Shown piece after piece: positions 1 through 64,000 of a DNA stretch of 64,000 nucleotides. Position numbers and translations under genes: made by a program. The notes under the pieces are model-generated. The model did not search any database, was not told the origin of the DNA, and was given only the letters and a program-made list of their open reading frames with translations. The stretch comes from Candidatus Bathyarchaeota archaeon (GTDB lineage: Archaea; Thermoproteota; Bathyarchaeia; Bathyarchaeales; Bathycorpusculaceae). Position 1 is the stretch's first letter. Each line of letters opens with the position of its first letter. Location: contig JAOZIH010000003.1 in the NCBI GenBank assembly GCA_026014545.1, positions 1 to 64,000 on the forward strand, written 5' to 3'.

Positions 1-193
1 AGCCGCAGCCGAAGTTTCTGCCTCCGACCACTATGACGCCTGCTTTGGCTTTCTCGGGGAAAGCTGGGTCTAATCCTTCCATGGCGTGCTTTGCCAGCTC
101 ATGCGGGTCTGTTAACACAAGGTATTTTCCTGGCAGAATCACGTCTGTGTCAACGTTATTTCCGAACTTTACGGCTTTCCCTGCTACTTTCAT
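1..193 (-). CDS. leuD: 3-isopropylmalate dehydratase small subunit, partial
   Basis: N-terminal fragment (about 64 residues) of the small swivel-domain subunit of isopropylmalate isomerase, which with LeuC interconverts 2- and 3-isopropylmalate in leucine synthesis. The start MKVAGKAVKFGNNVDTDVI and the later run VVGGRNFGCG match LeuD/aconitase swivel domains, where DTD and the GxNFGCGSSRE loop are conserved. The ATG overlaps the leuC stop codon (ATGA), so the pair is probably translationally coupled. The gene leaves the window at position 1, so the rest of the catalytic loop cannot be seen. Confidence 0.93.
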   Translation of the reverse strand, partial: MKVAGKAVKFGNNVDTDVILPGKYLVLTDPHELAKHAMEGLDPAFPEKAKAGVIVVGGRNFGCG

Positions 194-1464
194 GCCTTGT
201 TTCCCTCCAGTTCGCGTGGGTCAGTTATTCTGCCTGTTATGGCGGATGCGGCAACAGTGGCTGGCGACGCAAGATAAACTTTTGCTTCTGTGCTGCCCAT
301 TCTGCCTATGAAGTTTCGGTTTGAAGTGCTAACGCATGTTTCGCCCGCAGCCAGCAAGCCTATGTGTCCGCCGAGGCATGGGCCGCATGTGGAGCCGCAT
401 ACCATGGCGCCTGCTTCCGTGAAAATCTCTATCAGCCCCTCCTTTAGCGCTTGCAAGTAAACTTCCTGCGAAGCGGGAATAACCAGAGTTCTCACGCCTT
501 CTTTGATTTTTCTTCCTTTCAGAATTTCCGCTGCAACGCGGAGGTCTTCGATTCTGCCGTTGGTGCAGGAGCCGATGAAGGCCTGCTCTACCTGCACGTT
601 GCTCATTTCAGAGGCGGGTTTCACGTTGTCCACCGATGCGGGATACGCAACCTGCGGCGTCAACTCTGTCACGTCAATGTCTACGACCTTCTCATATTCA
701 GCGTCAGCGTCGCTCTTTAAGGATTCAAAAGGCGGCAGCGGCTTGGTTGTTCTGCCTTCTAGGAATTTGCGTGTGGCTTCGTCTGGCTCAACTATGCCGT
801 TTTTGCCGCCCATCTCCACAGTCATGTTGCACAAGGTCATTCTGCCGGCTATGCTCATGCCGCGTATGGTTGGCCCAGCGAACTCGACGCTTTTGTAGGT
901 TGCACCGTCAACGCCCAGCTTACCGATTATATGCAGAATCAAGTCTTTAGGCGCCACGTACTTCTGGAATTGGCCTGTAACGTTTATTTTGATGGCCTCA
1001 GGCACCTTTAGCCAAATTTTTCCTGTGGCGAAGACCGCCGCGGCTTCTGTTGAGCCTATGCCTGTTGCGAAGGCTCCGAAGGCTCCGTAAGTGCACGTGT
1101 GCGAATCTGCACCTAGGATAACGGTGCCGGGCAGCACATGTCCCTTTTCGGGCATGACTTGATGGCATATGCCGCCTCTTCCAACGTCGTAGATTCGTAT
1201 TTTCTGTTCTTTAGCGAATTGGCGTAGCATTTTGTGCAGTTCCGCGGCTTTGACAGATTCCGCTGGCACCTGATGGTCGAGGATTATCACTATTTTTTGG
1301 TTGTCCCAGACGCGGTTGACGCCTATGCGTTTGAAGGCTTCGATGGCTAATGGTCCTGTTAAATCGTGAACCATTACCATGTCCACTTTGGCGTCCACTA
1401 TTTCGCCTGGGTGCACCACGCCTTTGTTTGATGCTTTGGCTAGGATTTTCTCGGTTATGTTCAT
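190..1464 (-). CDS. leuC: 3-isopropylmalate dehydratase large subunit
   Basis: Large [4Fe-4S] subunit of isopropylmalate isomerase (aconitase superfamily, LeuC/HacA group). The three cluster ligands are visible: Cys in GSCTNGR (about residue 300) and the two cysteines of STCGPCLGG (about 360-363). ADSHTCTYGAFG and the C-terminal SNRNFIGRMG substrate motif are also intact, and the length of about 424 residues is normal. I prefer the ATG at 1464 over the one at 1479, because a GGAG sits 9 nt before 1464 and MNITEKIL is the usual N-terminus. It lies third in ilvB-ilvN-leuC-leuD. A homologous aconitase-type substrate (homoaconitase, citramalate pathway) is possible, but the ilv/leu context favours leucine synthesis. 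Confidence 0.95.
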   Translation of the reverse strand: MNITEKILAKASNKGVVHPGEIVDAKVDMVMVHDLTGPLAIEAFKRIGVNRVWDNQKIVIILDHQVPAESVKAAELHKMLRQFAKEQKIRIYDVGRGGICHQVMPEKGHVLPGTVILGADSHTCTYGAFGAFATGIGSTEAAAVFATGKIWLKVPEAIKINVTGQFQKYVAPKDLILHIIGKLGVDGATYKSVEFAGPTIRGMSIAGRMTLCNMTVEMGGKNGIVEPDEATRKFLEGRTTKPLPPFESLKSDADAEYEKVVDIDVTELTPQVAYPASVDNVKPASEMSNVQVEQAFIGSCTNGRIEDLRVAAEILKGRKIKEGVRTLVIPASQEVYLQALKEGLIEIFTEAGAMVCGSTCGPCLGGHIGLLAAGETCVSTSNRNFIGRMGSTEAKVYLASPATVAASAITGRITDPRELEGNKA

Positions 1465-1511
1465 GTTCTCATACTCCATTCATGTGACTTTAAAATGGAA
1501 AAGGGTTGATT

Positions 1512-2027
1512 TTACTCTTCGATTCTAATTGAGTGCAAGCCCCGCGCTAGTGCGGTTACGCCTGTTCGGGCGATCTCTATTATGCCGTAAGGTTTCATGA
1601 GGTTTAGGAAGGCTTCTATCTTGTCAGATGTGCCCGTAATCTCTATTATCAAGGTTTCCGGCGAAACGTCAATTATGTGTCCTCTAAAGACTTCGACGCA
1701 GTTTATTATGTCCGTGCGTGTTTTCGCGTCAGGCGCGTTTACTTTAATAAGCGCAAGCTCGCGGCTTACTATGTTTTCTGGCTCCAGCCTGCCGACTTTG
1801 ATGACGTCGATTAGTTTGTTCATTTGTTTGACTACTTGCTCAAGGGTTTTTTCATCGCCGCTAACAGTTATCGTCATCCTTGCCACGCCTTTCTGCTCGG
1901 TGTGGCCGACGGTTATGCTTTCTATGTTAAAGTTTCTGCGCCTGAACATGTTCGCTACGCTATGCAGTACACCTGGCTTGTTCTCGACAAGGGCGGCGAT
2001 AACAATGGTTTTCTGGTTGTTTTCCAT
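1512..2027 (-). CDS. ilvN: acetolactate synthase small (regulatory) subunit
   Basis: Regulatory subunit of acetohydroxyacid synthase. It begins with an ACT domain (VIAALVENKPGVLHSVANMF, then RRRNFNIESITVG), followed by the C-terminal IlvN/IlvH domain that stimulates the catalytic subunit and binds valine. At 171 residues it has normal IlvH length. The ATG at 2027 overlaps the ilvB stop (TGATG), which argues for it over the TTG three bases upstream. The gene order is ilvB-ilvN-leuC. The enzyme makes acetolactate and acetohydroxybutyrate for valine, leucine and isoleucine. Confidence 0.95.
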   Translation of the reverse strand: MENNQKTIVIAALVENKPGVLHSVANMFRRRNFNIESITVGHTEQKGVARMTITVSGDEKTLEQVVKQMNKLIDVIKVGRLEPENIVSRELALIKVNAPDAKTRTDIINCVEVFRGHIIDVSPETLIIEITGTSDKIEAFLNLMKPYGIIEIARTGVTALARGLHSIRIEE

Positions 2028-3739
2028 CAATAATCACCTATCTGCTGGCCTAAACCGCATCCCGGAGGCACCATAGGCTCCACATCCTCTTCCGAGTTTA
2101 TGGGCACATCTATGACCGTGGTTACCGTGCTCTTCAACGCCTGCTTCACTGCTTTTTCAAATTCAGCGATTGACTCGACGCGGAAGCCTTGGGCGCCGTA
2201 TGCCTCCGCCAGCTTGACGAAGTCAGGTGACCTGCCGAGCTTCACTGCCATGTAGCGTTTCTTGTAGAAGAGGCGTTGCCACTGGGCGACCATGCCGAGG
2301 ACGCCGTTGTTGAGGACGATGACTGTGACTGGGATATCCTCTACTACGCTGCATGCCAGCTCCTGCTCAGTCATGATGAAGCTGCCGTCGCCCGCTATGT
2401 CCACCACGTGTCTGTCGGGACAAGCGGTTTTGGCGCCTATTGCCGCTGGGAAGCCGAAGCCCATTGTGCCTAGGCCGCCGCTGCTTATGAATGTACGTGG
2501 TTTCAGGGCTTTGAAGTAAAGCGCTGCCCACATCTGGTTCTGCCCCACTTCCGTGGTGACTATTGTGCTTTCGGGCAGTAGCTTTCGCAGAGTTTGCAGC
2601 AGCCGCTTAGGTTTCAACTTGCCGTCTTCGGCTTTTTCTGGGGGATTCAGCAGTTTCCTCGCCTCGTTGATGCGCTGAAGCCATGGGCTGTCTGTTTTCT
2701 TTTTAACTTGCTTGATTAGCCGCTCGTATATGGCGCTTAGCGCTTGTTTCGCGTCGGCTACGATGGGCACGTCAACTTCGATGTTTTTGCCGATTTCCGC
2801 AGCGTCGATGTCTATGTGGATTTTTTTGGCTTCGGGGCAGAACGAGTCCAAGTTGCCTGTAGCACGGTCAGCAAATCTGGTGCCCACTGCTAAGAGCACA
2901 TCCGCCTCCAGCAGCATCTTGTTCGCGAGCGGATTGCCATGCATGCCGATATTGCCCAAACTAAGCGGATGTATCTCCGGAAAGCTGCCTTTACCCATGA
3001 ATGTTGTGGCTACGGGTGCCAGAAGCAGCTCCGCCACCGTCAGCAGCTCGTCTGAGGCGTTCGCTGTTATGACGCCGCCGCCCGCTAGGATAATGGGTCG
3101 CTCCGCTTCCACCAGCAGCTCTACGGCTTTGCGTATCTGCAGCGGATGCGGCGGCCCTGCAACTCGGTAGCCGCGTAAATCAATTTTGCCGTCGAAACTG
3201 ACTTCAGCGACGTCGGTTTGCACGTTTTTAGGAACATCTATCAACACAGGACCCGGCCTTCCAGTCGTGGCAATGTAAAAGGCAGCATTTACTGCCCAGG
3301 GAATCTCCGCAGCCGAGCGCACCTGATGGTTGTATTTGGTTATGGGCGTCGTAATGCCAATGATGTCTGCTTCTTGGAAAGCGTCTCTGCCTATCATGTA
3401 GCTACTGTTCGAACCGTTTGTTGGAACCTGGCCTGTGATGGCTATGACAGGCGAGGAATCCATATGCGCGTTCGCTATGCCCGTAACCAGGTTGGTGGCG
3501 CCTGGACCGCTGGTGGCGAAGCAGACGCCTGGTCTGCCTGAAGCACGTGCGTAGCCGTCAGCAGCGTGCGCAGCGCACTGTTCGTGTCTGGAGAGTATAT
3601 GTCTCAGTTTCGGGTGGCGGCATAACTCATCGTACACGGGTAGTATGGCTCCGCCTAGGATGCCGAAGATGTGCTTGACGCCTTGGCGTTCCAGAGCCTC
3701 AAGCAGCGCTTTTGCCCCGGTCATTTTAGTTGCAGACAT
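2027..3739 (-). CDS. ilvB: acetolactate synthase large (catalytic) subunit
   Basis: ThDP-dependent acetohydroxyacid synthase. The N-terminal PYR domain has the catalytic glutamate in SRHEQCAAHAADGYAR; a central DHAP-like domain follows; the C-terminal PP domain has the Mg-ThDP motif beginning GDGSF and ending LNN. The length of about 570 residues is normal. The frame also has an ATG at 3763, but GAGGAG lies about 12 nt before the ATG at 3739 and nothing similar precedes 3763, so I use 3739 (start MSATKMTGAKALLEAL). The stop overlaps ilvN. A leader of about 200 nt with predicted secondary structure lies upstream (see separate entry). Confidence 0.95.
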   Translation of the reverse strand: MSATKMTGAKALLEALERQGVKHIFGILGGAILPVYDELCRHPKLRHILSRHEQCAAHAADGYARASGRPGVCFATSGPGATNLVTGIANAHMDSSPVIAITGQVPTNGSNSSYMIGRDAFQEADIIGITTPITKYNHQVRSAAEIPWAVNAAFYIATTGRPGPVLIDVPKNVQTDVAEVSFDGKIDLRGYRVAGPPHPLQIRKAVELLVEAERPIILAGGGVITANASDELLTVAELLLAPVATTFMGKGSFPEIHPLSLGNIGMHGNPLANKMLLEADVLLAVGTRFADRATGNLDSFCPEAKKIHIDIDAAEIGKNIEVDVPIVADAKQALSAIYERLIKQVKKKTDSPWLQRINEARKLLNPPEKAEDGKLKPKRLLQTLRKLLPESTIVTTEVGQNQMWAALYFKALKPRTFISSGGLGTMGFGFPAAIGAKTACPDRHVVDIAGDGSFIMTEQELACSVVEDIPVTVIVLNNGVLGMVAQWQRLFYKKRYMAVKLGRSPDFVKLAEAYGAQGFRVESIAEFEKAVKQALKSTVTTVIDVPINSEEDVEPMVPPGCGLGQQIGDY

Positions 3740-3827
3740 TTCTTTCTGATACTCCTCTTTCATGTTTAGAATAATGACTAGACATATGCCTCAACGAATT
3801 GCTGGGGAAGAATTTATTTGTAGCTGT

Positions 3828-3927
3828 CACGGCGGCGATAGGGCATGGGCTAAATAAAGCAGTCTGCCGATACCCGGCGATCCCAGCTATTGAGGTAGCG
3901 ATCCCTCACTAAATTTTTGCCTCCGTG
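3828..3927 (-). ncRNA. candidate structured leader RNA of the ilvB operon
   Basis: This element fills much of the gap between leuA and ilvB and would lie in the 5' leader of ilvB. On the minus strand a 9-nt arm CACGGAGGC can pair with GCCGCCGTG about 90 nt downstream (8 of 9 pairs). Inside it, AGGG can pair with CCCT, TGGG with CCCA, and small hairpins GCTA/TAGC and GCC/GGC are possible. On the plus strand the octamer GCGATCCC occurs twice, 21 bp apart. The GC-rich element stands out from the AT-rich flanks. I do not recognise it as a known riboswitch class or a tRNA. Function in branched-chain amino-acid control is inference. Confidence 0.4.
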
Positions 3928-3960
3928 AAGCAACACGTTCCGTAAAGACTACTGTATGTT

Positions 3961-3970
3961 TATTTAAAAA
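3961..3970 (-). promoter_or_regulatory. TATA box, ilvB operon
   Basis: The minus strand reads TTTTTAAATA here. Archaeal transcription would start about 25 nt downstream, near 3940, giving a leader of about 200 nt that begins just before the structured element at 3927. Placement is by sequence only. Confidence 0.4.
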
Positions 3971-4014
3971 GTTTATGGTTTCCGGATATTCTACTGAGGC
4001 TTTGTTTTAGCCTA

Positions 4015-5499
4015 TTAAGATTTGTTGTTGTAGTCTGTTGTTAGCACGTTCATGGCGCCGAGCACTGCGTCAATGCTTGCCATCACGATGTCTTCGCGTA
4101 CGCCCATGGCTGTGGCTGTTCGGTTGCCTTTGCGCATGCGCACCACCACTTCCACCATGGCGTCTGTTCCGCCAGTAATCGCCTTCACGTTATACTGCTC
4201 CAGATGAATCTGCTCCACTTCCGCAATAGCCTTTTTCACAGCATTTATAGCCGCGTCCACTGGACCCACGCCTATGGCGGCGCCGTTAACCTCTTTGCCA
4301 TTCAGCTTCAGCCTGACTGAAGCGGTTGGCGTAACAGTGTTGCCGCTGACCACTGTTATCTCCTGCAGCTGAATCGCTTTTTTGGCGCTCAAGCCAAGCA
4401 CGTTTTCCGCAATCGCCAGTAAATCCGCGTCCGTTACCATTTTACCTTTATCGCCGACGCTTTTCACACGCGCTTGTATCTCCTTCAGCTGCTCCTCCGT
4501 AGGCGTCAAGCCCATTGCAGCCAAAGCCGCTTTTAACCCAGCGGAACCCGCATGTTTCCCAGGCGCCAGCCGCCTTGTGCCTCCGACCAACTCAGGCGCA
4601 ATAGCTTCATAGGTAGAAGGATGTGCAAGCATGCCCTGCGTGTGGATTCCCGACTCATGTGTAAACGCGTTTTCGCCTACTATCGCCTTGTTCGGCTGCA
4701 CGTAAATGCCTGTTAAACGCGAAACCAGCTGTGAAGTGCTATACAGCAGTTCAGTTTTGATGTCCACGTTCAGCTTGTAAAGAGCTTTCAGCGAAACCAC
4801 AATCTCCTCAAGCGACGCGTTTCCAGCGCGCTCGCCCAAACCGTTTATTGTAGCGTGGAACTGGTTTGCGCCTGCACGAAGCGCCGCGATAGTGTTCGCC
4901 ACTGCCATGCCGAAGTCGTTGTGGCAGTGCACACTGATGACTGGCACTGTCAGCGACCGCCGCAACTCAGCGAATAACTCGTAAGAACGCTCAGGCGTTA
5001 GCACACCTACGGTGTCGCATGCAACTACGCGATCCGCGCCTGCTTCAATGCCCGTAGCGAAAACCTTCTTCAGAAACTCCACATCCGCCCGTGAAGCATC
5101 CTCAGCTGATAACTCTACGATTAAGCCGCAGTCCTTGGCGTATCGCACCATGTCCCGCGTAATCTGCAGCACCTGTTCGCGCGTCTTCCGAAGCTTCGCC
5201 TCAATATGCAAGTCAGAAACGGGAATGATGAGATGTATGCTGTCCGCGCCGCTTTTAGCCACCGCGTCAATGTCGCCTTTTGTGCCGCGTGCTGCACTGC
5301 AAATCTCCGCTTTCAAACCAGCATCAGCAATGAGCTTCACCGCCTCCATTTCACCCTCAGAAACAGCCGCGAAACCAGCCTCGATAACGTCAACGCCTAA
5401 TTCGTCCAGACGCTGTGCTATACGCAGCTTGTTTTCAGGTGTTAAAGAGACTCCAGGGGTTTGTTCGCCATCGCGTAGTGTAGTGTCAAAAACTCTTAT
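4015..5499 (-). CDS. leuA: 2-isopropylmalate synthase (or citramalate synthase), non-standard start
   Basis: Condenses acetyl-CoA with a 2-oxo acid. The HMGL-like TIM barrel starts with FDTTLRDGEQTPGVSLT, has the metal ligands in HCHNDFGMA and the GLGERAGNASLEE motif, and ends in a LeuA allosteric (dimerisation) domain. Taken from 5499 it has 494 residues, normal for archaeal LeuA/CimA. The first ATG in frame (5349) would remove about 50 conserved residues including the catalytic FDTTLRDGEQ. The frame is open back to a TGA at 5544, but contains no ATG, GTG or TTG. An ATA at 5499, directly before RVFDTTLRDG, fits the family N-terminus. A TATA-like GATATAAAT at 5543-5535 would place the transcript start near 5513. 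The alternatives are ATT at 5529 or a sequence error. Confidence 0.88.
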   Translation of the reverse strand: MRVFDTTLRDGEQTPGVSLTPENKLRIAQRLDELGVDVIEAGFAAVSEGEMEAVKLIADAGLKAEICSAARGTKGDIDAVAKSGADSIHLIIPVSDLHIEAKLRKTREQVLQITRDMVRYAKDCGLIVELSAEDASRADVEFLKKVFATGIEAGADRVVACDTVGVLTPERSYELFAELRRSLTVPVISVHCHNDFGMAVANTIAALRAGANQFHATINGLGERAGNASLEEIVVSLKALYKLNVDIKTELLYSTSQLVSRLTGIYVQPNKAIVGENAFTHESGIHTQGMLAHPSTYEAIAPELVGGTRRLAPGKHAGSAGLKAALAAMGLTPTEEQLKEIQARVKSVGDKGKMVTDADLLAIAENVLGLSAKKAIQLQEITVVSGNTVTPTASVRLKLNGKEVNGAAIGVGPVDAAINAVKKAIAEVEQIHLEQYNVKAITGGTDAMVEVVVRMRKGNRTATAMGVREDIVMASIDAVLGAMNVLTTDYNNKS

Positions 5500-5534
5500 C
5501 TTCTCAGGGAAACGGTTAGATAAAGCAATACCCC

Positions 5535-5543
5535 ATTTATATC
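5535..5543 (-). promoter_or_regulatory. TATA box, leuA
   Basis: GATATAAAT on the minus strand. The expected start of transcription, about 26 nt downstream near 5513, would leave a leader of about 14 nt before the conserved N-terminus of LeuA. It would exclude in-frame codons upstream of 5513 as starts. Confidence 0.4.
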
Positions 5544-5675
5544 ACACACAAACCACAACAAGACAACCCGCCAACATATAAAACTTACGATTTACCAATC
5601 CATAGAAAACCCCAAACAAACGCTGATGTCTGAAAGCCTCTCTCCACCATCCAAACTCACAGGGCACTTCCACCA

Positions 5676-5727
5676 TCATATTTGGCGCCTATTAGCGATT
5701 CTATGCAGAAACCTATAGAGGGGGTCT
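5676..5727 (+). repeat. dispersed intergenic repeat, copy A
   Basis: One of at least three closely similar copies of about 47 bp in the window (others at 21799-21846, minus strand, and 59783-59829). Each starts with TCATATTTGGCG, has TATTAG at the same offset, and ends with GCAGAAACCTATAGAGGG, with no length differences between copies. This copy sits between the divergent leuA and moeA genes, 54 bp before moeA. It shares the following GGGTCT with the degenerate fourth copy near 59.87 kb. The remaining gap sequence (5545-5675) shows nothing I can name. Confidence 0.75.
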
Positions 5728-5780
5728 ACTTCAGCAGCTTTGCTCAGTTTTTCTCGATACATTTTTTACAGTAAGCCACA

Positions 5781-7046
5781 ATGCTCTATGCTGAGGATGG
5801 CGTGTTGGCAAGGTTAAAGGGTTTCCAAAAACTAACATTTGCGGATGAGGCACTGCAAAAGTGGCTGGGCACTTTGCAAATTAGCCCGCCGCGTCAGGTT
5901 ACTGTGTCTCTCGGTGAAGCGCTTAACCGTGTTTCCGCAGTGGATATAACCGCGCAAGAGGATCTGCCACGGTTCGACCGCTCAGCTGTTGACGGCTACG
6001 CGCTTAAGGCTGAAGACACCACAGGCGCATCCCAATTCAAACCCGTGGTATTGAGCCTAACTGCGTCAGACACTATAGCCACAAAGCAAGCACGGCAAAT
6101 CTGGACGGGGAATCCGCTTCCAAGAGGCGCCGACGCCGTTGTTATGCTGGAAAATACCAAGCTACGCGATGGAAAACTGGAAGTTTGGACTCAACTCGCA
6201 AAAGGAGGAAATGTGTCAAAAAAAGGAGAAGACGTCAAAAAAGGCGATAAAATCATCAAAGCAGGCACGAGGCTGTCGCCTTATCACTTGGCGTTGCTTG
6301 CCGCGTTAGGCAACAGCGAAATCAAAGTTGCGGAAAAACCGCAAATCGGCATTTTAGCCACGGGAAACGAGCTTGTGGAAGCAGGCGCCACGCCGTCTGA
6401 AAACCAAATTTACGAATCAAACCGCGTAATGCTCTCAGCGTTATGCCGCGAAATCGGTGCAGAACCAGTGGACTTCGGCATCGCCAAAGATGACTTGGCA
6501 GAAATAACTGAAAAACTAAAGGCTGCGCTGCAAAAATGCGATGCTGTAGTCACTTCTGGCGGCACCAGCGTCGGCGGCTTCGACCTCGTTCCAGAAGCAG
6601 TCAACAACTTGGGCAAACCAGGCGTAATTACGCACGGCGTAGCCATAAGGCCTGCTATGCCAACCGCTCTTGCAGTGGTCGAGGGTAAACCAGTTTTGAT
6701 TCTTTCAGGCAATCCTGTCGCTGCAGCCATCGGCTTCGAAGTGTTTGGGAGACCCTTAATCTGCAAGCTGCTTGGGATGCCTCAGACAGAGCAGCGTCCA
6801 GTAGTTAACGCGGTTATGGCAAGGCGAGTGGCTACTGCGCTTGGGAGAAAAACCTTCGTGCGTGTTCACGTAACTATTCGAAATGGCGTTTTCATCGCCG
6901 AGCCCATCAGCGCACGCGGTTCAGGCATAATCTCTACGATGACGCGGAGCAACGGCTTCGTCATCGTTCCAGAAAACAGAGAAGGCGTCGCAGAAGGCGA
7001 AAGCGTGATGGTGCATCTGTTTGGAAGTGTGGAGGAAGAGCGCTGA
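5781..7046 (+). CDS. moeA: molybdopterin molybdenumtransferase, paralogue 1
   Basis: MoeA-type enzyme that inserts molybdate or tungstate into adenylated molybdopterin. The signature PRFDRSAVDGYAL-like segment lies near residue 70, the MoCF/MogA-like fold carries SGGTSVGGFDLVP, the loop LSGNPVAAA corresponds to the family's LPGNPVS, and a C-terminal beta-barrel domain follows. It has 421 residues, full MoeA length. The gene is followed without a gap by a second moeA, the stop being one base before the next ATG. The first residues (to about GFQKLT) are longer than usual, so a downstream GTG at 5805 is an alternative start. Confidence 0.93.
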   Translation: MLYAEDGVLARLKGFQKLTFADEALQKWLGTLQISPPRQVTVSLGEALNRVSAVDITAQEDLPRFDRSAVDGYALKAEDTTGASQFKPVVLSLTASDTIATKQARQIWTGNPLPRGADAVVMLENTKLRDGKLEVWTQLAKGGNVSKKGEDVKKGDKIIKAGTRLSPYHLALLAALGNSEIKVAEKPQIGILATGNELVEAGATPSENQIYESNRVMLSALCREIGAEPVDFGIAKDDLAEITEKLKAALQKCDAVVTSGGTSVGGFDLVPEAVNNLGKPGVITHGVAIRPAMPTALAVVEGKPVLILSGNPVAAAIGFEVFGRPLICKLLGMPQTEQRPVVNAVMARRVATALGRKTFVRVHVTIRNGVFIAEPISARGSGIISTMTRSNGFVIVPENREGVAEGESVMVHLFGSVEEER

Positions 7047-7047
7047 T

Positions 7048-8295
7048 ATGTTTAGGCGGCTAATGACGTTTGACGAGGCGAAAAAGGTAATTGACGAGCA
7101 GTTGAAGCTTAAGCCGTTAGGTGCAGAAGAAATCTCCCTTTTGGAAGCCTACAATCGCGTTCTCGCAGAAGACGTAGTCGCCACCTTGGATATTCCGCCT
7201 TTCAACAGGTCAACGGTTGACGGTTACGCTGTGAAAGCCGCTGACACTTTCGGCGCCGAGGAAAACCAGCCTGTGCAACTGCGAATCTGCGGCTCAGTTA
7301 GCGTGGGCGAACCGCCGAAAATCACAGTTAACCCAGGAGAAGCCGCGGAAATCGTTACAGGCGCGCCTATTCCAGAAGGAGCAGATGCCGTGGTAATGGT
7401 TGAAGACACTGATAGAGACGGCGACTTGCTGCGCGTTTACCGCGCTGTAACACGCGACGAGAATGTAATGAAAAAAGGCGCTGACATAAAAAAGGGCGAA
7501 ACAGCGCTTAAAGCTGGCCAAGTTTTAGGCGCTTCCGAAATAGGCGTCTTGGCCGCTTTAGGCTTCGCTAAAGCCAAAGTTTTCAAAGCGCCAGTGGTTG
7601 CAGTTCTCTCAACAGGCGCGGAAGTAACTGAACCGGGCAAGCCTTTGCCTCCGGGGAAAATCTATGACATAAACGCTTACAGCCTCAGCACGGCAGTTCG
7701 TGAAAGCGGCGGGAAACCCCTCTATTTAGGCGTAATTCCAGACGACAAAGCAGCGCTGCGAACAGCGCTGGAGCGCGCACTGGCTTCTGCAGACATGGTG
7801 GTAACCTCTGGCGGAGTTTCCGTCGGACCCAAAGATTTGACACCGCAGACAGTAGCGGCTTTAGGCGAGCCTGGCCTACTCGTCTGCGGCATAGCGGTTA
7901 AGCCTGGAAAACCAACGACCATAGCTCTTGTCGGCGAGAAGCCTGTTTTCGCGCTTCCTGGACATCCTGCTTCTACGCTTTTGATGTTCCATCTGCTTGT
8001 ACGCCCAGTTATCCAACTCATGTCTGGCAGAACAGCACGTGAGGACAGGGCGGTTAAGGCGCTGGCGGCAACACGGATGTTTTCGGCTAAGGGCAGGCGA
8101 ACCTTCGTTATGGTTAAATTAAAGCATGATGAGCTCAAGCGGCTTGTCGCTGTGCCCGTGGAGACAGGTGCTTCTGGGGCAATAACAACGCTTGCGAAGG
8201 CTGATGGGTTCGTAGAGATTCCTGAAAACCAGCAGTTCATCGATTCAGACGAAGAAGTTACGGTTACGCTCCTAAAGAGTACGCTGCTTTTATGA
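7048..8295 (+). CDS. moeA: molybdopterin molybdenumtransferase, paralogue 2
   Basis: Second MoeA, about 415 residues, with [44 protein letters not shown] and [10 protein letters not shown] in the standard order. The ATG at 7048 lies one base after the stop of the first copy, with GGAGG about 12 nt upstream; the upstream TTG at 7021 would lie inside the first gene and gives no family match. The loop residues differ between the paralogues (LSGNP against LPGHP). In archaea with two MoeA proteins a split between molybdenum and tungsten, or between different target enzymes, has been proposed. That is inference here. Confidence 0.94.
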
Positions 8296-8646
8296 TTCCT
8301 GCAGTTTTCTTTTTGCTGCTACGTACGCGGTAACCACCCATGTCAGAATAGCGTATGCAGCCATGCTTATGCTTACAAGCCAGTTGCTGAAGGCAATTAC
8401 ATACAGCGTGTAAAGGGAAAGTGTGGTGCCAACAGCGAACAAGGCGACAACAAGCCACATCGCCCAAGCTCTTTTCTTAAAGATGCCGTAAGCAGCGATT
8501 AGGTTGATTATTCCAGTTAAGCCTATGTGAGGCGGAAAGTTGGCGAAGGGCAAAAGCACGAGAAATATTATGCCAACTGCACCGTAGAAAGCAACCGGCG
8601 CTAACCTGCGTGCGTCTGCAGTTTTAAGTTTGGATGCAAAGGACAT
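8290..8646 (-). CDS. small four-helix membrane protein, unknown
   Basis: About 118 residues with four hydrophobic segments (roughly 18-37, 44-60, 70-90 and 96-114 from the ATG at 8646) and short basic loops ending in [10 protein letters not shown] do not recognise a family. The ATG at 8646 gives MSFASKLKTADARRLAP; the in-frame TTG at 8673 only adds nine residues. It converges with moeA, the two 3' ends overlapping by 6 bp. An AT-rich promoter region shared with the divergent gene lies upstream. Confidence 0.6.
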   Translation of the reverse strand: MSFASKLKTADARRLAPVAFYGAVGIIFLVLLPFANFPPHIGLTGIINLIAAYGIFKKRAWAMWLVVALFAVGTTLSLYTLYVIAFSNWLVSISMAAYAILTWVVTAYVAAKRKLQES

Positions 8647-8714
8647 ATTTTTAACCGCCTTAAACCTTAGCAAGTGACTGCTTAATTAATAAATTTAATG
8701 TTCAGATTTCTAAG

Positions 8715-8724
8715 CTTAAAAATT
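8715..8724 (+). promoter_or_regulatory. TATA box of the membrane-hydrolase-like gene
   Basis: CTTAAAAATT lies about 50 nt before the TTG at 8771. Transcription would begin near 8745, downstream of the ATG at 8732, which favours the TTG start for that gene. Confidence 0.35.
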
Positions 8725-8770
8725 CTAATATATGAAATTATATGATTTATACGGGTTCGAGGAAAACAGG

Positions 8771-9271
8771 TTGCCTTTCACGCCATTTCATCTGGGGCCT
8801 GCGCTCTTTTTTGGCTTGCTCCTATCCGCGGTGTTTGATTTTCCAACTTTTCTGATAGCTAATGTGCTGCCAGACGTAGAGCCTTTTGCAGTTTCATTCT
8901 TCAGTATCCGCGGTTATCCGCCTCACGGCTTTTTTCACTCTTACATCGGCGCGATAATTCTCGCGCTTGCTCTTGCGTTTTGCATGTATTTTCTAAGGGG
9001 ATTTCCTGGTAAGGTCATGATGGCTTTCCGGCTTCAGCAACGTTCTTCTTTCAAGAAAATAATTTTCGCCGCGTTCACGGGCTCTTATTTCCATGTGTTT
9101 TTGGATTCTTTTCTTTACAGTGAAATGATGCCCTTTTACCCATTGCAAGTCAACGTGTTTTCAGCCTATGGCAACAGCACTGCCATCTATGGTTTCTGTG
9201 TAGTCACCGCGCTTTTAGGAATAACCTTATATTTGTATAAAATTCGGAAGGGCTTGGCTATTTTGGGTTAA
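8771..9271 (+). CDS. YdjM/DUF457-like predicted membrane-bound metal-dependent hydrolase
   Basis: About 166 residues with four or five membrane segments. The N-terminus PFTPFHLGPALFFG, the conserved NVLPDVEPF and HGFFHSYIGA, and the later YFHVFLDSFLYS give the scattered His/Asp pattern of the membrane hydrolase family related to YdjM (LexA-regulated DUF457) and DUF4184. I choose TTG at 8771 because family members begin M-P-F-T-P-x-H-x-G-P, GAGG lies just upstream, and the TATA box would exclude the ATG at 8732. Substrate and role are unknown. Confidence 0.65.
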   Translation: MPFTPFHLGPALFFGLLLSAVFDFPTFLIANVLPDVEPFAVSFFSIRGYPPHGFFHSYIGAIILALALAFCMYFLRGFPGKVMMAFRLQQRSSFKKIIFAAFTGSYFHVFLDSFLYSEMMPFYPLQVNVFSAYGNSTAIYGFCVVTALLGITLYLYKIRKGLAILG

Positions 9272-9369
9272 ACGCGTAGAAACCTGTGAGCAGCAACATT
9301 TTTCTGGATTGAAGGCGAAAAAGTTTAGAGCAACTCATGTAGTAAGCAGTTTAAAAGGGACTGAGCACG

Positions 9370-10269
9370 ATGAGTAATTGGGAACTGTTCGTTTCGCAAT
9401 CCAATGTTTTCAGCGGTTTTCAAAAGTCTTTCGAAAAATCGCGGTACGTGATTTTCGGTGTTCCGTTTGATGTTACAAGCACCTACCGGACTGGCGCGCG
9501 TTTTGGTCCCACAGCCATCCGTCAAGCGTCATTGAATATTGAAACCTACAGTTTCCGCGCTGGAGTGGATGTTGAGGATGTGCCTCTGCATGACTTGGGC
9601 GACTTGCATGTTTCCACAAGCCCCGAGAAAACTGTGGATATGCTGAGGCAAGTGATTGAGGATATTTTGGCCGCGGGCAAGATGCCGATAGCGATTGGCG
9701 GCGAGCACACAATAACCTTGGGCGTAATGAAGGGCTTCGGCGGTAAAGCTAAAGAAACTGCTGTGGTAAGCTTTGATGCACATCTGGACTTGCGCCAGGA
9801 GTTTATGGGGTTAACGCTTTCGCACACCACTTTCATGCAGCTGATAAACGAGGAAGTTAAGCCGGCGAAAATTGTTGAAGTAGGCACAAGAGCCGTGTGC
9901 CGCGATGAGTTGGCTTATGCCAAAAAGGCGGGAATACCATTTTTCACGGCGAATCAAATGCGGAAAGAGGGAACAGCGCAGATAATAAAGCAGCTTAAAG
10001 AGCTACTTGCGCCGTATAAGTACGTTTACTTGACGGTTGACATGGACGTTCTTGATCCTGCTTTCGCGCCTGCGGTGCAGAATCCAGAATCCGAAGGTAT
10101 AGAAACACATGCTTTGCTGGATATTTTGTGCGCGCTCTGCGATAAGCGGGTAGTTGGGTTCGATGTTGTCGAGGTTGCGCCTATTTACGATCAAGGAATT
10201 TCAGCAGTTGCCGCTGCTAAAGTGATTTTCGAAATGCTCTGCCAGCTTGAGAAGGCGCGTAAAGGCTAA
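9370..10269 (+). CDS. speB: agmatinase / arginase-family ureohydrolase
   Basis: Binuclear manganese ureohydrolase, probably cleaving agmatine to putrescine and urea. The metal-binding motifs are GGEHT (about residue 115), DAHLD (about 138-142) and DMDVLDPAFAPA (about 223-234), and the C-terminal VVGFDVVEVAP is also conserved. The length, 299 residues, is typical. Archaea make polyamines from arginine by arginine decarboxylase plus this type of enzyme; no decarboxylase is in the window. Arginase or guanidinobutyrase activity cannot be excluded from sequence. Confidence 0.88.
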   Translation: MSNWELFVSQSNVFSGFQKSFEKSRYVIFGVPFDVTSTYRTGARFGPTAIRQASLNIETYSFRAGVDVEDVPLHDLGDLHVSTSPEKTVDMLRQVIEDILAAGKMPIAIGGEHTITLGVMKGFGGKAKETAVVSFDAHLDLRQEFMGLTLSHTTFMQLINEEVKPAKIVEVGTRAVCRDELAYAKKAGIPFFTANQMRKEGTAQIIKQLKELLAPYKYVYLTVDMDVLDPAFAPAVQNPESEGIETHALLDILCALCDKRVVGFDVVEVAPIYDQGISAVAAAKVIFEMLCQLEKARKG

Positions 10270-10476
10270 CTGTTATGCACGATGCAGTCCATAGCCCCAC
10301 TTATTTAAAGTCGCAAACGAAGCGCACCCTCACTTTGCAAAGAAAATTAGCTGAGAAAACCTGTTTGATCTCTTTTGACAAAATCTTTTTACCATCGGAA
10401 TAGCTTCCAGTATCAGTAAGAATAATCATGGATAGTGTCCCTGCATTTTAAAAAGAGCGGCAAAGAGGGCAAATTC

Positions 10477-11751
10477 ATGAGGCAAACACAGTGTACAATG
10501 GCAATCATTTTAACTCTACTAATGTTGGTGGCGGTTTTTCAATTTACCAACGTTTCATTCGCGAATTTTTTTTCAGATCCAGGTTCAGATTTGCCCCGTA
10601 TTTATATAAAAAGCGACGGCAGCGTTGAACCCGCGACAGCGCCAATCGAGAGAATAGGTAACCTCTACAAACTCAAAGAAGACATAACTATGAAAACAAT
10701 TGTGATTCAACGCGATAATATTGTTTTAGATGGCTCTCATCACCTAATTGAAGGAAACAAAAGCTGGATGGGACTCGCCACATTTTTCGGCGATGCCGGA
10801 AACAACGGTATAATCATCACTGGAAGAAACAACATTAACATTACAAATCTATATATAGAAAGGTTTACTACTGGAATAAGAATTTCCAATTCTTCATACA
10901 TCAACATATTTGGAAATAGTTTCAAAGAAGAAACCGCGGTTTTTGACACCCCCGCTGGCATAACAATTGAAGTCTCTTCACATGTTCTAATTGAAAACAA
11001 CATCTTCACAAGTATTAATGGACCGGCTATCTTCTGCGATGGCGCAAACATCACAATCAGAGGGAATACTTTAATCGGCATATTCGATAGCATCGATGGC
11101 AGCATAGCCATTAAAGGCTCTTCAAATATAATAACAGATAACAAAATCGAAACGGTCTTCCCTTCAATAAGGCTGAGTGAAGCGAACGCTAACATAATCG
11201 CGAGAAACCACATTGAAGGCGGCATATCCCTCATTAGTAGCTCAAACAACATGATCTTCGGAAATAATCTGACAAGTATACGACTCATCTTTAGCTCAAA
11301 CAACACCATTCACGGCAATTGCATGACAAGTAACATTGGGCTAGATACAATAGAACTTGATCAAGGCACTGCAAACAATACTTTTTACGGAAACAGCTTT
11401 CCAGCAAACTGCAGTATTCGCATTAATGATGCAGGAACTAACTTCTGGGACAATGGCACCATGGGAAACTACTGGACTGATTATAACGGCACAGACAGCA
11501 ACGGTGATGGCATAGGCGATTCTCCCTACATAATACTTGGAGTCAAATGGGACAATGCTGTCGGTGGAGATGTAAGCTTCGTTGCTGGCTATGATAATTT
11601 CCCATTAATGGAGCCTTACAATATTGAACACGACGCCATCATATCGCCGCAAACTGAATCATCTCTCGCTCTACTGGTTGCTGCCGCCGTTGTCGTCGTT
11701 GTCGTGATTAGCGCCGGGTTTCCGATTTACTTCAAAAAACACAAACATTAA
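10477..11751 (+). CDS. secreted beta-helix (NosD-like) surface protein with C-terminal anchor
   Basis: About 424 residues. A signal peptide (MRQTQCTMAIILTLLMLV, then a cleavable stretch ending SFA) is followed by a short domain with RIYIKSDGSVEP. A right-handed parallel beta-helix region follows, rich in repeats such as NIFGNSF, NIIARNHI and TIHGNCM, as in NosD/CASH proteins. There is a calcium-loop-like DSNGDGIGDSPY near residue 340, and the C-terminus is a membrane segment ending FKKHKH. The ATG at 10477 is chosen because it starts the signal peptide and follows AGAGGG; the frame's GTG at 10435 only adds charged residues. The domain plan matches the interrupted gene at 58.5-59.7 kb. Probably an extracellular, membrane-tethered protein. 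Confidence 0.8.
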   Translation: MRQTQCTMAIILTLLMLVAVFQFTNVSFANFFSDPGSDLPRIYIKSDGSVEPATAPIERIGNLYKLKEDITMKTIVIQRDNIVLDGSHHLIEGNKSWMGLATFFGDAGNNGIIITGRNNINITNLYIERFTTGIRISNSSYINIFGNSFKEETAVFDTPAGITIEVSSHVLIENNIFTSINGPAIFCDGANITIRGNTLIGIFDSIDGSIAIKGSSNIITDNKIETVFPSIRLSEANANIIARNHIEGGISLISSSNNMIFGNNLTSIRLIFSSNNTIHGNCMTSNIGLDTIELDQGTANNTFYGNSFPANCSIRINDAGTNFWDNGTMGNYWTDYNGTDSNGDGIGDSPYIILGVKWDNAVGGDVSFVAGYDNFPLMEPYNIEHDAIISPQTESSLALLVAAAVVVVVVISAGFPIYFKKHKH

Positions 11752-11788
11752 GTAGTTATCTCGCTTCTTCAGTTTTTAGTCGAAAGCT

Positions 11789-11798
11789 TCATAAATAA
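11789..11798 (+). promoter_or_regulatory. TATA box, L7Ae ribosomal operon
   Basis: TCATAAATAA lies about 45 nt before the rpl7ae start, predicting a transcript start near 11820. A strong GGTGAGG ribosome-binding site follows at about 11828-11834. Confidence 0.45.
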
Positions 11799-11838
11799 GA
11801 AGTGTTGAATAGACTGTGCCTTTAAAGGGTGAGGCTAT

Positions 11839-12219
11839 ATGTCCAAACCATTCTATGTAAAATATGAAACGCCAAAAGAACTAGTAGACGCAGCCTATGA
11901 AGCCCTGCAGATTGCTTCAAAAACAGGCGTAGTTAGAAAAGGAACAAACGAGGCAACTAAAGCTGTTGAACGCGCTCAAGCGAAGCTTGTCGTAATCGCT
12001 GAAGACGTTGATCCGCCAGAAGTTGTTGCACATTTGCCGCTTCTTTGCGAAGAACGGAAAATTCCCTACGTGTTCGTTCCAAACAAGGATAAACTGGGCA
12101 ACGCGGTGGGCATTGAGGTTCCTGCTGCTTCGGCCTGCATCATAAAGGAAGGCGAAGCCGCTGGATTAATCAAAGAAATCATTGCACGGATTGAGCAGGC
12201 GAAAAGAGGAGCTCAGTGA
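11839..12219 (+). CDS. rpl7ae: ribosomal protein L7Ae
   Basis: Kink-turn-binding protein of the 50S subunit. In archaea it is also a core protein of C/D and H/ACA snoRNPs and RNase P. The 126 residues show the family signatures [33 protein letters not shown] and [25 protein letters not shown] sits five bases before the ATG. The stop overlaps the rps28e ATG (TGATG), so the two are coupled. Confidence 0.97.
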
Positions 12220-12449
12220 TGAGCAAAGACGAGAAAGCAGCAGCTGAAGAGGAGCTTACTCCTGCAGAAGTTATCCAAATAATCGGGCGTACAGGCGTAA
12301 CTGGCGAAATTACCCAGGTACGGGTGCGCATTCTGGAAGGAAAAGACAAAGGTCGCATTATTACGCGCAACGTTAAAGGTCCAGTGCGGGTTCAAGATAT
12401 TTTGATGCTGCGTGAAACTGAAAGAGAAGCAAAGAAAATTACCAGATAA
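12219..12449 (+). CDS. rps28e: ribosomal protein S28e
   Basis: Small-subunit protein, 76 residues, with the OB-fold core ([19 protein letters not shown], then [17 protein letters not shown]) and the conserved tail [13 protein letters not shown]. An acidic N-terminal extension ([17 protein letters not shown]) is longer than in many homologues. The ATG at 12219 overlaps the L7Ae stop; the GTG at 12216 is less likely. Second gene of the L7Ae-S28e-L24e unit. Confidence 0.97.
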
Positions 12450-12485
12450 AAAATGCATGGTCAAACAGTCTAAGAGGAGTTGCCG

Positions 12486-12683
12486 ATGCCTAAACCACGA
12501 AAATGTTCGTTTTGCGGTAACGATTTCCCAGCTGGCACTGGCATGATGTACGTGAGAAACGATGGCTCCATTCTATGGTTCTGTTCAAGCAAGTGCAAGA
12601 AAAGCTCGCTGGAGTTTAAGCGAGACGCACGCAAGCTCAAATGGACAACATACTTCGGCAAGGAAGAAAAAGGAAAAGCCTAA
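12486..12683 (+). CDS. rpl24e: ribosomal protein L24e
   Basis: Zinc-ribbon protein of the large subunit, 65 residues. Four cysteines form the zinc site (CSFCG near residue 7 and CSSKCKK near residue 36). The aromatic core [18 protein letters not shown] and KWTTYF are conserved. GAGGAG lies six bases before the ATG at 12486, whereas a TTG at 12480 would directly abut it, so the ATG is the start. In many archaea ndk and infB follow this trio; they are absent here. Confidence 0.95.
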
Positions 12684-12786
12684 GCTCGGAACCAACATTT
12701 TGCATAGTAATATCCAACCATTTTTCTTATATTGTTTCTTCAGTTAGCCGCTTGAGTTTTCCGCTGGGGTCTATTAAAATTGGAAT

Positions 12787-12803
12787 ATGTCTGATTCTGA
12801 CAT
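12787..12803. promoter_or_regulatory. 17-bp near-palindrome, possible operator
   Basis: ATGTCTGATTCTGACAT pairs with itself at seven of eight positions around a central base. It lies about 65 bp before the small gene at 12868 and upstream of its TATA-like TTTATTAATA (about 12828). The rest of the 180-bp gap is T-rich after rpl24e, which could act as a terminator. Confidence 0.25.
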
Positions 12804-12867
12804 GTGTTGCGCTTAGAAAGAACGGATTTATTAATACATGCGATACTCCCGTAAAGGGTAAAAGCAG

Positions 12868-13104
12868 ATGAGCACAAAAAAGAAAAATCAGAAACCCAAA
12901 AAAGTAAACCTGCTTAATCTGACTAATGCAAGAAGGACCTACATAATTAAAAAGGCTAAAGAAACTTTGAGGCAGCAGCGTCTAGAAGCAGAATTTTGGC
13001 AGTCTCTGGCTGAAGTTGAGAGATTAACTATAAATGGCTGCACAATTGATTTCGAAAACGGCACCATAAGCGGATTAACAACAGGCGAGCTGCTAAACCT
13101 CTAA
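12868..13104 (+). CDS. small basic protein, unknown
   Basis: 78 residues with a strongly basic N-terminus (STKKKNQKPKK) and a predicted amphipathic helix carrying many Arg/Lys/Gln residues (KKAKETLRQQRLEAEFW), followed by a short beta-like region (INGCTIDFENGTISGLT). A GGGTAAAAGCAG stretch precedes the ATG. I recognise no family. The basic helix would suit nucleic-acid binding, but this is inference. Confidence 0.55.
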   Translation: MSTKKKNQKPKKVNLLNLTNARRTYIIKKAKETLRQQRLEAEFWQSLAEVERLTINGCTIDFENGTISGLTTGELLNL

Positions 13105-13166
13105 CTTTTTCCATCCCAGTAGGTACTGCGAGTTTTCTCTTCTGTCAGCAGAAATAGCGTGAATTT

Positions 13167-13245
13167 TGGTAGCGGGGAGTAGATTTGAACTACTGATCTC
13201 TGGGTTATGAGCCCAGCGGGTTAATCCTGGCTACCCCACCCCGCT
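13167..13245 (-). tRNA. initiator tRNA-Met (CAU), CCA encoded
   Basis: The cloverleaf folds cleanly: acceptor AGCGGGG with CCCCGCT, anticodon stem CTGGG/CCCAG around loop CTCATAA, T arm with loop TTCAAAT, discriminator A and an encoded CCA. An A1:U72 first pair and three consecutive G:C pairs flanking the anticodon loop (GGG/CCC) are the hallmarks of initiator rather than elongator tRNA-Met. No intron is seen. The flanks 13105-13166 and 13246-13380 hold no gene; the right flank carries the AT-rich promoter region of the next gene. Confidence 0.95.
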
Positions 13246-13381
13246 ACGTGTACGATAGAGGCTGACGTTTCAAATCCGTTTAGTAACTACTAACTTGCCA
13301 AATATTAATAGTTTCTTTTTCACTTTTAGCGAAAGCATTTTAGCCGCGACAATAACTCTTTAACAAAGGAGCCAAAGGCGA

Positions 13382-14026
13382 ATGGACAAGCCATACTTAC
13401 GTGAGATATTCAAGCCAGCCCTAGAGAATCCAGTTTTTGTTCAAGGGCTTCCCGGCTTCGGCAATGTTGGGCGCATAGCCGCGCATCTTTTGACGAAGTT
13501 TTGCAGCGCCAAACCTTTTGCAGAATTATATTCCCCTTACTTTCCAGACTATGTATCTGTAAGCTCAAAGGGAATCTGCCTACTGCCAAAATACGAGTTC
13601 TACTTCGCGCCGATGGAGAAAAACAATCTTGTAATCATGACGGGAGATATACAGCCCTCGTTTGATGATGTTGTGGCGCATTATCATGTTTGCTCTGAAA
13701 TAGTAGATTTCATCGAGAAACTCGGCTGCCACTTCGTTATAACCCTAGGAGGAGTGCCCATGCTTGAAGATAAGCCTCAAGTGTACGTGGCAGCCACCTC
13801 GCCGAGGTTAGCCGCTGAATTCATGGAAAAAGGCGCCGTGATATACAGTAAAGGCAGAATAGTTGGGGGGACAGGGCTTACGCTGGCGCTTGCGAAAGAA
13901 CAAGGCATGGAAGGCGTGTGTTTACTTGGCAGTACGCCAGGTTTCAAGGCGGATCGCGGTGCTGGTTTTCTGGTTTTCAAGTTTTTGATGAAGGTTTTAG
14001 GAAAAGAAATAAAAGAAGGGTTATAA
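13382..14026 (+). CDS. PAC2 family protein (proteasome-assembly-chaperone-like)
   Basis: 214 residues with the PAC2 fold signatures VFVQGLPGFGNVGRIAAHLL, the central NNLVIMTGDIQPS and VITLGGVP, and the C-terminal GGTGLTLALAKEQGMEGVCLLG. Archaeal PAC2 proteins are related to the eukaryotic proteasome assembly chaperones Pac1/Pac2; their role in archaea is not settled. GGAG lies 10 nt before the ATG. A short membrane-protein gene follows 41 bp downstream. Confidence 0.85.
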   Translation: MDKPYLREIFKPALENPVFVQGLPGFGNVGRIAAHLLTKFCSAKPFAELYSPYFPDYVSVSSKGICLLPKYEFYFAPMEKNNLVIMTGDIQPSFDDVVAHYHVCSEIVDFIEKLGCHFVITLGGVPMLEDKPQVYVAATSPRLAAEFMEKGAVIYSKGRIVGGTGLTLALAKEQGMEGVCLLGSTPGFKADRGAGFLVFKFLMKVLGKEIKEGL

Positions 14027-14067
14027 GAAAAAGCATTAAGCTAAACACTCGTAAAGTAGGGTTCGCA

Positions 14068-14310
14068 ATGGCTGAAACTGATGAAAGCAATAACGTTGAA
14101 AGCGGTCTTTTCGCCTCGAAATTCTGGAGAATCTTTCTAGCAATCGCCACTGTTCTCCTTATTTTTGTGGGTCCAACATACATTCCTTACGTGTTCGCTG
14201 AAATTTTAAACGTGAACTATGTTGCCTCCGTAGTTTCTGGTTTCATCTTATTCATAGCCGGCTTGTTACTGCTGTTCTTTCTTGTCAAAAAGAAAATTCT
14301 TTCGTTCTAG
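14068..14310 (+). CDS. small two-helix membrane protein, unknown
   Basis: 80 residues. A polar N-terminus (MAETDESNNVES) is followed by two hydrophobic segments (about 20-44 and 50-73) and a basic end KKKILSF. The frame extends upstream to 13918 inside the PAC2 gene, but that part does not look like protein sequence, so the ATG at 14068 is preferred. No family recognised. Confidence 0.5.
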   Translation: MAETDESNNVESGLFASKFWRIFLAIATVLLIFVGPTYIPYVFAEILNVNYVASVVSGFILFIAGLLLLFFLVKKKILSF

Positions 14311-14471
14311 GCAGTTTTTGCCTCAGATACCCCAGGGTGCATCATCGCAGTCAGCATTTTGGATTCTTCATCGGCATTTTCTAGAAAGCCGTTAGCGCAA
14401 TTATTAAATCTTCTTCGAACTTGCCGCGCCTTTGGAAAAGCATATAAAATATTCACAAAGGTATAAGGAGT

Positions 14472-15065
14472 ATGCAAAATGATAAAAGAAAACGACTAGA
14501 AGAAATGGTTGGCAAAGACGAGGAGCCGACAAAAAGAACCACCATTATACTTGACAAGGAAGAAAGAGAATTTGTCGACTCGCTGATAAAAGAGGGGAAA
14601 GAACCAGGCATCAAACCGCTCATTTCCAAAATGCTTGACGTTTACCGAAGCATGATGATTTATGATTGGCGTTTTCCAGGCGAATACTACTGCGGCATAA
14701 GCCGCATAGCCTTCGTCAACGTTGAACTGCTGAATATTCTGCTCCAATATATTCCAAGGGAGAAATGGCATGAGCTCGGCGTAAAATTGGGCGAAGCCTT
14801 GAAAGTTTCAATGGAAACCACGCTGGGTTTTCAGGCAACGCAACGTGAGAATTGGGAAAGCATTTTCAAACGCTTAAGAGTTCAAGGTTTCGGAGACTTC
14901 TATCTTAAAGATAAGTATCTGCTCGTAAAGATGCCCTTTATTAGCCATGTGGAAATTTGGCAGGGCATTCTTGAAGGACTTTTCGATGTAAAGTTGGATG
15001 TTAAAACCACAGTGCCTCCGCTGGTTTTCGAGATAAAACTGCAGAAAACGCTGTCTCCTCAGTAA
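14472..15065 (+). CDS. unknown archaeal protein with ribbon-helix-helix-like N-terminus
   Basis: 197 residues. The N-terminal RTTIILDKEEREFVDSLIK resembles a ribbon-helix-helix strand and helix, and would suggest DNA binding as a dimer. The rest (about 60-197) is a mixed alpha/beta domain that may bind a ligand; I do not recognise it. AAGGAG lies just before the ATG, and a CATATAAAAT TATA box is at 14441-14450. That box would put the transcript start almost on the ATG, so the message may be leaderless. The gap before it (14311-14440) shows nothing notable. Confidence 0.6.
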   Translation: MQNDKRKRLEEMVGKDEEPTKRTTIILDKEEREFVDSLIKEGKEPGIKPLISKMLDVYRSMMIYDWRFPGEYYCGISRIAFVNVELLNILLQYIPREKWHELGVKLGEALKVSMETTLGFQATQRENWESIFKRLRVQGFGDFYLKDKYLLVKMPFISHVEIWQGILEGLFDVKLDVKTTVPPLVFEIKLQKTLSPQ

Positions 15066-15137
15066 TTACAGAAAATGCATGCTAAATATCTGAAAAGATA
15101 TGTTTATTAGGAACTGCGTAACTTATGGTGCGCTTTA

Positions 15138-15317
15138 GTGAGCAAAGTTGAGGGATTGCGTTCATACAAGGCGATTGCGTTCATTGACGGCAAAATTAGC
15201 GCAGGCTCTGCTGGCTTAAAATCGATAAAGTACGCTATACTACATGCATCCCTCAAAAGAACGGTTTTCTTAAGCAATATCGCAACTACCTTTAGAGGTG
15301 TTTCCAATAAAAATTAA
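15138..15317 (+). CDS. possible short ORF before hisG
   Basis: A 59-codon frame starting with GTG (SKVEGLRSYKAIAFIDGK at its N-terminus) that ends 13 bp before hisG, with the hisG ribosome-binding region in between. Composition is compatible with coding, and a TATA-like ATATGTTTATT lies about 35 bp upstream. It has one histidine only, so it is not a histidine-rich attenuator peptide. It may equally be non-coding leader sequence. Confidence 0.3.
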   Translation: MSKVEGLRSYKAIAFIDGKISAGSAGLKSIKYAILHASLKRTVFLSNIATTFRGVSNKN

Positions 15318-15330
15318 AGGTGATGTGAAA

Positions 15331-16326
15331 ATGGAGAAAGTAAAATTTGCCATACCCGCTGGCTCCTTAGCCAAAGCAACCTTCGAGATTCTGCAGCGCT
15401 CCGGATACAAAGTATCAGGTCAAGACCGCACTTACCGCCCGACAATCAATGACCCCAAAATCGAGTTGAAAATCTTGAGACCGCAGGAAATTCCCGTTTT
15501 CGTCGCTGAAGGCCTGCAAGACGTTGGCATCACTGGCCAAGACTGGATTAAGGAGACAGGTGCCGATGTTGAGGTGCTTCAGAACCTAGAATACGGGAAA
15601 ATAAGGCTGGTAGTAGCTATACCCAAAAGTTCGGCTGCAAACACTCTTTCGGAAGTCATGGAGGAGGTTTGGAGTAAGGGTCGGAACTTTAGGGTTTCCA
15701 CTGAATACTTGAACATTGCCGCGGAATACGTCAAGAGTAACCCTGCCTACAAGAAGCGCTTCGGAGACTCAGCACCGCTGATTGTAACACCCTGGTGGAG
15801 AAAAGGCGAAAACCCAAGAGCCAAAATATTCCTATCCTTCGGTGCCACAGAAGCCAAGCCGCCGGAGAACGCCGACTGCATAATAGACGTCACCGAAACC
15901 GGCTCAACATTAGACGCAAACAACCTTAAGATAATTGAGACCGTTATGCACTCTGCGGCTGTGCTTATAGCGAACAGGAAGGCGCTGGCTGACTCGCAGA
16001 AGAAAGAGAAAATCTTTGACATCCTAACGCTGCTGAAGGGCGTGGTTGACGGCGCCAAGAGAATTCACATATTCCTAAACGTGGAAAAGAAGAACCTGCA
16101 GAAGCTGCTCGCCGAGCTACCCGCGCTGAAGAATCCTACCGTAGCGCCATTAGCGGATGAAAACTGGTGCTCCGTCAACACTGTAATAGAAAAAGACTGC
16201 CTCATTGACCTCTTGCCTAGAATCCGCAAGCTTGCGCAGGGACTCGTGGTCTACGAGCCACGGCAAGTGCTGGCTTTGGATGAGATAAGTAGGAGAGAAG
16301 GAAACAGGTGCGAAACCAAGCGCTAG
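15331..16326 (+). CDS. hisG: ATP phosphoribosyltransferase, long form
   Basis: First step of histidine synthesis (ATP + PRPP to phosphoribosyl-ATP). The two-lobed catalytic part begins VKFAIPAGSLAKATFEILQR and has the PRPP loop region DVTETGSTLDANNL. A C-terminal regulatory ACT-like domain (about residues 225-310) marks the long form, which needs no HisZ and is usually feedback-inhibited by histidine. 331 residues. The ATG at 15331 matches the family N-terminus; the GTG at 15298 adds unrelated residues. First gene of an eight-gene his operon, ending inside hisD. Confidence 0.95.
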   Translation: MEKVKFAIPAGSLAKATFEILQRSGYKVSGQDRTYRPTINDPKIELKILRPQEIPVFVAEGLQDVGITGQDWIKETGADVEVLQNLEYGKIRLVVAIPKSSAANTLSEVMEEVWSKGRNFRVSTEYLNIAAEYVKSNPAYKKRFGDSAPLIVTPWWRKGENPRAKIFLSFGATEAKPPENADCIIDVTETGSTLDANNLKIIETVMHSAAVLIANRKALADSQKKEKIFDILTLLKGVVDGAKRIHIFLNVEKKNLQKLLAELPALKNPTVAPLADENWCSVNTVIEKDCLIDLLPRIRKLAQGLVVYEPRQVLALDEISRREGNRCETKR

Positions 16327-17612
16327 TGGAGGTCTGGAAATCCTCAGCGCTTCCGCCAAACTGGCTCAAACGGCAAGCGACAAGTGAAACGGTAAGCGAG
16401 CAGATTGAAAGCGACGTTAAAGCCATAATCAGTTTGGTAAGAGAAAAGGGCGACGTCGCTCTGGTTGAGCTAACTGCAAAATTCGATAAAGTCAGCTTGG
16501 ACGCGGGGGATTTGCGGGTTAAGCCCGATGAGGTTGAAGCAGCTTATCGAGAGGTTAGCGAGGAGCAGATTTCCGCGCTGAAGCTAATGAAAGAGAAAGT
16601 CAGCGCGTTTGAAAGTCTAAAGCTGAAGCAGGCAACACTGAAAACCTCCAAAGACGGCATTACCATTCAAAGTGTTCTGCGCCCAATCGAAAGCGTAGGC
16701 TGCTATGTGCCCGGCGGCTTAGCCGCTTATCCAAGCACGTTAATCATGACTGCAGTGCCCGCGAAAGTGGCTGGCGTCTCTCGGATAGTAGTGTGCTCGC
16801 CGCCTAACGCTAAGGGCGCGGTGAATCCGCTGGTGCTTGTTGCCGCGGACATCTGCGGCGTTACTGAAGTCTATAAAGTTGGCGGAGCCCAAGCAATTGC
16901 CGCTTTAGCCTACGGCACAGGAACAATTAAGCCCGTCAAAAAAATCGTGGGTCCAGGAAACAGATACGTTACAGTTGCAAAGATTCTTGTTTCAAAGGAT
17001 GTTGCGGTTGACATGCCCGCTGGGCCAAGCGAAGTTCTCGTGATAGCCGATGACACCGCTGACCCTGAGCTTATTGCTCTTGACATGATTTCTCAGGCTG
17101 AGCACGGCGCGGACAGCGTCGCTGGTTTGATAACGCCGTCTGAAAAGCTTGCAGAGGAAGTGCAGCGTTGGCTGGAGAAAATCGTTGCTGCAGCCGAGCG
17201 GCGCGAAATAGTTGCCGCAGCGCTGGAGAAGTATGGATTCATAATAACCTGTAAAGACTTGGCGGAAGCTGTCGAGTTGGCTAATGCGTTTGCGCCGGAG
17301 CACATTGAGATAATGACGCGAGGCGCTGAAAAAATAGCAGAGAAAATCACGACTGCAGGTCTCATCCTTGTTGGCGCGTACAGTCCTGTTGCCTTAAGCG
17401 ATTACGCCAGTGGCACAAATCATGTTTTGCCCACGGGTGGCTTCGGTAGCGCGTTTTCAGGCTTATCAGCGCTTGACTTCGTAAGAAGAGTCAACATTGT
17501 TGAATGCTCACGGGAAGGTTTGCAGCGTGCACAGAAGCTTGTGGCGGTTATGACTGCAGCGGAGAACCTTCCTAATCACTATAAGGCCTTGGAAGCGAGA
17601 TTGAGAAAATGA
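16308..17612 (+). CDS. hisD: histidinol dehydrogenase
   Basis: Zinc- and NAD-dependent oxidation of histidinol to histidine, the last two steps of the pathway. Visible motifs are CYVPGGLAAYPSTLIM, VGGAQAIAALAYGTG, the GPGNRYVT loop, DMPAGPSEVLV, the zinc/catalytic region SQAEHGADS, the catalytic FAPEHIEI, and SDYASGTNHVLPTGG. The length (434) is normal. It starts with GTG at 16308 after AAGGAAACA, overlapping hisG by 19 bp; a GTG at 16326, overlapping the hisG stop, is the other possible start. Confidence 0.95.
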   Translation: MRNQALVEVWKSSALPPNWLKRQATSETVSEQIESDVKAIISLVREKGDVALVELTAKFDKVSLDAGDLRVKPDEVEAAYREVSEEQISALKLMKEKVSAFESLKLKQATLKTSKDGITIQSVLRPIESVGCYVPGGLAAYPSTLIMTAVPAKVAGVSRIVVCSPPNAKGAVNPLVLVAADICGVTEVYKVGGAQAIAALAYGTGTIKPVKKIVGPGNRYVTVAKILVSKDVAVDMPAGPSEVLVIADDTADPELIALDMISQAEHGADSVAGLITPSEKLAEEVQRWLEKIVAAAERREIVAAALEKYGFIITCKDLAEAVELANAFAPEHIEIMTRGAEKIAEKITTAGLILVGAYSPVALSDYASGTNHVLPTGGFGSAFSGLSALDFVRRVNIVECSREGLQRAQKLVAVMTAAENLPNHYKALEARLRK

Positions 17613-18730
17613 ACACGAAAGGTAAGGACTGGCTGAAAGAAAAGCTTGCCGAAATAGAAGCCCTAGAGAGCTATGCGCCTGAGAAGACGATAGGAGGCGT
17701 AGCGAAGGAGTATGGGCTTTCGCCCGCCAGCATCATTAAGCTCAACTTTAACGAAAACCTCTACATACCACGAGAAAAAATAGCTGCGCTCCTGAAGGAA
17801 GTGGCTGAGGAATGCGACCTGCGGCTTTACCCACAGGAAGAGGAAGAGCAGCTGCGCGTGGCCATCGCCAAATATCTTCAGTTGAAGCCCGCGAATGTTG
17901 CCGTGGGAAACTCCAGCGACGAAGTAATGGACCGAATTACGCGGCTATTCTTGGATAAAGGCGATGTAGCCGTAACGTTTACGCCAACCTTCAGCGTCTT
18001 CCGCTACTGCGTGCGCTACAATGGCGCCGAATACGCGACAGCGCCACTTCAGAAAGGCTTTAAGCTTGACGTTGAAGGGTTACGCGCTGCCTTCACACCT
18101 GAAACAAGGCTACTGTATCTGTGCTCACCGAACAACCCAACTGGAAACCAGTTTGCCCCTGAGGAGATTGAGGCTTTAATTGAGGATTTTCCGGGTTTGG
18201 TGATGATTGACGAGGCTTATGGCGAATACGCCGACTACTCTGCTGTGCCGCTCATAGGCAAGTATGAGAATCTCGTTGTTTTGCGAACTTTCTCAAAGGC
18301 CTTCGGCTTAGCTGGGCTTAGACTCGGCTACGCCGTGGCTAATCCGACGCTGGCAAAGGCCATTAACAAAATTCCAGCGCCCTACGCAATCAACGTGGTA
18401 TCTTTGACGATGGGCAGGAAGCTGCTGGAGAACGTTGGCATAATGCAGGAGGCTGTTGCTGCGTTGAAGGCTGAACGGAGAAAACTGATAAGCAGGCTAA
18501 ATGAGATAAGAGGTGTGGAGGCGTTCGATTCGCAGGCAAACTTTGTGCTCATCAACACAAGCAAGCCGCATGAGGATGTCTACGTTAATTTGCTGAAGAA
18601 GGGCATAATCATAAAGAAGCTTGGGCGCCTATTAATGTACGAGAATTGTCTCAGAGTCACGGTCGGTCTGCCTGAAATGAACGTGAAGCTCCTGAACGCG
18701 TTAAAAGAGAGTTTAGGTGAAGAGGCATGA
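17609..18730 (+). CDS. hisC: histidinol-phosphate aminotransferase
   Basis: PLP-dependent class I/II aminotransferase, 373 residues, converting imidazole acetol phosphate to histidinol phosphate. The fold is recognisable from IKLNFNENLY, the SPNNPTGN motif, DEAYGEY and the PLP-lysine segment RTFSKAFGLAGLRLGY. It overlaps hisD by four bases and hisB by four bases (ATGA). Position in the his operon supports the assignment over other aminotransferases. Confidence 0.95.
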   Translation: MNTKGKDWLKEKLAEIEALESYAPEKTIGGVAKEYGLSPASIIKLNFNENLYIPREKIAALLKEVAEECDLRLYPQEEEEQLRVAIAKYLQLKPANVAVGNSSDEVMDRITRLFLDKGDVAVTFTPTFSVFRYCVRYNGAEYATAPLQKGFKLDVEGLRAAFTPETRLLYLCSPNNPTGNQFAPEEIEALIEDFPGLVMIDEAYGEYADYSAVPLIGKYENLVVLRTFSKAFGLAGLRLGYAVANPTLAKAINKIPAPYAINVVSLTMGRKLLENVGIMQEAVAALKAERRKLISRLNEIRGVEAFDSQANFVLINTSKPHEDVYVNLLKKGIIIKKLGRLLMYENCLRVTVGLPEMNVKLLNALKESLGEEA

Positions 18731-19302
18731 GGAAAGGGGAAGTGTATAGGCAAACGAAGGAAACCGAAGTCCAGGTAAGCGTAAACCTTGAAGGAGAAGG
18801 AAAAGCTGTTGCTGACACGGGTGTGGCATTCCTTGACCACCTGATTACCTCGCTGGCAACGCACAGCATGATAGACATAAACGTCAACGTCAAAGGCGAC
18901 CTAAGGCACCACGCAGTTGAAGATTTAGCCATAGGCTTAGGCGAAGCTCTGAACAAAGCCTTAGGCAGCCGGGAGGGCATAGCACGCTTCGGCTACGCGG
19001 CAACGCCCATGGATTGTTCGTTGGCTTGGGCTGCCGTCGACCTCGTGAAGCGCCCGTACTTTAAGGTTGATTTGAAGCTGCGCGGCAAAAAAATCGAAGA
19101 CATGCCCACAGAAGACATCAACCACTTTTTCGAGTCGTTGGCCACTTCGCTCTGCGCAAACGTGCACATCTTCGTTCAGTACGGCAGCAACGACCACCAC
19201 AAGGCAGAGGCCGCGGTTAAAGCCTTAGCGCTGGCGCTGAGGCAGGCAGTGGCTGCTGACCCCCGACGGAAGGGAGTGCCAAGCAGTAAAGGTGTAATTT
19301 GA
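18727..19302 (+). CDS. hisB: imidazoleglycerol-phosphate dehydratase
   Basis: 191 residues, the stand-alone dehydratase form without the histidinol-phosphatase domain found in enterobacterial HisB. The manganese-binding motifs DHLITSLATHSMID, DLRHHAVEDLAIGLGEAL and DHHKAEAAVKA are all present. The ATG overlaps the hisC stop; the stop overlaps the hisH start (TGATG). The histidinol-phosphate phosphatase must be encoded elsewhere. Confidence 0.95.
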   Translation: MRKGEVYRQTKETEVQVSVNLEGEGKAVADTGVAFLDHLITSLATHSMIDINVNVKGDLRHHAVEDLAIGLGEALNKALGSREGIARFGYAATPMDCSLAWAAVDLVKRPYFKVDLKLRGKKIEDMPTEDINHFFESLATSLCANVHIFVQYGSNDHHKAEAAVKALALALRQAVAADPRRKGVPSSKGVI

Positions 19303-19907
19303 TGCCTCAGGCGGTAATATTCGATTATGGAGTTGGAAACCTTCTAAGCTTGAAGTGCGCTTTGGAGAAGGTAGGGTTAAAAACGAAAATTACCACGTCA
19401 GCGCAGCAATTACGCGACGCAGATGCCATCGCGCTACCTGGCGTTGGCAACTTTTCTGCCGCAGCCGCTAAACTCGATGTCGTGAAAGAGCCGCTGCTGA
19501 CCGCCGTGGAGAGTGGCAGGCCTTTACTTGGAGTATGCTTGGGGTTGCAGCTTTTCTTTGAGGAAAGCGAGGAAGGACCAGGCAGGGGCTTGGCTCTTTT
19601 CAAGGGCAAAACCGTCAGGCTACGTGGCCAAGTGAAGGTGCCGCACATGGGCTGGAACACGCTTCGCATAGTCAAACCTAACGAGTTCTTCGACGGCGTT
19701 GCTGACGGGGCGTACGTGTATTTTGTTCATTCGCTTTATCCTGTACCCGATGATAAGCAGATTATTGCTGCTGAAACAGAGTACGACTTAACGTTCACTT
19801 CTGCGGTTGCCAGCAAAAACGTGTATGGCACTCAGTTTCACCCGGAGAAATCAGGCAGTGTCGGCTTGAAGATTCTCGAAAACTTTGCTAAGATAGTGAA
19901 AAGGTGA
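19302..19907 (+). CDS. hisH: imidazole glycerol phosphate synthase, glutaminase subunit
   Basis: Class I glutamine amidotransferase that supplies ammonia to HisF. The catalytic triad is visible: Cys in GVCLGLQLFFE (about residue 80), and His and Glu in QFHPEKSGSVG near the C-terminus. VPHMGWN is also conserved. 201 residues. The ATG at 19302 overlaps the hisB stop, and the stop overlaps the hisA start. Confidence 0.95.
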   Translation: MPQAVIFDYGVGNLLSLKCALEKVGLKTKITTSAQQLRDADAIALPGVGNFSAAAAKLDVVKEPLLTAVESGRPLLGVCLGLQLFFEESEEGPGRGLALFKGKTVRLRGQVKVPHMGWNTLRIVKPNEFFDGVADGAYVYFVHSLYPVPDDKQIIAAETEYDLTFTSAVASKNVYGTQFHPEKSGSVGLKILENFAKIVKR

Positions 19908-20641
19908 CCCGCCAATTGCAGTTGATTCCAGCCATTGACTTAATGCGCGGCAAAATCGTTAGGCTTACACGCGGCGACCCCAAGACAGCTAAGGTGTACG
20001 ACCAGTTCGGCGGGCCTGTGGAAACCGCGAGAAAGTGGCAGGCGGATGGCGCTGGAAAACTGCACATTATAGATTTGGACGCGACTTTCGGCGCTGGAGA
20101 CAATCTGTCTGTCATAGCGGAAATCGTAAAGAGCGTGGATTTGCCCATTCAGGTTGGCGGCGGAATCCGCACCGTGGACGCTGCGAGACGGCTGCTGCGG
20201 CTGGGCATAAGCCAAGTTATCCTTGGCGCGTTAGCCTTCAGCAATCCAGCGGCGATAACGCAGATTCAGCGTGAATTCGGCGCAGAAGCCGTGATTGTGG
20301 CTTTAGATAATAAAGGCGGAAAAATAATGGTTGAGGGCTGGAGAACAGAAACCTCTATGCACGTAAAAGCGGCGATGGAAAAGTTCACTGCGCTTGGCGT
20401 TCGCATGTTCCTCATAACTTCCATAACCAAGGATGGAACCCTTTCAGGTCCAGACTTTGAAACGCTTAGAAAAGCCTGCGGGCATCCGAATGTGGAGGTA
20501 ATTGCAGCTGGCGGAATCGGAGGCTTAAACGATTTAACAGCGCTAAACAGGATAGGCGTTAAAGGCGTAGTTATCGGCAAAGCCTTATACGAAGGCAGAT
20601 TCACGCTAAAAGAGGCGCTAAAAAGCATAGGAGAAGCTTAA
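19904..20641 (+). CDS. hisA: ProFAR isomerase
   Basis: Beta-alpha-barrel enzyme, 245 residues, homologous to HisF. The first-strand aspartate is in IPAIDLMRGK and the second-half aspartate in SITKDGTLSGPD, with phosphate loops VGGGIRT and AAGGIGG. GTG start overlapping the hisH stop. Some archaeal homologues also act in tryptophan synthesis (PriA), but the his operon position favours HisA. Confidence 0.94.
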   Translation: MTRQLQLIPAIDLMRGKIVRLTRGDPKTAKVYDQFGGPVETARKWQADGAGKLHIIDLDATFGAGDNLSVIAEIVKSVDLPIQVGGGIRTVDAARRLLRLGISQVILGALAFSNPAAITQIQREFGAEAVIVALDNKGGKIMVEGWRTETSMHVKAAMEKFTALGVRMFLITSITKDGTLSGPDFETLRKACGHPNVEVIAAGGIGGLNDLTALNRIGVKGVVIGKALYEGRFTLKEALKSIGEA

Positions 20642-20644
20642 GCT

Positions 20645-21448
20645 ATGGCGTTGGCGAAGCGGATAATTCCCTGCTTGGATGTTGACCATGGAAAAGTGGT
20701 TAAGGGAATAAACTTTGTAAACTTGAAGCGGGCAGGCGACCCTGTCGAATTGGCGAAGCGTTACTCAGACGAGGGCGCAGACGAACTCGTTTTCCTCGAC
20801 ATAACGGCTTCCGCTGAGAAAAGGGATATCCTGCGGGGCGTTGTGGAGGGCGTGGCGAAAGCCATAAACATTCCCTTCACTGTTGGCGGCGGAATCCGCA
20901 GTGTCGCCGACGCTCGGCTGATTCTCTGCAGCGGCGCAGACAAGGTCTCCGTGAACACCGCAGCGGTGGAAAACCCGCAGTTGATAAGGGAGCTTGCCGA
21001 GGTGTTTGGGCAGCAGTGCGTTGTGGTGGCTATCGATGCAAAACGGAGACGCGAGCAAAGCGCGGATAAAATAACCGTGGAGACAAGCGAGGGCGCTGTC
21101 TGGTTCGAGGTTTACACTTACGGCGGAAGAAAACCCACGGGCATAGACGCCGTCGAGTGGGCTTTGCGGGCTGAGCGGCTTGGCGCCGGAGAGTTTCTGA
21201 TAACCTCTATGGACAGGGATGGCACAGAAGACGGCTACGACATAGAGTTGACACGCACCATTTCTGAGCGAGTTAACGTTCCCGTCATCGCAAGCGGCGG
21301 CGCGGGAAAACCAGAACATTTCCTCCAAGTCTTCACGGATGGGAAGGCTGAAGCAGCGCTGGCTGCTTCAGTTTTCCACTACAACAAATATCCAGTTCCA
21401 ATTGTAAAGGAATTTCTGCGCAAGCAGGGGGTGAATGTTAGACCGTGA
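20645..21448 (+). CDS. hisF: imidazole glycerol phosphate synthase, cyclase subunit
   Basis: Beta-alpha-barrel cyclase, 267 residues, using ammonia from HisH to form imidazole glycerol phosphate and AICAR. Catalytic aspartates are in [14 protein letters not shown] and [12 protein letters not shown]; phosphate loops are VGGGIRS and ASGGAG. Starts four bases after the hisA stop and overlaps hisI by four bases. Confidence 0.96.
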
Positions 21449-21774
21449 TAAATGAAGACTTGCTTAAGAAGCTGGACTTCGAAAAGGGCGGCGGACTCAT
21501 CCCCGTGGTGGTGCAGGACGCCACGACGAAGGCGGTGCTTATGCTGGCTTACGCAAACAAGGAAGCACTTGAGAAAACGCTGAGCACGGGCTACGCGCAC
21601 TACTGGAGTCGTTCGCGGAACCAGTTATGGATGAAAGGCGAAACCTCGGGGCACACGCAGAAAATCAAAGCCATACTCGTAGACTGTGATTACGACGCGC
21701 TGCTTTACGTTGTGGAGCAGAAAGGACCCGCATGTCATACGGGAAACAAAACATGCTTCTACAGCAAGCTATAA
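21445..21774 (+). CDS. hisI: phosphoribosyl-AMP cyclohydrolase
   Basis: 109 residues, the stand-alone zinc cyclohydrolase that opens the adenine ring of PR-AMP. The motifs [29 protein letters not shown], the metal site DCDYDALL and the cysteines in [12 protein letters not shown] are present. GTG start overlapping the hisF stop. The partner activity, PR-ATP pyrophosphohydrolase (hisE), is neither fused to it nor adjacent. This is the last gene of the operon. Confidence 0.95.
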
Positions 21775-21798
21775 AACGTCGCTTACCTGCTTTTCTAT

Positions 21799-21846
21799 AC
21801 CCTCTATAGGTTTCTGCAATGAATTTCTAATATGCGCCAAATATGA
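21799..21846 (-). repeat. dispersed intergenic repeat, copy C (inverted)
   Basis: Read on the minus strand it has the same landmarks as the copy at 5676: TCATATTTGGCG at 21846, TATTAG, then GCAGAAACCTATAGAGGG ending near 21799, without indels. It lies between hisI and the next gene, just before a TTTTAAATAAG TATA-like box at about 21864. Confidence 0.75.
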
Positions 21847-21912
21847 AGGCGCGGCACAGCACCTTTTAAATAAGTCACTATTAAAGTTAAACCAGACAAG
21901 GGGTTGCATGCG

Positions 21913-23169
21913 ATGTCTGAAGTAGCGAAAGGTAAACGCGCGCTTTGTGAGAAAGAAATCGAGGTTGAAGGGCACCTCATAGACTCTATGATTCTCACGA
22001 GGATTTGGGACCGCATAATCGAGCTTGGCGGAGACTTTGAGACGCTGGAGTTCAGGGTTGGGAAGCATAAAACGGACACCAGCTATGCGCGAATACTTGT
22101 TAAGGGTCGGAGCCCGCAGCATCTGGAGAATATACTGAAAGAGATTTATCCGCTTGGAGCCGTTCCATTCCGCACCGCTGAGGTTAAGGTTGAACCGGCG
22201 CCTGAGGCCATGGTTTTCCCAGACAATTTCTATTCAACAACGAATAATCCAACGCAGGTGTACTTCAAGGGCGAATGGATTGAAGTTGAAGGCATAATGA
22301 TGGATAAGGTCATAGTCATAGATCCCCAAGCGAAAAGGGCGTTCTGCAAGCCCATTCGGGAAGTCAAGAAAGGCGACCTAATCGTGGTAGGCGAAGAGGG
22401 CATACGCGTCAAGCCGCCTGAGCGGCCCCGTGAAAGCACGGGCATATTTAAGTTCATGAGCAGCGGCGCCTCAAGCGAGAAGCCCGCAACTGCCATAATT
22501 AAGCAGATAGCCCAAGACCTCTATAACGTGAAGAAATCAGGCGGAAAAGTCGCAGTGGTCGCCGGCCCCGCAGTGGTGCACACGGGCGCTGCAGCAGCGC
22601 TTGCCATGCTCATCCGCGAGGGCTTCGTCGACGTGCTGTTATCGGGCAATGCGCTGGCAGTCCACGATGTGGAGGCTGATTTGCTGAAGACTTCGCTGGG
22701 CGTCTCGCTGAGGGAGGGCACAGCGGCCATCGGCGGATGCCGCCATCATCTCGTAGCTATAAACACTATCTACAAGGCTGGCGGCCTCAAAGCCGCAGTG
22801 GAGAAGGGCATACTAAAAAGCGGGATAATCTACGAATGCGTCAAGAAAGGCGTGCCCTTTGTTTTGGCGGGCTCTATCCGAGACGACGGGCCATTGCCGG
22901 ATGTGATAACAGATACGGTGGTGGCGCAGCAGAAGTATAAAGAGCATCTGAAGGACGTTACCATGGTGCTGATGCTGGCGTCAACGCTGCACGCCATAGC
23001 AGTAGGCAACATGCTACCCTCCACTGTCAAGCTTGTATGCCTCGACATTAACCCTGCCGCAGTGACGAAGCTTCTGGACAGAGGCTCAACCCAAGCAGTA
23101 GGCGTAATCACCGACATCGGCACCTTCCTGCCGCTGCTAGCGGAAGAAATCAAAAAACTAAACAAATAA
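21913..23169 (+). CDS. ornithine cyclodeaminase family protein (TIGR00300/LOR-SDH-like)
   Basis: About 418 residues of the archaeal family formerly called LOR/SDH conserved-region proteins, to which the Methanococcus ornithine cyclodeaminase (proline from ornithine) belongs. Visible are an N-terminal region with EVEGHLIDSMILTRIWD, a Rossmann-like segment VAVVAGPAVVHTGAAAALA, SGNALAVHD, GSIRDDGPLPDV and VCLDINPAAVTKLLDRG. The ATG at 21913 is preferred to the TTG at 21904. It stands alone behind its own TATA box. Ornithine as substrate is inferred from the family; other amidino-group chemistry occurs in bacterial relatives. Confidence 0.8.
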   Translation: MSEVAKGKRALCEKEIEVEGHLIDSMILTRIWDRIIELGGDFETLEFRVGKHKTDTSYARILVKGRSPQHLENILKEIYPLGAVPFRTAEVKVEPAPEAMVFPDNFYSTTNNPTQVYFKGEWIEVEGIMMDKVIVIDPQAKRAFCKPIREVKKGDLIVVGEEGIRVKPPERPRESTGIFKFMSSGASSEKPATAIIKQIAQDLYNVKKSGGKVAVVAGPAVVHTGAAAALAMLIREGFVDVLLSGNALAVHDVEADLLKTSLGVSLREGTAAIGGCRHHLVAINTIYKAGGLKAAVEKGILKSGIIYECVKKGVPFVLAGSIRDDGPLPDVITDTVVAQQKYKEHLKDVTMVLMLASTLHAIAVGNMLPSTVKLVCLDINPAAVTKLLDRGSTQAVGVITDIGTFLPLLAEEIKKLNK

Positions 23170-23230
23170 CGCCATTATAATGAGTTTAGCAAAGCATATT
23201 ACATTCTAAATTGAAACTAAATAGTGGCTG

Positions 23231-26200
23231 ATGGCTCTGATGGAGAAGGAGCAAGCTAAAGAAAAAATTCAGCAGCTGATAGAAAATTATAATCAAATTG
23301 TTAGCAGAGGGAAAAAGTCTCAGTATAGTGAGGCGGATGTGGGTTCTAAGTTTATACTTCCGCTTTTAAGCGCGTTAGGTTGGGATGTTACTAAGATAGA
23401 GGATGTTAAGGAACAGCGGAGAACATTGTCAGGTGTCGCGGATTATTCTCTACTAAATATTGGTAGTACCTCGAAAATATTTTTAGAACTGAAAAAGTTT
23501 GATGAGGATTTAGATGGCTATCGGCGTGTGGGTGGTAGGATTAAGAGTTTTGCACAAATAACGATTGATTATGCTTGGCAATCGAAGGCTGATTGGGCTG
23601 TTTTGACGAATTTTGAGGAACTCCGGTTGTATTATTCGCGAGTGAAGAAACCTGAAGAGGGTTTAATTTTTAAGTTGAGATATGACAAGTATGTTTCAGC
23701 GTTTGATAAGCTCTGGCTTCTTTCTAAGGAAAGTGTTGTTTCTGGGCTACTTGATACTTATGAAAAAAGGCGATTGAGGCGAGATGTAGATGAAGAGCTT
23801 CTAAAAGATCTTGTTTATAATCGCAGATTGCTGGTTTCAAATATCCGCAAGAACCACCCCCAACTTTCCAAAGATGAGGTAAATGAAGCTACCCAGAAAA
23901 TTCTGGACAGACTCATGTTTATCCGAAGTTGCGAAGATAGGCAAATAATTCCTGCTGAGAGTCTTTGGACTCAGTTTTCTGTTTGGCAGAAAATTGCAAT
24001 AGATAAGACTGTTCGAACGTTCATGATGGATTTGAAGAACATCTTTAGAGATTTTGATGCAGTCTATAATGGAAAATTGTTTGCGCCACATCTTTGTGAG
24101 GATTTGCAAATTGATAACGATGTTTTAGAAGCAATACTGTCTTCGTTATACAACTATAATTTTGATTTGATTCCTGTTGACGTTTTAGGCAATGCCTATG
24201 AGCTATACATTGGTACGATAGTTAAAGAGAAAGAAGGTACACTGAAAGAAGATGAACTTACTTTAGTCGAAGATCCAACTATCCGGAAAAAGCATGGAAT
24301 CTACTATACTCCTGAGTACGTGGTTGATTACATAGTTAGAAATACCTTGGGCAAAATGTTGGAAAAGTGTAAAACTGTTGAAGAAGTTTCAAAAATTAAG
24401 GTGCTTGATCCAGCTTGCGGTTCAGGATCTTTCCTGATAAAGGCTTTTGATGTGATAAAAGAATGGTATGATAATTACAACAAGCAGAACCGACGTGGGG
24501 CTACCCCGAACACTCTTGATGCTCACTTGCAAGCAATCTCGGACGTTGAAGAGAAAATATTGACTGAAAACCTTTATGGAGTTGACCTTGATCCGCAAGC
24601 GGTTGAAATAACGATGCTTAATCTCAGTTTAAAAGCAGTTAAACCTAGAAAAAAGCTTCCCTTCATGGGAGATCATATAAAATGTGGGAACTCGATTATT
24701 TTTGGAACAGCTGAAAAGCTAAACGAGTATTTTGGCGAAAAATGGCCAGAAAATAAGCCATTTAATTGGGAAAAAGAATTTCCAGAAGTTTTTGCTCAAG
24801 GCGGCTTTGATATAATAATCGGGAATCCTCCATATTATAGTATGGAAACTCGGAAAAAAGAAGAGCAAAAGTACTTTCAGAATTTTAAACCAGATGTGTA
24901 TAGAGGTAAAAACGATGTTTATTATTATTTCATTGCTTGCGGGCTTGATCTTCTTAAAAATAATGGAAAATTAAGTTTTATCGTCGAAAGATATTGGTTA
25001 GAAGCTACATATGGAGATAAACTCAGACAGAAAATACTAGACAATGCCGTCATAGAAGAGATCATAGATTTTGGAAAGCTACAAATTTTCCGTGATTCTG
25101 GAAATCATACGTGTATATTTGTTCTCAATAAAAATGTGGAGCAAAAAGGAAAGCGCCAAAATATGATTAAGGTCGTTAGAGTCGGCGAATGGAATAAGTC
25201 ACCTGAAGAATTACTCACTTTCATTAAAACACATAAAAACCAAGAACATAAAGATGCATCAATTCATATTTTTAATTTGCCACAAAACACTCTAAGCTCT
25301 CAGCAATGGGTTTTGGCTACTTTAGAGTGGCAATTTCTACTTAAGAAAATTGAAAAGAATTCTTGGAAACTTGGCGATCTGTGCGAAATTGAACAAGGGC
25401 CCAAATCTGGACTAAATGAGGTTTTTGCTATTACCCAAAGGCAAATTCATGAATATAATCTCGAACCGCGACTATTAAGAAAGTTGATAAAGAATAGCGA
25501 CATTCGAAGATATTACATTGATTGGAAAGGTAAATACCTAATTTACACAACAGATGAAACGAATATAGACGAATACCCTTCAACACGTGAGTATCTTAGA
25601 AGATTCTACGGAAAATTGGTTAAAAGAGCAGAAGTTAAAGATAATTTATATCCTTGGTATAGACTCCAGAGACCAAGAAAACAAAAGTTGTTCGACTCTT
25701 CTGAAAAAATTGTTGTTCCTTATAGAGCACCAGAGAATCGCTTTGCATATGATAATCAACAATTTTTCAATGATGGTGGCGACATTAGAGTCATTGTTCC
25801 TAGGCCGCAATGTCCAGTTAACATCAAATATATTTTAGGTTGTCTAAATTCAAAACTGCTTAATTTCTTTTATCGTTTTATTGGAAGACCAAAGGGTGAA
25901 ATTCTGGAATATTTTGTAGAGCCACTACGAAAATTGCCCATCCATAAAATCGAGTTCTTGAATCCTGAAGAAAAACGGAAACATGATGAGTTAGTAGAAC
26001 TTGTTGATAAGATGCTTTCTCTAAATATGCAAGTAAATAAAATAGACACTAATTTTGAGAAATATCTTACTGAGCCAATAATGGGGTACATTAATTTTAA
26101 AAATTACTACAACAAACTTGACATAAAAGACAAAGAGGCATTAGATAAGACAAGCATTGGAACTATCAAACGAGTTAAAGTAGAAGAGCAAGATTCTTGG

Positions 26201-26584
26201 CTCATGTTTAGAGTAGATTATTTCGTTAAAAAGGCTGACACAAAAATCGAGTTCAATGACATTCCTATTTTGAGATGCAGGTTCGAAGATGTACACTTTA
26301 GAAAGTTTCTACTTTACGTTTTCCAAAATTGTAGGAAGCGCTGGGGCAGCGGCAATCTTCTCTCTATAATTTTGAATACAACAATTCCTTGTTTTGATAA
26401 GGATCCTGAGAGAAACAATTCAATTATCAAGAAAATAATGACCGAATTTTTGAAGGCATTAGAAGAGAAAGAAAGACTTGAAAGGGCAATTAAGCAAACT
26501 GATAATATGATAGATTCCCAAATATACGAGTTGTATGGTTTAACTTTAGAAGAAATTGCAATAGTTGAAAAATACATAAGTTAA
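23231..26584 (+). CDS. single-chain type II (IIG-like) restriction-modification enzyme
   Basis: 1117 residues combining nuclease and methylase. The N-terminal HsdR-like PD-(D/E)XK domain shows Asp71 (VADYSLL) and the ELKK motif at 86-89. The amino-methyltransferase core has motif I DPACGSGSFLIKAF near 390 and the catalytic NPPY near 531, with YGVDLDPQAVEI between. The C-terminal half contains TaqI/Eco57I-like target-recognition segments (FNDGGDIRVIVPRP, LGCLNSKLLNFFYRF). The domain order fits Eco57I/MmeI-type enzymes that cut and methylate with one polypeptide. The gene is clearly more AT-rich than its flanks and stands alone, suggesting horizontal transfer. The sequence specificity cannot be read. 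Confidence 0.88.
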   Translation: MALMEKEQAKEKIQQLIENYNQIVSRGKKSQYSEADVGSKFILPLLSALGWDVTKIEDVKEQRRTLSGVADYSLLNIGSTSKIFLELKKFDEDLDGYRRVGGRIKSFAQITIDYAWQSKADWAVLTNFEELRLYYSRVKKPEEGLIFKLRYDKYVSAFDKLWLLSKESVVSGLLDTYEKRRLRRDVDEELLKDLVYNRRLLVSNIRKNHPQLSKDEVNEATQKILDRLMFIRSCEDRQIIPAESLWTQFSVWQKIAIDKTVRTFMMDLKNIFRDFDAVYNGKLFAPHLCEDLQIDNDVLEAILSSLYNYNFDLIPVDVLGNAYELYIGTIVKEKEGTLKEDELTLVEDPTIRKKHGIYYTPEYVVDYIVRNTLGKMLEKCKTVEEVSKIKVLDPACGSGSFLIKAFDVIKEWYDNYNKQNRRGATPNTLDAHLQAISDVEEKILTENLYGVDLDPQAVEITMLNLSLKAVKPRKKLPFMGDHIKCGNSIIFGTAEKLNEYFGEKWPENKPFNWEKEFPEVFAQGGFDIIIGNPPYYSMETRKKEEQKYFQNFKPDVYRGKNDVYYYFIACGLDLLKNNGKLSFIVERYWLEATYGDKLRQKILDNAVIEEIIDFGKLQIFRDSGNHTCIFVLNKNVEQKGKRQNMIKVVRVGEWNKSPEELLTFIKTHKNQEHKDASIHIFNLPQNTLSSQQWVLATLEWQFLLKKIEKNSWKLGDLCEIEQGPKSGLNEVFAITQRQIHEYNLEPRLLRKLIKNSDIRRYYIDWKGKYLIYTTDETNIDEYPSTREYLRRFYGKLVKRAEVKDNLYPWYRLQRPRKQKLFDSSEKIVVPYRAPENRFAYDNQQFFNDGGDIRVIVPRPQCPVNIKYILGCLNSKLLNFFYRFIGRPKGEILEYFVEPLRKLPIHKIEFLNPEEKRKHDELVELVDKMLSLNMQVNKIDTNFEKYLTEPIMGYINFKNYYNKLDIKDKEALDKTSIGTIKRVKVEEQDSWLMFRVDYFVKKADTKIEFNDIPILRCRFEDVHFRKFLLYVFQNCRKRWGSGNLLSIILNTTIPCFDKDPERNNSIIKKIMTEFLKALEEKERLERAIKQTDNMIDSQIYELYGLTLEEIAIVEKYIS

Positions 26585-26739
26585 TTCTATTTTTCTGGAA
26601 TAACTTATAGCAGTGGTACAAGACCTTATATAACTTAAGTTACGGCTTCCATGCATAATTGCAAGCACTAGCGTTTTCGAATGTTCGTCAAAAACGCTTT
26701 TAGCATGAAATAACCCTTAATAGTATTGTTGGTGCTGTG

Positions 26740-27681
26740 ATGAAGAAAGCAGCACTTGTATCAGCTACAATCATGTGCTGTGTTATGGTTATTTGTTCAA
26801 CCTTTAGGTTTGCAGATGCTAATATTATCCCTTACCCAGATACGCCTAGCACTGAGTTGCCAACTCTGGTAATTAGAAGCCCAAAGAATTATTCTGATTA
26901 CTATGCTGATAATACCTTCAAATTAGACTTTGTTATTATAGAACCCGAGTCTTGGGATTTATACTACAAGTTTTTTCCTATTGTAGGGGAATATCATCTT
27001 GCGGTGTATTTGGATGGCGTTAGGAGCATTCTGCAACTGCAAAGATTTCCAAGAAGTAGCACAGTCTCAGACTATACAGCCATCTTTACCAACCTAACTG
27101 ACACTGAACATGTAGTGCACATAGTAGTTGAGGCAAGAGCGTATTATATGGCGTATTACACAAAAAATGGTGAAACCATTTCAACAGGAAGAACAAACAA
27201 CACCTATATCACTCAAACCATACATTTTCAATTAGACCCAGCTTCTAAAACAGTATCATTCCAAAAAGACCCTCAATTAATAAGCAAAGATCCCTATCCG
27301 AATCCTCCTATACCCGTGCCCGTTATCCTATCTCCTCAAAACACAAGCTACATGGTAGATAACGCCGCAGAATTTACACTGCCACTCGACTTCTCAATCA
27401 ACGCAACTGCTCCGTGGATAGGTTATAGCTTAGATAATCAATCAAGAATCACCATTCGTGGAAACAGCACTTTATCGAAACTAAGCGCAGGCGCGCATAA
27501 CATAACCTTATTCGCTATGGGTGTCTTTGGCAATATGGGTATTTCAGACACCGTTCACTTCACCTTGATTGAACAAGGTGCGCCAAATTCAAGTTTTCAA
27601 CCAATACTAATAGCGCTACCCATCGTCACATTGGCTTCAGCCGTGGGTCTGCCGATTTACTCAAAGAAACGCAAACACTAA
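26740..27681 (+). CDS. secreted surface protein with C-terminal membrane anchor
   Basis: 313 residues. Signal peptide (MKKAALVSATIMCCVMV and following, cleaved near FADA), a beta-rich region with two Ig-like or beta-sandwich segments (LVIRSPKNYSDYYAD; PVILSPQNTSYMV then GNSTLSKLSAGAHNITLFA), and a final membrane helix ending PIYSKKRKH. The second segment resembles beta-sandwich units common in archaeal cell-surface proteins. The tail closely resembles that of the protein at 10477 (PIYFKKHKH). ATG at 26740 rather than the GTG three bases before. The 150-bp upstream gap shows nothing named. Confidence 0.65.
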   Translation: MKKAALVSATIMCCVMVICSTFRFADANIIPYPDTPSTELPTLVIRSPKNYSDYYADNTFKLDFVIIEPESWDLYYKFFPIVGEYHLAVYLDGVRSILQLQRFPRSSTVSDYTAIFTNLTDTEHVVHIVVEARAYYMAYYTKNGETISTGRTNNTYITQTIHFQLDPASKTVSFQKDPQLISKDPYPNPPIPVPVILSPQNTSYMVDNAAEFTLPLDFSINATAPWIGYSLDNQSRITIRGNSTLSKLSAGAHNITLFAMGVFGNMGISDTVHFTLIEQGAPNSSFQPILIALPIVTLASAVGLPIYSKKRKH

Positions 27682-27755
27682 AAATGTAACCCAACAAAAT
27701 CATCCCTGTTGAGACTCAAATATTCCAAAGTTTCTGCAGAATATATTACAAAATA

Positions 27756-29042
27756 TTATGACAATAACTTGCGCACATACTCGGCAACAGTCATATTCTG
27801 CTTCATCGCTATTTTTTTAAGCGTAGCGTTCACGCCTGTAGAATACTGCACCGCCTTCTTAGGCTTCATCGCTATCGACGCAGGCAAACCCAAGTTCTCA
27901 GCAGCTTTCCGCAGCACCAGCTTCCGCAGCGAATCCGCCTTCCTCTCAAACTTCAGCTCCACAGGCAATGCCGTAGCGAACTTTGCAAGCTCATACGAGG
28001 CGAAGGGCAAACGCAACTCCACGCCGTGAAAACTGCATATCTTCACGTCCCGCTCTATGTTACTCTCATGAAGCCCGGCCACATCCTCAACCATCATCTT
28101 CCAAGCTTTCTCTGCGCCATAAGCCACGTAAGCCTTAACATAACGCTGATAGCCGCCGAAAAGCTCATCCGCGCCTTGCCCCGCCAGCAGCACCCTAAAC
28201 CCTGCAGCCGCAGCCTTCTCCGCTGTCCAGTAGAATGGGATGCCAATGCTCACTTTAACTGGATCAGCCTCCTCGATGAGCGCCGTAACCGCAGCTGCAG
28301 CCGCCTCCACATACTCTTCCCTAAACAAATGCACTTGCAAGGGCAAGCCCAGCGCTTCAGCCGCCTTCCGCGCTTCAACGGTTTCAGCGCGATTCTCCAA
28401 GCTAACATGAGTCAAGTTAACGCTTACGTGGCACTTGCTCGCCAGAAACGCAACGATGCTGCTGTCTAAGCCGCCGGAAAACGCAACTGCCACCTCGCTC
28501 AAGCCAGAAACCCGCATGCGAACAGATTCGCACAGCAAACGCTGCAGCGTCGAGGCAGCATCCGCCATAGACACTGGCTTAGGCTCCGCGTAAGGCAGCC
28601 TTTTGACAGGTTGAAACTTGAAGCCGCTGCGGCTGACAAGCGCCAAATGCCCAGGAGGAAACGACTTCACATCAGCTATGCCAAGCTTCCATAGCACTTT
28701 CTTACGCGTGGCTAGCGCCGCAGCATCCGCGTTTTCGCCGTAGTATAGCGGCTGAACGCCTACAGCGTCTCTGCCCGCAATAATCCGCTCCTGCTCAGCG
28801 ATTATGAACGCGAAGTCGCCGTCTGCTTCCCGCAGAAACGCTTCTGCTGTCTTAACGCTGCCTCCACTCTGAAGCTTCGCCGCTAATGCCTCTGCGCCTG
28901 AAGTTGCCCATGGCGGAGAGTAAACTTTGCCTTCGAAGACCATGGTTACGCCGCCTGCGCATGCGTAACGCTGATTAGCCGGTAAGCTGAGTGTTGTTTT
29001 GCCACTGTGTTTGTCCAAAGCCGCAACAACTGTTGCTGACAT
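27756..29042 (-). CDS. asparagine synthetase-like protein without glutaminase cysteine
   Basis: 428 residues. The C-terminal ATP-pyrophosphatase domain is intact, with the PP-loop SGGLDSS at 189-195 and GQGADELFGGYQRY. The N-terminal part keeps the end of a class II glutaminase fold (DGDFAFIIAEQ, AGRDAVGVQPLYYG). It lacks the start MCGI-x-G with the nucleophile Cys2 (it begins MSAT) and most of the first half including the RGPD region. An in-frame stop six codons upstream rules out a longer N-terminus. It may use free ammonia, act on another substrate, or need a separate glutaminase. It is divergent to purB. Confidence 0.75.
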   Translation of the reverse strand: MSATVVAALDKHSGKTTLSLPANQRYACAGGVTMVFEGKVYSPPWATSGAEALAAKLQSGGSVKTAEAFLREADGDFAFIIAEQERIIAGRDAVGVQPLYYGENADAAALATRKKVLWKLGIADVKSFPPGHLALVSRSGFKFQPVKRLPYAEPKPVSMADAASTLQRLLCESVRMRVSGLSEVAVAFSGGLDSSIVAFLASKCHVSVNLTHVSLENRAETVEARKAAEALGLPLQVHLFREEYVEAAAAAVTALIEEADPVKVSIGIPFYWTAEKAAAAGFRVLLAGQGADELFGGYQRYVKAYVAYGAEKAWKMMVEDVAGLHESNIERDVKICSFHGVELRLPFASYELAKFATALPVELKFERKADSLRKLVLRKAAENLGLPASIAMKPKKAVQYSTGVNATLKKIAMKQNMTVAEYVRKLLS

Positions 29043-29136
29043 GTCTAAACAGCTCTCTTATGCTTGGGTATTCTCTTACTGTTTGGTAAAACATTAATCT
29101 TTAATGCGCATACACATCTGGCGAGGGAAAAGTGAT

Positions 29137-30474
29137 TTGCCTATTCTACCCATAGACACTGGCCGCTACGGAACACCCGAAATGCTCCGGGTCTTCGAAG
29201 AAGAAACGCGTATCCAGCGGCTACTTGACGTTGAAGCTGCTTTGGCTTTGGCGCATGCTGAAGTCGGCAACATACCAAGGAAAGACGCGGAAAAAATCGC
29301 TGCCATGGCCTCCACTAGACACGTAAAAGTCGAGCGTGTAAAGGCGATTGAGAAGGAGATAAAACATGATATTGCCTCGCTGGTTCGCGCGTTAGCTGAA
29401 GCATGCGGCGCAAGCGGCGCCTACGTGCATTTGGGCGCCACAAGCTACGACATCGTGGACACCGCGAATGCGCTTCAGCTGAAAGAAGCCGTGGAAATCA
29501 TCGAGAAGCGGTTGGCCACGCTAAAAGGTCTGCTGCAGAAGCAAGCCGCGGAGCATAAGGAAACCGTGATGATTGGACGAACACACGGCCAGCACGCCTT
29601 GCCGATTACGTTAGGCTTCAAATTCGCCGTCTGGGGCTACGAAATCCAGCGGCACATCGAGCGGCTGAACGAGTGTAAAAAGCGCGTTTTAGTCGGCAAA
29701 ATGAGCGGCGCAGTCGGCACCCAAGCAAGCCTCGGTGAGCACGCCCAACGCATCCAAGAGCTCGTCATGAAGCAGCTTGGGCTTCAGCCCGCGGAGATTT
29801 CCACCCAGATTGTGCAGAGAGACCGCTACGCCGAGCTTATCTGCCTTTTAGCGCTTATAGCGTCGTCGCTGGAGAACTTCGCCACTGAAATCCGCGAGCT
29901 TCAGCGCCCCGAAATAGGCGAGCTCTTCGAGGCTTTTGAACGGGCAAAGCAGGTAGGCAGCTCCACTATGCCGCATAAGCGGAACCCCGAGACATGCGAG
30001 CGCATCTGCGGCTTAGCCCGCATAGTCAGAAGCTTAGCGGTTCCGGCCCTTGAGAACGTCGTTACGTGGCATGAGCGAGACTTGACGCAGTCTTCAGCGG
30101 AGCGCTTCATTTTCCCCGAAGCATGCATTCTGGTTGATTACATGCTGGCGTTGATGAGCAACGTGATAGCCAACTTGCGTGTTGACGAGCAGCGCATGAG
30201 GCAGAACATAGAGCTGACACAGGGACGCGCCATGTCTGAGGCGGTGATGATGGCTTTGGCGCGTAAGGGCATGAACAGGCAGGAAGCCCACGAGTTACTG
30301 CGGCAGTTAACCATAAAAAGCGAGCTGGAAAAGCGGCATTTCCGAGAGGTGCTCCTCGAAAACGAGACGGTGCGCAGCAGGCTCAGCGTGGAAGAAATCG
30401 ACTCGGCGCTTGATCCCAAGAATTATTTGGGCACCGCGGTTAAACAAGCGGAAAAGTTCGCAAAACTAGGCTAA
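29137..30474 (+). CDS. purB: adenylosuccinate lyase
   Basis: Fumarase/aspartase-superfamily enzyme acting twice in purine synthesis (SAICAR to AICAR, adenylosuccinate to AMP). Conserved regions include GRYGTPEM, the catalytic-histidine segment GRTHGQHALPITLG and the signature GSSTMPHKRNPETCE. I prefer TTG at 29137, giving a start PILPIDTGRYGTPEM as in homologues, over the ATG at 29104 that adds eleven unrelated residues. 445 residues. The 3' end overlaps the convergent hel308 by four bases. Confidence 0.93.
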   Translation: MPILPIDTGRYGTPEMLRVFEEETRIQRLLDVEAALALAHAEVGNIPRKDAEKIAAMASTRHVKVERVKAIEKEIKHDIASLVRALAEACGASGAYVHLGATSYDIVDTANALQLKEAVEIIEKRLATLKGLLQKQAAEHKETVMIGRTHGQHALPITLGFKFAVWGYEIQRHIERLNECKKRVLVGKMSGAVGTQASLGEHAQRIQELVMKQLGLQPAEISTQIVQRDRYAELICLLALIASSLENFATEIRELQRPEIGELFEAFERAKQVGSSTMPHKRNPETCERICGLARIVRSLAVPALENVVTWHERDLTQSSAERFIFPEACILVDYMLALMSNVIANLRVDEQRMRQNIELTQGRAMSEAVMMALARKGMNRQEAHELLRQLTIKSELEKRHFREVLLENETVRSRLSVEEIDSALDPKNYLGTAVKQAEKFAKLG

Positions 30475-32702
30475 AAATCAGCTAGCGATTTCTGCCGCCA
30501 CTCCGCGGTTTTCTCAAGTTTCTCCCAGGCTTCTTTCTTAACGAAGCCGCCAACCTGCTCCTTAATCTTCTTCGCCAGTCGCGGCCCAATCAGCGGCAGA
30601 TTCGTTAAATCTTCAAGTGGCGCATGCTTTATGTCCTCAAGCGTCTTGTAGCCTGCGTTGTACAGGATGCGCCCGCGCACGCGGCCGATGCCTTCCAGCT
30701 TAACGATTGGCAGCAGCTCCTTTTTCACTCCTTTAGTTACGCGTTCTATTAGCTCCGCGGTTAAGGGCTGAATTTCCGTGTGTCCCAGCAGCCTGCCGAG
30801 CTCATGCGTGGCGTAGAGTAGCCATTTGGCGTTTTCAATTGTCTTGTAAAGGTCTCCTGGCTGGACGCCAAAACGCTCTAGCAGCGCTTCCTCGCTTGTT
30901 TCTTCAATCCAGCTGTGCAGAACAAGGGCGGTTTTGATTTCGCCCAGGAAGTTTTCGTAGGCTATGCGGTCTTCCCATTCGGCTGGCGGCTCGATGAATA
31001 GTTCCTCGCGGTGTTCTTCCATGCGAATTGCCACCTCGTCTATCTCGCGTGCATGTGGTCGCATTACTGGTTCCATGTCTGGCGTGTGCGCGATTAGATG
31101 CAGCAAGCTGAATTCTGTTAGGCTTTCTGGTCTGCGCCTGAGCGCTTCGCGGATTACCACGGCGGTTGCTGGGTCAATGTAGAGTTCGCTTACGCGCTTT
31201 CCAAGGCGTGTGGCGTAGATTTCGTTGCTGAAGACTTCGAGCATTTCTTCATCGTATAGGTACCGTAGGATTTTGGCTATTATGCTCTTGATGGCTTTCA
31301 CGTCGTACTGGTGCGCATAGAAGGTTTTTGCGAAGAATTCGTAGATGCCGTTTTCCGTGTGCGCGAAGTCTGAGGCGATTGTTGCGAGCATATGGCTGCG
31401 GATTATGCGTTCAACTGCAAGTCTTGACCATATCCGTTCTGGATGCGCGAGCACATAGCTGTTCATAAGGTAGTCGGCTTCGTCAGCGGTTTTAGCGAGG
31501 AGCACGGCTTCGCCTGCCTTATCATATTTGGGTCTTCCAGCGCGTCCTGCCATCTGCTTATACTCCAGTACGCTTATGGGATAATAGCCATAGCTGGGTT
31601 CCCAGCGTCGATAGTCCTGGATGATTACGGTGCGTGCCGGAAGGTTCACGCCGAAAGCCAGCGTGGGCGTGGCAGTGAGCGCCTTGATTTTGCCCTGTCG
31701 GAATAGGTCTTCGATTATGCGCCTGTGCACACCAGCTAAGCCTGCATGATGGAATGCAGCGCCGCATTTAACAAGTGCAGCGAGGCTTTCGCTGATGCGT
31801 GTTCTTTCGCCTGCGGATAGGATTTTCTCTGCTTCGTGCTCCAGGGCTCTTTTTATCGGTTTGGAGAGGGCTTCGGCGGTGTAGTCAGCGATTTTCTTTG
31901 CCCATGTCACTGAGTTCTGCCTTGTTGACGTGAAAACAAGCGCTTGCCCATCTGTTTTTATGGTGTTCAGCACAAGGTTGATGACGGGATTTGCAGTTTT
32001 CTTATCGATTTTTCTTGCGTCTCCGTCTCGGTATTGGATTTCCTCGTGCAGCAGTATGCCCTCTTTAAGCGTGACTGGACGCCACTCGGTTATCACGTAT
32101 TGCGCGTGGAGCCAAGCCGCGATTTCCTCGACGTTGTTTATGGTTGCGCTTAACGCGAGAATCTGCAGCGCCGGGTTAATCTGCATTAGCCTTGCGAGCA
32201 CCACCTCAAGCGTTGGGCCGCGTTCTGCCTCGTTAAGGAGGTGCACTTCATCCGCAATTATCAGCGAGATGTCCTCCATCCATCTGGCGCGGTGCCGCAG
32301 TAGCGAATCTGCTTTCTCGTTCGTGGTGACTATGATGTCGTACTTTTCTAGCCAGGGGTCGCTACTGTCGAAGTCGCCTGTGCTGATGCCTATGCTTACG
32401 CGTTTGCCGTTTGCCTTACGTATGGCCGTGTACTTCTGGAACTCGTCGAATTTCTCGTTCGCAAGCGCTCTGAGCGGCGTGAGGTAAACGGCTTTGCCAT
32501 TCCGCTCCAGCACATGCTTGAGGCTGCAGAGCTCCGCTATCAGCGTTTTTCCCGAAGCGGTTGGGCTTGCCAGAACAAAATTCTTGCCGTCCAGCACTCC
32601 AGCTTGGATGGCTTCTGCCTGAGGAGGATACAATTCGCTTATTCCTGTGCGTAGCAGAATCTCCTTAACTTGCTCTGGCACCTGCAGCTCTGTTACCTTC
32701 AA
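30471..32702 (-). CDS. hel308: Hel308/Hjm-type superfamily 2 DNA helicase
   Basis: 743 residues, a Ski2-like ATP-dependent 3'-5' helicase acting on stalled replication forks in archaea. Walker A is SPTASGKT near 46-53, motif Ia TPLRALANEKF, motif II DEVH at 151-154, motif III SATIN, motif IV FTSTRQNS, motif V TPTLAFGVNLPAR and motif VI QMAGRAGRP. Winged-helix and ratchet domains follow, then a helix-hairpin-helix region (IGRVRGRILYNAG; LPLIGPRLAKKI). It lies divergent to the iron-sulfur cluster genes with its own AT-rich promoter region in the 266-bp gap. Confidence 0.93.
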   Translation of the reverse strand: MKVTELQVPEQVKEILLRTGISELYPPQAEAIQAGVLDGKNFVLASPTASGKTLIAELCSLKHVLERNGKAVYLTPLRALANEKFDEFQKYTAIRKANGKRVSIGISTGDFDSSDPWLEKYDIIVTTNEKADSLLRHRARWMEDISLIIADEVHLLNEAERGPTLEVVLARLMQINPALQILALSATINNVEEIAAWLHAQYVITEWRPVTLKEGILLHEEIQYRDGDARKIDKKTANPVINLVLNTIKTDGQALVFTSTRQNSVTWAKKIADYTAEALSKPIKRALEHEAEKILSAGERTRISESLAALVKCGAAFHHAGLAGVHRRIIEDLFRQGKIKALTATPTLAFGVNLPARTVIIQDYRRWEPSYGYYPISVLEYKQMAGRAGRPKYDKAGEAVLLAKTADEADYLMNSYVLAHPERIWSRLAVERIIRSHMLATIASDFAHTENGIYEFFAKTFYAHQYDVKAIKSIIAKILRYLYDEEMLEVFSNEIYATRLGKRVSELYIDPATAVVIREALRRRPESLTEFSLLHLIAHTPDMEPVMRPHAREIDEVAIRMEEHREELFIEPPAEWEDRIAYENFLGEIKTALVLHSWIEETSEEALLERFGVQPGDLYKTIENAKWLLYATHELGRLLGHTEIQPLTAELIERVTKGVKKELLPIVKLEGIGRVRGRILYNAGYKTLEDIKHAPLEDLTNLPLIGPRLAKKIKEQVGGFVKKEAWEKLEKTAEWRQKSLADF

Positions 32703-32920
32703 GTCCCTTTTCCGCCATCCAAACTAGTTTATTATTACGTGAGTATGGGCTTTTGCAAGTTATTAGCGTTTTTAAACCCATAAATAGTTCCAGCACGCCT
32801 ATTTGAAAACTTGCTGCTGATGCATTTTTAAAGCCAAAATACAGTTTAAGAAATCCAATTTTTGTTAGTTACCTATTTGCGCTTCCTCTGGCAATTCGCT
32901 TTACAAATGACTTGTTGCAA

Positions 32921-32930
32921 TGTATATAAG
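32921..32930 (+). promoter_or_regulatory. TATA box of the iscS-like operon
   Basis: TGTATATAAG, an excellent archaeal TATA box. Transcription would start near 32950, leaving a leader of about 20 nt before the ATG at 32969. It would drive iscS-like, iscU, sufS and the small downstream gene. Confidence 0.55.
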
Positions 32931-32968
32931 GGTGTTATGTTCTCTTTCTATGGCAGAGTTTGGTTTGT

Positions 32969-34192
32969 ATGGTTGAAAATGTTAGGGAACTTCTCAAGGC
33001 GCATGAGGGCATTACACGCGAGGTTTACTTGGACAACGAAAACTCCACAGTGGTGCCGCAGGAGGTTGTCGACGCCATGCTACCCTATTATAGCCGGCGC
33101 GCGTACGGCAACCCGACGCTTACGCATAAGCCTGGCTGGGAAGCTTTCGAAGCCATAATGACTGCGGCGCAGAAAATCAGCCGCTTAATAGGCGCCAAAA
33201 TCCTCGAAGAGTTAACGTTCACGCCCGGCGAGACAGAAGCCAATAACTTGGCGTTGATGGGCGCTGCCTTCGCCAACAAACACAAGGGCAAGAAAATCGT
33301 GATCTCCGCCATCGAACCCATAAACGTCCTTCACGTGGCGGAGTTGCTGCAGAAATTCGGCTACACGGTAAGCAAGGTGCCCGTGGACAGCGAAGGCTTC
33401 CTCAATCTCGAACGGCTAAAGGAAACGGTGGACAGGGAAACGGTGCTTGTAAGCATCGCCGCAGTCAACAATGAAATCGGCACTGTCCAACCCATCAAGG
33501 AAGCCGTAGACATAGTAAAGGACAGGAATCCCGACGCGCTGTTCCACACTGACGCCTCAGACGCTTACGGCCGTGTTCCCTTTAACGTGCAGGAGCTACG
33601 CGTGGACTTGGCAACTGTAAGCAGCTACAAAATTCTCGGGCCACGTGGTGTCGGCGCGCTTTACGTGCGGGAAGGCGTAAACGTGGACAAAATTCTCGAG
33701 GGGCAGATAGGCACGCAGAAGCTCTGGCCCGGCGTTGAGAACACGCCGCTTATAGTAGGCTTCGCAAAAGCCTCCGAGCTGGCGTTCCAGGATTTCGAAG
33801 CTAACGTGAACCACATGCGCAGCATGCGCGACAAACTCGTAGACGGCATATTCGCCAAACTCTCGGACGTAAGGCTCAACGGTCCACGGGGCGATAAGCG
33901 TGCGCCGGATAACGCCAACATCAGCTTCCTGCGCTGCGAGGGCGAAGCCCTCACCATCGAGCTAAGCCTCAAAGGCGTCTACGTTTCCAGCGGAAGCGCC
34001 TGCAGCCGCCGGCTGCTCCAGCCCAGCCACGTGCTCGTCGCCATCGGCCGCAAATTCAGCGAAGCACACGGCAGCATACTCATGAAAACCACGCGGTACC
34101 ACACAGAAGAAGATATAACCTATGTTCTGGATGTATTACCTGCAGCGGTTAACCGCATAAGAGGCATAGTAGGCTCCACAGGAGTTGATTAA
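32969..34192 (+). CDS. IscS/NifS-like protein with altered active site
   Basis: 407 residues of the class V aminotransferase (cysteine desulfurase) fold: LDNENSTVVP start, PGETEANNLAL, VNNEIGTVQPI, PLP-lysine segment SSYKILGPRG (Lys221) and the sulfur-carrying Cys345 in SSGSACS. By alignment with E. coli IscS several catalytic or substrate residues differ: the pyridoxal-stacking His104 is Pro117, Gln183 is Asp198, His205 is Tyr220, and the substrate-carboxylate Arg354 is Leu371. It may therefore have weak or changed desulfurase activity, or serve as a partner for IscU. The 3' end is one base from iscU, and an intact SufS follows. The ATG at 32969 fits the TATA box. Confidence 0.85.
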   Translation: MVENVRELLKAHEGITREVYLDNENSTVVPQEVVDAMLPYYSRRAYGNPTLTHKPGWEAFEAIMTAAQKISRLIGAKILEELTFTPGETEANNLALMGAAFANKHKGKKIVISAIEPINVLHVAELLQKFGYTVSKVPVDSEGFLNLERLKETVDRETVLVSIAAVNNEIGTVQPIKEAVDIVKDRNPDALFHTDASDAYGRVPFNVQELRVDLATVSSYKILGPRGVGALYVREGVNVDKILEGQIGTQKLWPGVENTPLIVGFAKASELAFQDFEANVNHMRSMRDKLVDGIFAKLSDVRLNGPRGDKRAPDNANISFLRCEGEALTIELSLKGVYVSSGSACSRRLLQPSHVLVAIGRKFSEAHGSILMKTTRYHTEEDITYVLDVLPAAVNRIRGIVGSTGVD

Positions 34193-34193
34193 A

Positions 34194-34703
34194 ATGTCAC
34201 GTGTACCCTTACCCTACACTCAGAAGGTGCTTGACCTGTTCAGAAACCCCAAGAACTTGGGCAAGATGGATGACGCTAACGTCGTCGCCGTAGCGGGCAA
34301 TCCCGCATGCGGAGACATGATAACCTTCTACATGAAAATCAACGAGCAGGAAATAGTGGAAAAAGCTACTTTTGAAAGTTACGGCTGCGCCGCCAACATC
34401 GCAACCGCAAGCATAGTCACTGAAATGATAAAGGGCATGCGCCTTGAAGACATCTGGAAAACCATCACATGGCAGAGAGTAACCGAAGAAGTAGGCGGCC
34501 TGCCAAGCGTCAAATTCCACTGCGGCGTCCTTGCCGTAGGCGCTGTAAAACGGGCAATCCGCAAATATTATGAGCAGAAAGGCGTGGCGCCAGTCTGGTT
34601 GCCTAAAGAGTTAACTTTTGAGGAGAAACAGGCGCTGGAAGAGGAAGAACTCGCCGAGCGACTCTCCAGAAGACTGCGTACCACGGAGGAAAAACAATCC
34701 TAA
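34194..34703 (+). CDS. iscU: IscU-type iron-sulfur cluster scaffold
   Basis: 169 residues. The three cluster-binding cysteines and the conserved aspartate are present: GNPACGD (Cys39, Asp41), YGCAANIATAS (Cys65) and KFHCGVLA (Cys110). The usual IscU LPPVK motif is replaced by LPSVK, as in NifU/SufU relatives. After residue 145 there is a charged, helical tail (EEKQALEEEELAERLSRRL) not found in short IscU proteins. AGGAG lies eight bases before the ATG. It is the second gene of the operon and presumably receives sulfur from one of the flanking NifS-type proteins. Confidence 0.93.
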   Translation: MSRVPLPYTQKVLDLFRNPKNLGKMDDANVVAVAGNPACGDMITFYMKINEQEIVEKATFESYGCAANIATASIVTEMIKGMRLEDIWKTITWQRVTEEVGGLPSVKFHCGVLAVGAVKRAIRKYYEQKGVAPVWLPKELTFEEKQALEEEELAERLSRRLRTTEEKQS

Positions 34704-35935
34704 ACCCATACAAAATCCGCGAAGACTTCCCCATTCTAAAGCGGAAGATAAACGGAAACCCGCTGATTTACTTTGACAACGCCGCGACAACGCAGAAGCC
34801 ACGCCAAGTAATCGACGCCCTACGAGAATACTATGAGAACTACAACGCCAATGTCCACCGAGCCGTGCACACGCTTTCACAGGAAGCCACCGAACTATAC
34901 GAAAACGCCAGAAAAGAGGTCGCAGACTTCATAAACGCACGTGAGGCAGCGGAAATAGTTTTCACACGAGGCACCACCGAAGGCATTAACCTTGTCGCCT
35001 ACACATGGGGACTACGCAACTTGAAGAAGGGCGACGAAGTGCTGCTGTCGCTGATGGAGCATCACAGCAACCTCGTGCCCTGGGAACTAATCGCAAAAAT
35101 AACCGGCTGCACAGTAAGATATGTTAACGTAAACGCTGACGGCACACTGGACTACACGGATTTAGAAAACAAAATCTCAAGCAAAACCAAGCTCGCCAGC
35201 TTCAGCCACATCTCAAACGTCAGCGGCGTAATCAATGACATAAAGCGAATCGCCAAAATCGCCCACGAAAACGGCGCACTCGTGCTCGTAGACGCTGCCC
35301 AGTCAGTCCCGCATATACCCGTGGACGTCAAAGACCTAGACGCTGACTTCCTCGCCTTTTCAGGCCACAAAATGCTGGGGCCAACAGGCACAGGCGCGCT
35401 ATACGCTAAGCGACATCTACTCGAGGCCATGGAGCCATTTCACGGCGGCGGCGAAATGATAAAAGAAGTAGTCTACAACCAGCAAACAGGTCGTTGCAAC
35501 ATAGACTGGAATGCGCCGCCATGGAAATTCGAAGCGGGAACACCCAACATCGGCGGCAACATAGCGCTTTCAGAGGCAGTCAAATACCTCAAGCGAATAG
35601 GCATGCAGGAGGTGCTGGCACATGAGAAAATGCTGACAGAACACGCTATAAAAACGCTTCAAGGTTGCTGCACCAAACTTGAGCTCTACGGCACCACCGA
35701 CGCCAAGCTGAAATGCGGCATAATTCCCTTCGGCATAAAGGGTTTATCATCGCATGATGTGGCGCTTCTACTTGACAATTATGGAGTTATGATACGCAGC
35801 GGCTTCCACTGCGCACAGCCGTTGCACCAGACGCTTAAGCTGCAATCCTCTGCCCGAGCAAGCTTCTACATCTACAACACGCGCGAAGAAATCGACCGCT
35901 TCGCAGAAATTCTAGGGGAGATTGAGCAGCTCTAA
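34697..35935 (+). CDS. sufS: SufS-type cysteine desulfurase, non-standard start
   Basis: 412 residues when read from the ATC at 34697: LNPYKIREDFPILKRK, IYFDNAATTQKP, MEHHSNLVPW, the PLP-lysine segment FSGHKMLGPTGTGAL and the catalytic cysteine in RSGFHCAQPL. All SufS (group II) active-site residues appear intact. The frame contains no ATG, GTG or TTG before a GTG at codon 57, which would remove the conserved FDNAATT region. A GGAGG at 34685-34689 is spaced seven bases from the ATC, an ideal position, so AUC initiation or a miscalled ATG is likely. It overlaps the iscU stop. Probably the main sulfur donor of the cluster. Confidence 0.9.
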   Translation: MLNPYKIREDFPILKRKINGNPLIYFDNAATTQKPRQVIDALREYYENYNANVHRAVHTLSQEATELYENARKEVADFINAREAAEIVFTRGTTEGINLVAYTWGLRNLKKGDEVLLSLMEHHSNLVPWELIAKITGCTVRYVNVNADGTLDYTDLENKISSKTKLASFSHISNVSGVINDIKRIAKIAHENGALVLVDAAQSVPHIPVDVKDLDADFLAFSGHKMLGPTGTGALYAKRHLLEAMEPFHGGGEMIKEVVYNQQTGRCNIDWNAPPWKFEAGTPNIGGNIALSEAVKYLKRIGMQEVLAHEKMLTEHAIKTLQGCCTKLELYGTTDAKLKCGIIPFGIKGLSSHDVALLLDNYGVMIRSGFHCAQPLHQTLKLQSSARASFYIYNTREEIDRFAEILGEIEQL

Positions 35936-36204
35936 TGCCAACGGTTGAAGATTACGTGGCGAGAATTGAAGAAACATGCGGTGAAGAAAAAAGCGCCATA
36001 GTCACCCTCAAATACGACAAGAAAGACGAAGCGCTCGCCAAAATCCGCGGCAAAGCACAGCTAAAAAGCTCCCTTTCAGGCATCATCTTTGAATTCGCCT
36101 TTCGCGATGTGTCATTCCGCGCATTTCCCAGCGGCAAAATCATCTTTAAAGGCATCAAAAACAAAGAGCAACTTCAAGAAATTTTAGCGGCCTTGCTCCT
36201 CTAG
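35935..36204 (+). CDS. small protein co-transcribed with sufS, TBP-half-like
   Basis: 89 residues; the ATG overlaps the sufS stop (TAATG). The C-terminal half (FRAFPSGKIIFKGIKNKEQLQEILAAL) resembles one half of the TATA-binding-protein fold, where a strand with F-x-S-G-K is followed by a helix. No cysteines beyond Cys15, so it is unlikely to be a scaffold. The link to iron-sulfur assembly is by position only. It may be a structural homologue without TBP function. Confidence 0.6.
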   Translation: MPTVEDYVARIEETCGEEKSAIVTLKYDKKDEALAKIRGKAQLKSSLSGIIFEFAFRDVSFRAFPSGKIIFKGIKNKEQLQEILAALLL

Positions 36205-36227
36205 CAAGGCAGCAGTCCTTTACAAGC

Positions 36228-37748
36228 CTAAACAGCAGAATTTTTCCGCTTAACTTCGCCTAGCACAGCCTTCGGCAACTGCCGCGCTTCTTTATCGATG
36301 GCCATTAGCACTGCCAGATAAACTACGCCGCCTATAGCAGTCCAAGCCAAGGTTGTTGATATTTTATTTGTGTGAGGCAATAGCGATAACACGGCGCCCA
36401 TAGCTGCGGAAGCCAATGCATACTTTGCTATGCTCTTCCATGGTATTGCAATCTTGATCATGCCGCGAACCATGGCAACCAGAATTAGGAACATGAGGAA
36501 TCGCGCCGCGGCGTTGATGGCGCAAACGGAGAAAGCCGCTAAAAACGGCTGATGAAACGCGTAAGTAGTCAAAACAAAATAGGTCGCCGGAATCGTTATG
36601 GCAAAATGCAGGTAAGAAAGCGAATAAAGCAGAAATAATTTGCTTCGCGCCATTGACTTGAAGGATAAGCGCTCGTGATCAACTGTTTCAACTCCCACGA
36701 CGACAGAGCTATAAATGCTGGATACAACCGAAACAAGCGAATCCAACGCTAAAACCACGAGAACAAGCTCTGCGCCTGGATACAACGCGGTAGTTTCAGT
36801 TCTTAATAGCACTATGTATGAGCTTGAGAGGGCTATGGCGCCAACACTCATTGGGAGCGCAAACATCAGCACTGACTTCAAAGAAGTAGTGATATCCTCG
36901 CTTTTTCCTTCCGCCAAAAGCTTTGGATAAAGTGCATAAGATATGGCGCCAGAATATGTGATAACGTTTGCAATCTGCAGTGCAGCATAGTATATGTCCA
37001 TGCCGCCGTAGCCGCCATAGTAAAATAGCATGATAAAAACGAAGTTTGCAATTACGCCGCCTACAACGCTGTATATGACGAGTACTGAGCCTTTAAGCCA
37101 TTCTTTTACATAGCCAAATTGCATGGGCTGCTTCCACTGGTCTGCAAGAAACCAAGCGTAAAAAGCTGCTTGCATGGCTAGCGCAATGATGGTGGATACT
37201 ATCGCGCCTAGAAGAGGCTGCCCCAACTGGATAATTATCACGTAGCCTACAATTACTCTGATTAGTTGCTGTAAGATCAAGCTGTAACCCATATACTGCG
37301 GTGCGCGCGCTTGAATACACGGCTCAAAAAGCCCAATCAGGTATGACTCAATAATCTGAACCGACACAATTAGATAAAATGGCAAATATGCCTCTGGATG
37401 AGCTACTCCTGCTTCCGCGAGAAGATAGGGAAGCATAAGAGGGATAATTACTAGATACGCGGTTGTAGCTATCAAGGAAAAAATCAAATTTATTGTAAGC
37501 CCAGTTTTGGCTGCCCCCTCCTTCTCTCTTGCCACGCAGCGCATGACCCAGAAGGGCACGACACCGGCCATCAACGTGAAGTATGGGATAAGGGTGTTGA
37601 TGTTTCCCCAGATGGCGTATTCAGGGCTTTCCGCCGCAATTGACCGCCCAAGCATGAATTGAAAAATAAGCCCCGTGGCAACGCTGAGTAGTTTTGCAGC
37701 GAATATAACGTAACCCGAGTATTGCAACCTGATTTCATTTTTTGGCAA
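36228..37748 (-). CDS. polysaccharide/lipid flippase of the MOP superfamily (Wzx-like)
   Basis: 506 residues with about 12-14 hydrophobic segments and a basic C-terminus. The N-terminal YVIFAAKLLSVATGLIFQFMLGRSI and ISYALYPKLLAEGKSEDI match O-antigen flippase/MATE-type transporters that move lipid-linked sugars across the membrane. TTG start at 37748 after GGGTGACGA, with a TATA-like AAAAATAAATAC about 50 bp upstream. It is isolated from other glycan genes here, although a glycosyltransferase begins at 63.5 kb. Confidence 0.75.
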   Translation of the reverse strand: MPKNEIRLQYSGYVIFAAKLLSVATGLIFQFMLGRSIAAESPEYAIWGNINTLIPYFTLMAGVVPFWVMRCVAREKEGAAKTGLTINLIFSLIATTAYLVIIPLMLPYLLAEAGVAHPEAYLPFYLIVSVQIIESYLIGLFEPCIQARAPQYMGYSLILQQLIRVIVGYVIIIQLGQPLLGAIVSTIIALAMQAAFYAWFLADQWKQPMQFGYVKEWLKGSVLVIYSVVGGVIANFVFIMLFYYGGYGGMDIYYAALQIANVITYSGAISYALYPKLLAEGKSEDITTSLKSVLMFALPMSVGAIALSSSYIVLLRTETTALYPGAELVLVVLALDSLVSVVSSIYSSVVVGVETVDHERLSFKSMARSKLFLLYSLSYLHFAITIPATYFVLTTYAFHQPFLAAFSVCAINAAARFLMFLILVAMVRGMIKIAIPWKSIAKYALASAAMGAVLSLLPHTNKISTTLAWTAIGGVVYLAVLMAIDKEARQLPKAVLGEVKRKNSAV

Positions 37749-37876
37749 ATCGTCACCCTTTTCAGTTCGTTTGATTGCACGTGAATCTAGTATTTATTTT
37801 TGTGTATTGCGTCTCTTCTGCCGCAAAGTGTGCGTGCAAATAATAAACGTGGTTTTCAGGCTGCCTTATAAAAGGG

Positions 37877-38158
37877 TTATTTCAAAAAGCTACGGAGAAT
37901 CGTTTCTGCCTCGGCACTGTGCATGTTCTTTACAACCAAACGCTTCTGTCTCGAGGTTAATCCCGAAACTATTTCGACATCACTATGGAAAAGCTTTGAA
38001 AGTTCCTTTATGAGCTCCTTGTTTACCTTGCCCTTTACGGGCTCTTCCGTGCAGAGGACTGTAATCTCATCGCCCTCAAGCTTGACGCTGAACCGCGGCT
38101 GGTTTGGCTTGACAAACACTTCGATTAGTGTGCCTTCTTTTGTTTCAATGAGCTTCAT
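37877..38158 (-). CDS. DUF167 (YggU-like) protein
   Basis: 93 residues of the conserved small DUF167 family: VFVKPNQPRFSVKLEGDEI, EEPVKGKVNKELIKELSKLF and SGLTSRQKRLVVK. Its function is unknown in all domains of life. The ATG at 38158 overlaps the stop of topoisomerase IB (ATGA); the GTG at 38170 is less likely. Co-transcribed with the topoisomerase. Confidence 0.88.
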   Translation of the reverse strand: MKLIETKEGTLIEVFVKPNQPRFSVKLEGDEITVLCTEEPVKGKVNKELIKELSKLFHSDVEIVSGLTSRQKRLVVKNMHSAEAETILRSFLK

Positions 38159-39798
38159 GCAGTGGCGCACTCGATTTCAGATTTAGCACGCTTGTGCTGC
38201 AGCGCCCAACTAAACTTCTTGCGCAATGTTGCTGGATAAAACTTTTCCAAGTCAAAATTGACTTTCCGCGCCCACTCCACGTAAGCCATAGGATTAATGT
38301 AAGACTTAAGCGATGTCCCCAAGTTGTACTCTTTCGTAAGCCTTGTTAACTCCAAATCTAAGCGTGCTTTTTCTATGCGAGTTTCAAGCGCCGCGGTTTT
38401 CTTGCCTTCCGCCCTCTTCTGCTCCAGCTGCGCCTCCATCTCCTTGAGCTTGGCTTCTTTTTTGGCTAGGCGCTCATCAAAATTGGGTGGAATCTTGCGC
38501 TTGTGATTAGCCACTTCAGCCACTTTCAAATTAGCCAGTTTAGCATAATATTTCTTTATGTATTCTGGGTCATTCTTCTTTACGCCGCTTTTGGCTAGCT
38601 CCTCTCGCAGGGTTTTTGTGCATCTCCACGTGCGGAAGACTTTGGCGGTTAAACCCGGCATCTTCTCCGAAAGAAAACGTGAAACCTTCTTGGAGTCTAT
38701 GCCCTCGAATAAGTATTCTTTGCAGTTTTTGGCGTATTCACTGATGTTTCTGATGACCGACGGCGGAGCTTTCATGCTTTTCACCCAGCGCACCGAGTCT
38801 TTGCCTAAGAAGTCGAAGTGCAAGGTATCGCCTTCGATTTTGATGTGCTCTGGTCTAAGCGTGATTGCGCCTACCGTGTCTGCTTCATCTGGGTCTTTTT
38901 CGTCGCCTACCCTCATGTTTGGGCCCAAGATGAGCCAGCAGACCGTGGCGATCTTCCGTCGCTTTTCGTCTTTAGAATCAAGGTTCTTGAGTATATGCTC
39001 CTCAATCTTGCTTATTTGTTTGCCCAGCGCCTCGGCCTTCTTGAACTTTTCCTTTTCACGGTTCTGCTTAAGAAAAGCGGAGTCGCTGAACCAGACGTAC
39101 TTGATTTTTCCCGTGAGTTTGTCTTCCCACTTTGCCAGGTACATTTTATCTGGTTCCCACACGATGGCTTTCCAGTTTCCAGGAGGCCGCGGGCTGTCTG
39201 GAGAGAGATTCAAGATTATGTCCTCTTCACGTGGTCCTTCTTTCCATCTACCACGCTGCGGGTGATCGCCGCGTCCCGCGAAGAGACATGAGGGCTCAGC
39301 AGTCCAGTTGGCTATTTCCAGTTTTTGCCCATCAACCTCGGCGAAGCCATAATACGCTTTCAGCTTCTCTCTCAGCGCTTTGCGTTCAGCAGCCTTCTGC
39401 TTTTTCTCGGCTGGCATCATTGTTTCTTTAAGCAGTTTTTCGCGTTTTACAAAATCCAAAATTTCAGCGAAGTCAATATCCTGATGAATCGCCGAATCCG
39501 GATTGCATATGTCGTTTCCATCGGAGCTTTCTATCTTCTGTAAGTATTCATTGGCGAAGCCCGTTAAAAATTGCAATGATGGATTTTCGCGCTGCAATTG
39601 CTCCAAAAATTCGCGCATGAAGTTCTTCATGAAGACTTTATCCGGAGGAGATGTTGCAGACTGCCGTTTCTTTATCCACGCGACAGCCATTTGTTCGCCT
39701 TTCGGCGAAAGCTTTATCGCTTGACCTTTTATCTTGACGCTGAAACCCTTGTAATCGTATTGTGGAACATATATTCCATTGTGCTTTAGGCTTTTCAT
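38155..39798 (-). CDS. top1: eukaryotic-type DNA topoisomerase IB
   Basis: 547 residues. Relaxes supercoils through a 3'-phosphotyrosyl intermediate. The core-domain start (GDHPQRGRWKEG), the catalytic pentad segments RVGDEKDPDEADTVGA (Arg), FLGKDSVRW (Lys), KVFRTWRCTKTL (Arg), EVANHKRKIP (His) and the C-terminal tyrosine in GTSLKSYINPMAYVEWARK are all visible, joined by a charged coiled-coil linker (about residues 440-490). Among archaea, this enzyme is known from Thaumarchaeota and some related lineages such as Bathyarchaeota, which is a main reason for the taxonomic guess. Followed by a DUF167 gene. Confidence 0.94.
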   Translation of the reverse strand: MKSLKHNGIYVPQYDYKGFSVKIKGQAIKLSPKGEQMAVAWIKKRQSATSPPDKVFMKNFMREFLEQLQRENPSLQFLTGFANEYLQKIESSDGNDICNPDSAIHQDIDFAEILDFVKREKLLKETMMPAEKKQKAAERKALREKLKAYYGFAEVDGQKLEIANWTAEPSCLFAGRGDHPQRGRWKEGPREEDIILNLSPDSPRPPGNWKAIVWEPDKMYLAKWEDKLTGKIKYVWFSDSAFLKQNREKEKFKKAEALGKQISKIEEHILKNLDSKDEKRRKIATVCWLILGPNMRVGDEKDPDEADTVGAITLRPEHIKIEGDTLHFDFLGKDSVRWVKSMKAPPSVIRNISEYAKNCKEYLFEGIDSKKVSRFLSEKMPGLTAKVFRTWRCTKTLREELAKSGVKKNDPEYIKKYYAKLANLKVAEVANHKRKIPPNFDERLAKKEAKLKEMEAQLEQKRAEGKKTAALETRIEKARLDLELTRLTKEYNLGTSLKSYINPMAYVEWARKVNFDLEKFYPATLRKKFSWALQHKRAKSEIECATA

Positions 39799-39952
39799 CT
39801 GGTGTTTCGTTTAAATTAACCTCCTGGAATAGTACGGGAACTTCATTTGAAACATGCGTGCCACGTTATTGGTCTGTTTTTTGCGATTTTACAAGCGGAG
39901 ATGGTTTCATCTTTCAGTCTTTTTGTTCCTTAAAAATGTTACATGCCAAATA

Positions 39953-40357
39953 TTATAAATAACGGTCAAATTTTCCAGAGGCCCGCGCTTGCTGAAGTCT
40001 CCTGTATAGTTTTTCCACAATCGCTTTTTCTACATAGCCCTTATGAGGGCGGAAGCCGCCTGAGAAGCCGCCGGGTATATGCAGAAGCTCGTGGATGAGG
40101 GTTTTCTCTTTCTCTTCCTTAGACATCTTGTCATAAATTTCAGATATAACCTCAATTGTGTAGGACGGTGGAAGGTTCAGGACATCTTGCCAGATTTTGC
40201 CTAACCCGTGGATGCGGGCGATTGTGCGCCTAGCTTTGGAGCCTCTGCTTCGGACGCAGAAAACGAATTGAGGCACAACATGATGCAGATTTAGTGCAGC
40301 AGCAATCTCGTCCACTTGCTTTTTAATGTCTGGCGCAGGATAGTATTTTATGGGCAT
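39953..40357 (-). CDS. metallopeptidase-like protein with HExxH motif
   Basis: 134 residues with a zinc-protease-type TLIHELLHIP (His-Glu-x-x-His at about residues 89-93) and a later PHKGYVEKAI that could supply a third ligand. The N-terminal half has FVFCVRSRGSKARRTIARIHGL, typical of a family of small archaeal and phage putative metallopeptidases. No signal peptide, so it is probably cytoplasmic. Substrate unknown. Confidence 0.7.
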   Translation of the reverse strand: MPIKYYPAPDIKKQVDEIAAALNLHHVVPQFVFCVRSRGSKARRTIARIHGLGKIWQDVLNLPPSYTIEVISEIYDKMSKEEKEKTLIHELLHIPGGFSGGFRPHKGYVEKAIVEKLYRRLQQARASGKFDRYL

Positions 40358-40480
40358 AGTCTCATCTTCAGGTTTAATAGTTGATTGCGCCTTTTGAGTT
40401 AAAAAGGTTAACAGCGTGCTCTTGATTAATTCAGCGGCTTGTCTAAGAACCCTTTTATCTTCAGGTTAACTTAGTATTTT

Positions 40481-40548
40481 TTGCCGGATGATGAGAAGGC
40501 ATTAGCTTGACCGTTGCGGATGAAAGTTCAGAGTTACTCGGACGGCAA
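40481..40548 (+). ncRNA. candidate small RNA with closing stem and C-box-like motif
   Basis: A 68-nt element closed by a perfect stem TTGCCG/CGGCAA. Just inside the 5' arm is ATGATGA, matching the C box (RTGATGA) of archaeal C/D guide RNAs, and a C'-like GATGAA follows about 25 nt later. The expected D box CTGA is not exact (CTCGGA before the 3' arm), which weakens the call. A CTTTTATCT at about 40452-40460 is correctly spaced to start transcription at the first base of the stem. It lies in the 290-bp gap before the radical SAM gene, upstream of that gene's own TATA box. No target was derived. Confidence 0.3.
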
Positions 40549-40593
40549 TCAACCAGCATGGTTGCGGCATCTGTCACGAGGCAAACAGTAATT

Positions 40594-40605
40594 TTTAATA
40601 AGGCT
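40594..40605 (+). promoter_or_regulatory. TATA box of the radical SAM gene
   Basis: TTTTTAATAAGG lies about 45 bp before the ATG at 40648, predicting a short leader. It separates the candidate small RNA upstream from the gene. Confidence 0.4.
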
Positions 40606-40647
40606 TGGAAAGCATTCTTTTTCACTATCTGAAGATGAAGGGACTGT

Positions 40648-42237
40648 ATGACTGCAAGTTCAGGCGCTAAAATTGTGCTTACCGCTTCAGCAACTGAAAT
40701 GAGCGATTTCTTCAATAATCCATTCATGGCTTTTTCCGCGGGCTTCGCTTTAGGGCCAATCCCGTTGAGCCTTGCCCGAAAATCACTTTATCCGCCAGTG
40801 CCCCGCGGTGCTGATGGCCGCGCCAAGTATGCGCCTTACGGTTTGCGAAAGGTTGAAGCCATGCTGCTGGAAAGCGGCTTCTCTGAGTCGGATGTGATTG
40901 TGACGCATCCTTTCGACTTAGACGAGTTTGTGGGGCCAAACACGAAGGTCATCGGCATTTCTTCGATGGATCCTACAGGCATGGGTTATGTCAGCAAAAC
41001 TTATTCTTCGGTTATTGGCGGCGGCGAATCGATGAACGCCATTGAATTCCGAAAGCTTGTAACTCATCCGGCTATCAAAAAGTTTAAGCCAAAGGTAATA
41101 GTTGGCGGCTTTGGTTCTTGGCAGCTGGAACGGAAGCAGATGACTGACAAATATGGCGTGGACTGCGTTGTCATCGGAGGAAAACCTGATGTCATAATTG
41201 ATGTTTTCCGGAAAGCTGTCAACGGAGAACCGATTCCGCGTGTAGTTCGCGCCGACGAGAGCATGAGCAACTGGGACTATGGCACAATGCCCCTAATTAG
41301 GCATGCCGCTGTGCACGGTGAAGTTGAAATTTCCAAGGGCTGCGGGCGAAACTGCCAATTCTGCACGCCTACCATGCAGATACGCGTGGATGTGCCGCTG
41401 GACCGGGTTATGCAGGAAGTTGAGGTGACCACGAGGGAAGGTAGCGACCACATAACCCTGATCACAGAAGACATTTTCTTGTATGGCGCGAAAAGCAAGA
41501 GCTTCATCCCTAACAGGGAGGCAGTGGTGAAGCTGGTGAAAACCGTAGGCGGTCACCCAGCTGTCAAAAGCATCCAATTATCGCACATGTCTCTGGCGCC
41601 TGTAGTCAACAATCCGCAGATGGTTAAGGAATTGGCGGAGATTCTAATTGAACACAGTTGGTATTCGCTTGGCGGTAAACCAATAGTTACCGCTGAAACG
41701 GGCATAGAAACAGGTAGCACTCGGCTTATGCGGAAGTATATGGCTGGCAAAATGCTTCCCTACAAGCCGGAGCAGTGGCAAGAAATTGTTACCAGCGCGT
41801 TTGGAATACTAAACGATAACGAGTGGTGTCCGCTGGCAACCTTAATTATTGGGCTTCCAGACGAGAAGGAAGAAGATGTCTTGGCCACACTTGAACTCAT
41901 GGACAAACTCAAAGACTACAGAGCGTTTTATGTGCCGCTGTTTTTCGTGCCTCTCGAAAACTGTATGCTAATGAATAATAAAGGTGCGGAGCTTGACTCA
42001 TTGACAAGAGCCCGATGGGATTTCTTCATCCGCTGCTGGGAATACAACATTAGAATTTGGAAGCCTACATTCTTGGAAAACCGGGTTCGCAATCCAACAC
42101 TCTACAGGTTCATAAACAATATTTTCATTCCATGCTTCGGCAAACTGGCAGGCCTCTACTACGGCTGGACACGCAGCGAACAGCTGAAAGAAGCCTTCTG
42201 GCGATTAAGCCAACCTCAAATAACAGCAACCGCCTAG
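40648..42237 (+). CDS. B12-binding radical SAM protein
   Basis: 529 residues. The N-terminal region (about 1-200) resembles a cobalamin-binding domain (GPNTKVIGISSMDPTG, KPKVIVGGFGSWQLE, VVIGGKPDVI). The radical SAM core follows with CGRNCQFC near residue 232 binding the [4Fe-4S] cluster, then LITEDIFLYG and ETGIETGSTRLM. In archaea this architecture includes the GDGT ring synthases GrsA/GrsB and several methyltransferases. Which one this is cannot be told from sequence alone, but lipid or cofactor modification is plausible. It has its own TATA box and converges with trmI. Confidence 0.8.
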   Translation: MTASSGAKIVLTASATEMSDFFNNPFMAFSAGFALGPIPLSLARKSLYPPVPRGADGRAKYAPYGLRKVEAMLLESGFSESDVIVTHPFDLDEFVGPNTKVIGISSMDPTGMGYVSKTYSSVIGGGESMNAIEFRKLVTHPAIKKFKPKVIVGGFGSWQLERKQMTDKYGVDCVVIGGKPDVIIDVFRKAVNGEPIPRVVRADESMSNWDYGTMPLIRHAAVHGEVEISKGCGRNCQFCTPTMQIRVDVPLDRVMQEVEVTTREGSDHITLITEDIFLYGAKSKSFIPNREAVVKLVKTVGGHPAVKSIQLSHMSLAPVVNNPQMVKELAEILIEHSWYSLGGKPIVTAETGIETGSTRLMRKYMAGKMLPYKPEQWQEIVTSAFGILNDNEWCPLATLIIGLPDEKEEDVLATLELMDKLKDYRAFYVPLFFVPLENCMLMNNKGAELDSLTRARWDFFIRCWEYNIRIWKPTFLENRVRNPTLYRFINNIFIPCFGKLAGLYYGWTRSEQLKEAFWRLSQPQITATA

Positions 42238-42276
42238 CCAACAAGTGCTCCAGCCAAGCCAGCGAAGGCTGCAGTT

Positions 42277-43080
42277 TCAAGCTGACTCCTGCTGCTGAGC
42301 CTTAAGGGCCTTGCGTGCATAAGTGATGTAGCCTGTATGTCCAGTCATCATTGTATGCGGCCGCGTTTTTCCCCGTTCCACCTGCATGCTGCGCATCAGA
42401 CACTCTACAGTCTCTATGAAAACAAAATTATTCTCTTTAAGCGCCTCAACTGTTTTAACAACCTGGTCAATTGTTGGGCTAAAGGAAACTATCGTGCCCG
42501 ACGGCTTCAGCGCTTCATAGGCATGAGGCACAACAAGCCATGGAACCGCCAAGTCTAGGATTACCGCGTCAACATCGCGCTCGTCGATGCCGGCGGTGAC
42601 ATCGCCGCTCTTCAGCTCCACAACATCCAGCAGACCCGCACGTTTCAGATTTTTCTCGGCGTTTTTCTGGAACTCCTCGCGCAACTCGTAAGTGTAAACT
42701 TTGCCGTCTGGTTTCACGTAATGCGCAAGCGCTGTGGTTAAAGCGCCTGTTCCAGTGCCCGACTCTACAACGCGGCTTCCCGGGCCGATGCCGCTGAACA
42801 TGACGATTAACGCGGCGTCCTTTGGATAGGTTATCTGCGTCTTCCTAGACGACTTCATAATGTAATCTGTAAGCGAAGGCTTCAGCGCCGTGAACTCTAC
42901 GCCCACGCTGCTTGGAACGGCTGTGCCGAACTCCTTGCCTACAAGCTCGTCAAGCTTTATGAAGCCCTTGTGAGTGTGAAAGGTTTTTCCAGCTTCAACC
43001 TTGACTAGGTATGTTCGACGCGGGTCCAAGCAGAGAAGCACATAATCTCCTTCAGCTATTTTCCCGTTTGCCAATGGCAT
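42277..43080 (-). CDS. trmI: tRNA (adenine-N1)-methyltransferase TrmI-like
   Basis: 267 residues. SAM-dependent methyltransferase acting on A57/A58 of the tRNA T loop. It has an N-terminal small beta domain (GDYVLLCLDPRRTYLVKVE), the motif I region GSRVVESGTGTGALTTALA, YTYELREEFQKNAEKNL and the DAVILDLAVPW catalytic region. The ATG at 43080 follows CAGGAGAAAA; the frame's upstream ATG at 43176 adds 32 residues with no family match. Confidence 0.9.
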   Translation of the reverse strand: MPLANGKIAEGDYVLLCLDPRRTYLVKVEAGKTFHTHKGFIKLDELVGKEFGTAVPSSVGVEFTALKPSLTDYIMKSSRKTQITYPKDAALIVMFSGIGPGSRVVESGTGTGALTTALAHYVKPDGKVYTYELREEFQKNAEKNLKRAGLLDVVELKSGDVTAGIDERDVDAVILDLAVPWLVVPHAYEALKPSGTIVSFSPTIDQVVKTVEALKENNFVFIETVECLMRSMQVERGKTRPHTMMTGHTGYITYARKALKAQQQESA

Positions 43081-43211
43081 TTTTCTCCTGACAGAAAAAG
43101 ATGTATGTGAGTCATTTAAGCTTTGAATTTTCTGCCGATTTTCTGGAGAAGAATTAATGGGATTTGAATAAGGCATGCCCTAAACATGCAGTTAAAAGTG
43201 CGTCCACCAGC

Positions 43212-43451
43212 CTAGTGGACTTGGCGCAGTAGGCGCTGGTAAATGTAGATGAAGTATATTATGGCGAAAACTGTCAGCGCAACCTCAAACGTGAGTACAG
43301 CGGCATTCTGTTCTACTGCCATGAAGTATCCTCGCTGGAGAATGTCTGCAAAAACTAGGGCTTGGAGGAATATGGCGCCGCCTAAGCAGCTTAAGCCTAA
43401 ACTGTGAAATATGATGCGAATTCTGCGGCTAAACGCTGGCGAGAGCGTCAT
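43212..43451 (-). CDS. small two-helix membrane protein, unknown
   Basis: 79 residues with two hydrophobic segments (about 13-36 and 50-70) and basic ends. No recognisable family. It stands alone, 36 bp before the convergent-side boundary region and 106 bp downstream of the next gene. The short length keeps confidence moderate. Confidence 0.45.
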   Translation of the reverse strand: MTLSPAFSRRIRIIFHSLGLSCLGGAIFLQALVFADILQRGYFMAVEQNAAVLTFEVALTVFAIIYFIYIYQRLLRQVH

Positions 43452-43557
43452 CGGTGATCGTAAAATAATCAGCGGGTTTTGTGGGCTTATAGCTTATGAA
43501 GCAGCAAGCAGAATCAAAACTAAAGATTACTGCTCATTTTTTACAGCGTCGCCAGCG

Positions 43558-43833
43558 TTATTTTTTGCATTGCTTTTCGTCTTCAGCGACTAACTGTTTA
43601 AGCTTCTTTTCCATCTTCAACTCGTACGCATGCTCTTTAACAGGCGGAGCCAAGCGCTTCCGCTTAAAAACGACGTCAGAGGGCACAATGCGTTGCTCGC
43701 CAACTTTAACTTTAACCTTCTCGCCGTCAACGATGTCTTCGAATTCTTCAAGTGCTTCGATAATCCAGTAGCCTTTGCTTTCAGTTATCACTTTAACCTT
43801 ATACAAGCCCTTATAATACCAGACTTCACTCAT
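43558..43833 (-). CDS. small basic protein, unknown, downstream of RNase J
   Basis: 91 residues. MSEVWYYKGLYKVKVITESKGYWIIEALEEFED looks like a small beta-barrel (SH3-like) start; EKVKVKVGEQRIVPSDVVFKRKRLAPP and a charged C-terminal helix follow. The ATG at 43833 is preferred to the one at 43863. It ends the unit kinase-like, RNase J, this gene, with a gap of about 50 bp. A nucleic-acid role would fit the position but is only inference. Confidence 0.5.
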   Translation of the reverse strand: MSEVWYYKGLYKVKVITESKGYWIIEALEEFEDIVDGEKVKVKVGEQRIVPSDVVFKRKRLAPPVKEHAYELKMEKKLKQLVAEDEKQCKK

Positions 43834-43886
43834 AAAGCTCACACACTTATTCTTTTTATCCAAAGCATATAATAAATGCTCGCGGG

Positions 43887-45230
43887 CTAAAGCGGGTACT
43901 CTTTGCCTTTTTCAACAAGTGTCACTTTGCCTTTCAGGTCGCGCATAAACTTGGCGAATAAGTCTGCGCTCTCGGTATGAATAGGAAAGATTTGTGCGGC
44001 GCCAATTTCTTTAAGTGCCTTTTTCAGCTTTAGCGGCATAATATGCCCTGACACATGCACGTGGTATTGCGGCAAGCCATAATGCCTAAGCCAGTTAACT
44101 AGCCGCTCGTAGTCCAGTTCCATCTCCTCGTTGAATGGCTCCGATGCGGAAAGCACATAACAGCTGCCTGCCACGGGCTTAAGCTGGACAAGCTCCTCAA
44201 AATCGTGGAAAGAAACGGCAAGCACCACTTTGCACTGCTGCTTCGAAACATCGAACACATCAAAAATCTTGTTCTGCCCGCTGTACCGCTCAATAAGCTG
44301 GCTTTCCCACTTGTCAAAACGCTTCTTCGACTTTCGAAAAATCAATACATCCTCATCCTCCAGCGCCGGCACAGTTAAGCCCTTGTCTCTTCGAAGCGCC
44401 TCCAGCAGATGCGCCTGCTTCAGCGAAATCGCAAGGCACCGCTGATTCTTCTTGGCTATGTGAAAGAAAGAGTTCAATCGGTCAACATCCGAGTAGCTGA
44501 ATTCCGCAAGCACAATGCCGTCCGCTGCTGCAACGATGCTGTCCAACTTGCTTTCAACTTCAACTTCGGATGACACGGTCGCGCCAGTCATGTTTGTGGC
44601 TTCAGTTATCACCGCAACGGGCTCTGCTTTCGCCGCGTGTTCCACAAAGTCGCGGGTTAACTCGGGTTTGGCGCCGTGGTCTCTGAAGTCGCCGGTGTAC
44701 GCAACTGTGCCTTTTGAAGTGTGAATGAGGAAACCGTATGCGCCTGGAACCGAGTGATCCACGTGGAACGGCTCAATCTCTAAGCTGCCCACTTGGATTT
44801 TTTTGCCTGTGCGAAACGTCTTAAACGCGATGTCAGCGACGCTGAATTCCAAGTCTGGCCGACGAATTTCGCTGAGCGCCTGCAAAATTATCTGGGTTGT
44901 TTCTCCGCAGTATATGGGAACCTCGCGTTTTATGAATGACAAATAAGCACAGTGATCCAAGTGGCCATGCGATATGAAAACAGCGTCAACCTCGGCTGGA
45001 CTATGATCGAATTTGTAGACGCCTTTGATTCGCGGGAGAATCCCGAGCTCCTGAAGGCTGTTTTCACTTTTTGGTGAGAGGAAAGGCGGCGAGTAGAACT
45101 GTTTCCGCATGGTAAAGGACATGCCGAAGTCGAATAATACGCGTGTGTCTTTGTCTTGAAGCAGGATTTTGTTTCCGCCTATTTCATTGACGCCGCCATA
45201 GAACGTTACGGTCGTGCTATTCTTGACCAT
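43887..45230 (-). CDS. rnj: RNase J-type metallo-beta-lactamase ribonuclease
   Basis: About 447 residues. The beta-lactamase core has GGVNEIGGNKILL, the zinc motif SHGHLDHCAYL, further ligands in FHVDHSVPGAYGF and YTGDFRDHG, then a beta-CASP insertion and the C-terminal HVSGHIMPLKLKKAL and IFPIHTESADLF. This matches archaeal RNase J, a 5'-3' exonuclease. The ATG at 45230 (MVKNSTTVTFYGG) is preferred to the one at 45266, which would overlap the upstream gene. The upstream kinase-like gene ends eight bases before it, so the two are co-transcribed. Confidence 0.85.
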   Translation of the reverse strand: MVKNSTTVTFYGGVNEIGGNKILLQDKDTRVLFDFGMSFTMRKQFYSPPFLSPKSENSLQELGILPRIKGVYKFDHSPAEVDAVFISHGHLDHCAYLSFIKREVPIYCGETTQIILQALSEIRRPDLEFSVADIAFKTFRTGKKIQVGSLEIEPFHVDHSVPGAYGFLIHTSKGTVAYTGDFRDHGAKPELTRDFVEHAAKAEPVAVITEATNMTGATVSSEVEVESKLDSIVAAADGIVLAEFSYSDVDRLNSFFHIAKKNQRCLAISLKQAHLLEALRRDKGLTVPALEDEDVLIFRKSKKRFDKWESQLIERYSGQNKIFDVFDVSKQQCKVVLAVSFHDFEELVQLKPVAGSCYVLSASEPFNEEMELDYERLVNWLRHYGLPQYHVHVSGHIMPLKLKKALKEIGAAQIFPIHTESADLFAKFMRDLKGKVTLVEKGKEYPL

Positions 45231-45238
45231 ATACGCGT

Positions 45239-46948
45239 TTACCTCCGTGCTTCGGCTTTTCTGCAAGCTTTCGACATGGCTAATAGTATAGAGGGCAACG
45301 TGAAAACGCTGAAAACCCTCGTGTACTTAGAAGCGCCTGCTTTCCTTATAACGTGCACATCGCCGCCTTCCTTCAAGTAGCCGCTTATGAAGGCTGTCGC
45401 AATTGCTTCTGCTTTGCCATTGCTGTATAAGGGCGGCAAATAATGGCCTGAATAGTAGAGAAATTCGGCTATGTCCCATGATTTGTCGCCGCCATATGAA
45501 GCTTGCTCAAAATCTAGAAGGTAAATTTTGTCATCCGAAGTGCATATTATGTTCTCGGGTTTAGTGTCGCCTAATGCAATGTCAAGGGTATGTACTCGCG
45601 CGAATATCTCGCCCACCATCGTTATTTTTGCGAGATTTTCTTCTGTTTTTTCTGATGTTGCAATGCGCTTAATAGCGTTGCTCAAGTCTTCTCCTTCTAC
45701 GTACTCCATGAAAACCAAGCGTTCTTTGTGGTTTACGTATAAAATCTTTGGAACATTGAAGCCTTCGCAGCGTAGGCGTTCGCTTATTGCGCATTCTTTT
45801 TCAAGCCTAGTTCGGCCTAAAACAGCGAAGGAGCGGGCTCCGAAAGACCAGAGTGCCAGCGGAAACCACTTGAAGCCAGACCAGTCCTTAAATCGTTTGA
45901 CAATGACTTTCTTCTCTACGCCTTGGGCTGAAGCCGTTATTAGGTATACATCGTTTAGCACTCCGCCAACCCTGTTAAATGTGACATCGGCCTTCTCACC
46001 GTTCAGAAGCATCTTTCGGACAAAAGTGTTAATGTCAATTCTATCAGCTAAGGAAACTAAGCCCTGTGCTGTGGGAACAAAAATATATTTTTGCGGATCC
46101 ACAAGACGCTGTGGCACATCTGCTTCTCTGTTTATGGAGAATTTTTGAAAGTTCAGTAACGCATCCGTGTTCTGCGAAAAAGCGTTAAGAAGTTGCGGCA
46201 AAGCATTAAATACTGAAGTGAATAGTGCTCGCGGCGCGTTCCTTGAAAGGTTCGCTAAACGGATCTTCGGGTTTTTACTTTCAGCCACAAATTTTTTGTG
46301 AAGCAGCACATAGCCGTTTGAAAAAAGGATTTTCTCCTCTTTTTCAAGCTGTTTTAAGGCTTCCATGTAGCCGTGGAAAACTAATTCAAGCTCTCTTTTG
46401 GGGGCAGTTTCGCTCATAAATTTTGAATGGCTGTAAGACAATGGCGGAAAAATGCGGATTCGATTCAGCATAACTTCGTACATGAAATATTCTGGTTTAA
46501 TTTGAAAGTTATGAGAAAGTTCTGGAAAAGTTTGAACCAAATTTTCCAATAACTCAAGGATTAACCGTTTCTTCAGCATAATTTCCTGTTTATACAAGTA
46601 CTCCTTTCCGCAAAGAGCGGTGTATGGGAAAATTAGTGCGGATGCTAATGCTTCACCTAAAAATCCACGTTCAACATCTCTTTCAAAAACCCATTGGTCA
46701 ACTGCAAAAATGATAATTGTTCTTCCGCCAATATTTTTGACATAACTCATTAGTCTCGGCTGAAAATCTCGAATTACTAAAATTAACTCAAAAGTAGCCT
46801 TTGCACTTAATTTTCCCAGCGTTTGCTCGCCGAGTAAGCTCACAGCTATGATTGGGGCTGCCCCCGCGATATGTCTGCAGAAGCATAAAATTTGCTGCAA
46901 TTCATCGCTTGTGTTAATGGAATTTTGAGTCAAGGCTTCACCTTGCAT
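45239..46948 (-). CDS. large protein with C-terminal atypical kinase domain
   Basis: 569 residues. The C-terminal 230 residues form an atypical kinase (RIO/Bud32/APH-like): a lysine in KKVIVKRFKDW near 350, LVFMEYVEGEDLSNAI hinge, catalytic loop LGDTKPENII near 458 (Asp, Asn) and DFEQAS metal site near 477, with DKSWDIAEFLYYSGHYL. The N-terminal half (about 1-160) has LLGEQTLGKLSAKATFELILVIRDF, which may be a degenerate nucleotidyltransferase-like fold, and helical regions follow. It sits eight bases before RNase J. Substrate could be a protein, RNA-associated factor or small molecule; I cannot decide. Confidence 0.65.
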   Translation of the reverse strand: MQGEALTQNSINTSDELQQILCFCRHIAGAAPIIAVSLLGEQTLGKLSAKATFELILVIRDFQPRLMSYVKNIGGRTIIIFAVDQWVFERDVERGFLGEALASALIFPYTALCGKEYLYKQEIMLKKRLILELLENLVQTFPELSHNFQIKPEYFMYEVMLNRIRIFPPLSYSHSKFMSETAPKRELELVFHGYMEALKQLEKEEKILFSNGYVLLHKKFVAESKNPKIRLANLSRNAPRALFTSVFNALPQLLNAFSQNTDALLNFQKFSINREADVPQRLVDPQKYIFVPTAQGLVSLADRIDINTFVRKMLLNGEKADVTFNRVGGVLNDVYLITASAQGVEKKVIVKRFKDWSGFKWFPLALWSFGARSFAVLGRTRLEKECAISERLRCEGFNVPKILYVNHKERLVFMEYVEGEDLSNAIKRIATSEKTEENLAKITMVGEIFARVHTLDIALGDTKPENIICTSDDKIYLLDFEQASYGGDKSWDIAEFLYYSGHYLPPLYSNGKAEAIATAFISGYLKEGGDVHVIRKAGASKYTRVFSVFTLPSILLAMSKACRKAEARR

Positions 46949-47117
46949 GACAATACTAAGTAGGGGTAGCTGAAGAAATATAATTTTTCAACATGTTAAC
47001 ATTTTCGCTGAAAATTGAGCGCCGTAGCAAACAGTACCGCAGCCCAGAGTCAATTCTTGCTTGTCGGTGCCCGAAGGAGAAGCGTTTGCGCAGTTGCCAT
47101 ATTAAGACGCCGCGGGG

Positions 47118-47528
47118 TTAAATGAGCGGCTGGTGTAGTCTAATTTTCTTCAGCATCGGATTGAATGCTGTCGACTTGGCGGATTCAACAGCGATGTCTA
47201 TGTTTGCTGGTGTGCTTATTTTTTGGCATATGAGGTTTAGTGTGTTTTCTGTGTAGTTTAGTATGTTTTGGCCTTCAGCCGTAAGCTTGTAGATTTTCCG
47301 CGGCCGCTCGCTTGCCATGTTCCATTCGCTATGCACATAGCCCTTCTTCTCAAGCGCAGCCAACAGCGGATAGATAGTGCTGGGCCCAAAGTAAACACCG
47401 AAAGTCCGCCGTATCTTCGTTATAACCTGATAACCATGCATAGGCTCCACACTTAGAAACTGCAAGATAATCAAATCTAGGAGACCTTTCATTAGTTTGA
47501 CTTGGGCTTCTTTTTGTGGGTTTACCAT
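47118..47528 (-). CDS. PadR-family transcriptional regulator
   Basis: 136 residues. Winged-helix PadR domain: KGLLDLIILQFLSVEPMHGYQVITKI, STIYPLLAALEKKGYVHSEW and RPRKIYKLTAEGQNIL. The tail after residue 95 is short and helical. It is divergent to a second PadR gene at 47774 across a 245-bp AT-rich region with operator-like sequences. PadR proteins usually repress their own and a neighbouring membrane-protein or transporter gene. Confidence 0.85.
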   Translation of the reverse strand: MVNPQKEAQVKLMKGLLDLIILQFLSVEPMHGYQVITKIRRTFGVYFGPSTIYPLLAALEKKGYVHSEWNMASERPRKIYKLTAEGQNILNYTENTLNLICQKISTPANIDIAVESAKSTAFNPMLKKIRLHQPLI

Positions 47529-47583
47529 TTTTTGTTCCTTCTGTTTTTTTGTTCAACAGTTTTTCTGTTGGACTTGTGTACAA

Positions 47584-47603
47584 TATGTCCTTTATCGTAC
47601 ATA
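47584..47603. promoter_or_regulatory. palindromic operator candidate between padR genes
   Basis: TATGT and ACATA arms separated by 10 bp (TATGTCCTTTATCGTACATA). PadR operators typically carry ATGT and ACAT arms with a spacer near 8 bp, so this is a plausible binding site for the regulator at 47118-47528, about 60 bp upstream of its start. Confidence 0.45.
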
Positions 47604-47656
47604 TCGCATGTCTCTATAAAGACTAAACGCACATATAAACGTTCATACATACTACA

Positions 47657-47683
47657 AGCATAAAAAAGCATAACTAAGCATAA
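47657..47683 (+). repeat. three AGCATAA iterons at exact 10-bp spacing
   Basis: AGCATAA starts at 47657, 47667 and 47677, one helical turn apart, in the divergent padR promoter region. Such phased direct repeats suggest cooperative binding on one face of the DNA. A TATA-like AAATTAAATAAA follows at about 47716, before the second padR gene. Confidence 0.45.
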
Positions 47684-47773
47684 CAAAACAATACACCACA
47701 CCAAAACTAAACATAAATTAAATAAACCAAAACACAAGAAATCCACACAGAACCCCAATCACAGGGAAAAAGC

Positions 47774-48100
47774 ATGTCAGAAAACTACCGAAAAGCAATT
47801 GTTCAACGCATAATCAAAAACCTACTAGATGTCCAACTATTACGCATGGTTCAAACCCAACCACTATGGGGCTACATGATCAAAAAGAAGATAGAAACAA
47901 ACTTCAAAATAAAACTTAGACACGGCGCGCTTTATCCCACGCTTAACAGCTTGGAACGAAGAGGCTTCCTCAAAAGCCAAAAACAAACCCATGAGGGAAG
48001 AGCACGAAAAATCTATACCATAACAGACGCCGGCAAAGAATACCTCCGAAGCTATTACGGGATACTCAAAGATCAACTCGAAGGCAAAGACCTCAAATAA
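47774..48100 (+). CDS. PadR-family transcriptional regulator, short
   Basis: 108 residues, little more than the winged-helix domain: NLLDVQLLRMVQTQPLWGYMIKKKI, HGALYPTLNSLERRGFLKS and ARKIYTITDAGKEYL. It is transcribed toward the DUF996 membrane-protein gene 85 bp downstream, a likely partner or target. Divergent to another PadR gene. Confidence 0.85.
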   Translation: MSENYRKAIVQRIIKNLLDVQLLRMVQTQPLWGYMIKKKIETNFKIKLRHGALYPTLNSLERRGFLKSQKQTHEGRARKIYTITDAGKEYLRSYYGILKDQLEGKDLK

Positions 48101-48185
48101 TGCCGCTGCGTTTAAGGCGGTTCAACGCCACCAGCAAAAAGCTTTTATTACCAACAAACTGAAACGAATGTTTGAGGAAATCAAA

Positions 48186-48827
48186 ATGCAAATAGAAACA
48201 AGCAAAACACTTGGCGGCGTCGGCGCAATCCTAATGTTCCTCGGAGTTATCCCCTTCTTAAGCTATTATGGAATCATCGAACTTGTAGGCTTAATACTCG
48301 TTATGGTCGCCCTATACAATTTAGCCAGCTACTATGTTGAAAAAGGCATTTTTAACAATGCACTTTACGGTTTAATAATAGGGATAGTTGGCGGAGTAAT
48401 TGCAGTAGGAACACTTATCCTAATGGTTCTATCGTCGCTTACTGAATTTCTATACACGGTTTATCCAGACTGGAATGGCGACTGGTCAGCTCTATCTGGA
48501 TTAACTCCGGACGTATCAAATCTGGACATAAGCGCCATAATGCCTTTCATAACAGGATTTTTCGTAACACTTCTTGTCCTCTGGATCTTCGCAATCATCG
48601 CATTCTATTTCGTCAGGCGCTCGTTGACAACACTTTCCGCAAAATCCGGCGTAGGCTTGTTCTCAACAGCCGGGCTGCTTATGCTCGTAGGCGCAGTGCT
48701 ACTGATAGCTTTGTTCATTGGTGTAATCCTGATATGGATAGGACTACTGCTATTGGCAGTAGCCTTCTTCCAAATAAAACCGCAACAAGCACAACCTGCA
48801 ACACCGCCAGCGCCGCCTCCAATGTAG
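48186..48827 (+). CDS. DUF996-like membrane protein
   Basis: 213 residues with five or six hydrophobic segments. The opening QIETSKTLGGVGAILMFLG is the signature of the archaeal DUF996 family; the end is a short proline/alanine-rich tail (QQAQPATPPAPPPM). The ATG at 48186 is preferred to 48168 because GAGG lies nine bases before it. The function of the family is unknown. It is next to two PadR regulators, a common arrangement for membrane proteins under PadR control. Confidence 0.75.
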   Translation: MQIETSKTLGGVGAILMFLGVIPFLSYYGIIELVGLILVMVALYNLASYYVEKGIFNNALYGLIIGIVGGVIAVGTLILMVLSSLTEFLYTVYPDWNGDWSALSGLTPDVSNLDISAIMPFITGFFVTLLVLWIFAIIAFYFVRRSLTTLSAKSGVGLFSTAGLLMLVGAVLLIALFIGVILIWIGLLLLAVAFFQIKPQQAQPATPPAPPPM

Positions 48828-48927
48828 GAAGGCAACCCCTTTCTCTTTTTCTGTTTTGCCCTTATTCCAGCCAATGTTTTTGTCTTTAAAGGTCCTATTG
48901 AAGATGGGCTGTTAATCTTCTACAAAT

Positions 48928-48938
48928 GGATACGTTTA
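48928..48938 (+). promoter_or_regulatory. TATA box, rps8e
   Basis: CGTTTATATGA lies about 65 bp before the rps8e start, predicting a leader of about 35-40 nt. Confidence 0.35.
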
Positions 48939-49000
48939 TATGACAAAATAGCGGTTGTAGTGAACACTTAAGCTTAGCAATTAAAAAAGGGACATGAACG

Positions 49001-49399
49001 ATGTCGGTTTGGCATGGTAGTTTACGCAAAAGGAAACGAACAGGCGGTAAGAAGCACGCTTACAGAGGAAAGCGAAAATTCGAGATAGGTGGTTTTCCAG
49101 CAGAGACCACAGTCGGCGAACCGAAGAGGCGCCTCGTAAGAGGGCGTGGCGGCCAAGTTAAAGTTAAGGTTTTAAGCGAAAAATACGCATGCGTTACTGA
49201 CCCGAAAACAGGTAAAACCGAGAAAGCCGAGATATTGCGTGTTGTCAGAAACCGCGCTAACGTGGATTATGACCGCAGAGGCGTGATAACCAAAGGCGCT
49301 GAGATAGAAACGTCGCTTGGGATGGCTCGTGTTACTTCTAGCCCAGGCAGCGACGGCGTCATAAACGCTGTTCTAATAGGCAAGGAAGAAAAAAGCTAA
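49001..49399 (+). CDS. rps8e: ribosomal protein S8e
   Basis: 132 residues with the full S8e pattern: WHGSLRKRKRTGGKKHAYRGKRKFEIG, the central RLVRGRGGQVKVKVLSEKYA and the C-terminal VITKGAEIETSLGMARVTSSPGSDGVINAVLI (read in overlapping short parts). Small-subunit protein shared by archaea and eukaryotes. It has its own TATA box and converges with the srp19-gltX operon, separated by seven bases. Confidence 0.97.
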   Translation: MSVWHGSLRKRKRTGGKKHAYRGKRKFEIGGFPAETTVGEPKRRLVRGRGGQVKVKVLSEKYACVTDPKTGKTEKAEILRVVRNRANVDYDRRGVITKGAEIETSLGMARVTSSPGSDGVINAVLIGKEEKS

Positions 49400-49406
49400 G
49401 CCGCCA

Positions 49407-49706
49407 CTACGGTTTGGGCTTTTCGCCTCGTAACTTCAAAAGTTGTTTCGCAACTTTACGTATAACTTGTTCCTTAGCGCCTCTCTTCTCAACCATTATC
49501 AGTCCAGTCTTAAGCCAAGGCGTCTTCGGATACGCGGCTTCAGCGAATACCTCATGCTTTAAACCAGCCTGCGCCACAGCCGTGGAGACCTCAGCTATTT
49601 TTGGATTCGGCACCGCCAAAGCTTTTGGAACACGACGCCCCTCCTTCCTTGTTTTGGTCTGGTCAAAGTAGGCTGGCCAAATTATGAATTTCTCCTGTTT
49701 CCGCAT
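49407..49706 (-). CDS. srp19: signal recognition particle 19 kDa subunit
   Basis: About 99 residues. SRP19 binds the tips of SRP RNA helices 6 and 8 so that SRP54 can bind. The family opening FIIWPAYFDQTKTRKEGRRVP and the ending KRGAKEQVIRKVAKQLLKLR are clear. The ATG at 49706 is preferred to the GTG at 49715. It is the last gene of the mevalonate/gltX operon, 18 bp after gltX. Confidence 0.94.
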   Translation of the reverse strand: MRKQEKFIIWPAYFDQTKTRKEGRRVPKALAVPNPKIAEVSTAVAQAGLKHEVFAEAAYPKTPWLKTGLIMVEKRGAKEQVIRKVAKQLLKLRGEKPKP

Positions 49707-49724
49707 ACCTATCACATTCCTCGG

Positions 49725-51482
49725 CTATTTGTGGGCATAGTAAACCACTAATTCCGCAGCATTTCTGTCTACACGAACGAAGCCGAATCGTTCAAACTGT
49801 ATTATTGTGTCTGGCTTTAACTTTTTGCAAGCGCTTTCCGCCAAGCCTTTGCTCACCGACGCATCGGGCATAACCACTTGGCAGGAGATTTCTTCGCCCA
49901 TTGGTATCCAATGGATAAGCTTAGCTTTCACTTTTCGCGCCTCCTCATATGCTGTACTGGCAAATTGTGCTTCCAATAAGTTAGACGCCGCGCGTTCTAT
50001 CTTTACGTTGAAAAGTTCCATGAGCCTGAGCATTTCTCCAGTTTTGAAGGCTTCCGCATCCTTCTTTGCAATCCAAAAAGACACCGCCGAGTCTTCGCCC
50101 TTGGGCGTTACGGTATATTTTCTAAAGCCGAGTTCAGGTTTTTCTGGATGCAGCGGAAGTTTAGCTTCCAATGCGCACGGAACATTTTTGACTTTCAGCT
50201 CAACGGGCTCGGATACAAAGAAGTATCTGCTGCTTTGCGTGTCCAGAAGCTTGCGGTTGTAAGCATAAAGATTCTCCCAGCTCAGCGTCACATCCGCAGT
50301 CTTGGGCCCAACATCAATTATCATCTTCTTAATGGCTGCGGGCGTTATTCCCCGTTTCCTCAGCGCCGCAAAAGTTGCCAGCCTCGGGTCGTCCCAACCC
50401 TTGTAGATGCCTTCGCGTATGCCCTGGACAATTTTTGATTTGCTCAAGAAAGCACCTGTTATCTTCAGTCTTCCATAATGTATAGCCTCAGGATAGCTCC
50501 AGCCCAAATGTCTATACATGTATTCCTGCCGCACCTGATTTGTCAAGTGCTCTTTGCCGCGGATTACATGCGTAACGCCCATTAAGTGGTCGTCTATGCC
50601 TGCCGCCATATTGTATAAGGGCCAGACACGGTATTTGCTGCCTACGCGCGGGTGCGGATACTTTTCCGTGTCAATGATTCGGAGCGCGGGCCAGTCGCGC
50701 ACTGCGGGATTCGGATGCGCCAAGTCGGTTTTAATGCGCACTACGGCTTCGCCTTCACCGTAGCCGCCTTCCAGCATAAGCTTCCATCGCTTCAGCTGCT
50801 CCTCTGGCTGGAGGTCACGGCAACTGCACGGCTTGCTTTTCAAAATGCTTTTCCTGAACTGTTCTGGTTGGCAGATGCAGACGTAAGCGTTTCCTTCCTG
50901 CAGAAGCTGCTCCGCATACTTGTAGTAGAGGGGCAGCCTGTCGCTTTGGATATATTCCTCATCTACTTTGCAGCCGAGCCATGCGAGGTCTTCCCTGATG
51001 CGCTCGTAGAATTCCAAAACAGGCCTCTTCAACTTTGGGTCGGTGTCTTCAAAGCGTAGGATGAAGCGGCCTTTATACATGCGGGCGTACTCGTGGCTTA
51101 ATATTATCGCTCTTGCTGAGCCTAAGTGCAGAACGCAGTCAGGATTCGGCGAAAAGCGCGTAACCACCTGCGCATACTTCTCCACGTTCGGCAAAGGTGG
51201 AAGCTGCTTCTCTTCTTCCGCGGCTTTCTCCTTCTTTAGAGCCTCGGGCCATTTTTCTTCGACTCTGCGCTTTTGTTCGCCAATGGAAAGACTGTTGACC
51301 TCGTTAACTATCCTGCTGATTAAGCCTGTCAGCTCTTTAGCCTGAGTTTTCAACTCTTGCCTCTCGCCTATGACTCTGCCTATTATTGCGCCTGCCTGAG
51401 CTTTGCCGCCGTGCTGCAGCGCATTCAGTAACGCGGCTTTTAGAATAAGCTCTCGAAGGGCTGAGTCATTTTCCAACGTCAA
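49725..51482 (-). CDS. gltX: glutamyl-tRNA synthetase (archaeal type)
   Basis: 585 residues, class I synthetase of the archaeal/GlnRS-like type, probably non-discriminating. The N-terminal helical domain (about 1-95) precedes VVTRFSPNPDCVLHLGSAR with HIGH-like HLGS, RFEDTDPK, and the KMSKS-equivalent FLSKSK; the C-terminal half is the beta-barrel anticodon-binding domain. TTG start at 51482; a TTG two codons later is possible. It sits between GGPP synthase and srp19 in the operon. Confidence 0.95.
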   Translation of the reverse strand: MTLENDSALRELILKAALLNALQHGGKAQAGAIIGRVIGERQELKTQAKELTGLISRIVNEVNSLSIGEQKRRVEEKWPEALKKEKAAEEEKQLPPLPNVEKYAQVVTRFSPNPDCVLHLGSARAIILSHEYARMYKGRFILRFEDTDPKLKRPVLEFYERIREDLAWLGCKVDEEYIQSDRLPLYYKYAEQLLQEGNAYVCICQPEQFRKSILKSKPCSCRDLQPEEQLKRWKLMLEGGYGEGEAVVRIKTDLAHPNPAVRDWPALRIIDTEKYPHPRVGSKYRVWPLYNMAAGIDDHLMGVTHVIRGKEHLTNQVRQEYMYRHLGWSYPEAIHYGRLKITGAFLSKSKIVQGIREGIYKGWDDPRLATFAALRKRGITPAAIKKMIIDVGPKTADVTLSWENLYAYNRKLLDTQSSRYFFVSEPVELKVKNVPCALEAKLPLHPEKPELGFRKYTVTPKGEDSAVSFWIAKKDAEAFKTGEMLRLMELFNVKIERAASNLLEAQFASTAYEEARKVKAKLIHWIPMGEEISCQVVMPDASVSKGLAESACKKLKPDTIIQFERFGFVRVDRNAAELVVYYAHK

Positions 51483-51507
51483 GGGTTTTACGCTCTCTAA
51501 GGGGGTG

Positions 51508-52578
51508 TTATATGGTTCTTTTAATCAGAAATTCAGCGAACGCTTTTAATTTTTCCTTAGCCGCGGATGCCGGCAAAAGCTTATCCACTTCGTTCCAGCT
51601 TTCCTCAACTATCCGCGCAGCAGTTTGCTTCACGTAGTCTATGGCGCCATACTTCTGCATTAGCGCGATGGCTTCATTGCGCAAGGCTTGATCTGAGGTG
51701 TGCATGTTAAGAATCTGAATTAGGCGCTTCCTGTCAGCGCTACTTGCTTTCTTCAGCGTGTAAATAACCATCAGTGTTTTTTTTCCTTCGGTTATGTCTT
51801 GACCGACGCCGCCCTTTTTCTCCGCAAACTCCTTCCCCGTCAAATCCAGAATGTCATCTTGCATCTGGAAAGCTACGCCGATGCTTTCAGCATAGTGACC
51901 GAGTTTTTCCACCAACTCCCTGTTGGCGCCTGCGAGCACAGCGGCGATTTTGGCGGCCATCCGCGCTAACGTGCCCGTCTTGTAAGCGCACATCTGCAGG
52001 TAATCTTGCTCGCTTAACTTGTCAGCGTCGGCTATGCCCCTATGCCACGCGATGTCCATTGCCTGGCCCATGCTGAGGTTTATCATTTCCTCAGCGTAAA
52101 TCTCGTAGATGTCCCTGACGGTTTCCGCTGGTAACTCAGATTTTTTCGCCATCAACGGCAGAAGCGGCAGATAATACATGGAGTTTCCAGCGTTGACAGC
52201 GATGTCCAAGCCGAAAATCTTGTATGTGCACGGTTTTCCCCGTCTAAGCTCTGAGGAATCCTCGATGTCGTCGATTATGAGCGTGCCGTTGTGGACCACT
52301 TCGGGTATGATTGCGTAGTCTAAGCAGTCCTCGGGCTTTTTGCCCAGTGCTTCGCAGATGAGCAGAAATAGCGCGGGGCGCCATCTTTTTCCGCCTCTGT
52401 CCAGCATATCCCAGATGGGCTCGGCTACGCCCTTGTTTAGTGCTTCCAAGTTAAAGCTGTACTGGGGCGGGTTAACTTTAAAGAGAATGGCATTCTCGGA
52501 AAATCTTCTCGGTATATACTTCTCAATTGCCTTGTCTATTAGCGATGCTGTTTCTTCAAGAAACTTTTCTATGTCCAT
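51508..52578 (-). CDS. idsA: geranylgeranyl/farnesyl diphosphate synthase
   Basis: 356 residues. Trans-prenyltransferase elongating DMAPP with IPP toward C20 for archaeal lipids. The first aspartate-rich motif is DDIEDSSELRRG with GGKRWRP upstream, the second is FQMQDDILDLTG near residue 250. The ATG at 52578 begins one base after the fni stop, and is preferred to a start at 52614 inside fni. Product chain length (C15/C20) depends on residues before the first motif and is not certain. It closes the mevalonate-to-GGPP gene set. Confidence 0.93.
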   Translation of the reverse strand: MDIEKFLEETASLIDKAIEKYIPRRFSENAILFKVNPPQYSFNLEALNKGVAEPIWDMLDRGGKRWRPALFLLICEALGKKPEDCLDYAIIPEVVHNGTLIIDDIEDSSELRRGKPCTYKIFGLDIAVNAGNSMYYLPLLPLMAKKSELPAETVRDIYEIYAEEMINLSMGQAMDIAWHRGIADADKLSEQDYLQMCAYKTGTLARMAAKIAAVLAGANRELVEKLGHYAESIGVAFQMQDDILDLTGKEFAEKKGGVGQDITEGKKTLMVIYTLKKASSADRKRLIQILNMHTSDQALRNEAIALMQKYGAIDYVKQTAARIVEESWNEVDKLLPASAAKEKLKAFAEFLIKRTI

Positions 52579-52579
52579 G

Positions 52580-53683
52580 TTAGAATGCGCCTCTCTTAGC
52601 GTAGGCTTCAACATTAAAGCCTCTTGCCTTCAGCCACTCCGCAGTTTTACCCATAACCACAACCGGCGTCTTCGCCAGTTTCTGCACGTTATCTGCGCCT
52701 ACAAGAAACATGACGTTCCGCAATTCCTCTATAAAAAGCGAAAGCAAGCTCGCCACATCTTTTGCGCCTTTAATTGCTGCTTGCAGCACTGGTTGCGAAA
52801 TGCTTGTTAAAGAGGCGTTAAGCGCCAGCGCCTTGGCCATGTCCATGCCGCTGCGTATGCCGCCAGACGCGATGACTGGTATCTTAACTGTTTGGGTTGT
52901 TTCTATGAGGCTTATGACGGTTGGGATACCCCAGTCCCAGAAGGCGTCGCCCAAAAAATGCTGGATGCCCGTTTCCTGCCCTCTCGCGCGGTAATACTCC
53001 ACAGCCGCGAAGCTTGTTCCGCCTGCGCCGCCGATATCTATTGCTTTCACGCCTGCAGCTTCCAGCTTCTCAGCGTCTTCCGCAGCAATGCCCGCGCCTG
53101 TCTCCTTAACGATGACGGGCTTTTCAATTGCCGCCGCGATTTCGCCTATTTTCGCGAGAACTCCCTTAAAGTTTGTTTGCCCCTCGGGCTGGACAGCCTC
53201 CTGTAGCGCGTTTAAGTGTATCGCCACAGCATCAGCATCTATCATCTCCACGGTTTTCTTTACTTCTTTTAAACCGTAGCCGTGGACAAGCTGGACGCCG
53301 CCTATGTTAGCGATTAGGAAAGCGTTGGGCGCTTTTTTTCTTGCTACTGCAAAGGTTTCCGCGAGCTTAGCGTCTTCTATGGCGGCTCTTTGACTTCCAA
53401 CACCCATGCCCAAGTGCAAGTGCTCAACGGCTTCAGCTATGGCCGCATTTATACGCGCGGCTTCCACTGTCCCGCCGGTCATGGCGCCCACAATTAAAGG
53501 CGCAGAAAACCTATAGCCAAAAACTGTTGTTGACAAATCAATCTGTACCTTGTCAACTTCAGGCAAAGCACGATGGATAAAGTGAACGTCCTCAAATCTC
53601 GCGGTGGTTTTCTTGGCTTGCGCCTTCTCGTTTAGGCAAATCTTGATGTGGTCTGCCTTGCGCTTTGCTGTTTCCTCAGCCAC
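52580..53683 (-). CDS. fni: type 2 isopentenyl-diphosphate isomerase
   Basis: 367 residues. FMN- and NADPH-dependent IPP/DMAPP isomerase. Recognised by RKADHIKICLNE, APLIVGAMTGGT, the HLNALQEAVQPEGQT motif with the catalytic glutamine, IVKETGAGI, DIGGAGGTSFA and ASGGIRSGMDMAKALALNA. GTG start two bases after the ipk stop. It supplies DMAPP for the downstream prenyltransferase. Confidence 0.95.
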   Translation of the reverse strand: MAEETAKRKADHIKICLNEKAQAKKTTARFEDVHFIHRALPEVDKVQIDLSTTVFGYRFSAPLIVGAMTGGTVEAARINAAIAEAVEHLHLGMGVGSQRAAIEDAKLAETFAVARKKAPNAFLIANIGGVQLVHGYGLKEVKKTVEMIDADAVAIHLNALQEAVQPEGQTNFKGVLAKIGEIAAAIEKPVIVKETGAGIAAEDAEKLEAAGVKAIDIGGAGGTSFAAVEYYRARGQETGIQHFLGDAFWDWGIPTVISLIETTQTVKIPVIASGGIRSGMDMAKALALNASLTSISQPVLQAAIKGAKDVASLLSLFIEELRNVMFLVGADNVQKLAKTPVVVMGKTAEWLKARGFNVEAYAKRGAF

Positions 53684-53685
53684 GT

Positions 53686-54504
53686 TTATTCCTTCTCTAT
53701 AAGCGTGCCTTCCACCGAGCCGCCGATAAGCGCTTTATAAGTGCGGTTCGGCTTCGCTGCGTTCACGATGGCTACTGGGATGCCTTGCGCTACTACGGGG
53801 ATAAGTTCGTTGATTTTGCCGAGCATGCCGCCTGTAACATCAACCGCCGCTGAGCCCGCCAGCCTCGACTTAACTTTCTCAAGTTCGCTGAGCGTTAAAT
53901 GAGTATACAGTTTAGCGTTCTTTGCCGTTTTGGGGTCTGCGTCATACAAACCGTCAGTATCCACGCCTATCACTATTCTGGCTGCGTTAAACTTCATCGC
54001 CAAGTATGCCACAAGCTGGTCGCCGCTGAGCACGGTGAAACCGAGCGTCTCGTCTAACACGGCGTCGCCGTAAAGGACTGGCACGAAATCCATGCCGAGC
54101 AACATCTTTAGTGCTGCGTCGTCGAAGGTTTTGATTCTGCCGTTTTTGGTTATTATACATGACGAGGGCATGATGCTTACTGCTGGGACGCTGTGCCACA
54201 CAAGAGAATCCATCACTAAGCCATTAAGCACAGTCATGACGTGATGGGTTTCTGCGAACCCGATTTTCTGCGTTTCCTCGCGTAAGCCCTCTTTTATTCC
54301 ATATTTCTGCGCAGTGGGGTGGCCGAAGCTTCCGCCGCCGTGCACTATCACCAAGCGCCGGGTATTCGCCTTCTGGATTTCTTCTGCTAAACGGTTTATC
54401 ACTTCGGTTCTGGCGGCAAGCTCGCCGTTCTTGTCAGTTATCACGGAGCCGCCGATTTTCAAGATTGTAGGTTTCGCTTCATCCAATTCTAACACACTTT
54501 CCAC
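53686..54504 (-). CDS. ipk: isopentenyl phosphate kinase
   Basis: 272 residues of the amino-acid kinase fold. LKIGGSVITDK is the ATP-phosphate strand, and HGGGSFGHPTAQKYG carries the histidine that recognises isopentenyl phosphate and separates IPK from other kinases of the fold. GVDTDGLYDADPK and VDVTGGMLGK follow. It phosphorylates IP to IPP, the last step of the archaeal mevalonate branch. Start ATG 14 bp after the small dehydratase subunit, two bases before fni. Confidence 0.94.
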   Translation of the reverse strand: MESVLELDEAKPTILKIGGSVITDKNGELAARTEVINRLAEEIQKANTRRLVIVHGGGSFGHPTAQKYGIKEGLREETQKIGFAETHHVMTVLNGLVMDSLVWHSVPAVSIMPSSCIITKNGRIKTFDDAALKMLLGMDFVPVLYGDAVLDETLGFTVLSGDQLVAYLAMKFNAARIVIGVDTDGLYDADPKTAKNAKLYTHLTLSELEKVKSRLAGSAAVDVTGGMLGKINELIPVVAQGIPVAIVNAAKPNRTYKALIGGSVEGTLIEKE

Positions 54505-54518
54505 TGTTGATTGTCAAA

Positions 54519-54908
54519 TTAGTTTTTTATTAAGGTGACTGTGCCGTTGTCTATACGCACTCTGTCGCCTGTTTTTATTTTTGAAATATCAATCTTGTCC
54601 ACGCACGGTATCTCGGAGATTATGGCGCCGACGGCCACTATTGTCTCACATTCCTTGTTGATGATTCCAGCGGGCGCTGCACCATTCTTCCTCATACGAT
54701 AAAGCGTGTAAGAGCCCACAGTGGAGCCCTTACCCGTGGGAAACACGAGGATCTTGCCCTTGACGCTTTGACCCTGCAGTTCATGATCCTTCTCGATTAC
54801 TTCACCTGTGTTTGGGTCTACTCCGCCATAGAACGAGATTGGCTGCTTCGTTACGAGGGCTTCGCCTTCCGCCTTGCCTTTGAAAATTATTCTGCCCTTC
54901 ATCTCCAT
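54519..54908 (-). CDS. phosphomevalonate dehydratase small subunit (AcnX small)
   Basis: 129 residues (DUF126/aconitase X swivel domain). MKGRIIFKGKAEGEALVTK, FYGGVDPNTG, FPTGKGSTVGSY and RMRKNGAAPAGIINKECE are typical; the GSTVGSY serine is the expected catalytic residue. With the large subunit it dehydrates mevalonate 5-phosphate to trans-anhydromevalonate 5-phosphate. The ATG at 54908 overlaps the large-subunit gene by 10 bp; the ATG at 54902 (ATGA overlap) is an alternative. Confidence 0.93.
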   Translation of the reverse strand: MEMKGRIIFKGKAEGEALVTKQPISFYGGVDPNTGEVIEKDHELQGQSVKGKILVFPTGKGSTVGSYTLYRMRKNGAAPAGIINKECETIVAVGAIISEIPCVDKIDISKIKTGDRVRIDNGTVTLIKN

Positions 54909-56095
54909 TTTCCAGTCACCGCCGCTTCTATGCACTCTTCCAGGCTGCCCATTTTAGTTTTCATACCATTTTGTCTCGAGTAGAAGCAGCCCTTCGCGGA
55001 AGTTGTAGCCAAAGCTTTGAATCGCCCCTTCAGCGGCGCAACAGCCATACAAGTATCGCATGCAAATTTGCCGCCTGCCTGCTCAATTACGGCAGTGTAG
55101 CCGCGTTTATCCGCAAGCTGCTTCACCGAACGTGAGGTAGCAACCCAGAACTCAGTGTTCGCTGCGATTTTCTTGCCCTCCAACAAACAGGAGATTTCCG
55201 CGATTTCCTTAATAGAGCAGTGAGGGCAACCGATGCATATGAAGTCTATGTCGCTGACTTCATCGTTGATGTGGTCGTAGGCTTCTTGGATGTCACGTTG
55301 CTCGACTGTAACAGTGTCCTTAGGCACTGGCCAGCGCTCCGCGCCGGGCGTTATGCCTTCCATGTAGAAAAGCGGTTTAGCGCCGTAGGTCACCACGGAG
55401 GCACAGAAAGACTTCAACTCGTCCACTTCAGCGTCCCTTATGCCTGTAATGTAGGGGATTTTGTTTTCCGCCTTCTTGCCTATCGCGTAGCCGAGCGCGC
55501 CCCAATCAGAAAACTTTGTTAGAGTCGCCTCCACTTTTACGTGGATGTCTGGCACGCGGTTCTCGTCCAGATGAAGCCCGTAGCACGGCGTTTTGCCGAC
55601 GAATGCTGCCGCGAGCGCGGAGGGCCCGCCTTCCCGGTTGGTTTTCGCGCCGAGAACCGAGTTGGCGAATGTAACCGCGGATGATTCAGACCACGCGACA
55701 TGCTCGCCGTAGCGGGGCAAATTCCCTATCAAGTAGGGTGTGCATGTGCAGGAAACAAGTATGCCCATTTTCTCGAAGGCTTGTATAACCATTTCCTGCT
55801 TTTTGGCGAAGTCTTCGCTGATGCCAAGCTGCCGCCAATTCTCAAGATCCATGCCCGCCGGATTCAGCGTAGTCAGCACTTTGACTTTGCCGTCTTTTGC
55901 CAGTTCGTTCAGAAATTCCAGCCCTGCATCTCCGAGGTTATGGTATGAGACGCCAGCAACTTGGACGCTGCCAACTTTTATTAGGCGTTCAGCACCGTAG
56001 ATTTCGCCGAGGGCAACGAGGATTTCCATGCTTTTTCTTACGGCGTAGCCTTCTTCGCCGTCAAGCATTCTCTGCTCTTCTTTTGTGAGATACAT
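54899..56095 (-). CDS. phosphomevalonate dehydratase large subunit (AcnX large)
   Basis: 398 residues of the aconitase X catalytic subunit. The opening TKEEQRMLDGEEGYAVRKSMEIL, the SCTCTPYLIGN and AWSESSAVTFANSVLGAKTNREGGPSAL regions (quoted in part), IGCPHCS and the C-terminal KFACDTCMAVAPLKG hold the cysteines expected to bind a [4Fe-4S] cluster. Homologues were shown to be the dehydratase of the archaeal mevalonate pathway. It lies between the decarboxylase (6 bp) and the small subunit (overlapping). Confidence 0.94.
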   Translation of the reverse strand: MYLTKEEQRMLDGEEGYAVRKSMEILVALGEIYGAERLIKVGSVQVAGVSYHNLGDAGLEFLNELAKDGKVKVLTTLNPAGMDLENWRQLGISEDFAKKQEMVIQAFEKMGILVSCTCTPYLIGNLPRYGEHVAWSESSAVTFANSVLGAKTNREGGPSALAAAFVGKTPCYGLHLDENRVPDIHVKVEATLTKFSDWGALGYAIGKKAENKIPYITGIRDAEVDELKSFCASVVTYGAKPLFYMEGITPGAERWPVPKDTVTVEQRDIQEAYDHINDEVSDIDFICIGCPHCSIKEIAEISCLLEGKKIAANTEFWVATSRSVKQLADKRGYTAVIEQAGGKFACDTCMAVAPLKGRFKALATTSAKGCFYSRQNGMKTKMGSLEECIEAAVTGKWR

Positions 56096-56101
56096 TTGTG
56101 G

Positions 56102-57412
56102 TCACAGAAACTTGTTTAAGTCCACTTTTTTATAGGCTTCTTTCACGAAGCCCTTGCCCGTAGCTGCAAGCGGTATTGTCGCGTCTAACCCCATCTTGCA
56201 CGTAGTTGCCTTCTTTCCCTCGGTCAAGTCGCCTGACGGATCCAGCGAGGAGCCAGGCTGGTTTGGCAGTATAACAGCGTTTTTGTCTGCTTGGAAGCGC
56301 GTCGCAATCGCCCACTCAACATCATGTGGGTCGTAAATGTTTATGTCCTCGTCTACTATGACAACGTGCTTCAGCGAGCCATGACCTTTAAAAGCCGCTT
56401 CAATCGCCTTTTTCCCGTCGTCTGGGCTGCGCTTTTTTATTTGGACAACCGCGTGGAGCCAGCTGCAGCCGCCAGGTGTTATGTAAACATCTTTGCACTC
56501 GCAGACCTTGTTTACTTCGTTGAAGATGGTTGGCTCCTTAGGCATGCCCATCAAGAACTTATGCTCGTTTCTCCCGGCAAGTATCGTTTGATAAATCGGA
56601 TTTCGCCTATGCGTTATGCACTTGATCTCTATAACCGGCTGCTGCCTTACTTTGTCAACTATCCCTGTTAGGTCCAGGAAGGGTCCCTCAGGCGCCTTTT
56701 CCTTGGTGATCCTGCCTTCAAGGACTATTTCGCAGTCCTTTGGGACTTCCAAGTCAATGGTTTTACATTTGACAAGCTGGGTTCTCTCCAGCGCGTTAGC
56801 CATACCCAGCTCGTCGACGCCCATTGGCAGCGAGGTTGCCGCCGCAAGAAGGACAGCAGTTGAGTTGCCTATGCATATAGCTATGTCAAGTTCGCCGCCA
56901 GCCTTCTTAAGCGCCGTGTCAGTGCCGCGGTTCTCGACGATGCGGGCTACAAAACGCGTTTTGTCAAGCAGCATCAGCCTGTGGAAGCACATGTTTCGGG
57001 CTTTAAACTCGGGGTCTCGGACTATGGCTACGGCTGACGCAATGTATTTTCCACCGTCTTTCTCCGTATAACGCATAATCGGCAGCTTCGTCAAATCCAC
57101 CTTTTTCTCGACGACCTCTTGGCATTCGCCTTTCTCCACGATTTCGGGCGGCTCCGAATGCTCTATGGCGCTGGATAACTTGTGCAGCAACTGCTCCTTT
57201 TTTATGCCTAAAGCGCGAGCTATTAGCTCTCTTGAAGACACGAGGCCAGCGACGACGGGTATGCTGGATTCTTTAACTTTCTCGAAGAACACGGGTTTTT
57301 CGCCTAGCGCCTCGATTATCCCAGCCATCTCATACTCGGTTGACACGGGCTTGCTTATGTGAATTAATTCGCCGCTTGCACGAAGCTGCTCCAAAAAACC
57401 TCTAAAACCCAA
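56102..57412 (-). CDS. UbiD-family decarboxylase, likely anhydromevalonate phosphate decarboxylase
   Basis: 436 residues. UbiD-type prenylated-FMN decarboxylase expected to convert trans-anhydromevalonate 5-phosphate to isopentenyl phosphate. Visible are FLEQLRASGELIHISKPV, the cofactor-binding IGNSTAVLLAAATSLPMGVDE, the APEGPFLDLTG motif with a catalytic glutamate nearby (EGRITKEKAPEGPF), and VVIVDEDINIYDPHDVEWA with the acidic/histidine residues. Assignment as AMPD rather than another UbiD rests on its place between mevalonate kinase and the dehydratase. A UbiX-type flavin prenyltransferase must be elsewhere. Confidence 0.92.
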   Translation of the reverse strand: MGFRGFLEQLRASGELIHISKPVSTEYEMAGIIEALGEKPVFFEKVKESSIPVVAGLVSSRELIARALGIKKEQLLHKLSSAIEHSEPPEIVEKGECQEVVEKKVDLTKLPIMRYTEKDGGKYIASAVAIVRDPEFKARNMCFHRLMLLDKTRFVARIVENRGTDTALKKAGGELDIAICIGNSTAVLLAAATSLPMGVDELGMANALERTQLVKCKTIDLEVPKDCEIVLEGRITKEKAPEGPFLDLTGIVDKVRQQPVIEIKCITHRRNPIYQTILAGRNEHKFLMGMPKEPTIFNEVNKVCECKDVYITPGGCSWLHAVVQIKKRSPDDGKKAIEAAFKGHGSLKHVVIVDEDINIYDPHDVEWAIATRFQADKNAVILPNQPGSSLDPSGDLTEGKKATTCKMGLDATIPLAATGKGFVKEAYKKVDLNKFL

Positions 57413-57451
57413 ACCTAGATCAACCCTCTTTTCATAATAGGCTCAATTCTC

Positions 57452-58396
57452 TTATAGCCTTTTAACTCCAATCTTGGTTCGCAGCACCTCGAAGCCTTCT
57501 TTTTCGATGGCTCGCGCAACCTTTTCCTGTAACTCCCTGCCTGGCGTAAGCGCCACCATGCAGCCGCCGCCCCCGCCGCCCGTAAGCTTCGCGCCGAAAG
57601 CGCCCTGCGCCCTAGCTAAATCCACCAGAAAGTCCAGTTCCTTGCAGGAAACCTCAATCTTCTGCAGCAAAAGGTGATTCTCATTCATCAACTCGCCAAC
57701 CTTTTTCAGATCAAAGTCCTGCAACGCCTTCTTCGCTGCAAAAGCCAACGCTTCTGCCTGCTTGAACAGTGCATCGTATTTCTGCGGATTCTTCCTTTTT
57801 CTCTCCGCGACGCCCTCCACCATGGCCTTGGTGTTTGCCACGATTCCCGTGCTTCCGATGACGATTTCAACGGGCTTCTCTATGCTTAACCGCTCAATTA
57901 TGTTTGGGCCGCCAGCCATGTTCCTCTTAAACCAGAGCAAACCGCCATAGGTGGCTGCAGTGTTGTCAATGCCAGAGGGGTTTCCAGCATAAGCCTTCTC
58001 GGCTTCATAGGCAATCTCATTAATCCGTTCATCCGACAAGCCTAAGCCAAATTCTTCTGATATTGCTCGGGCGATTGCCACGCTGCTTGCGGCTGAAGCG
58101 CCGAGTCCACTGAAACCCGGAAGCGACCCGCCAAGCCAAATGCTAAATGACGCCGCTTTGGACTCAATGCCCATGCTTTTAAGCATACGCTCTATGGATT
58201 CTATCTGCTGCGCTTTCTTTTCTTCCGTGTAGCCCTTCGAGCCTCTGCGCTCATCCTTGATTGTTATGCCGCCCGGCGCTTTCTTTACCTCCGCTTCTGT
58301 TGCCGAATCAATTGCTGAGACAATGCCGGAAACACCGTGAACAACAAAATGTTCGCCGAACAAGATTACTTTACCGAAACCATACCCTCTTCCCAT
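57452..58396 (-). CDS. mvk: mevalonate kinase
   Basis: 314 residues, GHMP kinase. GFGKVILFGEHFVVHG opening, the ATP-binding GGSLPGFSGLGASAASSVA, the GNPSGIDNTAATYGG segment with the catalytic aspartate, and the C-terminal LTGGGGGGCMVAL. It phosphorylates mevalonate to mevalonate 5-phosphate. First gene of the operon; 39 bp separate it from the decarboxylase. HMG-CoA synthase and reductase are not in the window. Confidence 0.95.
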   Translation of the reverse strand: MGRGYGFGKVILFGEHFVVHGVSGIVSAIDSATEAEVKKAPGGITIKDERRGSKGYTEEKKAQQIESIERMLKSMGIESKAASFSIWLGGSLPGFSGLGASAASSVAIARAISEEFGLGLSDERINEIAYEAEKAYAGNPSGIDNTAATYGGLLWFKRNMAGGPNIIERLSIEKPVEIVIGSTGIVANTKAMVEGVAERKRKNPQKYDALFKQAEALAFAAKKALQDFDLKKVGELMNENHLLLQKIEVSCKELDFLVDLARAQGAFGAKLTGGGGGGCMVALTPGRELQEKVARAIEKEGFEVLRTKIGVKRL

Positions 58397-58488
58397 TACA
58401 CAAACCCCTTTTTTTGAGAATAGCTATGTGCAGATTAGATAAAAACGTTCTTTCAACTATGCTGCTGCAGGCGCCGAAAACTTGGCAA

Positions 58489-59718
58489 TCACTTATGTCT
58501 TTTGAAGTATGCGAGTAAGCAGGCACTAGCAGCAACTACTAAAAATAAAGCTGCTGCTGCAAAGACAACGGCTACCGCCGAAGGCAGCGCAAAAGGTTGC
58601 GCCTCTGACTGGGAAGCAGTTGGAGAGGTAGGCGACGTTTCTCTATTTGGCAATTCTACGGTTGTGATCTCAATATTGAAAGGAACCATATGCGGGTTAC
58701 GATCAACATTGTTGGCGTCTATTCTGTAGGGTGCGTCACCTATTCCATCACCATCAGCATCTTTGCCTTCATAATCGCCCCAAAAGTTTCCGATAGTGCC
58801 ATTATCCCAAAAGTTCCGCGGTGAATTTCTGATGAATCCAATAACTACATTTTCACTATTATGGTTAAAGTTGTTGCCGTAAATGAAGTTATTAAACCAG
58901 ACCTCCGGGTTTATGTTAATGAGAATGCCTTCATAGTTGTGTTGGAAATTATTGCTTACTATGCGGTTGTTGACGCCTATATTGTATAGAGCGATTCCTT
59001 TAATGTTAGTTAAGGTGTTTTTTGTCATTTCTGAAAAACTGAATCCACCCCAAATGCCGTACTGCTCAGGCTGCGGAGCAACATTGGGCACCTCTTGGCC
59101 ATTCCCTACAATGTAATTTGCTTCAATCTTGATGTGATGTGGAACACTTTCTTGAGGGCTACTGGGGAAAAACACAATTCCGCTTGCAAAGGAGCAATCC
59201 ATCAATACTATTTCATTATTAATTATGCTCACGTAGGATGCAGCAGAAATCACTATGCCAACCCAGTTTTCTCTTATTACATTATGCTTAATAATGATGT
59301 TCGATGAGTTCTCAACTGTTACACCTGTGACGCAACCCTTAAACGCAATGTTGGTTATAGTCACATTGCTTATATCCTTGACGTGAACGCCTGGAAGCCA
59401 ACCAGTTGGAATCAGAAGCCCTTCCGTGTTGATTGAAGGTTTCGTAAGAGTAAAGCCGTTGCCATCAATCATCACGTTTCAGCGCTGAACCTCTATCGTA
59501 TTATTGATGTTGCCAGTGAAAGTGTAAACTTCTCCAATACGACGAAGAGGCGCTAAAGGTGGATCAATGCTTCCGTCATTTCGTATGTAAATCGGCCGGG
59601 GAAGTTCTGGGAGAGGCGTGAAATTCGCTTCTACCCAATTGATTAAACTGCCTCCGGCTGCAATTGATAAAAGAGGCATCAAAACCAAAGTAGCAATCAA
59701 CAGAGTCCTCTTTTCCAC
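58489..59718 (-). pseudogene. beta-helix surface protein gene interrupted by one in-frame TGA
   Basis: Two open segments in the same frame, 59718-59479 (79 residues) and 59478-58489, separated by a single TGA at 59481-59479. Together they make about 409 residues with the same plan as the intact protein at 10477: signal peptide (MEKRTLLIATLVLMPLLSI), RPIYIRNDGSIDPPLAPLRRIGE, beta-helix repeats, DADGDGIGDAPYRID, a Ser/Thr/Pro stretch and a C-terminal helix ending YFKRHK. At the break one reads VQR-stop-NVMIDGNG where the other has IQRDNIVLDGS, so the stop replaces one residue. No other damage is seen. A recent nonsense mutation, readthrough, or a sequencing error are all possible. Confidence 0.75.
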
Positions 59719-59782
59719 AAGTAACCCTTGATTTAACTTCGGTTCTATTTCGATAAAAAGGTTTTGTTAAGGTTAACAAAGG

Positions 59783-59829
59783 TCATATTTGGCGGCTATT
59801 AGTGGTTCATTGCAGAAACCTATAGAGGG
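59783..59829 (+). repeat. dispersed intergenic repeat, copy B
   Basis: TCATATTTGGCG, TATTAG and GCAGAAACCTATAGAGGG at the same offsets as copies at 5676 and 21799. Lies upstream of the interrupted surface-protein gene, in a 300-bp gap. Confidence 0.75.
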
Positions 59830-59853
59830 TAGGTTCGCCTTTTGCCGCTGAAG

Positions 59854-59895
59854 CCTATTTGCCAATCAATGCAGAAAACAGTAGAGGGGGTCTGC
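59854..59895 (+). repeat. degenerate repeat, copy D
   Basis: About 25 bp after copy B. Keeps CCTATTTGC, ATGCAGAAA and TAGAGGGGGTCT, matching copy A (5676) better than copy B at its 3' end; the first dozen bases are lost. It suggests tandem insertion or duplication. The rest of the gap to 60014 shows nothing named. Confidence 0.45.
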
Positions 59896-60014
59896 GCCGG
59901 CGGCTATATTGAGCGTAAAGTGCTTCTGGTGTCTTGGTGTCTGTCGAATGATATGTAACATTAAACTTTCTTGTTTGCACGAAAAAGATAGAAGCAAAGA
60001 TGTGTTGAGTGCTG

Positions 60015-61301
60015 TTACTCAAGCTGTTCCGTCGCTGTTTTCCCGGCCTTTTTGAATTTTAGTTTTGCGGTTAAGATTTTTTCTGTTGCAAACAATCTTG
60101 ATGCCGCGTACATGACGACTACTGTGAAGATGGCAACGTAAATTATGCCGAATGTTGCTGTTGTGTAATCACCCATTATGACTGCTTTAGAAGCGATTAT
60201 TGGCTGACTGTAGGGAATGGCGAAAAACACAGCTTTAACCGCCAGCGGCAATGTGTTAATGTCTAAGTACATTAAAGCCATTGCCGGGATGAAGATTACT
60301 GGGTAAATGTAGCCTACCAGCGCTGTTGCGCTTCGGACGTCTGATGCGAAGGCGGACATAATCACTGCCAGCGCCAAGCCTGAAAGGAGTGTTGTGAAAA
60401 GTGATATGCCTAAGAGTAGATAGCCCAACGGCGAGGGCACGAGACCCAGCTTCACCAAGTCCACGGATAATTCGGTTGGTATTTGTGTAGTAATGGAGCC
60501 TAACATGTAGTTGTAGCCTATCATCATCGCCACCGAGGCTATGCCTGCAACGATTATTGTACTGGCTAACTTGCCCATGAGGATGGCAAAGCGGTCCACA
60601 GGCAAGGTTAGCAATGTTTCAAGCGTTTTCTCCTCTTTCTCCATGGCCACAGACGTCGCAGCTATCTGCATGGAGTATGTTAGCATAATCATTATCGTAA
60701 CCGGAATAGCAATGGTCTGCGTCATCATTAAACCAGAAAGCGTGGCAGGGTCAACTCCGGTCTGGATTTCACCCTTAATTATGGTGGATTGTGTGGTCTG
60801 CACCACGTCTGGCGCTATATATCTGTTAAACCCGCTCACTAACACGTTAATTACAGATGAGCCTATTTCAGAGAATATCCCGCCGCCTTGGAACACGCCG
60901 TAGACGTTCACCGTGGCTTTAATGTTTCGGTTGCCGCTTGTGTGCGCGGTCATGTTTGCACTGAAACCAGCGGGGATTTCAATGAACTGTGTGCTATTGT
61001 TTTTCGTCAGCAAGTCTTGCTCTAAAACTTGCTGCGGAGTAAGATTGTTGACGACTATAGTTTTCATGGATGCATTCATGAAAGTAACTAAAACCTGAGA
61101 CCAGTTGCCGCCATCATTATCAACCACCAGCAAGGTTGCCTTTTCAGCTTGCTCCTGCGCTGTTTCAGCCGCGTAGCCGAGCACCATGCCGAGAATAGGG
61201 AAAAGCACTAACGGAATAATCAACATGCCAAGGAGAATTTTGGGGTCGCGAATTAACTCTTTCAGTTCTTTCACGAATACTGTTTGAAATCCTTTAAGCA
61301 T
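60015..61301 (-). CDS. ABC-2 type exporter permease (NatB-like)
   Basis: 428 residues. A first membrane helix (LLGMLIIPLVLFPILGMVLG) is followed by a large extracytoplasmic domain (about 50-180) and five or six helices in the C-terminal half, with the cytoplasmic EKEEKTLETLLTLPVDR coupling motif typical of ABC-2/NatB permeases. The ATG at 61301 overlaps the stop region of the ATPase gene; the longer frame from 61385 lies in that gene. Substrate unknown (NatAB exports sodium; relatives export drugs). Confidence 0.88.
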   Translation of the reverse strand: MLKGFQTVFVKELKELIRDPKILLGMLIIPLVLFPILGMVLGYAAETAQEQAEKATLLVVDNDGGNWSQVLVTFMNASMKTIVVNNLTPQQVLEQDLLTKNNSTQFIEIPAGFSANMTAHTSGNRNIKATVNVYGVFQGGGIFSEIGSSVINVLVSGFNRYIAPDVVQTTQSTIIKGEIQTGVDPATLSGLMMTQTIAIPVTIMIMLTYSMQIAATSVAMEKEEKTLETLLTLPVDRFAILMGKLASTIIVAGIASVAMMIGYNYMLGSITTQIPTELSVDLVKLGLVPSPLGYLLLGISLFTTLLSGLALAVIMSAFASDVRSATALVGYIYPVIFIPAMALMYLDINTLPLAVKAVFFAIPYSQPIIASKAVIMGDYTTATFGIIYVAIFTVVVMYAASRLFATEKILTAKLKFKKAGKTATEQLE

Positions 61302-62025
61302 AACCAACCACCTTAGCGAAAACTTCCTCCAAATTTGCACTGTTAAATTCAGCTTTAAGCTTCTGCGGCGCGCCTTCAACCACAATTTTGCCCTTATTGA
61401 CTAATGCTACGCGGTCGCATAGGTATTCCACTTCCAGCATGTTGTGGCTGCTGAGGAGCACTGTTACGCCGTGGTTTTTCACGTAGCGTTTGATTATTTC
61501 TCGCACGTGGTACGCATGTAAAACGTCTAAGCCGCTTGCCGGCTCATCCAATATGGCAAGCTTCGGCCGCGTCATTAAGGCTCTCGCCACTAGAAGGCGC
61601 CGCTTCATGCCTTTGCTGTACGTTTTAGCCTTATCCTTCAGCCGCTCACCTAAGCCGCTTATAGCAGCCGCCTCTTCTATAGCGCGCTTAACGTCGCTTG
61701 CGCTGCCCTTGCTGAATTTAGCCATGAATTCAAGGTATTCCCAGCCTGAAAGGTTCGGGTAGGCGCCTGCCTCCTCTGGCAAGTAACTTATGACCTTGCG
61801 GACTTCTGAAGCCTGATTTACCACGTCTAATCCGAAAATTTTCACTGCGCCTGAAGTGGGCAAAATTAGCGTAGAGATTATTCGAAGCGTTGTAGTTTTT
61901 CCTGCGCCGTTAGGCCCAATTAACCCGAAAATTTCCCCTTCTTTTATGTTGAAAGTTACGCCGTCCAGCGCGCGAATGTTGCCGAACTGCTTAACTAAAG
62001 ATTTCACTTCAACTGCGAGGCTCAA
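61294..62025 (-). CDS. ABC transporter ATP-binding protein (NatA-like)
   Basis: 243 residues. Walker A GPNGAGKTT, Q-loop region replaced by SYLPEEAGAYPNLSG, signature YSKGMKRRL (in place of LSGGQ), Walker B LAILDEPASGLD and H-loop SSHNM. The YSKGMKRR signature and the EEAG Q-loop region are usual for exporters of the NatA/DrrA group. It overlaps the permease gene by eight bases. Confidence 0.93.
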   Translation of the reverse strand: MSLAVEVKSLVKQFGNIRALDGVTFNIKEGEIFGLIGPNGAGKTTTLRIISTLILPTSGAVKIFGLDVVNQASEVRKVISYLPEEAGAYPNLSGWEYLEFMAKFSKGSASDVKRAIEEAAAISGLGERLKDKAKTYSKGMKRRLLVARALMTRPKLAILDEPASGLDVLHAYHVREIIKRYVKNHGVTVLLSSHNMLEVEYLCDRVALVNKGKIVVEGAPQKLKAEFNSANLEEVFAKVVGYA

Positions 62026-62395
62026 GAGCGGGCACCTGCACTTCTATGAAGCGAACGAAGCAAATATAAGGCTTTACTGGGTTAACAATTGAATTCCCAC
62101 TGCTCCTTCAAGTCAAATGCTGGCTCTCTCAGCGCAAAATCACTTCAGCTTTAACAAATTATTTTAATTGCGCTGCTTTCAAGTTGTTGCTGGTGGGCAA
62201 CTACGGCGGCGAAGAAAGAAAATTCTCATCTGCCGAATACGATTACAGCGCCTTGCGGTTGCATATACCAAGACAAAGGTTGGCTTTTAACCCGCATCAG
62301 CGAATGTGAATATCACAAGCGAAAGCGAAGCGCAAAGCGGCCGCCGAGGCCCAAAGCCGAATGCGTAAGACCCTAAAAACGGGCTTTTCATCGTG
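62026..62395. other. 370-bp intergenic stretch without a clear gene
   Basis: The left part is the promoter side of the ABC operon. On the plus strand a short frame of about 38 codons (GTG near 62197, GNYGGEERKFSSAEYDYSA) and a second short frame read like coding sequence for a few codons, but neither continues. They may be remnants of a decayed gene. No RNA gene or repeat is evident. Confidence 0.3.
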
Positions 62396-63325
62396 CTACA
62401 GTAACACTTGAATTATAATTAAAACGATTAATAGAACTGGTAAGAATCGTAAGGCTTTCCCTTTAACGCGTACGGCGTCATCAACTTTTTTCTCATCCAT
62501 CAATCGCATGATGTACACTGAAGCAGCAAGATTGTAAAGAAAGACCCCATAGACTGAAAGCATAATTCTATCTGCCAGTGTCAAATAGCCCGTCGGTGGA
62601 ATGCCGCTAATTAAGGATAAGTGAAATGTTGCTGCTGATAAAAGCGTAGTTACCCCTAATGCAATGCGCTGCGAGAAATTCTGAGGAGACATGAAGAAAG
62701 CTAGCAGCGAAATCGTGGTGATAAATAAAATGGGCAGTACACTTTTTAGAAACGAAGAGACTTGAGGCCTCGCTAAAGTGACACTGAAAACGAAACGCGA
62801 ATACTTATCTTCTCCATAAGCATGCTCAATCACAGAAGTCTTGAAGTCTCTAAGCTCCCATCCGACAACGCTGGCGGCAGGCTCAATGCCTGACTCAGCG
62901 CTTTCCTTAAAAACTATAGAGGAAACATCAAGGTTCTTGTGTTCCAGCATCACTGTAAGCTCATGACTTTCAAACGGGTATTGTGTGAAATCGAAAGTTT
63001 TAATGAAGTCTCCGCGAACACGATACTCCAAGTAGCCTTGCGCTTCATCTACTTTCACCTCATATTTTGTTGGCGCGCCGTTAACGAATTCAAATTCTTT
63101 CACTTCTGCAAGGCTTATTTTTGCGGGGTCAAATCTGAACCATAAATAAAAGTCCAATCTGTAACTGTTCGCCGCCAAATCTACCTTCTCCACATTCACA
63201 AGTAAAGCGCCAACTTCAACGTCAACTGGCGTTTCGGAAGTGCTAAGCGCCACCGCATTTTGAATAAACAACGCTAAGAAAAATACTATGCATGTTGCTG
63301 CTATTAGCAGCTTAGTTCTTGCCAT
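62396..63325 (-). CDS. pentameric ligand-gated ion channel (Cys-loop superfamily) homologue
   Basis: 309 residues. Signal peptide (1-28), a beta-rich extracellular domain with VDVEVGALLVNVEKVDL and YRLDFYLWFRFDP, the Cys-loop-equivalent FDFTQYPFESHELTVML (about 111-127, without cysteines, as in prokaryotic channels), then four membrane helices: M1 about 192-211 with the conserved proline in SVLPILF, M2 219-241, M3 252-274 and M4 294-309. A short M3-M4 loop is usual for prokaryotic members such as GLIC and ELIC. The ATG at 63325 starts a good signal peptide after GGGTGA; 63421 is a longer alternative. Ligand unknown. Confidence 0.82.
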   Translation of the reverse strand: MARTKLLIAATCIVFFLALFIQNAVALSTSETPVDVEVGALLVNVEKVDLAANSYRLDFYLWFRFDPAKISLAEVKEFEFVNGAPTKYEVKVDEAQGYLEYRVRGDFIKTFDFTQYPFESHELTVMLEHKNLDVSSIVFKESAESGIEPAASVVGWELRDFKTSVIEHAYGEDKYSRFVFSVTLARPQVSSFLKSVLPILFITTISLLAFFMSPQNFSQRIALGVTTLLSAATFHLSLISGIPPTGYLTLADRIMLSVYGVFLYNLAASVYIMRLMDEKKVDDAVRVKGKALRFLPVLLIVLIIIQVLL

Positions 63326-63470
63326 GACCAATTTCACCCATAACTTCCGCACTTTTAGCAAAAATTTCATATTTAAAAATTTCCATGAGCCTTGCCAATT
63401 TTCTAAACTGCCAATAACCATGACAACCGCGCTTTACTTCCAATAAGGGAAAGTTTTATTTTCAAACCGC

Positions 63471-63493
63471 GCCCTAAAAATTATTTTTAGGGC
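63471..63493. promoter_or_regulatory. perfect 10-bp inverted repeat in divergent promoter
   Basis: GCCCTAAAAA, a 3-bp loop, then TTTTTAGGGC. It lies between the divergent channel and glycosyltransferase genes. The AT core can serve as TATA box in both directions; on the plus strand it would place the transcript start near 63502, the first base of the TTG start, giving a leaderless message. It could also be an operator. Confidence 0.45.
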
Positions 63494-63501
63494 TGTTGCA
63501 G

Positions 63502-64000
63502 TTGAATAAAAACACTTTGCTTACATTATTAAGTGAAAACTATCCATTACTCAGCATAGTGATTGCTTCCGCATTATTTTCTATCACACTAGGCCCCTTC
63601 CAAAACTTTGACACCCAACTCGAGTACGAGGCTGCTTCTGGCGTAATAAAGTGGGGCATGCCATACATGAAATACTATGGCGACATGATTAACCAGCCGC
63701 CCTTAGGTTTCTATATTGAAGCGGCATTCTTCAAAATCTTCAGTTTATCCTTTAACAACGGCACAGCTCTGATAACGCTATTCAGCCTCGGATGCATCTT
63801 CTTAGTTTATAAAATCGGTAAAGTTCTGTATGGCAAATCTTCTGCTCTGCTTGCCGCCGCACTTTTCGCTTTTACCCCCTGGCAACTCGTTCTCTCCAGA
63901 AGTTTCCTCATCGATGTGCCGTGCCTGTTCTTTAGCCTCTTCTGCCTGCTTGTAGGGATACACGCGATACGGCGAGACTCTGAAGTGCTGTTCATGGCTT
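63502..64000 (+). CDS. GT39-type membrane glycosyltransferase, partial
   Basis: First 166 residues of a polytopic protein. The first membrane helix (LLSIVIASALFSITLG) is followed by NFDTQLEYEAASGVIKWGMPYM and GDMINQPPLGFYIEAAFFKIF, the acidic loop and QPPLG motif of dolichyl-phosphate-mannose mannosyltransferase/ArnT-type enzymes. It then has AAALFAFTPWQLVLSRSFLIDVP and more helices. It starts with TTG at 63502 and leaves the window at the right edge. Probably transfers a sugar from a lipid carrier to surface proteins. Confidence 0.85.
   Translation, partial: MNKNTLLTLLSENYPLLSIVIASALFSITLGPFQNFDTQLEYEAASGVIKWGMPYMKYYGDMINQPPLGFYIEAAFFKIFSLSFNNGTALITLFSLGCIFLVYKIGKVLYGKSSALLAAALFAFTPWQLVLSRSFLIDVPCLFFSLFCLLVGIHAIRRDSEVLFMA

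What the first reader, a model, noticed from the sequence alone, without database searches (positions are those of the whole stretch)
5676..5727. Dispersed intergenic repeat of about 47 bp, at least three full copies in 64 kb
Copies at 5676 (+), 21799-21846 (-) and 59783 (+) share TCATATTTGGCG, TATTAG and GCAGAAACCTATAGAGGG with identical spacing, and a degenerate fourth lies at 59854. All are between genes, near promoters, with diverged middles but identical ends. This pattern suggests a mobile miniature element, a common regulator site or a small RNA family. I know of no described element with this sequence.
Basis: seen in the sequence. Interest (0 to 1): 0.55.

Follow-up and report, generated by a model that had tools for sequence, protein, structure and literature searches.

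The report
Scattered DNA sites where chromosomes rearrange
An uncultured archaeon carries about fifty copies of a short DNA element between its genes, and when close relatives are compared the chromosome has been rearranged almost exactly at these copies, so they look like recombination points that reshuffle blocks of genes.

Summary
In detail: three exact copies of a masked 47-bp consensus lie at 5676 (+), 21800-21846 (-) and 59783 (+), plus a shortened partner at about 59854. None is expected by chance. The genome, a Bathyarchaeota MAG, holds about 48 copies. All 47 analysed lie between predicted genes, in random orientation to them. Copies abound across several Bathyarchaeota genera. No RNA structure, terminal inverted repeat or target duplication was found.

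The unexpected result concerns gene order. In the sister species, homology runs up to and through the element and then switches. Of 14 sister elements with both sides assignable, 13 join sides that belong to different elements here, and 1 is intact. Upstream always matches upstream, downstream always downstream. Of 33 testable non-element junctions in the window, 32 are conserved. A second genus at about 90% identity gives 0 intact of 7. A third, older pair (about 76%) is mostly intact, which goes against universality.

Best reading: recombination sites that shuffle gene blocks of about 32 kb. Whether a dedicated recombinase or passive repeat recombination does it is open. No enzyme was identified.

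The parts
5667..5735 (+). Copy 1 (core 5676-5722; left extension and GGTCTACTT-type tail included). Between divergent predicted genes 4015-5349 (-) and 5781-7046 (+).
   Evidence: Left side (1-5722) is collinear with G001 contig C125, right side (5673-19205) with G001 contig C47: a rearrangement breakpoint exactly at the element.
21797..21855 (-). Copy 2 (core 21800-21846), between co-directional predicted genes ending at 21774 and starting at 21913 (both +), on the opposite strand.
   Evidence: Not testable against G001: the matching contigs C47 and C91 end on either side.
59783..59829 (+). Copy 3, A unit of a tandem A+B pair, between predicted genes 58489-59472 (-) and 60015-61301 (-).
   Evidence: Left block matches G001 C46 up to about 168 bp before its element (about 1.3 kb of window sequence, 58458-59782, holding one predicted gene, is absent there); right block matches G001 C81 next to another element.
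59854..59890 (+). Shortened B unit of the pair (CCTATTTGCCAATCAATGCAGAAAACAGTAGAGGGG), lacking about 11 bp relative to the B unit of L025.
   Evidence: three other own copies have the same A+B arrangement (L008, L025, L039).

Best explanation
The repeats are short recombination sites scattered about every 32 kb along the chromosome. Recombination inside the element joins the left flank of one copy to the right flank of another, which inverts or otherwise rearranges the gene blocks between copies and keeps the element whole and in the same orientation at every junction. Shown: rearrangement breakpoints coincide with the element in two genera, flank polarity is preserved, spacing is over-regular, and the element bodies are homogenised within each genome. 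Inferred: that the exchange is catalysed at a defined place, most likely in the left half around the near-palindromic CTAWTAG (positions 10-16), by a dedicated site-specific recombinase not identified here.
For: (1) Own genome vs G001 (same genus), 21 G001 copies examined: 14 have both sides assignable, 13 join sides belonging to different own copies, 1 is intact (L067=L021). Alignments end or start within about 270 bp of the element, many inside it (e.g. -974..+44 and -6..+1044 for the window's copy 1). (2) In every element-anchored match U pairs with U and D with D, same strand. (3) Control: of 33 non-element gene junctions in the searched part of the window with both genes placed, 32 are on one G001 contig, 1 is not; 13/1 against 1/32 gives Fisher p=1.4e-9. 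(4) Second genus, G083 vs G014, about 90% nucleotide identity: 7 of the G083 copies match a G014 copy next to the element on at least one side, 0 of 7 on both sides of one copy; L255 has U from one G014 copy and D from another. (5) Spacing CV 0.54 against 0.93 at random (0 of 5000), minimum gap 3.9 kb; neighbouring copies share orientation in only 9 of 32 cases (p=0.02); single-contig G126 CV 0.67 against 0.97 (p=0.002). (6) Left-end markers are unlinked from positions 17 onward and four gametes occur between them, while positions 17-36 behave as a block. (7) In G126, 6 of 20 loci carry a second inverted arm around CTATTAG, a layout like a tyrosine-recombinase core site.
Against: G126 vs G123 (genus g19, about 76% identity): of 5 matched copies, 3 are intact on both sides, one is intact for about 200 bp upstream, 1 is one-sided, so shuffling is not universal. 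No recombinase tracks the element: the zinc-ribbon integrase with three paralogs in G000 is absent from G002 and G019, fragmentary in G001, and present in genomes without the element; the fourth integrase is patchy. An element is no more like its U or D partner's element in G001 than like a random one, so the crossover point cannot be placed by ancestry. Position 9-10 is still partly linked to 17-20. All genomes named by title are MAGs or drafts.
Confidence: 0.5

Rival explanations
1. Passive repeat: the element is a short mobile or selfish repeat (MITE- or REP-like), or has some other use, and ordinary homologous recombination between its near-identical copies causes the rearrangements. No dedicated enzyme exists.
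For: Patchy distribution (11 of 32 genomes of genus g12 have it), lineage-specific variants, homogenised copies. The more divergent copies of g19 show little shuffling, as expected if identity is what matters. Near-identical stretches of about 46 bp are shared by many own copies.
Against: No terminal inverted repeats, no hairpin, no target-site duplication. About 47 bp is short for homologous recombination; that minimum is recalled, not tested. No encoded transposase was linked to it.
Confidence: 0.3
2. Chromosome-architecture site: a binding site for a nucleoid or segregation protein (as matS is for MatP), spaced regularly for that purpose; rearrangements are a by-product.
For: Regular spacing of about 32 kb in the own genome and about 65 kb in G126, always intergenic, random orientation, strongly conserved core.
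Against: Does not by itself predict that nearly every testable junction in g1 and g14 is rearranged exactly in the element. Patchy presence within one genus.
Confidence: 0.12
3. Assembly artefact: repeats made the assemblers join wrong flanks, so the apparent rearrangements are not real.
For: The genomes are metagenome drafts; G001 contigs have about 3x coverage by their names. 6 of 48 own sites lie within 1 kb of a contig end, about 2 expected. A G001 contig starts with a head-to-head fusion of two right halves.
Against: It would have to hit 13 of 14 sites in g1 and all 7 in g14, from assemblies with different naming styles (k147_ and NODE_); tangles normally end contigs rather than misjoin them (recalled). 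It does not explain the conserved core or spacing.
Confidence: 0.06
4. Small RNA family or cis-regulatory motif.
For: Intergenic, conserved core with variable middle.
Against: Orientation to neighbouring genes 12/11/10/10; fold z-scores 0.49, -0.39, -0.83, 0.08; 0 consensus pairs in 82 sequences; no Rfam match other than a tRNA in the window.
Confidence: 0.02

Closest known systems
Chromosome flipping by the plasmid pTN3 integrase in Thermococcus (PMC5495485; abstract and search passages read)
   Same: Archaeal chromosomes heavily scrambled between close relatives; recombination with the outcome of homologous exchange.
   Different: There the integrase acts with low sequence specificity on paired segments as short as 104 bp; here breakpoints sit in one conserved 47-bp family present in tens of copies, and no integrase tracks it.
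Shufflon / conservative site-specific inversion systems (Rci/sfx and the like; recalled; PMC5903667 seen as search listing and abstract start)
   Same: Many related asymmetric sites, mixed orientation, rearrangement of the segments between them, polarity preserved.
   Different: Shufflons span a few kb and reshuffle one gene's ends (recalled); here sites span the whole chromosome and move blocks of about 32 kb. No linked recombinase found.
Archaeal XerA/dif (PMC2958812; passages read)
   Same: A short recombination site between inverted arms.
   Different: dif is one 28-bp site per chromosome in the replication termination region; this family has about 48 copies, and only some g19 copies show two inverted arms.
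MITEs and REP/REPIN elements (PMC10969869, PMC3116915; search listing and abstract starts)
   Same: Short, dispersed, intergenic, non-coding, lineage-specific variants.
   Different: No terminal inverted repeats, hairpin or target duplication; strong link to rearrangement breakpoints.
matS / MatP macrodomain sites (recalled)
   Same: Tens of copies at tens of kb.
   Different: Confined to one domain and not rearrangement points, as recalled.

Membership tests
MITE | Terminal inverted repeats | tested here: not met
   Best match within 20 nt of the ends of the consensus 7 of 10; 0 consensus pairs.
MITE | Target-site duplication | tested here: not met
   Flank word sharing equals shuffled flanks in 47 copies. 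Recombination between copies would erase it, so weak evidence.
MITE | Empty sites in relatives | not tested
   No orthologous empty site could be aligned; a trial in genus g12 was too divergent.
Site-specific recombination (shufflon-type) site | Segments between sites change order or orientation, site and polarity preserved | tested here: met
   13 of 14 in g1, 7 of 7 in g14; but mostly intact in g19.
Site-specific recombination (shufflon-type) site | Cognate recombinase encoded | tested here: inconclusive
   Tyrosine-recombinase genes present but neither type tested co-occurs with the element; serine recombinases not searched.
Site-specific recombination (shufflon-type) site | Exchange confined to a short core | tested here: inconclusive
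   Four-gamete and linkage patterns point to positions left of 17 and right of 36; ancestry of partners uninformative.
Site-specific recombination (shufflon-type) site | Alternative arrangements within one population | not testable with these tools
   No reads available.
Xer/dif | Single site per chromosome | tested here: not met
   About 48 copies.
REP/REPIN | Palindrome forming a hairpin | tested here: not met
   Fold z-scores 0.49, -0.39, -0.83, 0.08.
Structured small RNA family | Conserved covarying structure or Rfam membership | tested here: not met

The most novel reading that the evidence does not exclude
A genome-wide shufflon: a dedicated, still unidentified archaeal recombinase acts on about 50 regularly spaced sites so that the whole chromosome is a deck of gene blocks whose order is continually reshuffled, in several genera of Bathyarchaeota.
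Probability: 0.3. Interest if true: 0.88.

Novelty: new variant of a known kind. Interest (0 to 1): 0.68.

Why it matters
Gene order in prokaryotes is usually thought to decay by chance breaks, insertion sequences and ribosomal operons. Here a 47-bp family accounts for nearly all tested rearrangements between close species in two genera, which makes a testable model of programmed or at least channelled chromosome shuffling in an uncultured archaeal phylum. It also warns that MAG scaffolding and synteny work in this group should treat these sites with care.

Tried and rejected
RNA family: no fold, no covariation, no Rfam hit. Phage or plasmid origin: no hits in viral contigs or plasmids. A promoter or terminator role tied to gene direction: orientation random. 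The zinc-ribbon integrases of G000 as the enzyme: distribution does not fit. The second integrase type: patchy. Integrase genes 270-470 bp from an element in L219, L233 and L254 looked like a link, but L219 has what reads as a tRNA gene in between (seen by eye in the sequence, the usual target of such integrases) and L254 a gene, so I dropped it. Empty-site search in genus g12: homology 64-78%, no readable empty site; one hint that left flank and right flank of two G109 copies adjoin in element-free G105 rests on a 109-bp match and is not used. Crossover mapping by partner identity: uninformative. Resemblance to archaeal origin boxes was considered from memory and not tested. Offset matches L243-L267 and L234-L148 were left out of the g14 count. 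Weakest of the 13 g1 cases: L119 (134-bp U match) and L120 (74% identity, 50-85 bp short of the element). Papers: searches listed no paper whose title or abstract start described this element; only open-licence PMC text was searched.

Full report
What was reported. A repeat of about 47 bp at 5676, 21799-21846 and 59783, with a degenerate fourth at 59854. All are there: three exact hits to a masked consensus, none in 100 shuffles with up to 3 mismatches, and a B-type partner whose right end is at 59871-59888.

How many. The window lies in contig C36 of a 1.86 Mb, 41-contig genome. The 18-bp right end has 37 exact copies and 54 within three mismatches (1 for the reversed control). A 45-bp masked pattern finds 48 within three mismatches, 0 for the control. 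Forty-seven ungapped copies were analysed; four entries of the table are second (B) units of tandem pairs 57-70 bp after an A unit (L008, L025, L035, L039). Information content falls to background left of about -9 and right of about +50. The variable middle comes as a few blocks (TGGTTCATT, AGATTCATT, AAATTCATT, CGATTCTAT, CCAATCAAT), the last mostly with GCAGAAAACAGTAG.

Where. None of the 47 copies lies in a predicted gene (home-made gene finder trained on the window). Relative to the element the neighbours are >E> 12, <E< 11, >E< 10, <E> 10, and 4 lack a neighbour on one side. Spacing is more even than random: 32 gaps within contigs, mean 32 kb, CV 0.54 against 0.93 (0 of 5000); on C33 alone CV 0.50, p=0.010. 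In G126, a single contig of 2.73 Mb, 42 listed sites give CV 0.67 against 0.97, p=0.002. Adjacent own copies have the same orientation in 9 of 32 pairs (p=0.02); a runs test shows no such pattern in G126.

Who has it. An exact pattern hits 28 stretches in the public genome collection, all titled Candidatus Bathyarchaeota, and none in viral contigs; a consensus has no match in plasmids. By matching contig lengths G001 is isolate SKW11, G014 is A05DMB-2, G002 is SRBZ_1 and G083 is SRBZ_5. G126 has 47, G123 41, G109 82.

The key result. I oriented every copy and compared flanks between the own genome and G001, whose flanks are mostly 77-87% identical. Homology runs from the locus edge to the end of the element and stops, or begins at the element and runs to the other edge. 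The window's copy 1 is typical: its left side, -974..+44, matches one G001 element (L117), and its right side, -6..+1044, matches another (L113). At larger scale window 1-5722 lies on G001 C125 and 5673-19205 on G001 C47. Of 21 G001 copies, 14 had both sides assignable: 13 combine sides of two different own copies, one (L067 with L021) is intact. All matches anchored at the element pair U with U and D with D. The window's copy 3 also has its sides on two G001 contigs, C46 and C81, each next to an element. Copy 2 cannot be tested because G001 contigs end there.

Control. In the searched parts of the window (1-39000 and 44001-64000), 33 non-element gene junctions had both genes placed in G001: 32 on one contig, 1 on two contigs (47528|47774, beside a PadR-like gene); 21 more were unplaced. 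Elements 13 of 14 against 1 of 33 otherwise gives p=1.4e-9. The two sets differ in extent: the element count is genome-wide, the control is this window.

A second genus. G083 and G014 are about 90% identical in aligned flanks. Of the copies in 26 G083 loci compared with 26 G014 element loci, 7 matched next to the element on at least one side and none on both sides of the same copy; L255 takes U from the G014 copy at C37:209.6k and D from that at C37:94.0k. Only part of G014's copies had been fetched.

A third genus goes the other way. For 20 of 47 G126 copies against 20 of 41 G123 copies, five matched: L196, L200 and L204 are intact on both sides, L199 keeps about 200 bp upstream before an integrase region, L201 matches on one side only. 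These copies are more diverged from the model and may be inactive; this is inference.

Inside the element. In the own genome, left-end markers (-9 to -4) are not linked to any position from 9 on (p 0.18 to 0.97), 9-10 are linked to 17-20 (p<0.001) but not to 33-36, and 17 to 36 behave as one block. Four-gamete pairs are common across 10-17 and 36-44 and nearly absent within 17-36. This fits exchange at CTAWTAG and near TAGAGGG, but conserved stretches carry no markers, so it is not proof. In sister-species pairs the element bodies show no trace of their partner, so they have been homogenised. In G126, 6 of 20 loci have TATTWGCCGC-CTATTAG-NNTCCAAATA, inverted arms around a 7-bp centre, the layout of tyrosine-recombinase cores (established knowledge).

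Enzyme. PF00589 is found in 53 of 60 genomes, with and without the element. The own genome has four: three zinc-ribbon paralogs (77-85% identical; the ribbon read from the sequence, not a library hit) and one shorter protein. Neither type follows the element.

Verdict. The repeat is real, abundant and old. In two genera it marks nearly all tested rearrangement breakpoints. I read it as recombination sites that shuffle gene blocks, at 0.5, with passive repeat recombination at 0.3.

Noticed in passing
L159, L160, L161 (own genome C33:503944, C6:72888, C27:7457): Three zinc-ribbon tyrosine recombinase paralogs, 77-85% identical, one 0.7 kb from an element; the G001 counterpart (C118:29-334) is a fragment with internal stops.
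   Followed up: partly
L282:1-120 and L281:1132-1201 (G001 C97 and C73): Contig C97 begins with two element right halves joined head to head at GGCGCC; its first 61 bases equal, on the other strand, the right side of the element on C73. Either an alternative junction in the population or an assembly artefact.
   Followed up: partly
own-genome contigs C7, C15, C23, C24, C25, C37: 6 of 48 element sites lie within 1 kb of a contig end, about 2 expected (p=0.02), a possible sign of mixed arrangements in the sample.
   Followed up: partly
window 47100-47800: The only non-element junction in the tested part of the window that differs from G001, beside a PadR-like regulator gene; insertion or rearrangement not resolved.
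   Followed up: partly
L284, L285 (G109) and L069, L138, L139, L140 (G025): Tandem A+B pairs of the element 60-100 bp apart are frequent in other genera, and g12, g14 and g19 copies have a longer conserved tail (CTATTGGCG... CAAACCATGTTGAAAA).
   Followed up: no
G083 C49 (L233) and C35 (L254), G123 C9 (L219): Integrase genes lie 270-470 bp from an element on its left side, two of them (G083) with an N-terminal zinc-ribbon-like motif read by eye; probably coincidence.
   Followed up: partly
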